DNA from: Clostridia bacterium
GTDB taxonomy: Bacteria; Bacillota; Clostridia; UMGS1883
Assembly: GCA_017414645.1 (NCBI GenBank)
Contig: JAFQLL010000027.1
Coordinates: 1-42,698 of the forward strand
Length of the DNA stretch: 42,698 nt
Direction of reading: 5' to 3'
Part shown: positions 1-42,698 of the stretch, piece after piece
Layout: every line of letters starts with the position of its first letter
Numbering within the stretch: the first letter of the stretch is position 1
Notes under the pieces: model-generated
What the model saw: only the letters and a program-made list of their open reading frames with translations
Told to the model about the DNA's origin: nothing
Database searches by the model: none
Translations under genes and position numbers: made by a program

Positions 1-2145
1 ATCTGCAACGAAACCACTGCCTGCTTCGCCACCATTAGACGCGTACCAGCCTGTTACGCCATGGCTGAAGTCGCCGTTGGGAATAAGGTTTTCACTGACA
101 ACCTTATACGCAACATTGTTATACAGAACTGACTGATTCAATGTGTAAGTACCGTTATTTGTCCAGGGAGTCATAACGATATTTCCGCTTTCAGAAAGAA
201 CCTGAGCTGCGGATTCGTAAATGTAGTTACCACCATTGGGGTGATAGTTATATGCATCAAAGGTTGCGCCTGCACTTATTGCAGCATCGTAGCTCTTTGT
301 TTCTGTCTTAACAGTCTGACCATTTGCTACATATGTTGCAGTTACGTCAAATACTGTCTGAGGAACTTCGAGCTCATACATCTGGAAGTTATCGAAGCAG
401 ATACCGTTACCGAGGTTGTATGCATTGAACCAGAGCTCGGTAACAGAGGCTGTACCGTCAATTACAGTTGTAACTGTCTTCCAGTCTTCTGTTATTGCAC
501 CTGCAGCTGTGCCGGAGCCTGCCGCAAGAGTTGTACCAACATAAACTGTGCCTGCAGTCTTGCTGCCGGAGTTTGACTTAATGTCGTACATTAATACGTA
601 CTTCTTGCCGTTTTCAAGGGGGAAGGAACGCTTGATACAGCAAAGACCGCCGAAGCCGTCGCCCCACTGGCTCATAAGATACCAGCTGCCGTCTGTGGGG
701 TTACCACGTCTGGGACCTGTATACTTTGTGCCCCATCTGTCGTACTGAGAACCAAGAGTTGCCGATGCACCCATGTAGTAGTAGTTGTAAATAGTACCTG
801 CTACCCAGTGGTCATCGGTTGCTGTCTGGGGGTTGGGAAGGTTTTCGCTCTTGCTCTGGTTGAGCCAGCCTGTTGTATCGAAGTTACCTTCAGCATTTTC
901 AAAAGAGCCGTTTGAAATAAGGTTTTCGGATGCAACAGCGTATGTTACGCCGTCATATACATATTCGTCACCGATAGAGTAGCTACGGTAAACCTGTTCA
1001 ACCTTATAAAGTTCAACGTCGTCGAAATATGTACCCGTGCCGAGCCAACGAGCGTAAATTTCAGCAAATGTGCTTGTGTCCTTTGCGTTGAACACATAAA
1101 GATGCTGTCTCCATGTGTTTGTTGCAAGGCCTTCAACGTTACAGCTGATGGGGTCGGAACCGCTGTTACCAAGACCACCACAGTCGATGTCAACATTTAC
1201 AGAGCTCTTATCTGCACCAAGACCTGTGGTAAGAGTCATAGCCGCGTTATTGCTGTAGCTCCAGAAGCTGAGTACATACTTATCCCCTGCCTGAACATCG
1301 GCATCAAGATCGAACTGACCAACCAAGCTACCGTTACTTGTACCGCCACCGTTTACGTCACTCTTTAATGAGTAATCGCCAGAATGAGCCTGGGTTGTAG
1401 AACGGGAGAAGCCGCCAAGTGCGTTTGTGCCGTCCCATGAAATCCAGCCATCAGTATTGGATTCGAAGGTACCGTTTGCTACAAGGTTTTCGCTTATTGC
1501 TGTGTATGTAATGCCATCAACTACAAACTGCTTAGCTTCAACAGGAACTTCAGAGTCGTAAGTATAAGTAATTGTGAGATTGTTTGTTGTGCTTGTAACT
1601 GTGAAGGTTGCGGGGTTTGTAGAATCCTTCTTATAAATAGATGTGCCATAGGTAATTGTTTCGGGTGCATAGCTTGACAGACTGATAATGTCACCAATCT
1701 CACTCGATACCATTACCTGAGATGCAATATCGTTTCCGTTTTCGTCAACAAACTTAATTGTTGTTGTTGCATCTGTGCTAAAGTCGATTACTGTTGACTC
1801 GGGGGCGTCTACCATTGTACCGCCCACATACAAGTCGTACTGGCCTATTCTGTCGTCCTTTGCCAGCTTTAATGAATATGTAACAGAATTGCCGTCAACC
1901 GTCTTCTGGTCGATGTAATGAATCTCGTCAGCTGTTGCTGTTACAATGCTCACACCCTTTTTAACAATTAAAAGGGTTGATTCCTGTGCTTCCTCGGGGT
2001 TTGCGTATTGAACAGTAACCTGTACTGTTCTGTCGGCATCGGTGTCAACGCCTGCCACCAAGGAGGTAATCGTAGCCGCAGAGCTTGTTATTGTCATTGC
2101 AAAAACAAGCAAAAGGCTGATTGCCAAGGTTAATAATTTTTTCAT
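1..2145 (-). CDS. Secreted multi-module carbohydrate-binding protein (3' end beyond window)
   Basis: The frame stays open from an ATG at 2145 to the window edge, giving 715 residues without a stop. The start follows AAGGAG with an 8-base gap. Residues 1-24 form a signal peptide. A beta-rich region and a MucBP-like segment (about 125-205) follow. Then come repeated jelly-roll modules of the CBM4/9/22 type, each opening with an E-N-L-(V/I)-x-N-G-x-F signature (near residues 220, 405 and 685) and preceded by a short hairpin of the type Y/V-D-G-(I/V)-x-Y. A second MucBP-like stretch lies at about 592-680. No catalytic domain is visible, but the C-terminus is missing, so an enzyme or a surface anchor could lie beyond the edge. 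It lies 140 bases downstream of the GH16 gene on the same strand, which fits a shared role in extracellular glycan binding. Family assignment is by motif; ligand unknown. Confidence 0.8.
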   Translation of the reverse strand, partial: MKKLLTLAISLLLVFAMTITSSAATITSLVAGVDTDADRTVQVTVQYANPEEAQESTLLIVKKGVSIVTATADEIHYIDQKTVDGNSVTYSLKLAKDDRIGQYDLYVGGTMVDAPESTVIDFSTDATTTIKFVDENGNDIASQVMVSSEIGDIISLSSYAPETITYGTSIYKKDSTNPATFTVTSTTNNLTITYTYDSEVPVEAKQFVVDGITYTAISENLVANGTFESNTDGWISWDGTNALGGFSRSTTQAHSGDYSLKSDVNGGGTSNGSLVGQFDLDADVQAGDKYVLSFWSYSNNAAMTLTTGLGADKSSVNVDIDCGGLGNSGSDPISCNVEGLATNTWRQHLYVFNAKDTSTFAEIYARWLGTGTYFDDVELYKVEQVYRSYSIGDEYVYDGVTYAVASENLISNGSFENAEGNFDTTGWLNQSKSENLPNPQTATDDHWVAGTIYNYYYMGASATLGSQYDRWGTKYTGPRRGNPTDGSWYLMSQWGDGFGGLCCIKRSFPLENGKKYVLMYDIKSNSGSKTAGTVYVGTTLAAGSGTAAGAITEDWKTVTTVIDGTASVTELWFNAYNLGNGICFDNFQMYELEVPQTVFDVTATYVANGQTVKTETKSYDAAISAGATFDAYNYHPNGGNYIYESAAQVLSESGNIVMTPWTNNGTYTLNQSVLYNNVAYKVVSENLIPNGDFSHGVTGWYASNGGEAGSGFVAD

Positions 2146-2235
2146 TTTGCTATCTCCTTTTCGGATTATTTATATCCAAAGCCCATAAGGTTAACTTCCC
2201 TCGCCTTATAAGCAATTTCAACCTTTTAAAACCTT

Positions 2236-2274
2236 CAATTTACCAAATGGGGTCAGACCCCATTCGGTAAATTG
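2236..2274. repeat. Long inverted repeat with GGGGTC/GACCCC core
   Basis: Arms of 19 bases with a single mismatch close on a GGGGTC-A-GACCCC core. It lies 11 bases after the stop of the GH16 gene. No T-tract follows on the minus strand, so it may slow or stop transcription imperfectly, protect the mRNA 3' end, or be a dispersed repeat. Confidence 0.6.
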
Positions 2275-2285
2275 GTTGTTATTAA

Positions 2286-5200
2286 TTAATACTGGAAGCT
2301 TCTTACGAACTGACAACGCAAGCCATCCCATACCATTGTATCGTCGGGTTCGTTTTCCCAACCGCCGATACCGGTATTAATAATAAGTCGCATGTTCTTC
2401 TGGAAGTTAAGGGATGAGTCGTTTTGTGTGCTTGCATACAAATTGCCGTTTAAGTAGAACTTGATGTAGTCATAGCCCCAGTCCATAGACCATGTGTTGT
2501 AGCTTGTTGCAATGTTTGTGCCGCTTGTCTGTTTACCGAAGCGGTTGTCGCTGTCACCCTCGCCGTGAAGCGCAGTATGCCAAGCATAATGGCCGTACTT
2601 TGACGAAAGTGTTTCGAAAATGTCAATTTCCGGAGGCCATGAATCACGGCCTGTTAACCAGAACGCGTTCCAGTAGCCAATGGGGCTGTCAGGGTCCTTG
2701 AATCTGCCTTCAACAAAGCACTGCTTGTTGTAAACCTTGTTCTGAATACTTACAACACCTACATATGCCTGCCACTTCTTCCAGTCGGTTCTGCCGAAGT
2801 CACCGTTGTACTGCTTACCTGTTTCACCATTAGTATCTGTAGGCCAAGCACCGGAGTCAATCTTTGTTGCTTTAAGGTACAGCTCGCCGTTTTCAACGAT
2901 AACGTTCTTATGAGTGATAAGAGCTGTAAAGTTGTAAGAGTCGTTTGTGGGGTTGTTACTCTTCCAGGGGTAGTTGGTCCACCACTGGCTGTTTATTGAG
3001 TTGCCGTAGAAGTTATCGGAAACATAAGCTGTGCCTTCGTTTCTTAAATAGAAGGTTGCCTGAGCCTGTGCCCACATCTTCCAGGGCTTTACGTCACCTG
3101 TTTTATAGTCGCTCGTGGAGTCATAAAGGTACTTATTTTCCATCGCATCGGCTGCGCTGTTTGCCGCCTGGTTATATGTACGATAAGTGTATGTGCTGCC
3201 TGTGTAGTAGCCTACGTTAGTTGCTTCTTCCTTATAGAAGGTTGCATTTGCCATAAATTCGCCTGTGTTTTCGAACTTCTTAAGGTAGAAGGCATCGCCC
3301 ATTTCTGCCACAATGAAGTAGCCGGGCATTGTAACAGCCTCGAAACTAACGCCTGTGCCCACAAGACCACGACGTTCAACAAAGCGTGCTATAGCAGGGT
3401 TCTTGTTTGCCGCAACGCTTATCACACCATCTGCACCATTGTGGTAAACGTATCTGCCGTAATATTCGCTGCTTGATGTCGAATACGAGCTGAGTCTTGT
3501 TGCTTCAAGTCTTACAATACCATGTGTGGGGTCAACGCCGCCTAATGTGCCTGTGTTTCTGTCAACTGCACGAAGTTCAAGGTCAGTAATTGTCATCTGG
3601 TTCTTTGCACCTGCACCTGTGTTGAATGCAATTACATTAGGTGCTGTATATGCCCATGCGCGGTTTCTTACAAGCTCTGCATCAGAATAAGAGAAATACA
3701 TAATCTGTGTTTCTGTTTTCTCAGAGTCAGAAACTGTAATGAAGCAGGAGCGGTTTGTGGGCGAAACCAAAAGCGAGAAATCAAGCTTTTCGCCCTTTTT
3801 GAATGTGTTTTCGAAAAGGTTAGCAGGTGAACCTTCGTTAAAGTAGTTGGAGGTCATTTGCTTAATCGCCAATTCACTGCCATTGTTATCGAGTCTTATC
3901 TGAATAGCTGTGTGGTTGTCTAAATCCGCACCGCCGGTTGTAATGCCGTCTACAAGTGTAATGCCTGAGTAGAAGCCGTTTGTGTCGCCTCCGTCAATTG
4001 TTGCAGGAACTTCCAAACCAAAGGTGATTTCATAGTCGCCGTTGTCGGAGGGAAGGCTGAGTTCCTTCTGGGCTAAGATGCCGCCTGCACCTTCAACAAC
4101 TGCATCGCCACCGAAAGCTTTTACTGTTCCAACTCTTATCCATCCGTTATTTGACGAGTCAACTCTTGCGTAGAATGTAAGCTTAATGTATCTTGCATTT
4201 ACGCCTGCAAAGTATGCCTTCTGAATATCGTCTGTACTCTTGGAAGTTTTCTTTGCAACGACCTCTGTATATGTAGAGTTGTTTGTGCTTGTAGCAACAG
4301 AGTATGTATAAGTTCTCGAGGAACCATTACCAAAGGCTATACCCACGCTTGAAACCTTCTGTGTGCTGCCAAGGTCTAAAACAAGTGTTGCAGGAGCTGC
4401 GTCTGTAACGCCGGATGCTGTCCAGATTGTTGCAGCGTCGTCATCGAGTACATTTGCTGCTGCATTTGCGCTCTCAGGCTCCTGGCTTGCTGTAACGGAG
4501 GAAATTGAAAGTTCATCACCATCAACCACGCCGTCACGGCCTACAGCATCGTATAAAACCAAGCCATCGTCAGTTGCCTCTGCATAAAGCTTGTCACCGA
4601 GTGTAGGATTATAATCTGTATATGTCATTTCGTCCATAGCAGAAATGTGCCAGTCATCTGCCATTTCGTCGGCTGTCATGAGCATATCACCGATATTATC
4701 TTCGAAGCCGTAGGCTGCAACCTCTTTTATGCCTACACTTCCGAGCGCTACCACGCGAACATATCTTGCACGTACATTTTCAACTGTCACGCTTCCGCTG
4801 GAGGTTGGCTGAGCAGTTGCCACGCTTGTAAAGTTTTCGCCGTCCTCGCTTACAAGCACACTGTAGGTTGTGCTTGTATTGTCAAAGCTGACTGTTACAT
4901 TTGACAAAATAAAGTCGTCGCCCAGATACATTGTCATGTAATCATTGGCTGCCGCTGTCCACTTTGTGTTTTCGTTGCCGTCAACAGCATTTGCCGCAGA
5001 ATTAATATTGGACGACCAGATATCTTCTGCCGAAACCTCTATTTTCTCACCCGTAAGGGAATCAACTGTTGTACAGCTGTCGCTTGACATGGAGGCAATA
5101 GGGATTATTCCTGTGTCCCATACAAAAATTTTCGAGGTCCCATTAGATATGTCGGTAAGGTAAACCTTGTTAAGAGTTTGCCCCGCCGGCACTGTTACAG

Positions 5201-5426
5201 GGTGTTTTTCAACACTTCTGAAGCTTGTATCTGTTTCAAAAGCTGCAACATACACATAAACCTCTGCATCTGTTTCTCCTACATTTTTTAGTGTTATGGT
5301 ATATGCTGCCTGGGCTTGGGTTTTCCTACCCGATATTTCTGCGCTCACATCGTTTGCCGATGCCGGTAGAGTCATTACCGACAGCACAAGGAGCACGCAC
5401 AGAAACAGTGCCACTATTTTTTTCAT
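2286..5426 (-). CDS. Secreted GH16 family endo-beta-glycanase with multiple binding modules
   Basis: A 1046-residue exported protein. Residues 1-24 are a signal peptide. A beta-sandwich module (about 25-112, ending in a K-I-F-V-W-D motif) is followed by two F5/8 type C (discoidin-like) domains at about 120-242 and 303-439, a laminin-G-like domain at 450-621, and an AbfB/CBM42-like beta-trefoil region at about 634-797. The C-terminal 800-1046 is a GH16 catalytic domain with the signature E933-I-D-I-F-E938, that is E-x-D-x-x-E with the beta-bulge; by family precedent E933 is nucleophile, D935 assists and E938 is acid/base. The bulged form is typical of laminarinase, galactanase and agarase branches rather than lichenases. 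The start has GGAGG 7 bases upstream and a clear promoter. The target is probably a beta-1,3-linked glucan or galactan; the arabinose-type trefoil favours arabinogalactan, but that is inference. Confidence 0.88.
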   Translation of the reverse strand: MKKIVALFLCVLLVLSVMTLPASANDVSAEISGRKTQAQAAYTITLKNVGETDAEVYVYVAAFETDTSFRSVEKHPVTVPAGQTLNKVYLTDISNGTSKIFVWDTGIIPIASMSSDSCTTVDSLTGEKIEVSAEDIWSSNINSAANAVDGNENTKWTAAANDYMTMYLGDDFILSNVTVSFDNTSTTYSVLVSEDGENFTSVATAQPTSSGSVTVENVRARYVRVVALGSVGIKEVAAYGFEDNIGDMLMTADEMADDWHISAMDEMTYTDYNPTLGDKLYAEATDDGLVLYDAVGRDGVVDGDELSISSVTASQEPESANAAANVLDDDAATIWTASGVTDAAPATLVLDLGSTQKVSSVGIAFGNGSSRTYTYSVATSTNNSTYTEVVAKKTSKSTDDIQKAYFAGVNARYIKLTFYARVDSSNNGWIRVGTVKAFGGDAVVEGAGGILAQKELSLPSDNGDYEITFGLEVPATIDGGDTNGFYSGITLVDGITTGGADLDNHTAIQIRLDNNGSELAIKQMTSNYFNEGSPANLFENTFKKGEKLDFSLLVSPTNRSCFITVSDSEKTETQIMYFSYSDAELVRNRAWAYTAPNVIAFNTGAGAKNQMTITDLELRAVDRNTGTLGGVDPTHGIVRLEATRLSSYSTSSSEYYGRYVYHNGADGVISVAANKNPAIARFVERRGLVGTGVSFEAVTMPGYFIVAEMGDAFYLKKFENTGEFMANATFYKEEATNVGYYTGSTYTYRTYNQAANSAADAMENKYLYDSTSDYKTGDVKPWKMWAQAQATFYLRNEGTAYVSDNFYGNSINSQWWTNYPWKSNNPTNDSYNFTALITHKNVIVENGELYLKATKIDSGAWPTDTNGETGKQYNGDFGRTDWKKWQAYVGVVSIQNKVYNKQCFVEGRFKDPDSPIGYWNAFWLTGRDSWPPEIDIFETLSSKYGHYAWHTALHGEGDSDNRFGKQTSGTNIATSYNTWSMDWGYDYIKFYLNGNLYASTQNDSSLNFQKNMRLIINTGIGGWENEPDDTMVWDGLRCQFVRSFQY

Positions 5427-5440
5427 TTTATCTCCTCCAA

Positions 5441-5457
5441 TTTCTAAATTTTAGAAA
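5441..5457. promoter_or_regulatory. 17-bp perfect palindrome in the GH16 gene leader
   Basis: TTTCTAAA-T-TTTAGAAA, perfectly symmetric, lies between the promoter and the ribosome binding site of the GH16 gene. The position just after the transcription start suits a repressor operator; the regulator is unknown. Confidence 0.4.
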
Positions 5458-5470
5458 CCAATTCAGGATA

Positions 5471-5499
5471 ATTATATCACTATTTTTTTTCAATGTCTA
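5471..5499 (-). promoter_or_regulatory. Promoter of the GH16 gene
   Basis: TAGACA (5494-5499) and TATAAT (5471-5476) on the minus strand with a 17-base spacer, about 45 bases before the start codon. Confidence 0.7.
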
Positions 5500-5517
5500 T
5501 ATTTTTTTGAAAATTAA

Positions 5518-5552
5518 ACAAAAAAGAAGTGCCTAAATCACTTCTTTTTTGT
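5518..5552. terminator. Hairpin terminator after metF
   Basis: A perfect 14-bp stem (5518-5531 with 5539-5552, loop 5532-5538) has A-tracts on one side and T-tracts on the other, so it can act in both directions. It lies 7 bases after the metF stop and just before the GH16 promoter. Confidence 0.85.
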
Positions 5553-5559
5553 CTGTTTT

Positions 5560-6435
5560 TCACTTTCCCAGAATGTCAGACAGATTATTTTGTATTTTTT
5601 CTGCAACATCGGGCTTGTTCATAGAGTAAACATGTACATTTGTTATATTATTTGCGTAAAGGTCAATTATCTGGTCTGTGGCATAAGCGATACCTGCCTG
5701 CTTCATTGCGGCAGAATCAGAACCGAATTTGTCAACAAGGCTTTTAAAGCGCTGAGGCATAAAAGAGCCCGAGAGAGTAATTGCCCTTTCCACCTGGTTC
5801 GCATTTGTAATGGGCATTATGCCGGGAATAACAGGCACGGTTATGCCTGCTTCGCGTATTTTGTATAAAAAGTTATACAAAAGATTGTTGTCAAAAAACA
5901 TTTGCGTTGTTAAAAAGTCAACCCCTGCATCGACTTTTTCTTTAAGGTATTTTATATCTTCCTTCTGGTTTGTACTTTCAGGGTGTATTTCCGGGTAGCA
6001 GGCAGCACCTATGCAGAAGTCACCCTTTGCCTTAAGCTCGTGCACAAGCTCAATGGCGTTGTGATAATCCCACATTTTTCTGTCTGCACCTTCAAGCTCC
6101 TTGGGAATGTCGCCTCTTAACGCCATAACATTTGTTATACCTGCCGCCTTAATTGCTTCAATTTTTTCGTCAACGGTTTCTTTTGTTGACGAAACACAGG
6201 TAAGGTGCGCCAAGGTGGGCACGTTGTAGGTTGCCTTTATATTTTTTGCAATGTCGAGGGTGTATTTACTTGTGCCACCGCCTGCGCCGTATGTAACACT
6301 CATGAAAGCAGGCTTTAATTTAGCAATTTCCTCAGTTGCGCTTTTAACGCTGTCAAAGCCCATTTCGGTTTTAGGCGGGAAAACCTCGAAGGATAAAGAC
6401 AACGTGTCTTTTGTGATAAGATCAATAATTTTCAT
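5560..6435 (-). CDS. metF: Methylenetetrahydrofolate reductase
   Basis: The 291-residue protein matches the bacterial MetF length and fold, an FAD-dependent TIM barrel that reduces 5,10-methylene-THF to 5-methyl-THF for methionine synthesis. The N-terminal F-E-V-F-P-P-K-T motif carries the family's catalytic glutamate, the segment S-V-T-Y-G-A-G-G is conserved, and A-L-R-G-D holds the aspartate near the flavin. Q-M-F-F-D and P-G-I-M-P are further family signatures. The start ATG follows an AAGGAAGTGAT ribosome binding site that lies inside the 3' end of the upstream GH2 gene, only 4 bases past its stop. It also has its own promoter within that gene, so it can be expressed alone or with GH2. 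A terminator follows directly. No SAM riboswitch is visible, because the leader is only about 17 bases. Confidence 0.95.
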   Translation of the reverse strand: MKIIDLITKDTLSLSFEVFPPKTEMGFDSVKSATEEIAKLKPAFMSVTYGAGGGTSKYTLDIAKNIKATYNVPTLAHLTCVSSTKETVDEKIEAIKAAGITNVMALRGDIPKELEGADRKMWDYHNAIELVHELKAKGDFCIGAACYPEIHPESTNQKEDIKYLKEKVDAGVDFLTTQMFFDNNLLYNFLYKIREAGITVPVIPGIMPITNANQVERAITLSGSFMPQRFKSLVDKFGSDSAAMKQAGIAYATDQIIDLYANNITNVHVYSMNKPDVAEKIQNNLSDILGK

Positions 6436-6439
6436 GCAA

Positions 6440-8122
6440 TCACTTCCTTTTATTGCTGATTATACCCTTTTCAAAGGCAGATTTCAACATTTCTTTTATT
6501 TTAAGCATTCTTTCTTCAGAAACCTTCACAACCTGTCTGTCGTAAGTTACAAGCCCGTTTGTTTCGTCTTCAACGTCGCTTACCTGTGTAAGAATGCTTC
6601 CCGAAAGTCCCCTCTCCCCGCTTGGCGCTACCTCAGTTTTGTATAAAGTCTCCAAGGCTTCGGAGAAGGTATCGCAATCTGTAAACTTTTTGTAGCCATA
6701 GGTTTTTTTGAGGTTAAAGGAATGCTCGTCTATTTTACAGCTGTAGCCACCGAATTCCGTAAGAAGAAGCGGTTTTTCGCCCTTCCTGGTTAAGTTAACC
6801 TTTTTGAAGTATACGTGTTCGCTGTCAACATCACTCTTTTTTGGTTTAAACCAACCCGAAGCCGTGTTCCATATTCTTGTGGGATCGGTTTCTTTCATTT
6901 TTTTATAAAGCTTTTCTGCATTGTGCTGCCCCCAGCCCTCGTTGAATATGGTGTAAAGGCAAACCGACGGATGGTTGTAAAGAAGCCTTGTCATTTCCTT
7001 AAGTGTTTTTTCAAAATGCACCCTTCTTTTTTCAGATGCCCTTCTATCCCTTTTCTTTTTAAAGCCAATTGTAGGGAGCACCGTATCTCGCACATAGCGA
7101 TACTTTCCGCTGTTAACCATGTCCTGAAAAACAAGCATGCCGATTTTGTCGCAGTAGTGATAGAAAATATCCGGTTCCACTTTAACGTGCTTACGAAGGG
7201 TATTGAACCCAAGAGCCTTCATTGTTTTTATATCGTATTCATACCCTTTCGGGCTTCCCGGGGTAAAAATACCGTCCGGGTAATAGCCCTGGTCTAAAAT
7301 GCCGTGAAAATAGAAGGGTTTCCCGTTTAATAATATGCAGCCATCCTTGCATTCTATAGTTCTTAAAGCAAAGTAAGACTGAACCCTATCCTCTCCCGAA
7401 ATAAGCGTAAAATCATAAAGGTGAGGGTTTTCAGGGCTCCACAAAATGCCGTTTTCAATTTCAAGGGTAAACACGTTGCCATTGTAGCAATGCTCCTGAC
7501 CGCAAAGCATTAGTTTCTTACCATCTTCGCCGCCAGCTGTTTCAATTGTAACAGAGCTCATGGTTGTTGTTATTTTAATATCTTCAATATAGCATTCCGG
7601 TGTACTTTCAAGCCACACGCTCTGCCATATGCCGCTTATGGGTGTGTACCACATACCGCCACGCTTTTTTGCCTGCTTGCCGTAGCAATATGCATTGTCG
7701 GTTTCATCTGTTACAATAACCTCAACCGTATTTTCATTTTCCTCAAGAAGATGGGTTATATCAAATGAGAAGGGAATATAACCGCCTTCGTGGTCTCCTG
7801 CCTCTTTGCCGTTTATTTTAACATGGGCAATATTATCAACTGCACCAAAGTGAATGTGAACCCTCCCCTTGTTAAAGCCTTCAGGCAAGGTAAAGCTTTT
7901 CTTATAAACGTAGCTTTCACCAACACTATGCCCTATTCCCGAAAGGCGGCTTTCAGGTGCAAAGGGCACTCGTATTACAGAAACACCCTTTTCAGCGGCA
8001 CACAGTTCCCACTCTCCGCACAGGGAAAACCAGCTGTCTCGTCTGAGCTGCGGACGTGGGTACACCTTTCCCCATGCATCGGGGTCATTTTCAAATGGGG
8101 TAGCCAGCTTTTGAAATTCCAT
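6440..8122 (-). CDS. Glycoside hydrolase family 2 protein (beta-galactosidase/beta-glucuronidase type)
   Basis: Start chosen at 8122 (560 residues): GGAG lies 9 bases upstream, whereas further-upstream frames run through terminator hairpins. There is no signal peptide, so the enzyme is cytoplasmic. A jelly-roll sugar-binding domain (about 25-175) and a short immunoglobulin-like domain (about 175-260) precede the TIM barrel. The acid/base glutamate is E395 in F-N-E-G-W, and the nucleophile is E456 in L-T-E-F-G-G. These are the standard GH2 catalytic pair, so it should be active on a beta-galactoside, beta-glucuronide or similar; the exact substrate cannot be read. At 560 residues it is shorter than LacZ and closer to compact GH2 enzymes. 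It overlaps functionally with metF, whose ribosome binding site it contains. No promoter is seen between its start and the terminator-like hairpins upstream. Confidence 0.87.
   Translation of the reverse strand: MEFQKLATPFENDPDAWGKVYPRPQLRRDSWFSLCGEWELCAAEKGVSVIRVPFAPESRLSGIGHSVGESYVYKKSFTLPEGFNKGRVHIHFGAVDNIAHVKINGKEAGDHEGGYIPFSFDITHLLEENENTVEVIVTDETDNAYCYGKQAKKRGGMWYTPISGIWQSVWLESTPECYIEDIKITTTMSSVTIETAGGEDGKKLMLCGQEHCYNGNVFTLEIENGILWSPENPHLYDFTLISGEDRVQSYFALRTIECKDGCILLNGKPFYFHGILDQGYYPDGIFTPGSPKGYEYDIKTMKALGFNTLRKHVKVEPDIFYHYCDKIGMLVFQDMVNSGKYRYVRDTVLPTIGFKKKRDRRASEKRRVHFEKTLKEMTRLLYNHPSVCLYTIFNEGWGQHNAEKLYKKMKETDPTRIWNTASGWFKPKKSDVDSEHVYFKKVNLTRKGEKPLLLTEFGGYSCKIDEHSFNLKKTYGYKKFTDCDTFSEALETLYKTEVAPSGERGLSGSILTQVSDVEDETNGLVTYDRQVVKVSEERMLKIKEMLKSAFEKGIISNKRK
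6459..6487 (-). promoter_or_regulatory. Internal promoter for metF inside the GH2 gene
   Basis: TTGAAA (6482-6487) and TATAAT (6459-6464) with a 17-base spacer lie in the last codons of the GH2 gene, pointing at metF. The predicted leader is about 17 bases. Confidence 0.65.
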
Positions 8123-8153
8123 ACTTTTCATCTCCGCTGTTTTAAGGTAATAA

Positions 8154-8175
8154 AGCCGAGGAAAACTCCTCGGCT
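8154..8175 (-). terminator. Terminator-like hairpin, left copy, in the GH2 leader
   Basis: AGCCGAGGA and TCCTCGGCT pair around a 4-base loop. On the minus strand it is followed by TTTATT, so it faces the GH2 gene, whose ribosome binding site begins about 20 bases further on. It would terminate transcripts coming from metY, or act as an attenuator. Confidence 0.55.
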
Positions 8176-8253
8176 GAGCGTGTCGAAAAAATCGACACGC
8201 GACAAAAAATCTTGCGGAGGACAATATTTTTTGTCAATGTTTTTATAGTGAAC

Positions 8254-8409
8254 AAAGTGCCAATTTCAGCGGTCAACTGTATCCGCTCTGTCGTCGCTAT
8301 CGCTCGCCAGTCACGGACAGTTTTCGCATACGAGCTATTCGCCTCGCTTGCGCTTCGGATAGCTCAGCATCGTACAAGGGGCTTGAGAGCCCCCTAAAAT
8401 TGGCACTTT
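8254..8409. repeat. Candidate MITE-like element bounded by a 13-bp inverted repeat
   Basis: AAAGTGCCAATTT at 8254-8266 is exactly mirrored at 8397-8409. The interior is rich in short hairpins and has no credible gene. Terminal repeats plus internal structure suggest a small non-autonomous element, though no target-site duplication is proven. Confidence 0.45.
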
Positions 8410-8507
8410 CGGAGGGGCAATGCGATAGCCCCTCCTATTTTTTTCAGGGAACCTTCTTCCCCGAACCCTTCGCGATTGTGCGAAAATTCAGGTTTATTGA
8501 CAGTATG

Positions 8508-8529
8508 AGCCGAGGAAAACTCCTCGGCT
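8508..8529 (+). terminator. Terminator-like hairpin, right copy
   Basis: This is the same 22-base palindrome as at 8154-8175, but here it is followed by TTTTATTTTT on the plus strand. The two copies therefore face outward from the block between them. It lies 7 bases past the metY stop, where it may also stabilise the metY mRNA end. Confidence 0.55.
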
Positions 8530-8536
8530 TTTATTT

Positions 8537-9811
8537 TTAAGCGTTCAATGCCTGTTCAATGTCGGCAATAATATCTTCAACGTTTTCAATACCTACACTG
8601 AGACGAATGAGGTCAGGTGCAACACCTGCTTCAATAAGCTGTTCGTCTGTAAGCTGACGGTGAGTGTGGCTTGCAGGATGCAACAGGCAGCTCTTTGCAT
8701 CGGCAACGTGAGTTACAATGGATATAAATTTCAAGCTGTCCATAAATTTGTTTGCTGTTGCTCTGTCGCCCTTTACGCCAAAGGCAAGCACACCGCAGGT
8801 GCCGTTGGGCATGTACTTCTTTGCAAGTTCATAATATTCGTCGCCTTCTAACCCTGCATAGTGCACCCAGGCGATTTTATCGTTATTCTTAAGGTATTCT
8901 GCCACGCGAAGAGCGTTGGAGCAGTGTCTTTCCATTCTTACGGGAAGTGTTTCCAGCCCCAAGTTAAGGTAGAATGCATTCTGAGGAGACTGAATGGAGC
9001 CAAAGTCGCGCATGAGCTGAGCTGTAGCCTTTGTAATATATGCGCCCTTACCGAACTTCTCTGCATAAGTAATGCCATGGTAAGATTCGTCGGGTGTTGT
9101 AAGACCGGGGAACTTTTCTTTATTTGCCATCCAGTCAAAATTACCGCTGTCAACAATACAGCCGCCTACGCTTACACCCTGACCGTCCATGTACTTTGTT
9201 GTGGAATGGGTAACAATGTCTGCGCCCCATTCAAAGGGACGGCAATTTACAGGCGTTGCAAAGGTGTTGTCAATAATGAGCGGAACACCATGAGAATGCG
9301 CAAGGTGCGCAAACTTTTCAATGTCAAGAATTGTTACTGTAGGATTGGTAATTGTTTCAGCAAAAACAGCCTTTGTGTTGGGCTTGAAGTACTTACTGAG
9401 TTCTTCTTCGGAAAGGCTCTGGTCAACAAATGTGCACTCAATGCCCATTTTAGCCATACTTACACCAAAGAGGTTATAGGTACCGCCGTAAATAGCGCTT
9501 GATGCAATAAAGTGGTCGCCCGCTTCACAAATGTTAAAAATTGCGTAGAAGTTAGCTGCCTGACCACTCGATGTGAGCATTGCGGCAACGCCGCCCTCCA
9601 TTGTGCAGATTTTTGCCGCAACAGCGTCGTGTGTGGGGTTCTGTAATCTTGTATAGAAGTATCCTTCAGCTTCAAGGTCGAAAAGCTTACCCATGTAGTC
9701 GCTTGTGTCGTACTTAAAGGTTGTAGACTGATAAACAGGCAACTGTCTGGGCTCGCCCTGCTTGGGCTTGTAGCCTTCATGGATACATTTTGTTTCAATT
9801 TTTGAATTCAT
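8537..9811 (-). CDS. metY: O-acetylhomoserine aminocarboxypropyltransferase (sulfhydrylase)
   Basis: A 424-residue PLP enzyme of the Cys/Met-metabolism family. It makes homocysteine from O-acetylhomoserine and sulfide, one step before methionine. The Schiff-base lysine is K206 in S-T-T-K-Y; the phosphate-binding loop S-S-G-Q-A appears near residue 84, and Y-T-R-L-Q-N-P-T near 54-61 is the usual substrate/PLP motif. The length and the 50-residue insertion after the lysine fit MetY rather than MetB/MetC (about 380-400 residues). The start at 9811 has AAGGAG 7 bases upstream; the ATG at 9817 lies too close to that site. It has its own strong promoter and a leader of about 25 bases, too short for a riboswitch. 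Together with metF it supplies methionine synthesis, although a GH2 gene separates them. Confidence 0.94.
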   Translation of the reverse strand: MNSKIETKCIHEGYKPKQGEPRQLPVYQSTTFKYDTSDYMGKLFDLEAEGYFYTRLQNPTHDAVAAKICTMEGGVAAMLTSSGQAANFYAIFNICEAGDHFIASSAIYGGTYNLFGVSMAKMGIECTFVDQSLSEEELSKYFKPNTKAVFAETITNPTVTILDIEKFAHLAHSHGVPLIIDNTFATPVNCRPFEWGADIVTHSTTKYMDGQGVSVGGCIVDSGNFDWMANKEKFPGLTTPDESYHGITYAEKFGKGAYITKATAQLMRDFGSIQSPQNAFYLNLGLETLPVRMERHCSNALRVAEYLKNNDKIAWVHYAGLEGDEYYELAKKYMPNGTCGVLAFGVKGDRATANKFMDSLKFISIVTHVADAKSCLLHPASHTHRQLTDEQLIEAGVAPDLIRLSVGIENVEDIIADIEQALNA

Positions 9812-9842
9812 GGTCATTCTCCTTTGCCAAAGCGTTTTTTCT

Positions 9843-9871
9843 ATTATACGCCTATTTTTTTTCGTAGTCAA
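9843..9871 (-). promoter_or_regulatory. Promoter of metY
   Basis: TTGACT (9866-9871) and TATAAT (9843-9848) with exactly 17 bases between. Transcription should begin near 9836, about 25 bases before the start codon. Confidence 0.85.
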
Positions 9872-9936
9872 TTATTTTATAACAATTCTTCACGTCTCAG
9901 GAATGGTGGTTTTCCCGGTTGCGCCGCACGTAAGCT

Positions 9937-11982
9937 TTACCACTCCTTATAAAAATCGTCCTTCAGTTCGCTCATAACAAGGTATGCATCCTTTAAGAAC
10001 ACAAGGCTTGCGGGCACACGCCAGGGCTTACCCATATAGTAGTTATCTGCAACCAGCTTACCGGAAGCATAAATCTGCGCAACGTCGTAGGAATAGGGTA
10101 TCTCAACAAAGCCATAGGGCGAATCTGCCTCTATCTTTTTCCAGGTAAGGCTTCTTCTGCCGCCAAAATGAAGCTGGTCGGGATAGGGCGGTTCAAAGGG
10201 CTCATCCACAGAATAGAAGCTTACATTTGCTTCTTCAAACTCAACATCTTCCATGCCCTCAACAAATTCATGTCCGTCCCATATTTTGTATTCGAAATTG
10301 CCCTGCTGTACAGCCATAAGCATGCCTTTTTCAATGTAGAGGTCGCATCTGTTACCTATGAAAATATCGCTGCCAAGCTTTCTTAAATACTTTGCTTCCT
10401 CCCAGTCAACGGTTACAAAACGTACACCGTTATACATAAAGTTATTTGTGTCAAATATGCATTCATTGCCCTTGAACTTATATTCTGCCTTTACGTTGGG
10501 AATTGCGGCAAAGAAATAGGTGTTGTCCTTTTTGCACAAAAGCTGGCTTGTGGCATATTCCAGCACATCGTTACCCATATTTAAATTAAATGGCATTATA
10601 AAGCTTACGTCGCCCTTAACATCAAATTCAGGAAACAGAACGCTGCCTGTATCTATCTGAACCTTTTCAACGTCCTTTAAGGGGTAAAGCCTCTGATAGT
10701 GGTTAACAAACACAAAGCCGCTTTCTCCATTGGTACGCATGCAGTATCTTAAATTTTCAAAGTCTGTCTCTCTCACAAAGCTTTCAGCCTCAACACTTTC
10801 CATGGGGGCAAGTATTTCACCAAAATCGTTTACGAACATGTGAATCATGTTAAGAAGGCCGTAGCATTCGCCCGTTTCACCGTAGCTTGACAGTGCTGTG
10901 CGGTAATCGTAGTTAAGAATTGCATAATCGTTAGGATAGCCTGTGTCCTTGGACTCGTTAAAGGTGGAGTTTTTGCCAATTTTGTTAACACCGCCATGGT
11001 ACATGTAATAGCCGATAAGGTTATTGCCGCAGCCTAACTTTACAAGGCTCATGGCATAGGCATCCATGCCCGAAACAACAGGCCTGCGGTGATGTGTGGG
11101 GTGAAGACCTGCACCAAGTTCGCAGGTTATGAAGGGGTATTTTTCGTAGGGGATACGCCAACCGTCAGGCGCTGTAGGGCTGATAATGTCCAAGCCTACT
11201 GCCGAGTCATTTCTCTGAGTGTTAAAAGCATAGTGCGGCGAGGGCGGAAGCTTGTTTGTGTGCCCTGCCCAGGGTGCATCTGCATAAGCTGCAAACACAG
11301 GCACAACATCCTCTGTGGGTATTTTTGCACCATAAAGGCTGTTCCAGCCTGTGGCAGTATATATGGGCGCATCATAGCCGATTTCAAGAGCTAAATTTTT
11401 AAGGGCAAGAATGTGTTCGGCGTTGTCAACAAGCTCGTTTTCAAACTGAACGCCTATAATGTTTCCGCCGTCCTTATAGAAAAGGCCTTTAACCTCTGCA
11501 AAAATTCTTTCGTACCATATTCTTGCCTTTTCCATGTATTCGGGGTTGTTGTCGCGAAGCTTGTAGGGCTTTTTGCAGAGCCAATCGGGGAAGCCTCCGT
11601 TACGACATTCACCATGACACCAGGGGCCAATTCTTATAACCACGTCGAGCCCTGCCCTTTTTGCATCAAGCACGAACTTTCTGATGTCCAGGTCGCCTGC
11701 AAAATCGAATTCGCCTTCAATTTCCTCGTGATAAATCCAGAAAAGGTATGTTGCAACAATGCCCACACCGCCTGCTTTCATTTTGCAAAGCTCCTTGTAC
11801 CAGTTTTCGCTTTTATCGCGGGAGAAGTGATATTCGCCCATAACGCCAAGGTAGGGCTTACCGCCCTTTTCAAAGTAAAGGCTTGTAACGTCTATTCTTT
11901 CTCCCTCGGGATTGCTTCCGCCCATTTTAAGATGGTTTCTTAAAATCTCACTTTTTTTGTATTCTTTAAACTTATATACCAT
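9937..11982 (-). CDS. Glycoside hydrolase family 35 beta-galactosidase-like protein
   Basis: A 681-residue protein without a signal peptide. The N-terminal TIM barrel shows the GH35 pattern: L-F-W-I-Y-H-E near residue 80, R-I-G-P-W-C-H-G-E, G-G-F-P-D-W-L, and the signature G-G-N-I-I-G-V-Q-F-E-N-E, in which E183 is the acid/base. The nucleophile is E288 in I-T-C-E-L-G-A-G. The C-terminal half is beta-rich, as in other GH35 proteins. It should remove beta-galactosyl residues from an imported oligosaccharide. The start at 11982 is fixed by GGAGG 7 bases upstream, which lies in the last codons of the GH78 gene; only 2 bases separate that gene's stop from this start, so the two are translationally coupled. 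No terminator hairpin is seen after its stop; the metY promoter begins about 65 bases downstream. Confidence 0.85.
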   Translation of the reverse strand: MVYKFKEYKKSEILRNHLKMGGSNPEGERIDVTSLYFEKGGKPYLGVMGEYHFSRDKSENWYKELCKMKAGGVGIVATYLFWIYHEEIEGEFDFAGDLDIRKFVLDAKRAGLDVVIRIGPWCHGECRNGGFPDWLCKKPYKLRDNNPEYMEKARIWYERIFAEVKGLFYKDGGNIIGVQFENELVDNAEHILALKNLALEIGYDAPIYTATGWNSLYGAKIPTEDVVPVFAAYADAPWAGHTNKLPPSPHYAFNTQRNDSAVGLDIISPTAPDGWRIPYEKYPFITCELGAGLHPTHHRRPVVSGMDAYAMSLVKLGCGNNLIGYYMYHGGVNKIGKNSTFNESKDTGYPNDYAILNYDYRTALSSYGETGECYGLLNMIHMFVNDFGEILAPMESVEAESFVRETDFENLRYCMRTNGESGFVFVNHYQRLYPLKDVEKVQIDTGSVLFPEFDVKGDVSFIMPFNLNMGNDVLEYATSQLLCKKDNTYFFAAIPNVKAEYKFKGNECIFDTNNFMYNGVRFVTVDWEEAKYLRKLGSDIFIGNRCDLYIEKGMLMAVQQGNFEYKIWDGHEFVEGMEDVEFEEANVSFYSVDEPFEPPYPDQLHFGGRRSLTWKKIEADSPYGFVEIPYSYDVAQIYASGKLVADNYYMGKPWRVPASLVFLKDAYLVMSELKDDFYKEW

Positions 11983-11984
11983 TT

Positions 11985-14222
11985 TTATTCCTCCATGCTG
12001 TAGCCTTCGGGAGCACATATCTCTACTTTCATACCCTCAGGTGTTTTTACATCAATTGAAATCTTTTTGCCCTCTGCCTTCCAGCTCACTTCAACATGTC
12101 CCATCGAGCAATTAAAGCTGCCGCGAGCATAGGTTGTGTTTTCGGGAACATAGGGCTTTATGGTAATGCTATCTATTTTTTCATACCTTACGCCAAGAAC
12201 GCCCTGTATAAGCCACTCCTTAACGTGGCCCATCATGGCGTGGTTACGGCTTCTGACCATACCCCACCACAATTCTTCATAGTTCCAGTATTCGGGAAGG
12301 CAAGTCAGATTGTTATCTGCAAAGTATCGATAGCTTGGTCTTGTGGGGTTTGTGACCATTTTATAAACCAAGTCGTCGTAACCGTATTTGTTAAGAGTTG
12401 CAAAAACCTGCTTTAACCCAACTTCACCGCTCGTAAGGTGATAGCCTGCTTTTTTTACTGCTTCAACTAAGCCTTCTACTGCACTTTCTTCGTTCTCTTT
12501 AAGGCAAATTCCCGAAAAAAGCACACAGCCGTAGCTTGCCTGGCTACCATTGCCGTAGGTCCTTGTTTCCTTATTGTAGCACTCTTCATTTTCGTGAAAG
12601 GCTTGTTTCACTTTTTCTGCTTTTTTCCGATATTCGCTGCCATCCTTTCCCAATATGTCCAGAATTTGCGAAAATGTATTGAGCAAAAGATAATAGGCAC
12701 AGTTTTCAACAAGCTTTGCGGGGGTTTTTTCATTTATCTGCCCCCAGTCGCCCATTTGTGAATAGCCATCCAGAAGGCCATCTTTTTCGTGCATGCTTAA
12801 GTGCTTTATGTAATATTCACCCTTTAAAGCGTTATTCAAAACAGCCTTGTCGTTATAAAACCTGTAATGGTACCAGGGTGTCATTATGCACGCACCGCCC
12901 CAGTTAACGTCGCGGTGAAGCCCCATTATGCGATGAAACTCAGGCACAATTGCAGGCATGTAGCCGATTACCTCGCCATCGCCCATAGCTTCAAGCTGTA
13001 TGCAATCTGCCATATCCAGAGTTATTTTTTCTATCCAGCTTTTAATGTCCCTTGTGTATGCCATACTTCTGAACATTAAGTGGCTTGTTTCCAGCCAGCC
13101 CAGTTTTTCAATCTGCGGGCAGTCCGTAAAAGCGAAAAACATGTTGCTTTCAATGCTTCTGTCGGTCATATCGCTTATTTTTTGCAAGAGGGTGTTATCT
13201 GTTTCAAAAAAGCCTGTTTTTTTGTTATCTGCCATAAGTCGGATATAGGTAAAGGTGTTTTCCTTTGGTTCATAAGGCATGCCTTGAACCTCTAAATACC
13301 TGAAACCGTGATAGCAAAAGATTGGGTGCCACACCTCTTTACCTGTACCTGCTATTATGTAGCTGTCACTTATTTCGCACTTTTTTGTTTCGCTCCAGCT
13401 CTGGGTGGAGCTTCTCTGGTCAGCAAAGCCTGTATCACTAAGCTCCTCACAAGGGAGCATTTTTATTTTAACACCTCGCATAGCCGGGGTTGTGTCAAGC
13501 TCTATAAGAAGCACCCCTGCACCGTTTTTGCCAAAGTCAACAATGTAGCTGTCGCCCACTTTTGTAATGCTTACAGCCTTGAAACGCTCAATTTCCCGTA
13601 CAGGGTTGAAAAACCGCTTTTCAAAAGTTGCCTTAGGTGCAGTCATAATCTTTGCATTTTGGTCAAAGCTTATAGCTTTTGTTGCATCGTAGTCCTCGCC
13701 ACCATACCAGTTCTGGAAGGTTATGTTGCTTTTTGCAACAAGCCAGCTTTCGTCTGTTACGCATATTGCCTTTCCGTCTGCCTCAATCACGCAGATGGCT
13801 TTTTTTACTCCGTTAATGTCCTTCGCGAAAACCTCGCCGTCGTTTTTCTGATATCTGTGAGGCTCAATTAATTCCCCGGCCTTTTCCATGGTAGGGTTAA
13901 TTTTAAAGTTTGTGTATTGTCCGTTGCCAAGAAGGATTTGTATTTCATTTTCGCCTATCGTTACCATATTGGTTATGTCAAGTTTTTCGTAATACACCCT
14001 TTTGCCGTAATTGCTTTCTCCCGGGGCAAAATAAATGTCTGAAACCTTTTTTTGATTAATGCTTGCTTCAAAAAGCCCAAGACCCGTTATATAAAGGGCA
14101 ACCTCTTTAAAGCTCTTATTTATGTAAAATTTGCGCATGAGAACAGGGGCGCTGTTATGCTCTGCACACTTGTCGCCCTCACCTATCCATTTTGCGTTGT
14201 ATAAATCAAAAACACTGTCCAT
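11985..14222 (-). CDS. Glycoside hydrolase family 78 alpha-L-rhamnosidase-like protein
   Basis: A 745-residue cytoplasmic protein with the GH78 layout: N-terminal beta domains (about 1-325), an (alpha/alpha)6 barrel (about 330-670) and a C-terminal beta domain. The acid motif reads D367-C-P-Q-I-E-K-L-G-W, with E372 in the general-acid position. Two positions differ from the common D-C-P-Q-R-E-R-x-G-W-T-G-D motif: isoleucine replaces the arginine before the glutamate, and threonine (T379) stands where the last aspartate usually is. The candidate base is in Y-W-N-Y-E649-E650. This looks like a GH78 subclade with altered specificity rather than a broken gene, since the frame is intact. Start 14222 is preferred because GGTGAT ends 4 bases before it and the promoter's -10 box almost touches the upstream ATG at 14234. 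It forms an operon with the GH35 gene. Confidence 0.83.
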   Translation of the reverse strand: MDSVFDLYNAKWIGEGDKCAEHNSAPVLMRKFYINKSFKEVALYITGLGLFEASINQKKVSDIYFAPGESNYGKRVYYEKLDITNMVTIGENEIQILLGNGQYTNFKINPTMEKAGELIEPHRYQKNDGEVFAKDINGVKKAICVIEADGKAICVTDESWLVAKSNITFQNWYGGEDYDATKAISFDQNAKIMTAPKATFEKRFFNPVREIERFKAVSITKVGDSYIVDFGKNGAGVLLIELDTTPAMRGVKIKMLPCEELSDTGFADQRSSTQSWSETKKCEISDSYIIAGTGKEVWHPIFCYHGFRYLEVQGMPYEPKENTFTYIRLMADNKKTGFFETDNTLLQKISDMTDRSIESNMFFAFTDCPQIEKLGWLETSHLMFRSMAYTRDIKSWIEKITLDMADCIQLEAMGDGEVIGYMPAIVPEFHRIMGLHRDVNWGGACIMTPWYHYRFYNDKAVLNNALKGEYYIKHLSMHEKDGLLDGYSQMGDWGQINEKTPAKLVENCAYYLLLNTFSQILDILGKDGSEYRKKAEKVKQAFHENEECYNKETRTYGNGSQASYGCVLFSGICLKENEESAVEGLVEAVKKAGYHLTSGEVGLKQVFATLNKYGYDDLVYKMVTNPTRPSYRYFADNNLTCLPEYWNYEELWWGMVRSRNHAMMGHVKEWLIQGVLGVRYEKIDSITIKPYVPENTTYARGSFNCSMGHVEVSWKAEGKKISIDVKTPEGMKVEICAPEGYSMEE

Positions 14223-14226
14223 ATAT

Positions 14227-14268
14227 ATCACCATTTTAAATTATACCCCCATTCATTTTTTGTGTCAA
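14227..14268 (-). promoter_or_regulatory. Promoter and ribosome binding site of the GH78-GH35 operon
   Basis: TTGACA (14263-14268) and TATAAT (14240-14245) are both perfect boxes with a 17-base spacer. Transcription should start near 14233, directly at the GGTGAT ribosome binding site (14227-14232), giving a leader of only about 11 bases. Confidence 0.85.
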
Positions 14269-14269
14269 T

Positions 14270-14283
14270 AATTGTAAACAATT
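14270..14283. promoter_or_regulatory. Candidate operator between divergent promoters
   Basis: AATTGT-AA-ACAATT, a perfect palindrome, lies between the -35 box of the GH78 operon and that of the secreted propeller gene. It is well placed for one regulator to control both. I saw no regulator gene nearby. Confidence 0.4.
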
Positions 14284-14294
14284 TCCCATATTTA

Positions 14295-14323
14295 TTGACT
14301 TTAAGTTTTAGAGGATATACAAT
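14295..14323 (+). promoter_or_regulatory. Promoter of the secreted propeller gene
   Basis: TTGACT (14295-14300) and TACAAT (14318-14323) with a 17-base spacer, 25 bases before the start codon. Confidence 0.75.
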
Positions 14324-14348
14324 ATTTTCAGATACAGGAGGGATATAT

Positions 14349-17300
14349 ATGAAAAAGGTTTTAGCATTAATGGTTTTAGCATGCTTGCTTTTGTCGCTCT
14401 GCACGCCACTTACGGCCTTTGCCCAGACGATAAATGCATCGATTTTAGTGTCGGAAGACTCTTACACAGAAGAGTCGGACCCTGACAGTGCAGTAGGCAA
14501 GGCAAATGCCTCGCTTATTACCACATCAAACACAGGGGGCGCTAAACCTGCTGCGGCAAACAGAAATGTTTATTTAAAGTACGACTTACGCTCTTATGAC
14601 TTATCAAATCTTACAAGTGCAAAAATCAAGCTCCATATAAATACTGTTTCCAACAAGGCAGACAGAACAATTACGGTTTACTCTGTAGCAAACGACTGGA
14701 GCGAAAACGCCATTACCTGGAACACTGCTCCCACACCCACAGAGGCTGCCATTACAACCTATCTCCAGAAATATGTAAAAAACGCAAACAAAGATATATG
14801 GATAACAATCGACGTTACAGCCTTTGTTAAAGAGCATTATTCCGACGAGGTAATTTCCTTCATGCTTTCTTCCGACACAGGCGCAACAAAGATCGACTCT
14901 AAGGAAACCTTATACAGCCCATCATTGGAGGTAAGCTTCACTTCTGATAAAAGCGTGGGCAATGTAAGGGTAAAGTACCTCAGCGAAATGGACACACCCA
15001 TTTCCCGTGAGGTTTTAATGCCTTCAATTTCAGAAGGCAGTTATAGCTATCCTCACGACATTCCCTCAATTTTAAGCTATCAGGGTACAGACTATGTTTA
15101 CAACAAGGAAAAGTCCGTAACAAGCATTAATGTTGCAGCAGGCGGTACAAACGAAATTATTCTTTACTATGACGACCCCATGATAACACCCGAGGGCGTG
15201 TATAAGAAAATTGTGCCCGTAAGCGAGGATACTTTTGCAAAGCAAACCGATGCAAATGCCGTTTACAACACAGAAGAGCCTGACACGCTGGAGGTTACAA
15301 TGAACTTAGGTGCATCGGGTGCAGCAGCACGCCGCGATGGCTTTATAAAGTTCGATGTTTCAGATATTCCTTACAGCTTTATTACCTCAGCACGCCTTAC
15401 AGGCTACATTACAAGTGCCACTAATCCCGGTGAGCGAGTTCTTAAAATTTACCCAACAGAAACAAACACCTGGCAGGAGAGCACATTAACCTGGAATAAT
15501 GCTCCCTCCTATACAGGTGAGCCTATTGCCGAGTTTATTGTGCAATCGGGCACAACAGGCGCATGGGTGAGCGTGGATATCACAGAATACTGCAGACAGA
15601 ACGAAGGACCCTTCTCCTTCAGAATGATTGCCGATACAGCCGCAACAACCTTTGCAACAAAGGAGGGCGACAGCTTTAACTGTATGGTGCTCGATCTTCG
15701 TTATACAACCGACGAAAACTATCGCCTTTCAACTGTTACTGTTAAAAAGGTAGACACATTGGGCAACAGCATTGCTCCCGACGAAACACTTTCCGACTGT
15801 CTGGTAGGCGACTATTACTACATGGGCACCCCCGAACAAATTATTGACAACGACCTTGGCGTTTTCGTATTTGACAAAGCCTTGTCAACTCTGCACATAA
15901 ACGTAACAGAAGATGGTAATAACGTTATTGAGCTGGTGTATCACAAGCAGGGCGAAAACATGGGCACAAGCACTTTGGCAGAAGAAGGCGGCTGGAACTG
16001 GTGCTTAGACCCCAGAGCAATACGCGATGTGAACGAAAATACAGGCAGTGACAAAACCTATGTTTCCTATATTGACAATAAGGGCAATATAAAATTAACG
16101 CAGTACGACAACATTACAAATACCTACAAGCAGGTATTTGTTCGTGAGGGCTTCGTGGCAGACGACCACTCGAACCCTGCCTTATTCATTCTTCCCGACC
16201 ACCGTATTATGGTTATTTACTCTCAGCACACCGAGGAGGAATGCTTCTACTACCGCATATCCCAAAAGCCTGACGATGCAACATCTTTTGGCGAAGAAAA
16301 GGTTGTGTCCACCCAAGGATATGGCACTGTTACATACCCTACGCCCTTCTACATGAACGGCACTCCCGATTCCTTTTATCTTTTCTGGCGAGGTATAAGC
16401 TGGCACCCCACAGTTGCACGCTTCTCCCTGCCCGATGAAAATGGCGACATTTCATTTGAAACAGAGCCTATGATGCTTATAGATGCAAGAAGCTCTGCTG
16501 CTGAGGAAAACAAGCGCCCCTATGCAAAGTATACCTCGGATGGTGAAAGTAAAATTTACATCTCCTATACCTACGCACATCCCGACACGATGGAGACAAA
16601 CACTCTCTATGCTTCATACATCGACATTAACACCATGTGGCTTCACAATCTCAATGGCGAAAAGCTTGCCGATATAGCCGCCGGTCCCTTTAAAATAACA
16701 AATGCGGAAACAGACAGCGCAATTGTAGTTAACCGCACCGAGCTGGTCCGCAACTGGAACTGGGAAATTGAGCTTACAGAAGACAACCGCCCGGTCATTC
16801 TCTACGTTGGTATCAGTCAGGATAAAAAAAGCCACCTTTACTACCATGCAGAATGGATGGGCGACGATTGGCGCATAACCTATATAGATGATGGCGGAAA
16901 GTGGTTCCACGATAACACAAAGGGAGCTGAAAAGTGCTATTCGGGTGGTTTATGTATTGATCATGGTAACACAAACATTGTTTATGCTTCCGTTCCCGTT
17001 GAAGGCATTTACGGCACCTTCTACGAAATTTATAAATATGTTTTATCTGATGGCGAAGTAATAAGCAAAACCGCTGTTACCCAGAATTCTTCCGAAAACA
17101 ACTTCCGCCCCTATGTGGTGGAAAATTCAAAGCCTACCGATAAGGTTTATCTTGTATGGCTTTCGGGTGAATACTACTATTGGGCAAACAAAAAAGACTT
17201 CTTGCCCAGTAATGGTGCAGTTAAGTATGGCTACACAAACCGTGTGAATACCTGGAGCAATCTTACAGGCTACGACCCCACAAGCGACTTTGAGTCCATC

Positions 17301-18494
17301 GATTTAAAGAACACTGACCGCGTTGTAACAGACCTTGCCTTTGTACAAAGAAGCGTTAACGGTGCCCGCGTTACATGGCAGAGCGACACTCCCTCTGTTA
17401 TATCCCACACAGGCGTGCTTACAAGACCTGATAAAGAAACCATCGTAACAGTTACTGCTACCTTGGAATTTTCGGGGCAGAGCTTTACAAAGGATTACAG
17501 CCTTACGGTTTACCCCAAGGAATCCATTAACGAAAACCTTGTTTTCCGCTACGACTTTTCCTTGGAAGATGTGTACACCTCAGATGGACAGCAAATGGTA
17601 AAAGATAAGTCAGAAAACGGCAACGATGCGCGGCTTATGGGCAGCATTGCCAAGGTTGAAAACGGCATTTTAGACCTTTCGGGCAACGGTATGAAAAACG
17701 ACAGAGTGCTTGATACAAACAGCTATCTCATTGCCCCCGACGGCATTCTCAACACCTTACGAAGCTACACCTTTATAGGTAAAGTAAAGCTTGCCGACAC
17801 CTCCTACGACTACCGCCTTTATGATTTCGGTTCAGGTGGCAACAATTCACTTTTAGGCAGGCTCAGTCAGAGCCTTTCTGCAGGCATAAAGCTTGACGGC
17901 GGCACAACACAATTTGTAACGGCAGAGGAAAAGCTTACAAAAGACACCTGGTATACCATAGCTTATTCCTACGATGCTTCAACCCACACTACAAGTATCT
18001 ATATTAATGGTAGTCTTGCAGCAAGTGGCAAAACCATCGAAACCGAAGCAATTGAGCTTTTAGGCAATAACACACGTAACTACATAGGCAGAACTCAGTG
18101 GTGGGATACGCACTACGACTACACCGCCCGAGAAAACCCCGACCTGAAGGGCTGTATAGATTATGTAGCGCTTTATAACACTGCTCTTTCGGCTACTGAA
18201 ATTGACCGTCTTTCGAACCCGTCCTCGTCAATTGATAAGGTTGATGTTTCGGGCAACACAATAAATGTAACAATTTCAAACGATACTGCCTTCGAGGAAG
18301 ATTATTTTATAATCGCATCTTATCAATCAGAAACAAGCTTTGTTGTAAGAACAACAACGTGTTCACTTATGCCCGGCAAATCAGACACTTTGAGCATCAG
18401 CTTTGATTCTGCGGTTACAAAGGAAGGCTTAAAGGTTTTTCTCTGGAACAAAAAGAGTAATTTAATGCCCCTTTCAGTCGCTTATAAGGGATAA
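14349..18494 (+). CDS. Secreted BNR_4-type beta-propeller protein with CBM96, Ig-like and LamG modules
   Basis: A 1381-residue exported protein; the start has AGGAGG 7 bases upstream and follows the promoter. Residues 1-25 are a signal peptide. Two CBM96/DNRLRE modules lie at about 27-200 and 287-455, each followed by a MucBP-like strand region. The central part (about 545-975) looks like a BNR_4 seven-bladed propeller: G-G-W-N-W (547-551), D605-D-H607-S-N-P, S-Q-H627 and R-P-Y-A-K-Y. This fold is shared by PL24/PL25 ulvan lyases and the GH145/PL27 enzymes acting next to rhamnose-glucuronate, so a lyase or glycosidase role is likely but unproven. An atrophied Ig-like domain (about 977-1058), a LamG/concanavalin-like domain (1060-1295) and a C-terminal module ending in K-V-F-L-W follow. 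Its divergence from a rhamnosidase operon supports a rhamnose-bearing substrate. No sortase motif or membrane anchor is visible. Confidence 0.8.
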   Translation: MKKVLALMVLACLLLSLCTPLTAFAQTINASILVSEDSYTEESDPDSAVGKANASLITTSNTGGAKPAAANRNVYLKYDLRSYDLSNLTSAKIKLHINTVSNKADRTITVYSVANDWSENAITWNTAPTPTEAAITTYLQKYVKNANKDIWITIDVTAFVKEHYSDEVISFMLSSDTGATKIDSKETLYSPSLEVSFTSDKSVGNVRVKYLSEMDTPISREVLMPSISEGSYSYPHDIPSILSYQGTDYVYNKEKSVTSINVAAGGTNEIILYYDDPMITPEGVYKKIVPVSEDTFAKQTDANAVYNTEEPDTLEVTMNLGASGAAARRDGFIKFDVSDIPYSFITSARLTGYITSATNPGERVLKIYPTETNTWQESTLTWNNAPSYTGEPIAEFIVQSGTTGAWVSVDITEYCRQNEGPFSFRMIADTAATTFATKEGDSFNCMVLDLRYTTDENYRLSTVTVKKVDTLGNSIAPDETLSDCLVGDYYYMGTPEQIIDNDLGVFVFDKALSTLHINVTEDGNNVIELVYHKQGENMGTSTLAEEGGWNWCLDPRAIRDVNENTGSDKTYVSYIDNKGNIKLTQYDNITNTYKQVFVREGFVADDHSNPALFILPDHRIMVIYSQHTEEECFYYRISQKPDDATSFGEEKVVSTQGYGTVTYPTPFYMNGTPDSFYLFWRGISWHPTVARFSLPDENGDISFETEPMMLIDARSSAAEENKRPYAKYTSDGESKIYISYTYAHPDTMETNTLYASYIDINTMWLHNLNGEKLADIAAGPFKITNAETDSAIVVNRTELVRNWNWEIELTEDNRPVILYVGISQDKKSHLYYHAEWMGDDWRITYIDDGGKWFHDNTKGAEKCYSGGLCIDHGNTNIVYASVPVEGIYGTFYEIYKYVLSDGEVISKTAVTQNSSENNFRPYVVENSKPTDKVYLVWLSGEYYYWANKKDFLPSNGAVKYGYTNRVNTWSNLTGYDPTSDFESIDLKNTDRVVTDLAFVQRSVNGARVTWQSDTPSVISHTGVLTRPDKETIVTVTATLEFSGQSFTKDYSLTVYPKESINENLVFRYDFSLEDVYTSDGQQMVKDKSENGNDARLMGSIAKVENGILDLSGNGMKNDRVLDTNSYLIAPDGILNTLRSYTFIGKVKLADTSYDYRLYDFGSGGNNSLLGRLSQSLSAGIKLDGGTTQFVTAEEKLTKDTWYTIAYSYDASTHTTSIYINGSLAASGKTIETEAIELLGNNTRNYIGRTQWWDTHYDYTARENPDLKGCIDYVALYNTALSATEIDRLSNPSSSIDKVDVSGNTINVTISNDTAFEEDYFIIASYQSETSFVVRTTTCSLMPGKSDTLSISFDSAVTKEGLKVFLWNKKSNLMPLSVAYKG

Positions 18495-18503
18495 AATCAC
18501 AAC

Positions 18504-18533
18504 AAAAAACCTCAGCAACAGCTGAGGTTTTTT
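18504..18533. terminator. Bidirectional terminator between convergent genes
   Basis: AAAACCTCAGC pairs with GCTGAGGTTTT around AACA, with A- and T-tracts on both sides. It serves the propeller gene (plus) and the AspT-like transporter gene (minus). Confidence 0.9.
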
Positions 18534-18548
18534 ATTGTGTATATTCTG

Positions 18549-19835
18549 TTATCTTACGAAAAGAATAATGAACTGGCTTATAAGAACAACCGCAATCAAA
18601 GCCACAGGATAGGTTGCAGCATAGGAGGATGCAACGTCATCTGTTTCGGCAACATTTATAAGTGTGCCGAGAGCAGGTGTGCTTGTCATACCGCCTGTAA
18701 GAGAACCAAGGTTGTTGAGAAGGCAAAGCTTTAAGATATACTTTGCAAAGAAGAAGCCAGCGATCATAGGAAGCACTGTCATAATTACGCCGTAGATGAA
18801 GTAAACGGGCTGTACAATCTGCAAGAAGCCGTTACCGCCAGCTATACCTGCACCAACAAGGAAAAGGATAAGACCAAGCTCCTTGAAAATTGCAAGTGTT
18901 TTGCCCTCGGGCATAACGCTTACCTTGCCTATTTTGCCGAAGTGACCGAAAATGAGACCTGTAAGAAGGCAGCCACCTGTTGTTGTGAGAGAGAAGCATG
19001 TGCCGCCAAAGCCTGCTGCACTCATGGGAATTTTGATGTTGCCAATAATTGTACCTATAATAGCTGCTAAAGCAAAGGCTGCAAAGCCAAGATGATCAAA
19101 ATGAATTAAGTTCTGCACGGGCTTCTTTTCTGTTTCCTCTTCGCCTGCTACAAGAAGCTTTCTTTCTTCAGCCATATTTGCACGCATAAGCTTGGGCACA
19201 ATCTGTACGAAAAGCACAACGCCGATAACGCCGAATATGTAGCTTATTGCATGACCTGTTGTTACCAGATCTTCCAGATGATCAGCCATAGCTGTATCTG
19301 TTGCGATGGAAGCCGCTGTCTGCTTTGCTGCAGAGAACGCAGGTGTAGATGTTAAAGAGCCTGAAAGGAGACCGATTACCATACATGTGAGCTCGCTGCC
19401 TGTAAGACCACCGATGTTGTTACCGATAAAGATACAAAGCAATGCAGAGAGACCACCTGCAATTATGATAACAAGACCCATCATAACGTAGCTCTTGAAG
19501 TTTTTCTTGAGGTTGCCGAAAAACTTAGGACCGGCAATGAAGCCAACACTTGTAACAAAAAGAATAAGACCTAAATTTTCAACTGTCTTAAGAAGTGTTT
19601 TTGCAATTGATTCGCTTCCGAAAACTGTTGTAAGCAAGGGGAAGCATGCACAACCAAAAACAAGTGCCATGATAAATACGCCCGCATCGCCCAAAGAAAC
19701 GCCCTTGATTGTAATACGTCCGAGCATAAAGCCCACAGCAATAACAGCAAATATGGAAAACATTAAAAAGCCAATGCTGTTAACGGAGAACAAACCGCTA
19801 AAAAGCTTTACGCCGCTTTCTGTAATAGAAACCAT
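18549..19835 (-). CDS. AspT/YidE/YbjL-family membrane antiporter
   Basis: A 428-residue integral membrane protein with about ten or more hydrophobic segments. Two copies of the Asp-Al_Ex duplication domain are recognisable by the paired motifs G-S-L-T-S-T-P-A and G-G-M-T-S-T-P-A-L-G. AspT itself exchanges aspartate for alanine; related proteins move other acids, so the substrate is open. The usual two soluble TrkA-C (RCK) domains between the halves are absent; only a short charged linker rich in Glu and Lys is present, a reduced architecture compared with YidE and YbjL. The start is uncertain: ATG 19835 (GGAG 3 bases, AAAGG 11 bases upstream) or ATG 19844. Longer forms reaching 19979 are excluded because the promoter lies at 19905-19933. 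Confidence 0.85.
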   Translation of the reverse strand: MVSITESGVKLFSGLFSVNSIGFLMFSIFAVIAVGFMLGRITIKGVSLGDAGVFIMALVFGCACFPLLTTVFGSESIAKTLLKTVENLGLILFVTSVGFIAGPKFFGNLKKNFKSYVMMGLVIIIAGGLSALLCIFIGNNIGGLTGSELTCMVIGLLSGSLTSTPAFSAAKQTAASIATDTAMADHLEDLVTTGHAISYIFGVIGVVLFVQIVPKLMRANMAEERKLLVAGEEETEKKPVQNLIHFDHLGFAAFALAAIIGTIIGNIKIPMSAAGFGGTCFSLTTTGGCLLTGLIFGHFGKIGKVSVMPEGKTLAIFKELGLILFLVGAGIAGGNGFLQIVQPVYFIYGVIMTVLPMIAGFFFAKYILKLCLLNNLGSLTGGMTSTPALGTLINVAETDDVASSYAATYPVALIAVVLISQFIILFVR

Positions 19836-19904
19836 AATCTCCATAACCTTTCTGCTCACATAATATTTTTCATCTGCCGTGAGCTGACAGTTTAACCACA
19901 GATT

Positions 19905-19933
19905 ATTATAAAATAATTGCCTTACTTTGTCAA
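19905..19933 (-). promoter_or_regulatory. Promoter of the AspT-like transporter
   Basis: TTGACA (19928-19933) and TATAAT (19905-19910), both perfect, with a 17-base spacer. Transcription should start near 19898. Confidence 0.87.
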
Positions 19934-19982
19934 TCCAAATCGGGCGTTCTTTGCCGCATCTTTTTTGTGCACATTGCAAAAC

Positions 19983-20011
19983 AAAACGGGGAGCAAAATG
20001 CTCCCCGTTTT
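19983..20011 (-). terminator. Terminator of the protease operon
   Basis: A perfect 13-bp stem around an AAA loop with an ACGGGGAGC arm lies just past the stop at 20016. The minus strand continues with TTTT-G-TTTT. Confidence 0.8.
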
Positions 20012-20015
20012 TATT

Positions 20016-21917
20016 TTACTTTAATTCAAATGTTGCCATATGCTCCATTACATCAGCTGCTGTCTGAGAATTAGCTCTTTCCTGGCTTTCAGCAAGTGTG
20101 AACACGTAAATATCACCATTCATAAGAATTATATAATAGGTGCTGTACATACCTACGTTCAGCTCCTCGCTTTCCTGATAAACCTGGAATGTATAGTAGC
20201 GCCTTGTACCGATGTCTACCTGTTCAACCTTCTTTACAATCTTGCCGTCGCCCTTAGCATCTTTGGAAAATTCGCCTACAAGTTCCTTCATGTCAGACTT
20301 CTTAATTTCGCCGGCGTCGGCAATGCTGAGCTGAAGTGCAGCACCTGTACGCTTGTTTGACCATACCGCACCGGCTGAAGATGGCTTTACATACTCGTCC
20401 CACCAGCTTGTAAGCTGAATAGTCCAGTCTGAGCAAGAAGATACCTTGCTTGTTTTTTCGATGGAATTTCTGAGGAAAACGCCTGTCTTTTCGCTGTCAA
20501 TCTCTTCTATTTTCAAAGATTCCATAACAAGCTGGTAAACTTCCTTCTTGTTTCTGGGCACGGTAACCGTTACGTTATATACATAGTCGCCCTTTTCAAA
20601 GTAAATGTCATAAAGCTCGTAATCTCCGCTGAAAAGACCGTCTGTTGTTACCCAGTAATAACATGCGTTTTCGCCGCATTCTGTTGACTTATAGGGTGTA
20701 AGGTTTGATACAGAGCAAACCTCAGCATTAAAGTACTTTTTGTGGTGGTCACAGTCATCCTGTGCAAGAGTCTTTGCTGTTACTTCTTCTGTTTTGGAAT
20801 AGAGACCAACAGTTATTTCTGTAACATCGTCGTCTTTATTGCCTGCAAACCAGATAAGGTTAAGCTGGTCAGGGTCAACGTCAACACATGTTGCAGGAAC
20901 CTTAAAGCTTACTCCCAGGTCTTCGTTATTAACAAGTCTGTAACCATCTTCGCCAACATTGGACAAATCGTGAGTCTGCGCCTTTTCTTCGTCATTAGCT
21001 GCAAATTCAAGCTTGAAGGATTCTAAAATAGCTGTTGCAGATGCAATCATTTCGCTGTCCTTTTCGCTAGTAAATGCAATCTGATAGCAATAGTCATTCT
21101 TATATATGCCGTAAATGTCCACATAGTCTTCCTTATCTCGGGCAATTATGCGGAAGCACTCGTTACCGAAGCCATCCTTAGACTTTTCAGCCTTTGAGAA
21201 TGTAAAGCCGGAAAAGCCTGTCTTAAGCTCGTTGAACCTGTCTTCTATAGCAGAGCCTTCATAATCTGAAACATCGAAAATATTAATCGACAGCTTTGCA
21301 TCGTTTTCGTCTTCAAAAATAGTGTAGCAACCATCGGAAAGTCTGTCGGTCATCATCATGGCAGAAGGCCTCATCATTGACCAGTTCCAGTAGCTGTCAC
21401 CGATTTTGGGAAGGTCTGTAGACTGAGAAATCTTGTCGCTTTCTGTAGCAGCTTCCTTAACAACGGTAATTGCCGCTGTAGCATTGTCATAGCCTACAGT
21501 TGCACCAAAGGTTTCAGAAATGAAACGGAGAGGAACCATTGTTACACCGTTGGGGCTGAGCACCGGTGCTTCGGGCAAGGTTTCTGTATGGTCATTTACA
21601 GTTGCACTTACATTACCTATCTGTAATTTAATGTTAACGTCGGGATATTCAAGAATGATTTCCTTTGTTTCGTTAATCCAGGTTACCTTTGCGCCAAAGG
21701 CTTCGGTAATAACTCTTAAAGGAACTAAGGTTGTACCTGCACCTACAACGTAGGGTGTTTCCACAGTTGTAGGGTTGCCGTTAATCATGAGAGTGGAGTC
21801 GCCCACTTTAAAGCTTATTTCAACCTTTTCTGGAACGGCTGCCTCGTCGGCATTTGCAAAAGTTGCAAAGCTCATAAGCATTGCAATGGATAAAATCAAG
21901 CTGATAATTTTTTTCAT
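20016..21917 (-). CDS. Secreted stalk-domain protein, equivalent to the C-terminal half of the upstream fusion
   Basis: A 633-residue protein with a signal peptide (1-23) and AAGGAG 6 bases before the start. Residues about 31-155 hold a copper-amine-oxidase N1 'stalk' domain with two repeats, each carrying a T-x-V-P-L-R-x-I-(T/S)-E-x-F-G-A motif. The remaining 470 residues contain a W-N-W-S-M-M motif near 177-182 and beta-rich segments in tandem that I cannot assign to a known family. It aligns along its length with residues 383-1036 of the protein encoded at 23062-26172, including D-L-S-N-V-x-E-D-G-Y-R. It is the last gene of a three-gene operon, 12 bases after the protease gene. The cell-envelope location follows from the signal peptide; no anchor motif is seen. 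Function unknown; probably a partner of the secreted protease. Confidence 0.75.
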   Translation of the reverse strand: MKKIISLILSIAMLMSFATFANADEAAVPEKVEISFKVGDSTLMINGNPTTVETPYVVGAGTTLVPLRVITEAFGAKVTWINETKEIILEYPDVNIKLQIGNVSATVNDHTETLPEAPVLSPNGVTMVPLRFISETFGATVGYDNATAAITVVKEAATESDKISQSTDLPKIGDSYWNWSMMRPSAMMMTDRLSDGCYTIFEDENDAKLSINIFDVSDYEGSAIEDRFNELKTGFSGFTFSKAEKSKDGFGNECFRIIARDKEDYVDIYGIYKNDYCYQIAFTSEKDSEMIASATAILESFKLEFAANDEEKAQTHDLSNVGEDGYRLVNNEDLGVSFKVPATCVDVDPDQLNLIWFAGNKDDDVTEITVGLYSKTEEVTAKTLAQDDCDHHKKYFNAEVCSVSNLTPYKSTECGENACYYWVTTDGLFSGDYELYDIYFEKGDYVYNVTVTVPRNKKEVYQLVMESLKIEEIDSEKTGVFLRNSIEKTSKVSSCSDWTIQLTSWWDEYVKPSSAGAVWSNKRTGAALQLSIADAGEIKKSDMKELVGEFSKDAKGDGKIVKKVEQVDIGTRRYYTFQVYQESEELNVGMYSTYYIILMNGDIYVFTLAESQERANSQTAADVMEHMATFELK

Positions 21918-21929
21918 AGTCTTCTCCTT

Positions 21930-23048
21930 TTAATTTGTTGTTATTTCTGCTACACCTGCTATTCCCAGACGGGTATAGTTAAGTGTTATGCTCTGTCCGT
22001 TGAAGCTTTTCTTTATTGCTTCGTTATAATCGGCAATGGAGTGCACCTCGTAACCATTTACGTGGGTTATAACATCGCCGGGCAAAATGCTTTCCGTTTT
22101 ACTTACCGAAACGGTCAATCCCTTCTTTGTGGGTACACCGATTTTTGCCTCCCAGGATTCTGTGAGGGTTATGCCCATATCGGGGCGTAAAACCTTGCCG
22201 TACTTTTCGAAGCTTGTAAGCACATAGTTCACTGTATCCACGGGAATTGAAAAGCTCATACCTTCAACGCCCACACCGGAATATTTTATAGAATTTATGC
22301 CCACAAGCTCGCCCTTCATGTTAACAAGAGGGCCACCGCTGTTGCCGCCGTTGATAGCAACGTCAGACTGTGTGAAAAGGTAATGCTGACCAATGTTCAC
22401 GCCAACGCCCGAAACAATGCCCTTCGATGCCGAATTAATATGGTTCACCGAAAGGGGTGTTCCCATAGCTATAACGGTCTGACCTACGATAAGGCTGTTT
22501 TCCGGTGCGAAGGTAATGGGCTTTAAGCCAAGCTTATTAATTTTCACAACTGCAAGGTCGCTTATTTCGTCAATATATTGCACGCTTCCGCTGTAGGAGT
22601 CGCCGTTTGCAAATATAACGGTTAAATTCTGTATATCCTTTACCACATGTGCATTTGTAAGTATTGTGCCGTTACTTTTTATAATTACACCTGTACCATG
22701 TGCGTAAAGCTCGTTATAGTTCTGCGCATCCACAGAAATTGCATCGGACTTGTAGGTTCCCACAATTGCCACAACGCTCTGCCCTACAGACTTAACGGTA
22801 TTTATAACCGCTGTTTCTTCCTTTTGTTCAACATAGGCACTGCGGGTGTCGTTGTCCCATTCTACTTCTGCGCCCATAGATTCGCTCACCGCTCTTAAGG
22901 GAACATAAACGCGGTCATTTATTATGTAGGCATCTGTATCAAGCTGCTGTCCGTTAACGTATACCTTTGCCGCCTGCTCTGCCGCAGCAGAGCAGCCTAT
23001 AACACAAACAGCAGCCACACAAATTGCCGTAAGCCTTTTAAGTTTCAT
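21930..23048 (-). CDS. Secreted HtrA-like serine protease (S1C) with PDZ, probable lipoprotein
   Basis: 372 residues; start 23048 has AAGGTG 5 bases upstream, and longer frames overlap the preceding gene. The N-terminus ends in V-I-G-C19, a lipobox-like cleavage site, so the protein is probably tethered to the outside of the membrane. A half stalk domain (about 26-75, with V-P-L-R-A-V-S-E-S-M-G-A) precedes the trypsin-like domain with the complete triad H134 (T-N-A-H), D164 (S-D-L-A) and S237 (G-N-S-G-G-P). A PDZ domain covers about 285-370. The layout matches HtrA/DegP proteases that degrade misfolded envelope proteins, but the transmembrane anchor of typical Gram-positive HtrA is replaced. 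It aligns without gaps with residues 81-370 of the upstream fused protein, and the triad numbering is identical. Confidence 0.88.
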   Translation of the reverse strand: MKLKRLTAICVAAVCVIGCSAAAEQAAKVYVNGQQLDTDAYIINDRVYVPLRAVSESMGAEVEWDNDTRSAYVEQKEETAVINTVKSVGQSVVAIVGTYKSDAISVDAQNYNELYAHGTGVIIKSNGTILTNAHVVKDIQNLTVIFANGDSYSGSVQYIDEISDLAVVKINKLGLKPITFAPENSLIVGQTVIAMGTPLSVNHINSASKGIVSGVGVNIGQHYLFTQSDVAINGGNSGGPLVNMKGELVGINSIKYSGVGVEGMSFSIPVDTVNYVLTSFEKYGKVLRPDMGITLTESWEAKIGVPTKKGLTVSVSKTESILPGDVITHVNGYEVHSIADYNEAIKKSFNGQSITLNYTRLGIAGVAEITTN

Positions 23049-23061
23049 GCTTTCACCTTCT

Positions 23062-26000
23062 CTATTGCTTTGCTTCCACCTTAAATGTGCCCAGTGCCGC
23101 TTCCACATCGAGCTTTGTCTGTGCATTTGCAAACTGCTCAACCTCAGTAAGCTCGAAGGAGTAGAACTTGCCACCCTTCTTCATTACGTAAGCTGAGTAA
23201 TACTTGGTCACAGCCTCGCCATAGTAATCTTCTGTAGTATACTTAATGGAGAATGTGTAGAAGGAATTTTCGCCTAAATTCACCTGTGTTACGCTCTTGA
23301 GAACCTTCAGTTCTTTATCCTTGTAGGTTGTCTGAGCATCCTTAAGCGCTGCTTCCACTGCACTCTTCGCACTTGAATAGCCTGCTTCCTTGGCATCTGT
23401 AATGTCAAGATAAAGCCTTGCAGTAGTGTAGGTGTTGGCAAAGGATGCATAGTCCTCATAAGCGTAGGACTCGTTCCATGCGCTGTTAAGAGTGAAGGAC
23501 CAGTCGCCTTCAGAGAACTTCTTTTCGGCAAAGTTTCTTTCGGGGCGTACCAGAACGCCCATGTCATCTTCATCGAGCTCTTTTACTTCGAGTGTTTCTA
23601 TTACCTTGTTAAAGAACTTGCCGCCGTCCTTTTCAGATACAACTGTCATTTCGTATACATATTCACCCTTTTCAAAGAAGAGCATATATGTAACAAGACC
23701 TTCAATCTTTTCTTCCTCTGTTTCAGTTTCTTCAGAAATAGTCTCTTCTTCAGTAGCTTCTTCAGTAGCTTCTTCGGTAGCTTCTTCAGTAGCAACCTCT
23801 GTTACTTCCTCAACGATTTCTTCTTCACCATTTGTAATCTTGCACATGTATACGTTTTCGGCAAAATCAGCATCCACCTGAGTTATTTCGGAAATAGTAG
23901 CATATTCGCTGTTGTAGTATTTCTTTGCAAATTCAACCTCGGAATTGATAAGGCTTTCCGCATTCACGCTTTCGCTCTTCGAATATACAGCAAGGCTGAG
24001 ACTTTCGTCGTTTTCACCAACATAGGAAAGTGTATTAACAGAGTAGTAGCCTGTATAGCCCTCGGAAAAGTCTGCAGGCACCTTGCAGGAAACCTTCAGT
24101 TCTTCATCTTCCATAGGCCTGTAGCCGTCTTCGTCTACGTTTGACAAATCATAGGTCTGTTCTTTTTCCTCGTCATTTGCCGCAAACTCAACCTTAAAGG
24201 ATTCAATAAGGTTTGAATAGGTCTTAATAGGTGCCGTTTCAATATCGCCGTATACACCCACCATAAACACAGTCTTATCTCTTACAACACAGTATGTATC
24301 GTAATACGCATACTTACTTCTGCCTGTCATTCTGAAGCAGGGGTTACCAAGGCTGTCTGTAGATTTTTCGTTTTTGGAAAGAGTGAGGTCCTCGAAATTA
24401 TAGTACATTTCTTCATCGTAAATTTCTTCAAAAATTTCTTCCGAAGTGTAATCTGCATATTCATCGTCATTTTCAAGGTCTACAACAGCAATCGCAATAT
24501 CTCCGCTTTCATCGTAGAACTCTGTCTGTGTGCCATCAAGTGTTCTGTCGCTCATCATCATAGATGTGGGGGTGAGCATGGACCAGTTCCAATAGCTGTC
24601 GCCCACTCTGGGAAGGTCTGTAGAGAACTTGATTGTTCCGCTTTCTTCTTCCGCTTCTCTTACAACTGTGATACGACCTGTTTCGCCGTCGTAATCAACA
24701 GTAGCACCGAAGGTTTCTGCAATAAAGCGCAGGGGCACCATTGTTACACCCTCACCAACGATTTCAGGTGCAACAGCAAGCTCAACTTCTTCGCCATTAA
24801 CCTTGGCTATCGTGTTACCTGCCTGTAAAACAATAGTATTTTCGGGATATGTTAAAGTAATTGTATTGTCTTCAGCCTGCCATTCTACGGTAGCACCGAA
24901 GGCCTCTGTAATAACACGGAGCGGAACTAATGTTGTGCCTGCACCTGCGATGTAGGGTGTTTCAACTTCCACTCTGAATCCGTTAATCATAAGCGTGCTG
25001 TTGCCTACAGTAAAGCTTATTTCCACCCTTGCATCTGTGTCCTTTTCTAAGTCTGCCTCGGCTTCAATCATAACTGCGTTGGAAACGCCGCCGCGTGTGT
25101 ATGTAAATTCAACTGCCTTGCCATCAAAGCTCTTTTTAAGCGCTTCATTATAATCTGCAATGGAGTGAACCTCATAGCCGTTTACATGAGTTATCATGTC
25201 ACCTGCCATAAGAAGCTCGTTATCGGAGGATGTAACAGTAAGACCCTTTGTTGTAGGAACGCCTATTTTGCTTTCCCAGGACTCGGTCATGTTAACACCT
25301 GTATCAGGACGGATAACTCTGCCGTACTGTCTGAAGGAATCGAGCACGTAGTTTATTGTGTCAACAGGAATAGAGAAGCTCATGCCCTCAATTTCGCTGC
25401 CCACATATTTTATAGAGTTAATACCGACAAGTTCGCCCTTCATGTTAACAAGGGGACCACCGCTGTTACCGCCGTTTATGGCAACGTCAGACTGTGTGAA
25501 AAGATAGTGCTGACCTATATTTACGCCTATACCCGACACAATACCCTTTGTTGCAGAGTTTATAAGGTTAACCGACAAAGGTGTACCGATGGCTACAACG
25601 CTTTCGCCAACCTTAAGGCTGCCTTCCTGGGCAAACTTAATGGGCTTAAGGTTTTGTCTGTTTATCTTAACCAAAGCAAGGTCGCTTATTTCGTCAACGT
25701 ATAAAACAGTGCCCGGGAAGGATGCACCATCACCGAAAACAACCGTTAAATTCTGAATGTCCTTTACAACGTGTGCATTAGTAATTATAACACCTTCACT
25801 GTCAATAACAGCGCCTGCACCGTGAGCATAAAGCTCGTTATAGTCCTGCGCGTCGGAGGAAAGGGATGAATCCTTATAGTTACCTACAATGGCAACAACG
25901 CTTTCACTCACGCTTTCAATCATTTCAACAACCTTTTTATCGCTGCTTATTTCAAGCCTTGCGCTCTGAGTTGCCTCGTCCCATGTAAGGTCTGCGCCAA

Positions 26001-26172
26001 TTTTCTGGGCAAGCTCCTCCAGGGATATGTAAACTCCGTTTTCTGTTGTAATTGTTTCGTTCTGCATACTGTCGCCGTTTACAATTACTTCAACGCCTGC
26101 AGCATAGGCACTAATTGCACCTGTTAAAGTAAAAAATGCTGTTGCTGCTGCGATAATTCTGTTAACCTTCAT
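23062..26172 (-). CDS. Secreted HtrA-like protease fused to a stalk domain and long C-terminal tail
   Basis: 1036 residues; start 26172 follows AAAGGTGAG, while the GTG at 26181 lies inside that site. Signal peptide 1-24, with no lipobox. In order: a half stalk domain (about 27-75), an S1C protease with triad H134/D164/S237, PDZ (about 285-370), a complete copper-amine-oxidase N1 stalk domain (383-505) and a long tail with W-N-W-S-M near 528-532. The tail carries a Glu/Thr-rich linker (about 783-826) with four tandem 4-residue repeats. The next two genes of the operon encode the same architecture as separate proteins. The fused form either arose by joining such genes with loss of the second signal peptide, or is ancestral to them. 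The role is probably envelope proteolysis or sensing; the tail has no family I recognise. Confidence 0.87.
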   Translation of the reverse strand: MKVNRIIAAATAFFTLTGAISAYAAGVEVIVNGDSMQNETITTENGVYISLEELAQKIGADLTWDEATQSARLEISSDKKVVEMIESVSESVVAIVGNYKDSSLSSDAQDYNELYAHGAGAVIDSEGVIITNAHVVKDIQNLTVVFGDGASFPGTVLYVDEISDLALVKINRQNLKPIKFAQEGSLKVGESVVAIGTPLSVNLINSATKGIVSGIGVNIGQHYLFTQSDVAINGGNSGGPLVNMKGELVGINSIKYVGSEIEGMSFSIPVDTINYVLDSFRQYGRVIRPDTGVNMTESWESKIGVPTTKGLTVTSSDNELLMAGDMITHVNGYEVHSIADYNEALKKSFDGKAVEFTYTRGGVSNAVMIEAEADLEKDTDARVEISFTVGNSTLMINGFRVEVETPYIAGAGTTLVPLRVITEAFGATVEWQAEDNTITLTYPENTIVLQAGNTIAKVNGEEVELAVAPEIVGEGVTMVPLRFIAETFGATVDYDGETGRITVVREAEEESGTIKFSTDLPRVGDSYWNWSMLTPTSMMMSDRTLDGTQTEFYDESGDIAIAVVDLENDDEYADYTSEEIFEEIYDEEMYYNFEDLTLSKNEKSTDSLGNPCFRMTGRSKYAYYDTYCVVRDKTVFMVGVYGDIETAPIKTYSNLIESFKVEFAANDEEKEQTYDLSNVDEDGYRPMEDEELKVSCKVPADFSEGYTGYYSVNTLSYVGENDESLSLAVYSKSESVNAESLINSEVEFAKKYYNSEYATISEITQVDADFAENVYMCKITNGEEEIVEEVTEVATEEATEEATEEATEEETISEETETEEEKIEGLVTYMLFFEKGEYVYEMTVVSEKDGGKFFNKVIETLEVKELDEDDMGVLVRPERNFAEKKFSEGDWSFTLNSAWNESYAYEDYASFANTYTTARLYLDITDAKEAGYSSAKSAVEAALKDAQTTYKDKELKVLKSVTQVNLGENSFYTFSIKYTTEDYYGEAVTKYYSAYVMKKGGKFYSFELTEVEQFANAQTKLDVEAALGTFKVEAKQ
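23745..23792 (-). repeat. Four tandem 12-base repeats encoding a Thr-Glu-Glu-Ala linker
   Basis: Four consecutive copies of CTTCTTCAGTAG (plus-strand reading; one copy with a single change) encode repeated T-E-E-A. Such a tract can expand or contract by slippage in multiples of four residues without breaking the frame. Confidence 0.85.
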
Positions 26173-26203
26173 GTTTCTCACCTTTCTTTTTTTCCTATTT
26201 ACA

Positions 26204-26232
26204 ATAATACACCTTTTTCATTTTTCAGTCAA
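26204..26232 (-). promoter_or_regulatory. Promoter of the three-gene protease operon
   Basis: TTGACT (26227-26232) and TATTAT (26204-26209) with a 17-base spacer, about 30 bases before the first start codon. No other good promoter is seen before the second or third gene; the gaps are only 13 and 12 bases. Confidence 0.8.
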
Positions 26233-26253
26233 GCAATTGGCACGGATAACACA

Positions 26254-26288
26254 AAAAACGTGCCGAATAACATGTTCGGCACGTTTTT
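26254..26288. terminator. Terminator of the SLC13-like permease gene
   Basis: A perfect 14-bp stem (26254-26267 with 26275-26288) carries ACGTGCCGAA in its arm and T-tracts on both strands. It follows the permease stop by 2 bases. Confidence 0.88.
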
Positions 26289-26290
26289 CC

Positions 26291-27424
26291 CTATTTTACG
26301 AGGAGCATTACCCCTGTAAGAACTATTACAAACATGAAGTTATACAGTGAAAATTTAATAATATACTCTTTTGTTTTTCCCTTATTTCGTTTTGTGTATT
26401 CGCGCAGAGTAATGAGGCTTGCCAAAGATGCGATAAGGGTTCCTGCACCACCTATGTTCACACCCCATAAAAGCTCACGGTAGTTGTCGGTAAACTGGCT
26501 GAGAAGTATTGCTGAGGGCACATTGCTTATTACCTGACAGGACAAAACGCTGAAAACAAGAGTGTTCTTTTCCAGAAGAAAACCGAAGAATTCTCTCACC
26601 ATTTCAATTCTTGCCATGTTGCCTGCAAAAATGAAAAAGAACACAAATGTCATAAGCAATGGATAATCCACCTTTTTCAGGGCATACTTATCCATGAAGA
26701 ATATGGTTACGGCAATAATAATTGCACCTGTTATGTATGGCACTCCGCGGAAAACCATCATTATGGAAAGAACAAAAAGCAGCAGATATATGGCTGTTTT
26801 CTTGAAGGGCAGCACAATTTCGTCGTCCACAATTTCAAGCTCTTCACTTTTTACAAAAAGACAGCAAACGGTAATCATAACAGTGGCAACCATAAAGGGC
26901 ACTGCCATTATCGCCATAAACTCCCCTGCAGGTATTTCAAACTTTGTGTACAGATACAAGTTCTGCGGATTGCCGAAGGGCGTTAGCATGCCGCCTAAGT
27001 TAGCAGCAATGTTCTGCATTATAAAGGTAAACGCCATGTGTTTTTCCTGGCCCGTTGTTCTTAAAACATAATAGCCAAGAGGCAGGAAGGTTAAAAGTGC
27101 CATGTCGTTTGCAATCAGCATTGAGCCTATAAAGGTTATGTACACAAGCGCTATAATAGCCCTTCTTGTGGTTTTAAATTTCTTTACAATTTCCGATGCA
27201 ATTTTATAAAAAAACCTGAGATTTCTCAAGGCTCTTACAACAGCAAGCACACCGAAAAGGCAGGCTATTGTTTTAAAGTCAATATAACCGAAATATTCCT
27301 TATCGGGCGGTATGATAAAGCAGGTTATAAGTGCCGCAACAAAGGCTATTACGGTAACGGTATTCTTTTTGGAAAATCGGTAGGCTTTTTTCACAGCCTT
27401 TTTTGCAAAAGTTTTTACAGTCAT
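26291..27424 (-). CDS. SLC13/ArsB-NhaD superfamily permease
   Basis: A 377-residue membrane protein with roughly ten hydrophobic spans after a basic N-terminus. Two re-entrant signature regions are clear: T-P-F-G-N-P-Q-N-L-Y and, in the second half, S-N-V-P-S-A followed by N-I-G-G-A-G-T-L. This pattern belongs to the citrate/CitMHS, ArsB and NhaD ion-transporter superfamily. The protein is shorter than typical dicarboxylate carriers (about 430-470), so it may be a compact half-size-loop member; the substrate could be a carboxylate or another anion. The start at 27424 is set by GGGTGAT and by a promoter whose start point falls at that site. It is divergent from the ZIP transporter gene and has its own terminator, so it is monocistronic. 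Confidence 0.8.
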   Translation of the reverse strand: MTVKTFAKKAVKKAYRFSKKNTVTVIAFVAALITCFIIPPDKEYFGYIDFKTIACLFGVLAVVRALRNLRFFYKIASEIVKKFKTTRRAIIALVYITFIGSMLIANDMALLTFLPLGYYVLRTTGQEKHMAFTFIMQNIAANLGGMLTPFGNPQNLYLYTKFEIPAGEFMAIMAVPFMVATVMITVCCLFVKSEELEIVDDEIVLPFKKTAIYLLLFVLSIMMVFRGVPYITGAIIIAVTIFFMDKYALKKVDYPLLMTFVFFFIFAGNMARIEMVREFFGFLLEKNTLVFSVLSCQVISNVPSAILLSQFTDNYRELLWGVNIGGAGTLIASLASLITLREYTKRNKGKTKEYIIKFSLYNFMFVIVLTGVMLLVK

Positions 27425-27428
27425 ATTT

Positions 27429-27469
27429 ATCACCCAAGCGATTTTACCACCAAAATCGCCCTTGGTCAA
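27429..27469 (-). promoter_or_regulatory. Promoter, operator-like palindrome and ribosome binding site of the permease gene
   Basis: TTGACC (27464-27469) and TAAAAT (27441-27446), spacer 17, preceded by TGG (extended -10). A palindrome, GCGATTTT-6-AAAATCGC (27438-27459), covers the -10 box and most of the spacer. The expected start point (near 27434) coincides with GGGTGAT, leaving a leader of about 10 bases. Confidence 0.65.
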
Positions 27470-27542
27470 TACAGCACAAAAATATATTGCCAAAATTTTT
27501 CTTGTGTGATAGAATTTTTATAATAGGAAAGGAGGCGCATTT

Positions 27543-28289
27543 ATGCAGATAGTTGCACTTACTGCTTTAGGCGTGGGTGGCGCCACCGCCATTGGCGCTT
27601 TGATAGGCTTTTTGTTTAAGAATATATCGCACCGTGTATCGGACCTTATTTTATCCTTTGCCGCAGGTGTAATGCTTTCTGCTGCTGTAATAGGGCTCAT
27701 TCTTCCTTCAATGGAATACGGCAATATCGCAATGACGATTGCAGGCATTTTTGCAGGGGCAGTGTTTTTAAATCTTATTGATAAATTTGTTCCTCATCTT
27801 CATAAGCTTACGGGCACAGGCGAAGAAAGCCACCCCGTTAACACAGAAAAGCTCAACAAAATATTGCTTTTCGTTCTTGCTATAGCCATACATAACTTTC
27901 CCGAGGGCATCGCTGCCGGTGTAGGCTTCGGCTCAGGCGACACAAATCAGGCACTTGTTGTTGCAGGAGGCATTGCACTACAGAACATTCCCGAGGGTAT
28001 GGTTATAATTTCGCCTATGCTTTCCGCAGGCATAAGCAAGAGCCGTACATTAATCTGCGCTCTTTTAACAGGTGTTGTTGAGGTTATAGGCACATTCATA
28101 GGCTACGGGGCGGTTTCACTTTCCATTTCCATTCTGCCATTTGCGTTAGCCTTTGCAGGGGGAACAATGCTCTATGTAATAAGCGACGAAATGATTCCGG
28201 AAACACACCACGGTGACGAAAGGCATGTAACCTATGCACTTTTAGCAGGCTTCTGCCTTATGCTCGTAACCGACTTTTTCCTTGGCTAA
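27543..28289 (+). CDS. ZIP-family divalent metal transporter
   Basis: A 248-residue membrane protein with eight predicted spans, preceded by AAAGGAGG with a 7-base gap. The metal-binding helices are clear: H-N-F-P-E-G-I-A in TM4 and Q-N-I-P-E-G-M in TM5, the pair that binds Zn or Fe in ZupT-type carriers. A short histidine-bearing loop (H-L-H-K, E-E-S-H-P) lies between TM3 and TM4. It should import Zn2+, Fe2+ or Mn2+. A TATAAT box at 27519-27524 lies upstream, but I find no convincing -35 box at 17 bases, which may mean that an activator is needed. Rubrerythrin follows 31 bases downstream with no terminator between, so the two are co-transcribed, which suggests iron or manganese supply under oxidative stress. 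Confidence 0.9.
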
Positions 28290-28320
28290 AAATAATATAA
28301 TATATCAGGAGGTCATAAAC

Positions 28321-28857
28321 ATGACAAAATACGCAGGTACACAAACAGAAAAGAACTTGATGGCAGCCTTTTCAGGCGAAAGCGAAGCACGCAACAAATA
28401 TACCTACTTTGCATCTGTTGCAAAAAAGCAGGGTTTTGAACAGATTGCTGCGCTTTTCTTAAAAACAGCCGATAACGAAAAGGAACACGCAAAATTGTGG
28501 TTCAAAGAATTAAACGGCATTGGCGACACAGCCGAAAACCTTGCTTCTGCAGCTGCAGGCGAAAACTACGAATGGACCGACATGTACGAGGGCTTTGCCA
28601 AAACCGCTGAAGAAGAAGGCTTTACTGAACTTGCTGCAAAGTTCCGCCTTGTTGCACAGGTTGAAAAGCATCACGAGGAAAGATACCGCGCACTTTTAAA
28701 GAACGTTGAAACAGCTGAAGTGTTCAAAAAGAGCGAGGTAAAGGTTTGGGAATGCCGTAACTGCGGTCACATTGTAGTGGGCATTGAAGCACCCGAGGTT
28801 TGCCCCACCTGTAACCATCCTCAGGCATACTTCGAAATTCACGCAGAAAACTATTAA
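28321..28857 (+). CDS. rbr: Rubrerythrin
   Basis: A 178-residue cytoplasmic peroxide-reducing protein. The N-terminal four-helix ferritin-like domain carries two E-x-x-H type di-iron motifs (E-K-E-H near residue 53, E-K-H-H near 117). The C-terminal rubredoxin-like domain binds one iron through C-R-N-C and C-P-T-C. It reduces hydrogen peroxide to water with electrons from NADH-linked donors and is a marker of anaerobes. Start 28321 is fixed by AGGAGG 8 bases upstream; the in-frame upstream extension begins inside the preceding gene. It is the second gene of the ZIP-rbr operon and is closed by a strong terminator. No PerR-type box was recognised upstream of the operon. Confidence 0.96.
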
Positions 28858-28867
28858 TATTAAAATT

Positions 28868-28895
28868 GAAAAAGCGTCCATACGGACGCTTTTTC
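28868..28895 (+). terminator. Terminator of the ZIP-rubrerythrin operon
   Basis: AAAAAGCGTCC pairs with GGACGCTTTTT around ATAC, directly followed by the promoter of mntP. Confidence 0.9.
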
Positions 28896-28896
28896 A

Positions 28897-28925
28897 TTGA
28901 CAAATACTACAGCGTGATATAATAT
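28897..28925 (+). promoter_or_regulatory. Promoter of mntP
   Basis: TTGACA (28897-28902) begins just past the terminator. The -10 is either TATAAT (28918-28923, spacer 15) or TAATAT (28920-28925, spacer 17). Confidence 0.65.
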
Positions 28926-28957
28926 TATTTCGATTATTTACATAGGGAGACTTTTAC

Positions 28958-29533
28958 ATGAGCCTGTTAGACTTATTCCTTACCGCAGTTGCCCTTTCCA
29001 TGGATGCATTTGCCGTTGCAATGTGCAAGGGTTTGTCGGTAGGAAAGCCAAATGTAAAGCACAACTTAATAACAGGAGCTTATTTTGGCTTTTTCCAGGG
29101 CTTCATGCCTCTTGTAGGCTATCTTTTGGGAAGGAATTTTCAGAATGTGGTTGAATCCATTGACCATTGGATTGCCTTTTTGCTGTTATCCTTCATAGGC
29201 ATTAACATGATAAAAGAAGCCCTCGGTCATGAAGACGAAAACATGGATGCATCCTTTTCTTTTTCAGCCATGCTGCCTCTTGCAATAGCAACAAGCATCG
29301 ATGCATTGGCAATGGGTGTTTCCTTCTCCTTCTTCCCCGATTTCAGCATTATCCCCGCAATAATTTTCATAGGAGTAACGACCTTTATCCTTTCGGGATT
29401 TGGTGTGTACTTAGGCGGCCACTTCGGCACAAAATACAAGGCAAAGTCTGAATTTACAGGCGGTATAATATTAATACTTATGGGTATAAAAATACTTTTA
29501 GAGCATTTAGGGCTTTTAGTTCTCCCGTTCTAA
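28958..29533 (+). CDS. mntP: Manganese efflux pump MntP
   Basis: A 191-residue membrane protein with six spans and the standard MntP length. The twin signature motifs are present: A-L-S-M-D-A-F-A-V in the first span and A-T-S-I-D-A-L-A-M-G in the fourth, whose aspartates line the Mn2+ path. G-Y-x-x-G-R-N and the C-terminal G-I-I-L-I-L-M-G are also typical. It exports excess Mn2+ from the cytoplasm. The start follows GGGAG with a 9-base gap. It has its own promoter about 35 bases upstream, so the leader is too short for the yybP-ykoY manganese riboswitch that often controls mntP; the mode of regulation is therefore not visible. It lies next to the ZIP-rubrerythrin operon, forming a small metal and oxidative-stress island. 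Confidence 0.95.
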   Translation: MSLLDLFLTAVALSMDAFAVAMCKGLSVGKPNVKHNLITGAYFGFFQGFMPLVGYLLGRNFQNVVESIDHWIAFLLLSFIGINMIKEALGHEDENMDASFSFSAMLPLAIATSIDALAMGVSFSFFPDFSIIPAIIFIGVTTFILSGFGVYLGGHFGTKYKAKSEFTGGIILILMGIKILLEHLGLLVLPF

Positions 29534-29570
29534 GAAAAAAACCTACGCGAAAGCGTAGGTTTTTTTCTTA
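29531..29570. terminator. Bidirectional terminator including both stop codons
   Basis: A perfect 18-bp stem with a GAAA loop. The first three bases are the mntP stop and the last three are the stop of the convergent gene on the minus strand. Confidence 0.9.
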
Positions 29571-30026
29571 GAATTTCTTTTTCATTTCTTCAACGGGAAT
29601 ATATTCTCCATCACCTATTTTCGCCATACTGCCGTCGTTGTTTACATAAACATCAGTTCTTCCTAAACTCTGGTATGCTCTTCTTTGCAAATCTTCTTCA
29701 ACTGATTTTCTGTTAGCTTCCAACGCATTGCGACGAGCTTCATCGGCTTCAACAGACCTTCTTGCACTTTCTTCAACAGATGACCATGCGCTGCCATCAT
29801 TTGCTTCGCCTTCTCTTACAAGCTCTTCCTTTGCTTTCTTTTCTTCATCTGTCTTTGTAATAACAAAATGTGTCATCCATCCGCAGAAAGGTATTATTGC
29901 CGCAATGCTGAATGTAACATTCCATATTACACGAAGGATTTTACCTATAATTGTGTCCGTTCTTGCTATCAGCCCAATAGCAATCCAAGCTGCTATTGCA
30001 ATTAGAACTATTGCTCCTGTTTCCAT
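29568..30026 (-). CDS. Small membrane protein with charged coiled-coil tail, function unknown
   Basis: 152 residues. Two hydrophobic segments at about 5-20 and 34-55 are followed by a long Glu/Lys/Arg-rich helical region (about 60-120) that contains repeated alanine-rich heptads and probably forms a cytoplasmic coiled coil, then a short beta tail. The start has GAGG 7 bases upstream. It lies 41 bases after the stop of the secreted stalk/NPCBM-like gene, with no terminator or promoter between, so the two are likely co-transcribed. I do not recognise a family; a membrane scaffold or sensor-like role would be a guess. Confidence 0.7.
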   Translation of the reverse strand: METGAIVLIAIAAWIAIGLIARTDTIIGKILRVIWNVTFSIAAIIPFCGWMTHFVITKTDEEKKAKEELVREGEANDGSAWSSVEESARRSVEADEARRNALEANRKSVEEDLQRRAYQSLGRTDVYVNNDGSMAKIGDGEYIPVEEMKKKF

Positions 30027-30067
30027 CGTTTAACCTCACTTTCAGACAAAATCTCAATTAAAAACCT

Positions 30068-30787
30068 TTAATCCAACATTACAAATTCTCCCTCGGAGAA
30101 GCCCCAGTCATTATTTGACCATCCTCCATCGGAATGTTGTATTACTTCAATTTTCATTTGAAGTGCACCATTTAAAGGAATAGTGATTTTTTGCGCGACA
30201 TCATCGTAGTTTAACTCTCGAGTGTATGCTATAATTCCATCTACGTATATGTTTAAAGTTGCATCATGAGCATACGTTTCGTTATCATCAATACGACCTA
30301 CCTTAAACGATACACTCTTGTACTTTCCATCAAGATTAAACAATGCTTCACCATTTTCACGCCTTGTTCCTAACACAAATCCATTGGTGTATTTTTTTCC
30401 AGACATTGTGAAAAACTTGTTATCTGCCATTCTGTATTCAGTCCCTTTCTTATACTGATAGGGTCCGCACACATCAAGCCAGTTTTCAGCATCTCCAGGC
30501 TTCACACCAAGATAAACAACCTTTTCTATACCATCCCAGCTGACATCCTTGCCTATTGCATTACCTACTGCACGCACTGGAAGATATGTTGTTCCGTTAT
30601 AAATAAAGGGTTCAACCTTATTTCCTTTAGCATCCTTTGCCTCCACTTCTTCCCCATCAAGATAAATCTTAATATTTGCAAACTCAACTAGAATTGCTTC
30701 AACGGCCTCTTTTGCTATTGTAGGAACACAGCCCAACATTGCAACCAACAATGCACCTGCTACAAATCCTTGTAATCGCTTCTTCAT
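30068..30787 (-). CDS. Secreted protein with stalk domain and NPCBM-like domain
   Basis: 239 residues. The start at 30787 is preferred (AAGGA 8 bases upstream) over ATG 30793. A signal peptide covers about 1-25; M-L-G-C is near its end but is a poor lipobox. Residues about 30-95 form a half copper-amine-oxidase N1 stalk domain (Y-L-P-V-R-A-V-G-N-A-I-G). Residues about 100-239 resemble an NPCBM/NEW2-type carbohydrate-binding beta-sandwich (G-F-V-L-G-T, S-F-K-V-G-R-I-D-D-N, G-G-W-S-N-N-D-W-G). It probably binds a cell-wall or environmental glycan. It is divergent from a small HTH regulator gene with several dyads between them. The same stalk family occurs in the protease operon. Confidence 0.78.
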   Translation of the reverse strand: MKKRLQGFVAGALLVAMLGCVPTIAKEAVEAILVEFANIKIYLDGEEVEAKDAKGNKVEPFIYNGTTYLPVRAVGNAIGKDVSWDGIEKVVYLGVKPGDAENWLDVCGPYQYKKGTEYRMADNKFFTMSGKKYTNGFVLGTRRENGEALFNLDGKYKSVSFKVGRIDDNETYAHDATLNIYVDGIIAYTRELNYDDVAQKITIPLNGALQMKIEVIQHSDGGWSNNDWGFSEGEFVMLD

Positions 30788-30805
30788 AAACATCTTCCTT
30801 TCTAT

Positions 30806-30820
30806 GCATATTAAATATGC
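30806..30820. promoter_or_regulatory. Palindrome downstream of the stalk/NPCBM-like gene promoter
   Basis: GCATATT-T-AATATGC (read on the minus strand), perfect, lies just after the expected start of transcription. A related shorter palindrome CATAT-A-ATATG is at 30841-30851 within the promoter spacer. Both are candidates for repressor binding. Confidence 0.4.
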
Positions 30821-30831
30821 TGTTTTGTAAA

Positions 30832-30861
30832 ATTATAACACATATAATATGATTATGTCAA
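30832..30861 (-). promoter_or_regulatory. Promoter of the secreted stalk/NPCBM-like gene
   Basis: TTGACA (30856-30861) and TATAAT (30832-30837), both perfect, with an 18-base spacer. Confidence 0.75.
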
Positions 30862-30901
30862 TGTTTTTTAAGAGTTTTAGCCTTATTTAATAATCACATA
30901 A

Positions 30902-30923
30902 CGCATCCAATGCGACTTATAAT
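30902..30923 (+). promoter_or_regulatory. Dyad and -10 box of the HTH regulator gene
   Basis: CGCAT-CCA-ATGCG (30902-30914) is a perfect inverted repeat lying 3 bases before TATAAT (30918-30923). No good -35 box is present. The position suits autoregulation by the HTH protein. Confidence 0.45.
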
Positions 30924-30945
30924 ATTATTGAAAGGGGTGTGTTAC

Positions 30946-31284
30946 ATGGACGAGTTAGATGCAAAAATTGAAACGGGTAAAAATTTTATCAGGTCTCGTA
31001 TAACTCAGTTGCGACTAAAAGCCGATGTTTCAGAATACCAGATGAGCTACGATTTAGGGCAAAACCGTGGCTATATTCAGGCTATATCCTCCGGGAAGGC
31101 TATGCCTTCAATGACAGGCTTTCTCAATATATGTGACTATTTTAATATTACTCCACTTGAATTTTTTGACCACACCATAGAAGAACCTGAACTTGTAAAT
31201 GAAATTGTTTCTATTTTGAAAACAATGAACGAAGACGATCTTTTGTTATTAAAGGAAGTCCTCACGCGAATAGCAAAAAAATAA
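30946..31284 (+). CDS. XRE-family helix-turn-helix regulator
   Basis: 112 residues; start 30946 has AAGGGG 8 bases upstream. Residues about 12-75 fold as a Cro/C1-type HTH: R-L-K-A-D-V-S-E-Y-Q-M-S-Y-D-L-G is the first pair of helices and N-R-G-Y-I-Q-A-I-S-S-G-K the recognition region. The C-terminal 35 residues are an acidic, leucine-rich helix (M-N-E-D-D-L-L-L-L-K-E-V) likely to mediate dimer formation. Small proteins of this layout are common in Clostridia and usually act as repressors. It is divergent from the stalk/NPCBM-like gene, and the 158-base region between them holds three dyads, so control of that gene and of itself is a reasonable inference. Confidence 0.85.
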   Translation: MDELDAKIETGKNFIRSRITQLRLKADVSEYQMSYDLGQNRGYIQAISSGKAMPSMTGFLNICDYFNITPLEFFDHTIEEPELVNEIVSILKTMNEDDLLLLKEVLTRIAKK

Positions 31285-31314
31285 ACCTTCGCGGATGCGA
31301 AGGTTTATTTTTTT
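31275..31314. terminator. Bidirectional terminator spanning both stop codons
   Basis: A perfect 18-bp stem with a GGAT loop. The arms cover the HTH gene stop (31282-31284) and most of the DUF1846 gene stop (31313-31315). Confidence 0.9.
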
Positions 31315-32800
31315 ACTTATGGTAAAGTCTCTTATATTCATATTTGGGCGCACAGCTTACGTTTATGCCAAGCCTGCGGAGAAGCATTTCGTCCTCGTCG
31401 GATAAAATTACCGAGAAATATGCATCGCTTCCGCGAAGGTTGGAAAGCTGCTCAATTGCCATTTTGGCAACTGCATCTGTCTGCCCGGACACAGTAAGTG
31501 CCATTAAAACCTCGTCTGTATGAAGTCTGGGGTTTTTATGCTTTAAGTACTTTGTTTTAAGGTCACAAATGGGCTGCAGTACGCTTTCTGCAATCAGTTC
31601 CACCTCATCGGCAATACCTCCCAACGCCTTAAGAGCATTAAGTAAAAGAGCACTTGCCGCACCCAAAGTAGAGCTTGTTTTGCCAGTTACCACTCTTCCG
31701 TCGGGAAGAACCATTGCACCGGCAGGTGCACCTGTTATTTTTTCCTTTTCCATTGCTGCACCAACAGCAGGGAAAATACTTTCTGTTATATCGCTCTGGT
31801 TCATAAGAACCTCTATCTTGCGAACCTGGGTTTCGTTACCCATGCCCTTAAGCCTGCTTACAGCTGCTGCATAGTAACGTCTGAGAATTTCCATTTTTGA
31901 TGCTTCACAGCACACATCATCGTCGATAATGCAGTTACCCACCATGTTAACGCCCATATCTGTAGGCGACTTGTAGGGACAGCTACCCTGAATTTTTTCA
32001 AAAATCGTGCTCAGAACAGGGAAAATTTCAACATCGCGGTTATAGTTAACAGCAGTTTTGCCATAAGCCTCCAGATGGAAGGGGTCAATCATGTTAATGT
32101 CGTTAAGGTCTGCTGTTGCCGCCTCATAGGCAAGGTTAACAGGGTGCTTCAAGGGAATGTTCCATATGGGGAAGGTTTCGAACTTGGCGTAGCCTGCAGT
32201 AACACCGCGCTTGTGTTCATGGTAAAGCTGGCTGAGGCAGGTTGCCATTTTTCCGCTTCCGGGGCCGGGAGCTGTTACAACGATAAGAGAACGTGTGGTT
32301 TCGATATATTCATTCTTACCTAAGCCATCCTCCGACACAATGTAGGGGATGTCGTAGGGGTAACCTTCAATTGGGTAGTGACGGTAGCATTTAATGCCAA
32401 GGCTTTCGAGATGATTTAAAAACACGTTTGCGCTGGACTGATTTGTATAGCGGGTAAGAACAACACTGCCCACGTAAAGCCCAAGCTCACGGAATGTGTC
32501 AATAAGACGGAGCACGTCGTCATCGTATGTGATGCCCAAATCTGCTCTTACCTTGCTGGATTCAATATCTGCAGCGTTTATGGCAATAACAATTTCAAGC
32601 TCATCCTTCATCTGCTGAAGCATGCGCATTTTGCTGTCGGGTTCAAAGCCCGGAAGAACTCGCGACGCATGAAAATCGTCAAAAAGCTTGCCGCCGAACT
32701 CAAGATAAAGCTTGCCGCCGAACTGCGCAATACGACTTCTTATCTGCTCCGACTGCATCATCAGATATTTCTGGTTATCAAATCCAATTTTCTTAGTCAT
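31313..32800 (-). CDS. DUF1846 family protein
   Basis: 495 residues, the full length of this conserved family of Firmicutes. Family-wide motifs are present: I-G-F-D-N-Q-K-Y near the start, F-G-G-K-L-Y-L-E-F-G-G-K-L-F-D-D-F-H-A-S, and a glycine-rich loop G-P-G-S-G-K near residue 200 that resembles a nucleotide-binding P-loop. The biochemical role of the family is not established; structures suggest a nucleotide- or metal-handling enzyme. Cytoplasmic, with no membrane segment. The start follows GAGGGG with an 8-base gap. A TATAAT box lies near 32836 but its -35 partner is weak. The gene is divergent from the NSS symporter gene and convergent with the HTH gene. Confidence 0.9.
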   Translation of the reverse strand: MTKKIGFDNQKYLMMQSEQIRSRIAQFGGKLYLEFGGKLFDDFHASRVLPGFEPDSKMRMLQQMKDELEIVIAINAADIESSKVRADLGITYDDDVLRLIDTFRELGLYVGSVVLTRYTNQSSANVFLNHLESLGIKCYRHYPIEGYPYDIPYIVSEDGLGKNEYIETTRSLIVVTAPGPGSGKMATCLSQLYHEHKRGVTAGYAKFETFPIWNIPLKHPVNLAYEAATADLNDINMIDPFHLEAYGKTAVNYNRDVEIFPVLSTIFEKIQGSCPYKSPTDMGVNMVGNCIIDDDVCCEASKMEILRRYYAAAVSRLKGMGNETQVRKIEVLMNQSDITESIFPAVGAAMEKEKITGAPAGAMVLPDGRVVTGKTSSTLGAASALLLNALKALGGIADEVELIAESVLQPICDLKTKYLKHKNPRLHTDEVLMALTVSGQTDAVAKMAIEQLSNLRGSDAYFSVILSDEDEMLLRRLGINVSCAPKYEYKRLYHK

Positions 32801-32922
32801 TCTCTTCGCCCCTCACCTTTGAAAAATCCGAATGTTATTATATCAAATTTAAATCAATTATAAAAGCCCATTTTTAAAAATTTTTAATTATTTTTTGAAA
32901 ATACTCCTCTTTTGCTATTTTC

Positions 32923-32951
32923 TTGACATTTTACACCCATAATAGTATAAT
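32923..32951 (+). promoter_or_regulatory. Promoter of the NSS symporter gene
   Basis: TTGACA (32923-32928) and TATAAT (32946-32951), both perfect, with a 17-base spacer. Confidence 0.87.
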
Positions 32952-32989
32952 TGGAGTCGTAAAAACTTAATAAAAAAGGAGTTTTGAAA

Positions 32990-34408
32990 ATGGAAAAAAT
33001 TTCTAACGGCACGGCTCAGCGTGAGCACCTTAAAAGCCGTCTTGGGTTCATACTTATCAGCGCAGGCTGTGCAATCGGCGTTGGCAATGTATGGAAGTTT
33101 CCGTGGATGGTTGGCCAGTACGGTGGCGGTATGTTCGTGCTTATATACCTTGCATGTCTTCTTTTAATGGGCGTTCCCGCACTCACAATGGAATTTGCAG
33201 TAGGCAGAGCGGCACAGAAGAGCCCTGCAAAAATTTATGACGCCCTCGGCAAAGGCAATACCCCCTGGAAAATTCATTCCTGGATGGCAGTTTTAGGCAA
33301 CTTAGTTCTTATGATGTTCTACGTTCCTGTAGCAAGCTGGATGCTTCGTTACTTTGTTGACATGGCACTTGGCAAATTCCAGGGTTTAACCCCCGAAGCT
33401 GTCGGCGGAGCTTTCGATGCAATGATGCTGGACTGGAAGTCGATGCTTATTTATTCGGCAATTCTTACCGTTGTATGCTTCATTATCAATTCCACAGGCG
33501 TTGACAAGGGTGTTGAAAAGGTTTCCAAGGTGATGATGATTGCTCTTTTAGTTATCATGATCGTTCTGGCAATTAATTCTATATTCCTTCCCGGAGCGGG
33601 TGAAGGCTTAAAGTTCTATCTTGTTCCCGACATCGAAAACTTTATGGCAACAGGCCCTATCAATGTTATAGTTGGAGCCATGAACCAGGCGTTCTTCACA
33701 TTAAGCCTCGGTATAGGCTCAATGGCAATTTTCGGCAGCTACATAGGCAAGGACCGTGCACTTATGGGCGAAAGCGTAAATGTTTCTCTTCTTGACACAT
33801 TTGTGGCATTCACTTCAGGTCTTATCATTTTCCCTGCATGCTACGCATACGGCGTTGCACCCGATGCAGGTCCCGGTCTTATTTTCGTTACACTGCCCAA
33901 CATTTTCAACAACCTTCCCGGTGGCAGGTTATGGGGTGCGTTGTTCTTCGTATTCATGAGCTTTGCGGCAATCAGCACAGTTATTGCAGTGTTCGAAAAC
34001 ATTCTTTCCTGCACAATGGACATTTTTAATTGGTCCAGAAAAAAGGCTGCAATTGTTGACTGTATCGCAATCTTAATTCTTATGGTTCCCTGCATTCTCG
34101 GTTTTAGTGTATGGAGCAATATTGCTCTTCCCAAAATCGGCAATATCATGGACATGGAAGACTTTTTGGTAAGTAACCTTCTTCTTCCCATTGGTGCATT
34201 GGCTTTCATTCTCTTCTGTACATTAAGATACGGTTGGGGCTGGAAGAACTTTGTTAACGAAGCAAACGCAGGTAAAGGTATGAAGGTTCAAAACTGGATG
34301 AGATGGTACATGACAATTGTACTTCCCATAATGATTGTAATTATCTTTGTTATGGGGCTTATCAGCAAATTTGCTCCCGATTTCAATATTATGGATTTAT
34401 TCAAATAA
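32990..34408 (+). CDS. Neurotransmitter:sodium symporter (NSS/SLC6) family transporter
   Basis: A 472-residue membrane protein with 11-12 spans, the bacterial NSS length. TM1 carries G-C-A-I-G-V-G-N-V-W-K-F-P-W, the unwound helix that binds Na+ and substrate; TM6 has F-F-T-L-S-L-G-I-G-S-M, and the tyrosine-type position of LeuT-like MhsT proteins is followed by Y-G-V-A-P-D-A-G-P-G-L-I-F in the extracellular loop. The likely role is Na+-driven uptake of an amino acid, probably hydrophobic or aromatic; this cannot be fixed from sequence. The ATG at 32990 has AAGGAG 8 bases upstream; a TTG two codons earlier lies too close to it. It is monocistronic, with a strong promoter and a terminator shared with the copper ATPase gene. 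Confidence 0.94.
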   Translation: MEKISNGTAQREHLKSRLGFILISAGCAIGVGNVWKFPWMVGQYGGGMFVLIYLACLLLMGVPALTMEFAVGRAAQKSPAKIYDALGKGNTPWKIHSWMAVLGNLVLMMFYVPVASWMLRYFVDMALGKFQGLTPEAVGGAFDAMMLDWKSMLIYSAILTVVCFIINSTGVDKGVEKVSKVMMIALLVIMIVLAINSIFLPGAGEGLKFYLVPDIENFMATGPINVIVGAMNQAFFTLSLGIGSMAIFGSYIGKDRALMGESVNVSLLDTFVAFTSGLIIFPACYAYGVAPDAGPGLIFVTLPNIFNNLPGGRLWGALFFVFMSFAAISTVIAVFENILSCTMDIFNWSRKKAAIVDCIAILILMVPCILGFSVWSNIALPKIGNIMDMEDFLVSNLLLPIGALAFILFCTLRYGWGWKNFVNEANAGKGMKVQNWMRWYMTIVLPIMIVIIFVMGLISKFAPDFNIMDLFK

Positions 34409-34418
34409 TAGTATTTAA

Positions 34419-34453
34419 CTAAAAAAGACTCGCAAATGCGAGTCTTTTTTTAG
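34419..34453. terminator. Bidirectional terminator between symporter and copA
   Basis: AAAAAAGACTCGC pairs with GCGAGTCTTTTTT around AAAT. The stop of the copA gene (34450-34452) lies in the T-tract arm. Confidence 0.9.
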
Positions 34454-36879
34454 GCTTTAAAACCATTCTTTATAATAGCTTTCTTTACTTTTTCAAGTTT
34501 TACCCTGTGAGGCTTTTCAAAAATGGCTTCTCCCTTTTCGTGACTTACCGAAATCACCCTGCAGTTAAGCTTTTCCAATGCCTCGGTAACTGTTCTTTCA
34601 CAATGAGAACACATCATACCTTCAATCTTCAGGGTGTGCTCTTCATATGAATGAGCACTGCCTGACCTTTTTTTGTCCTTTTTTGAACTGTTTATATTGA
34701 AAAAGTTAAGTCTTAATGCATTTGTTACCACACAGAAGCTTGAGAGGCTCATTGCCGCTGCCCCGAACATGGGATTTAATTCCCAGCCAAAGAAAGCAAT
34801 GTATGCTCCTGCCGCCAGCGGAATGCCTATAATGTTATAAATGAACGCCCAGAACAAATTTTCCTTAATGTTTTTAAGGGTTTGTCGGCTGAGCCTTATT
34901 GCTGCAGCAACCCCTGTAAGGCTTGACTTCATAAGCACAATGTCTGCAGCATCAATTGCCACATCAACACCATTACCGATGGCAACGGCAGTATCGGCTA
35001 CGGTTAATGCGGGAGCATCGTTTATTCCGTCACCAACCATCATAACCTTGCCGCTTTTTTTCATTTTCTCTACAACAGCTGCTTTCTGGTGTGGCAAAGT
35101 GTCGGCAAACACCTCATCAACCCCGGCTTCCTTTGCAATGGCATTTGCCGTGCGCAAATTGTCGCCTGTGAGCATAACTGTTTTTATGCCCATTCCCTTA
35201 AGGGCTTTTATTGCCTCGGTGCTGTCATGCTTTATTTTATCTGCCACTGCAATAATGCCCAAAAGCCTGCCCTCTGTTGCAAACAAAAGAGGGGTTTTTC
35301 CCATTTTTGAGAGCTTTTCAATTATTTCTTCGTCATCCTTTGACAAGACGGCCACGGTTGAAATAAAGCTCTTATTGCCGCCGTAAATAACCCTTCCTTC
35401 AACCTCGCCCTTTAAACCGTTACCGGGTAAAGCTTTAAATGAGGCACACTCTGTTTTTTCAACACCAATTTCTTCTGCTTTCTTTACGACAGCCTTACCA
35501 AGAGGGTGCTCGCTCTTTAATTCCAATGCATAAGCATACTTTAAAACATCATCGCCTATTATATCTGTCACTGCAGGTGCGCCCTGGGTTATGGTGCCTG
35601 TTTTGTCAAGTATAACGACATCTGTTTTGCCTGCCTTTTCAAGAGCTGCTGCTGTTTTAAAGAGCACGCCTCCTTTTGCACCAACACCACTGCCAACCAT
35701 AATGGCAACAGGGGTTGCAAGCCCTAATGCACATGGGCAGCTTATTACAAGAACAGCTATTGCCCTTGCTAAAGCAAAGCCAACAGTCTGCCCTACCACA
35801 AGCCATACAACAAAGGTAACAACGGCAATTGCAATTACGCAGGGCACAAACACACCCGACACCTCGTCTGCCAATCGTGCAATAGGCGCCTTGGTTGCAG
35901 CCGCACCTTCAACAATTTTTATTATCTGCGAAAGGGTTGTATCCTCGCCGACACGTGTGGCTTCACAGCGCAAAAAGCCCGACTGATTTATGGTTGCCGC
36001 ACTCACACTGCTGCCCGCACTTTTGTCCACAGGTATGCTTTCGCCTGTCAGTGCCGATTCGTCAACAGCACTTTCGCCTTCGATTACAACACCGTCAACG
36101 CTCACGCTTTCACCGGGGCGCACAATAAAAATATCACCCTTTTTGACAGAATCAATATCAACAACTGTTTCCTTGCCGTCAATTATAACAACAGCTGTTT
36201 TTGGCTTAAGCTTCATAAGAGCTTTTATTGCATCGGTCGTTCTGCCCTTCGACCTTGCCTCAAGCATTTTGCCTAAGGTAATAAGCGTAAGAATCATGCC
36301 TGCAGATTCAAAATAGAATTCGTGCATTAAGTGAGAAGGATTTTCACTTACAGTCATCATAAAAAGCGCCACAGTGCTGTAGGCAAAGCTTGCCAAGGCG
36401 CCCAGCGAAACCAAGGTGTCCATATTCGGAGCCTTGTTCAGAAGCCCTTTCGTGCCCGATACAAAAAATTTCTGGTTTATTATCATTATAATTGCCGAAA
36501 GAATAAGCTGCATAAGCCCTATGGCAACGTAATTACCTTCAAAAAACGGCGGTAGTGGCAAGGAAACCATGTGTCCCATTGAAAAATACATAAGCACCAC
36601 AAGAAAGCCTATGGCAGAAAAGAACCTTGTTTTCATGCTTTTAAAATCTGCATTTTCGTCCTTTTCTTCTGTTTTCTGTCCACCCGATGCCAAAAAAGCA
36701 CCGTAGCCCGCTTTTTTTACAGCCTTCACTATTTTTTCGCTGTCGCCACCTTCTACAACCATCGAGCTTGTGAGAAGACTCACCGAGCATTCACTTACGC
36801 CGTCAACGTCTTTAACGGCCTTTTCAACTCTTGCACTGCATGCTGCACAGCTCATACCCGTAACATTATATTTTTCCAT
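34450..36879 (-). CDS. copA: Copper-translocating P1B-type ATPase with HMA domains at both ends
   Basis: 809 residues. An N-terminal heavy-metal (HMA) domain has G-M-S-C11-A-A-C14. Eight membrane spans include the metal-site motif C381-P-C383 of Cu+ pumps. The actuator has T-G-E-S, the phosphorylation site is D425 in D-K-T-G-T, S-E-H-P-L-G is the P1B-specific HP motif, and G-D-G-I-N-D closes the hinge. A second HMA domain with G-M-M-C757-S-H-C760 is attached to the C-terminus after a Lys/Ser-rich linker; in many relatives this would be a separate CopZ-like chaperone. The start follows GGAGGTGAT. It should export Cu+ (or Ag+) across the membrane. No csoR or copY gene is adjacent; a dyad overlaps the promoter. 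Confidence 0.93.
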   Translation of the reverse strand: MEKYNVTGMSCAACSARVEKAVKDVDGVSECSVSLLTSSMVVEGGDSEKIVKAVKKAGYGAFLASGGQKTEEKDENADFKSMKTRFFSAIGFLVVLMYFSMGHMVSLPLPPFFEGNYVAIGLMQLILSAIIMIINQKFFVSGTKGLLNKAPNMDTLVSLGALASFAYSTVALFMMTVSENPSHLMHEFYFESAGMILTLITLGKMLEARSKGRTTDAIKALMKLKPKTAVVIIDGKETVVDIDSVKKGDIFIVRPGESVSVDGVVIEGESAVDESALTGESIPVDKSAGSSVSAATINQSGFLRCEATRVGEDTTLSQIIKIVEGAAATKAPIARLADEVSGVFVPCVIAIAVVTFVVWLVVGQTVGFALARAIAVLVISCPCALGLATPVAIMVGSGVGAKGGVLFKTAAALEKAGKTDVVILDKTGTITQGAPAVTDIIGDDVLKYAYALELKSEHPLGKAVVKKAEEIGVEKTECASFKALPGNGLKGEVEGRVIYGGNKSFISTVAVLSKDDEEIIEKLSKMGKTPLLFATEGRLLGIIAVADKIKHDSTEAIKALKGMGIKTVMLTGDNLRTANAIAKEAGVDEVFADTLPHQKAAVVEKMKKSGKVMMVGDGINDAPALTVADTAVAIGNGVDVAIDAADIVLMKSSLTGVAAAIRLSRQTLKNIKENLFWAFIYNIIGIPLAAGAYIAFFGWELNPMFGAAAMSLSSFCVVTNALRLNFFNINSSKKDKKRSGSAHSYEEHTLKIEGMMCSHCERTVTEALEKLNCRVISVSHEKGEAIFEKPHRVKLEKVKKAIIKNGFKA

Positions 36880-36902
36880 AATATCACCTCCTGCTTATGT
36901 AA

Positions 36903-36933
36903 TTAGTTTACACTAACTAACCTTTTCTGTCAA
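36903..36933 (-). promoter_or_regulatory. Promoter and operator-like dyad of copA
   Basis: TTGACA (36928-36933) and TAAACT (36905-36910), spacer 17. The inverted repeat TTAGTT-6-AACTAA (36903-36920) covers the -10 box. It is not the TACA/TGTA box of CopY and lacks the 19-base spacer of CueR-type promoters; it looks more like a DtxR-type half-site pair. Confidence 0.6.
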
Positions 36934-37059
36934 CCACCGTGTTGAACAAAGTGACTCCCTTACTCCTTGGCAATAATCGCAACTAAGGCAGACAGAAGAG
37001 AAAACACTTTGTAATAAATATGCGCTTTCCGAGCCCGGTGTGGAAATTCTCACATGGCA

Positions 37060-37096
37060 AAAAAGGTTGAAAAGCTCTCGCTTTCAACCCTTTTTA
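37060..37096 (-). terminator. Terminator downstream of the YeiH-family gene
   Basis: GGTTGAAA(A)GC pairs with GCTTTCAACC (one bulge) around a 4-base loop, followed by TTTTTT on the minus strand and TTTTT on the plus strand. It lies about 120 bases past the gene's stop. Confidence 0.6.
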
Positions 37097-37160
37097 TTGC
37101 ATAGGAAATTGCGCGCAGAATGTGCGCATATTTGCTTGTAAAATAAAAGTGTACCTTTTC

Positions 37161-37180
37161 GTCCCCCAAGATTGGGGGAC
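37161..37180. repeat. Short palindromic repeat, GTCCCCCAA type
   Basis: A perfect 9-bp palindrome around two bases, followed by CGAGGGGGTT. This composition resembles dispersed intergenic repeats of Clostridia; only one copy is in the window. Confidence 0.5.
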
Positions 37181-37212
37181 CGAGGGGGTTGAAGTGTTAA
37201 AACACTCTTTTA

Positions 37213-38223
37213 TTATACCATTCCCATGCACCATTCAACACCAATTGCCACGATAACAACTAATGCCGAAATTATAAAACCGTGAAGCATAGGTGCGCTA
37301 CCTGCTTTTTTCATGTCCTTAAAGCTTGTGGAAAGACCTATTGCACCAAGTGCTGTTACCATCAGAAATTTACTTATGTCCTTCGACACAGAAGAAGCGC
37401 CCGCAGGAATAAGCCCAATGCTGTTTATAACACTAAGTGCCAGAAAGCCTACTATAAACCAGGGGAAAAGCTTTAACACATTAACCTTTGTACCCTCTGC
37501 CGAGGCGTTTTCCTTTTTCTTCAATCTTAAATTTACAAAGGTGAAGACCAGCACCGTGGGAATAATGGCAAGTGTTCTTGTAAGCTTTACCATTGTTGCA
37601 AAATCTCCTGCGCCCTCGCTGAATGCGTAACCTGCCGCCACAACACTGGAGGTATCGTTTACAGCTGTACCTGCCCACAGACCGTATGCAATGTCACTTA
37701 GCCCCATTGCCTGTCCCATTATGGGAAAAAGCACAATCATTGCCATGTCAAACAAAAAGGTTGCGCTCATGGCATAGGCAATGTCTGTGTCATCGGCATC
37801 AATAACAGGCGCAATCGCCGCAATGGCACTGCCGCCGCAAATGCCAGTACCTGCAGAAATAAGGTTCGACAATTTCCAATTAAGCCCCAATGCCTTGCCT
37901 ATAAAGTAACCGCCGCCAAAGCAGGTTAAAAGGGTAAACATCATAACCATTAATGACATTTTGCCAACGTTAAGAATTACGTTCACATTAAGCGACGCAC
38001 CAAGAAGAATAATTGCAACTCTTAATATTTTTTTGCTTGTAAACTTTAACCCTGCCTTTAAAACCGAAGGCCGCCAGAAATAATTAATTGCCATACCCAA
38101 CAAAAGTGCAATAACCGACGCACCTATAATGTGTATAGGCAAAAGACTTTCAATAAATTTTGCCGCAATTGCCAACAAAACCGCAGCAAAAAAACCAGGT
38201 ATAATGTTAAAACATGCTTTCAT
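37213..38223 (-). CDS. YeiH/UPF0324 family putative sulfate exporter
   Basis: A 336-residue membrane protein with ten or so spans, typical in length for this family (Pfam Cons_hypoth698). Recognisable segments are L-L-G-A-S-L-N, the glycine-rich I-S-A-G-T-G-I-C-G-G-S-A-I-A-A near residue 125, and the central A-G-T-A-V-N-D-T-S-S-V-V-A-A-G. The family is named for putative sulfate export, but the substrate is not firmly known. The start has AAGAGTGAT upstream. It is divergent from the GNAT gene across a palindromic shared promoter. Downstream there is a long gene-free region with several hairpins. Confidence 0.9.
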   Translation of the reverse strand: MKACFNIIPGFFAAVLLAIAAKFIESLLPIHIIGASVIALLLGMAINYFWRPSVLKAGLKFTSKKILRVAIILLGASLNVNVILNVGKMSLMVMMFTLLTCFGGGYFIGKALGLNWKLSNLISAGTGICGGSAIAAIAPVIDADDTDIAYAMSATFLFDMAMIVLFPIMGQAMGLSDIAYGLWAGTAVNDTSSVVAAGYAFSEGAGDFATMVKLTRTLAIIPTVLVFTFVNLRLKKKENASAEGTKVNVLKLFPWFIVGFLALSVINSIGLIPAGASSVSKDISKFLMVTALGAIGLSTSFKDMKKAGSAPMLHGFIISALVVIVAIGVEWCMGMV

Positions 38224-38250
38224 GAAATCACTCTTTTCTATAATGCTCTA

Positions 38251-38281
38251 TTGATTTTACCACAAAATGTGATAAAATCAA
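38251..38281. promoter_or_regulatory. Palindromic bidirectional promoter
   Basis: A 31-bp inverted repeat (14-bp arms, one mismatch) centred at 38266. Plus strand: TTGATT (38251-38256) and TAAAAT (38273-38278). Minus strand: TTGATT (38276-38281) and TAAAAT (38254-38259). Both have 16-base spacers. The same DNA thus forms equivalent, overlapping promoters for the GNAT gene and the YeiH-family gene. Confidence 0.65.
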
Positions 38282-38318
38282 TATGTTAACAGTAATTTTC
38301 CTGTACGGAGGTTTTATC

Positions 38319-38804
38319 ATGATAATACGAAAAGCACAACCACACGAATTTAACACAATAATGAACATATATTCTGCCGCACAGGACTTTATGGCACAAA
38401 ACGGCAACGAAACCCAATGGGGCAAAACACACCCGGACCCTAAACTTATAGAGAAGGACATTGAAAATGGTGAGCTTTATGTTTGCTGCGAAAACGATGC
38501 TATTGCCTGCGTGTTTTTCTTCCGCTTTGCAAACGACCCTACCTATAATAACATATACGATGGAGCATGGCAGAACAATGAGCCTTACGGTGTTGTACAC
38601 CGCATTGCATCAAGCCGCACTGTAAAGGGTGCAGCAAAATTCTGCCTTAATTGGGCATTTGAAAAGTGCAAAAGCCTGCGCATCGACACCCACCGGAACA
38701 ACATCCCCATGCAGAAGCTTTTAACAGGCCTCAACTTCAAGTATTGCGGCATAATCTATCTTGAAAATGGCGACGAACGCCTGGCATACCATAAAATAAA
38801 CTAA
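38319..38804 (+). CDS. GNAT family N-acetyltransferase
   Basis: 161 residues; start 38319 has CGGAGG with a 7-base gap. The fold is read from I-R-K-A-Q-P-H-E at the N-terminus, the beta4 strand A-C-V-F-F-F-R-F, a helix with S-S-R-T-V-K-G-A-A-K in the acetyl-CoA pyrophosphate-binding position (a degenerate form of the usual R/Q-x-x-G-x-G/A motif), and D-T-H-R-N-N-I-P-M-Q-K-L-L in the C-terminal helix, typical of GNAT proteins acting on small molecules or proteins. It transfers an acetyl group from acetyl-CoA; the acceptor is unknown. It shares a palindromic promoter with the divergent YeiH-family transporter gene and ends in a terminator. Confidence 0.87.
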   Translation: MIIRKAQPHEFNTIMNIYSAAQDFMAQNGNETQWGKTHPDPKLIEKDIENGELYVCCENDAIACVFFFRFANDPTYNNIYDGAWQNNEPYGVVHRIASSRTVKGAAKFCLNWAFEKCKSLRIDTHRNNIPMQKLLTGLNFKYCGIIYLENGDERLAYHKIN

Positions 38805-38828
38805 AAAGGACCTCAACGAGGCCCTTTT
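38804..38828. terminator. Bidirectional terminator between GNAT and exonuclease genes
   Basis: AAAAGGACCTC pairs with GAGGCCCTTTT around AAC with a single A-C mismatch. Confidence 0.8.
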
Positions 38829-38835
38829 AATTTAT

Positions 38836-39387
38836 TTACACCATTTTCACGTACCTGTCAGGGGCATATCCCAGTAGCCTCATAATTTCCAGCTCGTCCA
38901 AAGCATCGTATAAGGCATTGTGGGTTTCTGAGTATGTATTGTCACCGGAAAGCCGTCTTAGCATAGCCTCAACGCCATAGCCGTGCTTCAAGCGCCCTGT
39001 TTTGAAGCATTCGTCAAAGGCTGTTATGCTTTTATTGTGCTGACGGTATGCTGCAAAGCTCATAATGTCGTACCAGTCAAAAGCTCTGAGCCTTGGCATT
39101 AATCTGCGGTCAAAAGCGGCATTGTATGCAAAAACAGAACTCACGCCATATTCCTTCAAAAGATAAATCAAATCCTCCATTGCCTCTTTTCTTGTGCATA
39201 AAATATGCTTCAGCTTACTGTCAAAAAGAGCATCGGAGAACATTCCGCCAACCTCAATTTCGGGCATGAGCACATGGTAGCGCACTTTTACAGCCTTAAA
39301 GGTTTTAGAGTCGGCAATAACCGTGCCTATACTCATTAATTCGTTATTCCAGTTTGTTTCTGTGTCAATAACTGCAAAATACGGCAT
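38836..39387 (-). CDS. DEDDh-type 3'-5' exonuclease (DnaQ-like)
   Basis: A stand-alone exonuclease domain of 183 residues. All acidic residues of the DEDDh class are visible: D8 and E10 in D-T-E-T, D93 in A-Y-N-A-A-F-D-R, and H156 with D161 in H-N-A-L-Y-D-A. These bind two metal ions and cut nucleotides from a DNA or RNA 3' end. It is shorter than polymerase III epsilon and lacks other domains, so it is probably a repair or RNA-turnover nuclease rather than a replication proofreader. The start follows AAGGAG with a 6-base gap. It lies 37 bases past the beta-lactamase-fold gene and is the last gene of a probable three-gene operon with the methyltransferase. Confidence 0.87.
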   Translation of the reverse strand: MPYFAVIDTETNWNNELMSIGTVIADSKTFKAVKVRYHVLMPEIEVGGMFSDALFDSKLKHILCTRKEAMEDLIYLLKEYGVSSVFAYNAAFDRRLMPRLRAFDWYDIMSFAAYRQHNKSITAFDECFKTGRLKHGYGVEAMLRRLSGDNTYSETHNALYDALDELEIMRLLGYAPDRYVKMV

Positions 39388-39424
39388 TTTGTTCTCCTTT
39401 TATAGTTTCCTCGGGTATGCAAAA

Positions 39425-40591
39425 TCACTTCATGCATTTGTATAAAACATCTCTCAGCCTGGGCTGAACATAGCTTTCCTGATTGTTAAGCATGTGATGA
39501 GCATAGAAAAAGCTTATGTTGTTGTCAACATCTATAAGGGCATTTGCTCCGGCAGCACCGCCCCAGCCTATTTCGCCCAAGGGTGTGCCGATGGATGGGT
39601 CTATCATTGTGCGCACGCCCAATCCGTAGCCATAGCCCTTCAGCTGAGGCCAGTTAAAGTCCTTCATCTGTACCTCGTTAAGCTGGTTTGTACGCCATAG
39701 GTCAATTGTTTCTCTATTTATAATTCTTTCGCCCTTTTTATCTTTGCCACCGTTTGCAATGGCAGCCATCAGCTTTGCATAATCGGGCACATTTGTCACG
39801 ATTCCTGCACCGCCGCTGTAAAAACCTTCTCCAAGTATATGGTTGTTTTCTGTTCCATTTACTTCTATGTGACCGCCCACCATGCTTATGCCCGATTTCT
39901 GGAGCTTTACTATATCGCTTTCGCCACGTTCATCAACAAAACGGTACATCTGTGCCATGTTTTGTCTGTAAAAATCGGTCATTCCGTACTCTGCATCAAT
40001 ACCCAACGGTCCAAACACATTTTCACGTGCATATTCTGCCAGGGTTTTTCCGCTTACAGCTTCAATAAATCCACCCAACACGTCGTGGCAAAGGCTGTAA
40101 TTCCACCTTTCCCCGGGCACAAAGAAAAGGGGTTCCTCTGCAAGGCCTTTTATTGTTTTCAAGGTATCAAATCTACCGTTTGTCTCTTTCCCTACCTTTT
40201 GTATTCCGGGCACATTAAAGTTATAATCAAAGCCTGCTGTCATGGTAAAAAGGTTGCGTATCGTAATTGGCACAGGCGATTTTATAACATCGTCCTTCCC
40301 TCTTTTTACATACATGTCCTTATATTCGGGTATAAAGTCATACAAGGGATCGTCCAGCTTGTAGAGCCCTTTTTCCCAAAGCTGAAGGGCGCAAAGGGTT
40401 GTTGTTATTTTTGAGCAGGAATATATGTAAAAAAACTTGTCAAAGGACATTTTCTCGCCCTTTTCAACGTCGCTGTAGCCCGATGTATATTCAAAAACAG
40501 CCTCACCATCCTTATACACAACCATTACATTTCCGGGTATTCTCCACCCTGTAAGATGGTCAAGGAATTCTTCCATAGGTTTAAAATTCAT
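39425..40591 (-). CDS. Serine hydrolase of the class C beta-lactamase fold
   Basis: 388 residues without a signal peptide. The catalytic S58-C-S-K61 is the S-x-x-K motif that forms the acyl-enzyme. The second motif reads Y165-S-L rather than the usual Y-x-N, so the tyrosine base is kept and the asparagine is lost; a C-terminal G-W-G-G-A-A-G segment stands in the K-T-G position. That combination fits esterase or D-aminopeptidase-like members (EstB type) better than an antibiotic-degrading beta-lactamase. Start 40591 has GGAGG 8 bases upstream; the ATG at 40606 overlaps the stop of the methyltransferase gene and the ribosome binding site itself. Cytoplasmic location is inferred from the absence of a signal peptide. 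Confidence 0.87.
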   Translation of the reverse strand: MNFKPMEEFLDHLTGWRIPGNVMVVYKDGEAVFEYTSGYSDVEKGEKMSFDKFFYIYSCSKITTTLCALQLWEKGLYKLDDPLYDFIPEYKDMYVKRGKDDVIKSPVPITIRNLFTMTAGFDYNFNVPGIQKVGKETNGRFDTLKTIKGLAEEPLFFVPGERWNYSLCHDVLGGFIEAVSGKTLAEYARENVFGPLGIDAEYGMTDFYRQNMAQMYRFVDERGESDIVKLQKSGISMVGGHIEVNGTENNHILGEGFYSGGAGIVTNVPDYAKLMAAIANGGKDKKGERIINRETIDLWRTNQLNEVQMKDFNWPQLKGYGYGLGVRTMIDPSIGTPLGEIGWGGAAGANALIDVDNNISFFYAHHMLNNQESYVQPRLRDVLYKCMK

Positions 40592-40605
40592 TTCATGTCC
40601 CTCCA

Positions 40606-41361
40606 TTATTTTTTTGCAATTACAATGGGTTGGTAAAAGCCCGTTTCTTCAGGGAATTTCCATGCTACGCTGCTAAAGCCGTTTAAAGTAAGGAGCGTAG
40701 TCAGCTCTTCTCTCTTTAATGCCCTGTATTCACATTCAAATTTACTTGTTATCAGCGTTTCTTCATCTTCAATAATGTACTGGGTAAGCTTGTAGCTTTC
40801 TTCCTTCCAGTCCCATGTCTGGAATGCTACCCTCTGCCCTTTTTGTGTTTTATGTATGTAGGGCGGCGAATAGGTTGGTTTATCCATAAGTAAAGCATCG
40901 TAATCTCTTATGCTGGCAACAAACATTCCACCCTTTGCCACCATATTTGCAATGCTCTTAACCGCCATTTCCATATCACTTTTTGTGAGCATGTGCGGCA
41001 GAGCGTTATCCATGGCGATAACAATGTCAAACGATTGCGAAAAGGTTTTCTCAAGTATGCGGAAATCTGCCTTTTTAAAAGAAATTTCCACATTGTTTTT
41101 ATCTGCACGTTTCCTTGCTTCTTTAAGCTCTTCCTCACTTATGTCAGAGGCGGTTACACTGTAGCCTATAGCGGCAAGCCCAATTGCCTGTGTTCCAATA
41201 CCGCAGGCACAGTCAAGAACCTTATGGCACTTACCGTAACCATTAGCTTTAAAGAGCTTTTCTAAAACTAAAGCCTGTTCTTTTGTTGCAGCTTCCCAAT
41301 CGCTAAAAAGCTTATCGTATTGTGTTGCTAAATTATCATAAAAGGTTTGTACAATATCCAT
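40606..41361 (-). CDS. SAM-dependent class I methyltransferase
   Basis: 251 residues from the ATG at 41361. Motif I is V-L-D-C-A-C-G-I-G-T-Q near residue 50, motif II T-A-S-D-I-S, and the post-motif A-M-D-N-A-L-P-H is characteristic of the Methyltransf_25/GNMT-like group that often methylates small molecules. The start is not certain: GGAG lies 11 bases upstream, and ATG 41385 gives 8 more residues. The substrate is unknown. The serine hydrolase gene begins 14 bases after the stop, so the two are co-expressed; a shared metabolite is possible but not shown. Confidence 0.85.
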   Translation of the reverse strand: MDIVQTFYDNLATQYDKLFSDWEAATKEQALVLEKLFKANGYGKCHKVLDCACGIGTQAIGLAAIGYSVTASDISEEELKEARKRADKNNVEISFKKADFRILEKTFSQSFDIVIAMDNALPHMLTKSDMEMAVKSIANMVAKGGMFVASIRDYDALLMDKPTYSPPYIHKTQKGQRVAFQTWDWKEESYKLTQYIIEDEETLITSKFECEYRALKREELTTLLTLNGFSSVAWKFPEETGFYQPIVIAKK

Positions 41362-41427
41362 TGTGACACACTCTCCTAAATACATTCCTGCCCCGACAGT
41401 ATAAATCGACAAATTAATCTTTTAAAT

Positions 41428-41456
41428 TTTATAAACTTGACACGAGTGATTTTCAA
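41428..41456 (-). promoter_or_regulatory. Candidate promoter of the methyltransferase operon
   Basis: TTGAAA (41451-41456) and TATAAA (41428-41433) with a 17-base spacer; the -35 box overlaps the end of the DUF4279 gene. Confidence 0.5.
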
Positions 41457-41869
41457 TCCATTATATACAAATCAATATCTATGTTTGTTCTTGTTTCATG
41501 ACAAAAATCAATTACATCTAAACTTGGCGACAAACACGGATGACTATTGTATGAATATATCTCAGGAACAACTTCTAAATAATATTCCACATCATATTTT
41601 TCCCTAATTTTCTTCAAAATGTCTATTTTAGGAATAAGGTCAGCAATCGTTTTTAACATTTGATTTTCAGTTAAAATATCATATTCCTCGCATTTGCCAT
41701 AATCCCAACAAGCAAAACCATACTGGGGTCCATTTGTTCGTTTATCAGTGGATTTCCATGATTTATAAGGATTTAATTCTAACATTGAAGTAACCATATC
41801 CGGGTCAAAATCTCCTCGAATAGAAAAATATGTATAACATTTGTCGTTTCTTTTTCTTTTAAACAACAT
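41453..41869 (-). CDS. DUF4279-like protein
   Basis: A 138-residue cytoplasmic protein. The pattern C-Y-T-Y-F-S-I-R-G-D-F-D-P-D-M-V-T followed by L-x-L-N-P-Y-K-S and a W-containing strand (F-A-C-W-D-Y-G) matches DUF4279, an alpha/beta domain found as a single protein and in some immunity-type loci. No catalytic residues are known for it. The start is uncertain: ATG 41869 has AGAGGG 3 bases upstream, and GTG 41887 is the alternative. The composition is more A+T-rich than the neighbouring genes, which may point to accessory DNA. It lies 58 bases downstream of the small membrane protein gene on the same strand. Confidence 0.7.
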   Translation of the reverse strand: MLFKRKRNDKCYTYFSIRGDFDPDMVTSMLELNPYKSWKSTDKRTNGPQYGFACWDYGKCEEYDILTENQMLKTIADLIPKIDILKKIREKYDVEYYLEVVPEIYSYNSHPCLSPSLDVIDFCHETRTNIDIDLYIMD

Positions 41870-41927
41870 CTTCCCTCTTTTCTGCACTATTTGACATAAT
41901 TCGACTTTTGTCAGGACAGAGTAAAAA

Positions 41928-42329
41928 CTATTCAGTTTTTACTGCACGGCTGATTTCAATCAATTGCAATACAAGCAGAAAAACATGCACTATAAGTGCA
42001 ACTATTGAAACAACCTCGCCAAGATTACACATAAAACTATTTTCAATCAGTCCAAAAAACATATGACCGGACACTTCGTCTGCATCGGGATAAAAAACAT
42101 TGCTCAATACATACGTTAAAGAAAACAATATATTATACAATCTTATCCTTTTATGCTCCGAATACTTGCTTGCTGTTATACCAATTATAAGCACAAGTAC
42201 GGCGTGTACAAAAGGTATTAACGTTATTAAACCTAGAAGTCTGACAAAGCCAAAATTTAAAGCATAGGATATTGCAACTATAATTATAGAAAGCAATGCT
42301 AATAACATCAGATTATTTTTCTTTTTCAT
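41928..42329 (-). CDS. Four-span membrane protein, function unknown
   Basis: 133 residues with four hydrophobic segments (about 7-25, 30-52, 66-80 and 104-125) and a basic N-terminus (K-K-K-N-N). The start follows AGGAG with an 8-base gap. A TATACT box (42377-42382) with a weak TTTACG -35 (42400-42405) lies upstream. I recognise no family. It is A+T-rich like the DUF4279 gene that follows and lies directly downstream of the rRNA operon. Confidence 0.7.
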   Translation of the reverse strand: MKKKNNLMLLALLSIIIVAISYALNFGFVRLLGLITLIPFVHAVLVLIIGITASKYSEHKRIRLYNILFSLTYVLSNVFYPDADEVSGHMFFGLIENSFMCNLGEVVSIVALIVHVFLLVLQLIEISRAVKTE

Positions 42330-42376
42330 TTCCCATGCTCCTTTCAGAAATTTTTCAAATTTCCTTGGATAATTTC

Positions 42377-42405
42377 AGTATAACACAGCTAATTCACTTC
42401 GTAAA
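42377..42405 (-). promoter_or_regulatory. Candidate promoter of the four-span membrane protein gene
   Basis: TTTACG (42400-42405) and TATACT (42377-42382), spacer 17; the -35 box is weak. Confidence 0.4.
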
Positions 42406-42430
42406 GAACATTTCATGCCAACAAATGCAC

Positions 42431-42461
42431 ATAAAAAAAGGATTTGCCTATGCAAAGCCTT
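42431..42461 (-). terminator. Second terminator downstream of the rRNA operon
   Basis: AAGGCTTTGC pairs with GCAAATCCTT (one mismatch), then TTTTTT on the minus strand. It would back up the terminator next to the 5S gene. Confidence 0.6.
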
Positions 42462-42475
42462 AACCTATAACGCTC

Positions 42476-42548
42476 TTGTAGGGACCGACCTCCCGGGCGG
42501 TCCGCACAACATAAACAAACGGACAGTCGAGGACGCCTGTCCCTACAA
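42476..42548. repeat. 73-base interspersed repeat with 10-bp inverted ends
   Basis: TTGTAGGGAC at one end is exactly mirrored by GTCCCTACAA at the other. The interior is G+C-rich and has further partial complementarity (CGGTCCG, CGGACAG). This is the shape of a small palindromic dispersed element; it lies between the two terminators after the rRNA operon. Confidence 0.65.
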
Positions 42549-42580
42549 TTAAATTCACTTTTACCTATTCCCTCAACGAA

Positions 42581-42608
42581 AAAAGGACATCCTTCTGGAT
42601 GTCCTTTT
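42581..42608 (-). terminator. Terminator of the rRNA operon
   Basis: A perfect 12-bp stem AAAAGGACATCC/GGATGTCCTTTT around a 4-base loop, with a T-tract on the minus strand, 7 bases past the 5S rRNA end. Confidence 0.9.
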
Positions 42609-42614
42609 CTTTGT

Positions 42615-42698
42615 TCCGGCAGCGACCAACTTTCCCGGGCAGCTTCCCGCCAAGTATCATAGGCACTACAGAGCTTAACTTCCGTGTTCGGGATGGGA
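42615..42698 (-). rRNA. rrf: 5S ribosomal RNA (5' end beyond window)
   Basis: The minus strand reads TCCCATCCCGAACACGG, GAAGTTAAGC and, near the end, GTTGGTCGCTGCCGG, which are conserved 5S loop and 3' sequences. About 84 of roughly 117 bases are inside the window. It should be the last gene of a 16S-23S-5S operon entering from the right. The exact 3' end is uncertain by a few bases. Confidence 0.95.

What the first reader, a model, noticed from the sequence alone, without database searches (positions are those of the whole stretch)
20016..26172. One operon carries a protease fusion and, next to it, the same protein split into two genes
The first gene encodes signal peptide, half stalk domain, HtrA-like protease, PDZ, full stalk domain and long tail in 1036 residues. 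The next two genes encode the protease part (372 residues) and the stalk-plus-tail part (633 residues) separately, each with its own export signal. The protease parts align without gaps, with identical triad numbering H134/D164/S237, and the tails share W-N-W-S-M and D-L-S-N-V motifs. This is a tandem duplication with fission or fusion. It implies that the stalk-tail protein works physically with the protease: one copy is covalently linked, the other free and with a probable lipid anchor on the protease. I know of no described system with this arrangement.
Basis: partly seen in the sequence, partly recalled or inferred. Interest (0 to 1): 0.75.

Follow-up and report, generated by a model that had tools for sequence, protein, structure and literature searches.

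The report
Surface protease with variable partner protein
Some Clostridia and related bacteria carry an exported protease gene next to a gene for a partner protein made of a stalk and three photosystem-protein-like domains; this genome holds both the usual two-gene form and a copy merged into one gene, which suggests that the two proteins work together, and in two groups of species the partner's outer domains differ strikingly between close relatives.

Summary
23062-26172(-) encodes 1036 aa; 21930-23048(-) and 20016-21917(-) encode its protease half (62% identity, no gaps) and stalk-tail half (39%). A second species of the genus has the same triple, so assembly error is unlikely. The split form is ancestral and is a conserved operon that I found undescribed in the papers searched: of 47 unfused proteases collected, 43 have the tail gene directly 3' (median gap 15 nt), one directly 5', one more 3' by a second search, two are cut by contig ends. 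All 10 loci fetched outside the class (of 13 genomes found) show it too. Trees place the fused copies inside the window's genus; one other fusion, in another family, has lost both stalk modules. The 'long tail' is three homologous domains, PsbP/DcrB-like by D2 and D3. New: in two genera of different families the tail falls from 91-96% identity in the stalk to 32-56% in the PsbP-like domains while the protease stays at 96-97%; the fused copy does not. Best reading: a secreted HtrA-type protease with a dedicated, partly exchangeable recognition/anchoring partner. The lipid anchor is not conserved in the genus.

The parts
23062..26172 (-). fused gene, 1036 aa: signal peptide, half stalk, HtrA-like protease, PDZ, full stalk, three PsbP/DcrB-like domains
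   Evidence: orthologue in G002 (L039_7) 86% identical over 1043 columns
21930..23048 (-). split protease, 372 aa: signal peptide (lipobox VIGC), half stalk, protease, PDZ
20016..21917 (-). split tail protein, 633 aa: signal peptide, stalk, D1, D2, D3
22791..22961 (-). half stalk of the split protease (aa 30-86)
   Evidence: PF07833 positions 1-58 of 108; not found in 22 other HtrA-type proteases, one of which (L018) may be a remote module member
22296..22697 (-). Trypsin_2 domain of the split protease (aa 118-251) with H134, D164, S237
21966..22106 (-). PDZ of the split protease (aa 315-361)
21465..21785 (-). stalk (CuAO_N1) of the split tail (aa 45-151); 89-92% identical among the four split tails of the genus
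20994..21440 (-). D1 of the split tail (aa 160-308), first repeat; variable after its W-N-W-S-M...DG start
20493..20975 (-). D2 of the split tail (aa 315-475), PsbP_2/DcrB-like
20019..20474 (-). D3 of the split tail (aa 482-633), PsbP-like, most variable
25420..25821 (-). Trypsin_2 domain of the fusion (aa 118-251)
24667..24987 (-). stalk of the fusion (aa 396-502)
23068..24639 (-). D1-D3 of the fusion (aa 512-1035), with an acidic Thr/Glu-rich insert in D2 (about aa 783-821)
26204..26232 (-). promoter-like site before the fusion (10 of 12 matches)
   Evidence: consensus match only, 21 found in the region vs 16.8 expected from shuffles
26254..26288 (.). stem of 16 pairs between the upstream transporter gene and the fusion
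   Evidence: listed as terminator-like on the + strand
19983..20011 (.). stem of 13 pairs just after the split tail
   Evidence: listed as terminator-like on the + strand; the palindrome reads nearly the same on the - strand, but it was not listed there (T-run rule not met)

Best explanation
The locus is a three-gene unit derived from an old two-gene module: an exported HtrA-type serine protease and a dedicated exported partner (stalk domain plus three PsbP/DcrB-like domains). Shown: the module keeps its gene order in the Clostridia and other classes sampled; in the window's genus a tandem copy became one polypeptide. At the junction the fusion is a net 78 nt shorter than the split pair, as expected if an in-frame deletion removed stop, ribosome site and second signal peptide. 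Inferred: the two proteins assemble outside the membrane; the protease core (probably a trimer like other HtrAs) does the cutting, the stalks hold the parts together or to the envelope, and the PsbP-like arms recognise the target or ligand. Inferred: with one copy covalently linked and conserved, the free tail keeps being exchanged or diversified, giving nearly the same protease different recognition arms in different species.
For: Adjacency: 43 of 47 unfused proteases have the tail gene directly 3' on the same strand (gap -41 to 149 nt, median 15, 41 of 43 at most 60), L091 has it directly 5', L089's tail is seen, L117 and L121 run off contigs. All 10 loci fetched from 13 genomes outside the class are paired too. 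Fusions: window and G002, and separately L100_6 of G128 (814 aa), which lies elsewhere in both trees. Half stalk: a model from 22 near rows finds it at E <= 5e-4 in 22 of 25 untruncated remote module proteases (L106 0.19; L113 and L122 none), and it is not found in 22 other HtrA-type proteases. Tail homology holds for a model trained without the remote loci (17 of 18 at E <= 7e-11; L122 at 0.003; best of 90 shuffled decoys 0.36). Domain repeats: hhalign probability 98.0, 96.9, 98.5. Variation: G000 vs G002 split pair, identity half stalk 96, protease 96, PDZ 96, stalk 91, D1 47, D2 56, D3 32%; same species pair, fused copy 77, 96, 96, 95, 87, 80, 84%. G097 vs G070: protease 97, stalk 96, D1 52, D2 (cut by the contig end) 51%, with the nucleotide break within about 120 nt.
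Against: No binding, structure or expression data; structure prediction was busy and then switched off. Half stalk and full stalk do not strictly go together: L113, L140 and L141 have a tail stalk without a detected half stalk, and L142-L145 have a weak half-stalk match without a tail stalk, so stalk-to-stalk docking is doubtful. L083 has two tails after one protease and L042 a second shorter one, so 1:1 stoichiometry is not given. Of 13 pairs with protease identity of 95% or more (not independent of each other), 2 show the tail collapse and 11 do not. The G128 fusion rests on one contig of one genome. Operon conservation and fusion are also expected for an enzyme and its client.
Confidence: 0.5

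Rival explanations
1. The tail protein is the protease's dedicated substrate or client: the HtrA matures, releases or quality-controls a surface protein encoded next to it.
For: HtrA-type proteases of cyanobacteria and plants degrade another extrinsic photosystem protein, PsbO (passages of PMC4877387); adjacency fits enzyme and client; the tail evolves faster than the protease.
Against: Stable fusion to the protease, kept in two species and arisen again in G128, is odd for a substrate to be destroyed; the half stalk ties these proteases, and not 22 others, to the module.
Confidence: 0.2
2. The tail is an inhibitor or regulator that holds the protease inactive until a ligand binds the PsbP-like domains.
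For: Covalent and free forms would both serve; three ligand-like domains; acidic insert in the fusion's D2. All indirect.
Against: No match to an inhibitor family among the Pfam families listed; nothing direct.
Confidence: 0.12
3. The two genes are only co-expressed envelope genes with separate functions; the fusions are neutral accidents.
For: Both look exported; they may share one transcription unit (consensus matches only).
Against: Adjacency survives across classes and, in L091, in reversed order, and fusion happened twice.
Confidence: 0.1
4. The tail collapse is fast drift or a chance import of a diverged allele, without selection for variety. (This concerns the variation only and can be true together with any of the others.)
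For: D3 is the fastest part of the tail in many pairs; dS is saturated in much of D1-D3, so no dN/dS above 1 can be claimed; in G002 the next gene, a permease, is also diverged (61%), so there the change may not stop at the tail.
Against: The border is sharp; against G003 the identity is 67-88% nt in the stalk part and 78-95% after the tail's stop but mostly 33-68% in D1-D3; it recurs in another family, while the fused copy in the same two species does not show it.
Confidence: 0.4

Closest known systems
HtrA/DegP/DegQ family (peptidase family S1C; TIGR02037)
   Same: chymotrypsin-type domain with H, D, S triad, following PDZ, exported; the profile matches DegP-like structures (best E 8e-76)
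   Different: scores 194 and 210 bits against TIGR02037's cut-off of 416 and is below cut-off for all NCBIfam models listed; N-terminal half stalk; one PDZ; a partner protein in the operon
PsbP/DcrB (Mog1p/PsbP) domain proteins
   Same: D3 matches PnsL1 (9grx, E 1.6e-6) and PsbP; D2 matches PsbP_2 in 14 of 37 and a PsbP structure (2xb3, 8e-4), DcrB only weakly (0.17); L140's tail passes Pfam's PsbP_2 cut-off
   Different: three in tandem behind a stalk domain, paired with a protease, in bacteria not known to me as photosynthetic; D1 is linked only through D2 and D3
Copper amine oxidase N-terminal ('stalk') domain proteins, PF07833
   Same: full domain in the tail, half in the protease
   Different: no amine oxidase domain; the window's genome has 33 further match rows to the fusion's stalk/tail part outside this locus, of which I looked at one neighbourhood (C5, L050)
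DegS/AlgW and other regulated HtrAs
   Same: one protease domain plus one PDZ; idea of a protein or peptide partner that governs activity (recalled)
   Different: no sequence evidence here for a sigma-factor pathway; no partner of this kind is known to me there (recalled)

Membership tests
HtrA/DegP-type serine protease | catalytic triad H, D, S in Trypsin_2 domain | tested here: met
   H134, D164, S237 invariant in 37 of 37 aligned proteases; PF13365 E 1.5e-31 and 7e-30
HtrA/DegP-type serine protease | C-terminal PDZ domain | tested here: met
   PF13180 31.7 and 30.3 bits, cut-off 27
HtrA/DegP-type serine protease | passes NCBI's TIGR02037 or an HtrA equivalog model | tested here: not met
   194.2 and 210.1 bits against 416.2; the listed equivalogs are far below cut-off: HtrA-like, not DegP/DegQ/DegS proper
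HtrA/DegP-type serine protease | trimer or higher oligomer, peptide-activated | not testable with these tools
   needs protein
stalk domain PF07833 | Pfam gathering score | tested here: met
   136.5, 50.1 and 130.7 bits (tail, split protease, fusion), cut-off 24.2; the split protease holds only positions 1-58
PsbP/DcrB domains | sequence match of D3 and D2 | tested here: met
   profile search of the PDB: PnsL1 1.6e-6 (D3), PsbP 2xb3 8e-4 (D2, 65 positions only); Pfam PsbP in 13 of 37 and PsbP_2 in 7 of 37 whole tails at E <= 1. The window's own tail alone gives no PsbP match at E <= 0.1
PsbP/DcrB domains | sequence match of D1 | tested here: inconclusive
   no PDB hit at E <= 10, PsbP_2 in 2 of 37 (best 0.01) and PsbP in 1 of 37 (0.016); hhalign to D2 98.0% and D3 96.9%
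PsbP/DcrB domains | fold | not testable with these tools
   structure prediction switched off
lipoprotein (protease) | lipobox conserved | tested here: not met
   present in window and G002, absent in G001 and G003 of the genus; pattern hits in 3 of 50 rows plus the window by reading

The most novel reading that the evidence does not exclude
A surface protease system with interchangeable recognition arms: a constant HtrA core and stalk, and a PsbP-triple cassette that is swapped by recombination at a fixed boundary just inside D1, in the manner of variable surface receptors or antigens; the fused copy is a 'locked' version with a fixed arm working beside the variable one.
Probability: 0.22. 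Interest if true: 0.78.

Novelty: new variant of a known kind. Interest (0 to 1): 0.52.

Why it matters
HtrA proteases are central to envelope quality control and secretion, but dedicated protein partners are little known in Gram-positive bacteria (recalled). A conserved partner gene, fused to the protease at least twice, gives a direct handle on what the stalk and PsbP-like domains of Bacillota do. The sharp change from conserved to variable sequence inside one gene predicts where specificity resides and can be tested by strain sequencing and by pull-downs.

Tried and rejected
Assembly error at 21918-21929: rejected, G002 has the same three genes and G001, G003, G032 and others have the same split arrangement. 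Fission of an ancestral fusion: rejected, the other loci collected are split (G128 apart) and both trees nest the fused copies in the genus. Fusions in G022, G001 and G005, suspected's open-frame figures: rejected, one search shows two ORFs in each.

Stalk-to-stalk docking as a firm mechanism: considered because L100 and L122 lack both stalks, dropped to a possibility after L113 and one search showed mixed cases; L113's half-stalk hit came from its being in the model and vanished. Control for the half stalk: the 22 other HtrA-type proteases mostly have only about 1.5 kb of flank held on each side; in the flanks of 21 of them, searched, one (L018, G050) has a weak tail match (E 9e-5), so it may be a remote module member without a half stalk. 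The 22nd is L043_9, which lies beside a module on the other strand.

Conflict of protease and tail trees over G001: the 47-row protease tree joins G001 to the fused copies (99/92), but holding the four split copies together is not rejected (p-AU 0.128), whereas joining G001 to the fused copies is rejected for the tail (p-AU 0.002). So one duplication in or at the base of the genus is enough. In the smaller protease tree the genus clade has only 82/85 support. The 298 nt held upstream of G001's protease match neither the fusion's end nor the transporter; G003 has the transporter directly upstream; so neither has a fused gene there.

Silent cassettes elsewhere in the window's genome (89% complete): the only further match to D1-D3 is a shorter paralogue on another contig, too distant to be a donor. 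More close pairs were sought in the genus and family of G070 (2 and 4 genomes) and the family of G218 (16 genomes) without success.

Rows dropped: L046, L118, L121 from the protease tree as too short; partial, fused and near-identical tails from A3 and A5 (37 kept). A scan of genome contigs by peptide patterns found only one relative, L038, apparently the same contig as G003's locus by length.

Seen: passages only of PMC7716261, PMC7063780, PMC4877387 and PMC6527061, listings for the rest. The library is open-access only.
Full report
What is there. The three genes read as described. Pfam gives, for the split protease, half of the copper amine oxidase N-terminal domain (PF07833, 'stalk'), Trypsin_2 and PDZ_2; for the split tail, a full stalk and nothing else above cut-off; for the fusion, all of these. 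Fusion and split protease align over 364 residues without a gap (62%); fusion and split tail over 658 columns (39%). At the junction the split pair has TAA, 12 nt with AAGGAG, and a new signal peptide in the same frame; between the last aligned protease residue (364) and the first aligned tail residue (31) the split form has 129 nt and the fusion 51 nt, a net 78 nt in frame (my count). Stems at 26254-26288 and 19983-20011 and a promoter-like site at 26232-26204 lie at the two ends of the three genes (consensus matches only; terminator-like sites were 16 against 8.8 expected, promoter-like 21 against 16.8; both stems were listed for the + strand only).

The split form is a conserved operon. In 392 genomes of the class, 44 have a protease match at E <= 1e-45 and 38 a tail match at E <= 1e-25 (a few of the tail matches cover the stalk only, and G050's protease lacks the half stalk and has only a weak tail match beside it). 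I fetched 54 stretches and collected 50 protease rows, including the window's. Three are fused (window, G002, G128). Of the other 47, 43 are followed on the same strand by the tail gene, with a median gap of 15 nt; L091 has it on the 5' side; L089's tail appears although my ORF list masked it; L117 and L121 end at contig ends. The largest gaps are 135 nt (L118) and 149 nt (L105). A phylum sample of 398 genomes gave 15 with a match of the post-stalk profile at E <= 1e-20, 13 of them outside the class; I fetched 10 of these 13 and all have the protease directly upstream on the same strand. One named relative of the same genus is a goat-rectum metagenome genome (L038; apparently the same contig as G003's).

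History. In the protease tree (47 rows) and the tail tree (49 rows) the fused copies of window and G002 lie inside the clade of the window's genus, with G005 of another genus of the family outside (97/93 and 99/96). The other rows, G128 apart, are split. So the duplication belongs to this genus or its base, and the fusion is derived. G003 and G001 of the genus have no fused gene directly upstream. The G128 fusion falls in a distant clade, keeps protease, PDZ and tail domains, and has lost both half and full stalk; it is the only fused one among 16 genomes of its genus searched, where G795 has the split pair, so it rests on one contig.

The tail. After the stalk there are three domains of about 150 residues that are homologous to each other (hhalign probability 98.0, 96.9 and 98.5 for D1-D2, D1-D3 and D2-D3; stalk against each under 0.2). 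A profile of 37 tails finds PnsL1 and PsbP of photosynthetic complexes in the PDB through D3 (E 1.6e-6 for PnsL1); D2 finds a PsbP structure at 8e-4 and DcrB at 0.17; D1 finds nothing. Pfam PsbP, PsbP_2 and DcrB match 13, 7 and 2 of 37 whole tails at E <= 1. PsbP/DcrB-like is therefore supported for D3 and D2 and inferred for D1. Homology of remote tails was checked with a model trained on 19 rows and tested on the other 18: 17 at E <= 7e-11, L122 at 0.003, best of 90 shuffled decoys 0.36.

The half stalk. A model built from 22 near rows finds it at E <= 5e-4 in 22 of 25 untruncated remote module proteases; L106 is weak (0.19), L113 and L122 have none. It is not found in 22 other HtrA-type proteases, of which L018 may itself be a remote member. 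Outside the class L136 has it, L140 and L141 do not, L137-L139 were not detected though I see a similar stretch by eye, and L142-L145 are weak. L142-L145 also lack a tail stalk. The link between half and full stalk is thus strong but not strict.

Variation. Between the window's genome and G002 the split pair has 96% identity in half stalk, protease and PDZ and 91% in the stalk, then 47, 56 and 32% in D1, D2, D3; in the fused copies of the same two species D1-D3 keep 87, 80 and 84%. The four split tails of the genus have stalks of 89-92%; D1-D3 are 21-56% in the five comparisons that involve window or G002, and 70-74% between G001 and G003. Nucleotide identity against G003 falls inside D1 and is back at 78-95% after the tail's stop. 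The downstream permease is 93 and 97% identical to the window's in G001 and G003 but 61% in G002, so in G002 the change may extend further. The second case is G097 against G070: protease 97%, stalk 96%, D1 52%, D2 51%, with the break within about 120 nt after the W-S-M...DG start of D1 and one 60-nt patch at 80% further on; G097's contig ends in D2, so its D3 and far flank are unseen. Of 13 pairs with protease identity of 95% or more, these 2 collapse and 11 do not, the fused pair among them. Synonymous sites are saturated in much of D1-D3, so positive selection is not shown; exchange of a cassette is the simplest reading of the sharp border, not a proof. Extra tails also occur: L083 (two divergent tails), L090 (a 2222-bp unit repeated at 99.2%, with a protease remnant between), L042 (a shorter second tail).

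How it may work. Both proteins look exported, are encoded together and are sometimes fused, so I take them as parts of one envelope or surface complex in which the HtrA core cuts and the PsbP-like arms recognise something that differs between species. Every step after 'encoded together and fused' is inference. The substrate rival is the strongest alternative. No paper on the operon was listed in ten searches of the held library (named in Tried and rejected), which holds open-access papers only.

Noticed in passing
window 2286-18494: The neighbourhood holds several polysaccharide enzymes: GH16 with F5/8C domains, GH35, alpha-L-rhamnosidase, and a 1381-aa protein with two CBM96, BNR_4 and laminin-G domains, pointing to plant polysaccharide breakdown.
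   Followed up: no
window 18549-19979: Permease (Asp-Al_Ex) downstream is 93-97% identical in G001 and G003 but only 61% in G002, although the other G002 neighbours matched are 86-97% identical; a perfect TTGACA-17-TATAAT lies at its start.
   Followed up: partly
L090 5364-10061: In G161 a 2222-bp unit with the tail gene is repeated in tandem at 99.2% identity, with a 141-aa ORF holding a protease/PDZ remnant between the copies.
   Followed up: partly
L050 5856-8727 and L049 3454-6351: A shorter stalk-plus-tail paralogue (472 aa) sits, in both window genome and G002, next to a gene of similar size; in the window genome that neighbour is an M56 (BlaR1-type) peptidase with WG repeats: again a tail-like protein beside a peptidase. 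The G002 neighbour was not scanned.
   Followed up: no
L018 (G050:C120): An HtrA-type protease without a half stalk has a weak tail-profile match (E 9e-5) in its flank; it may be a remote form of the module.
   Followed up: no
L101, L106, L108, L110, L111, L113, L114: In seven loci the gene after the tail belongs to one family; the two members scanned are MgsA-type AAA+ ATPases, probably mere synteny.
   Followed up: partly
G000 whole genome: 33 further match rows to the stalk/tail part of the fusion in one 2.1-Mb genome, seven of them on contig C49.
   Followed up: no
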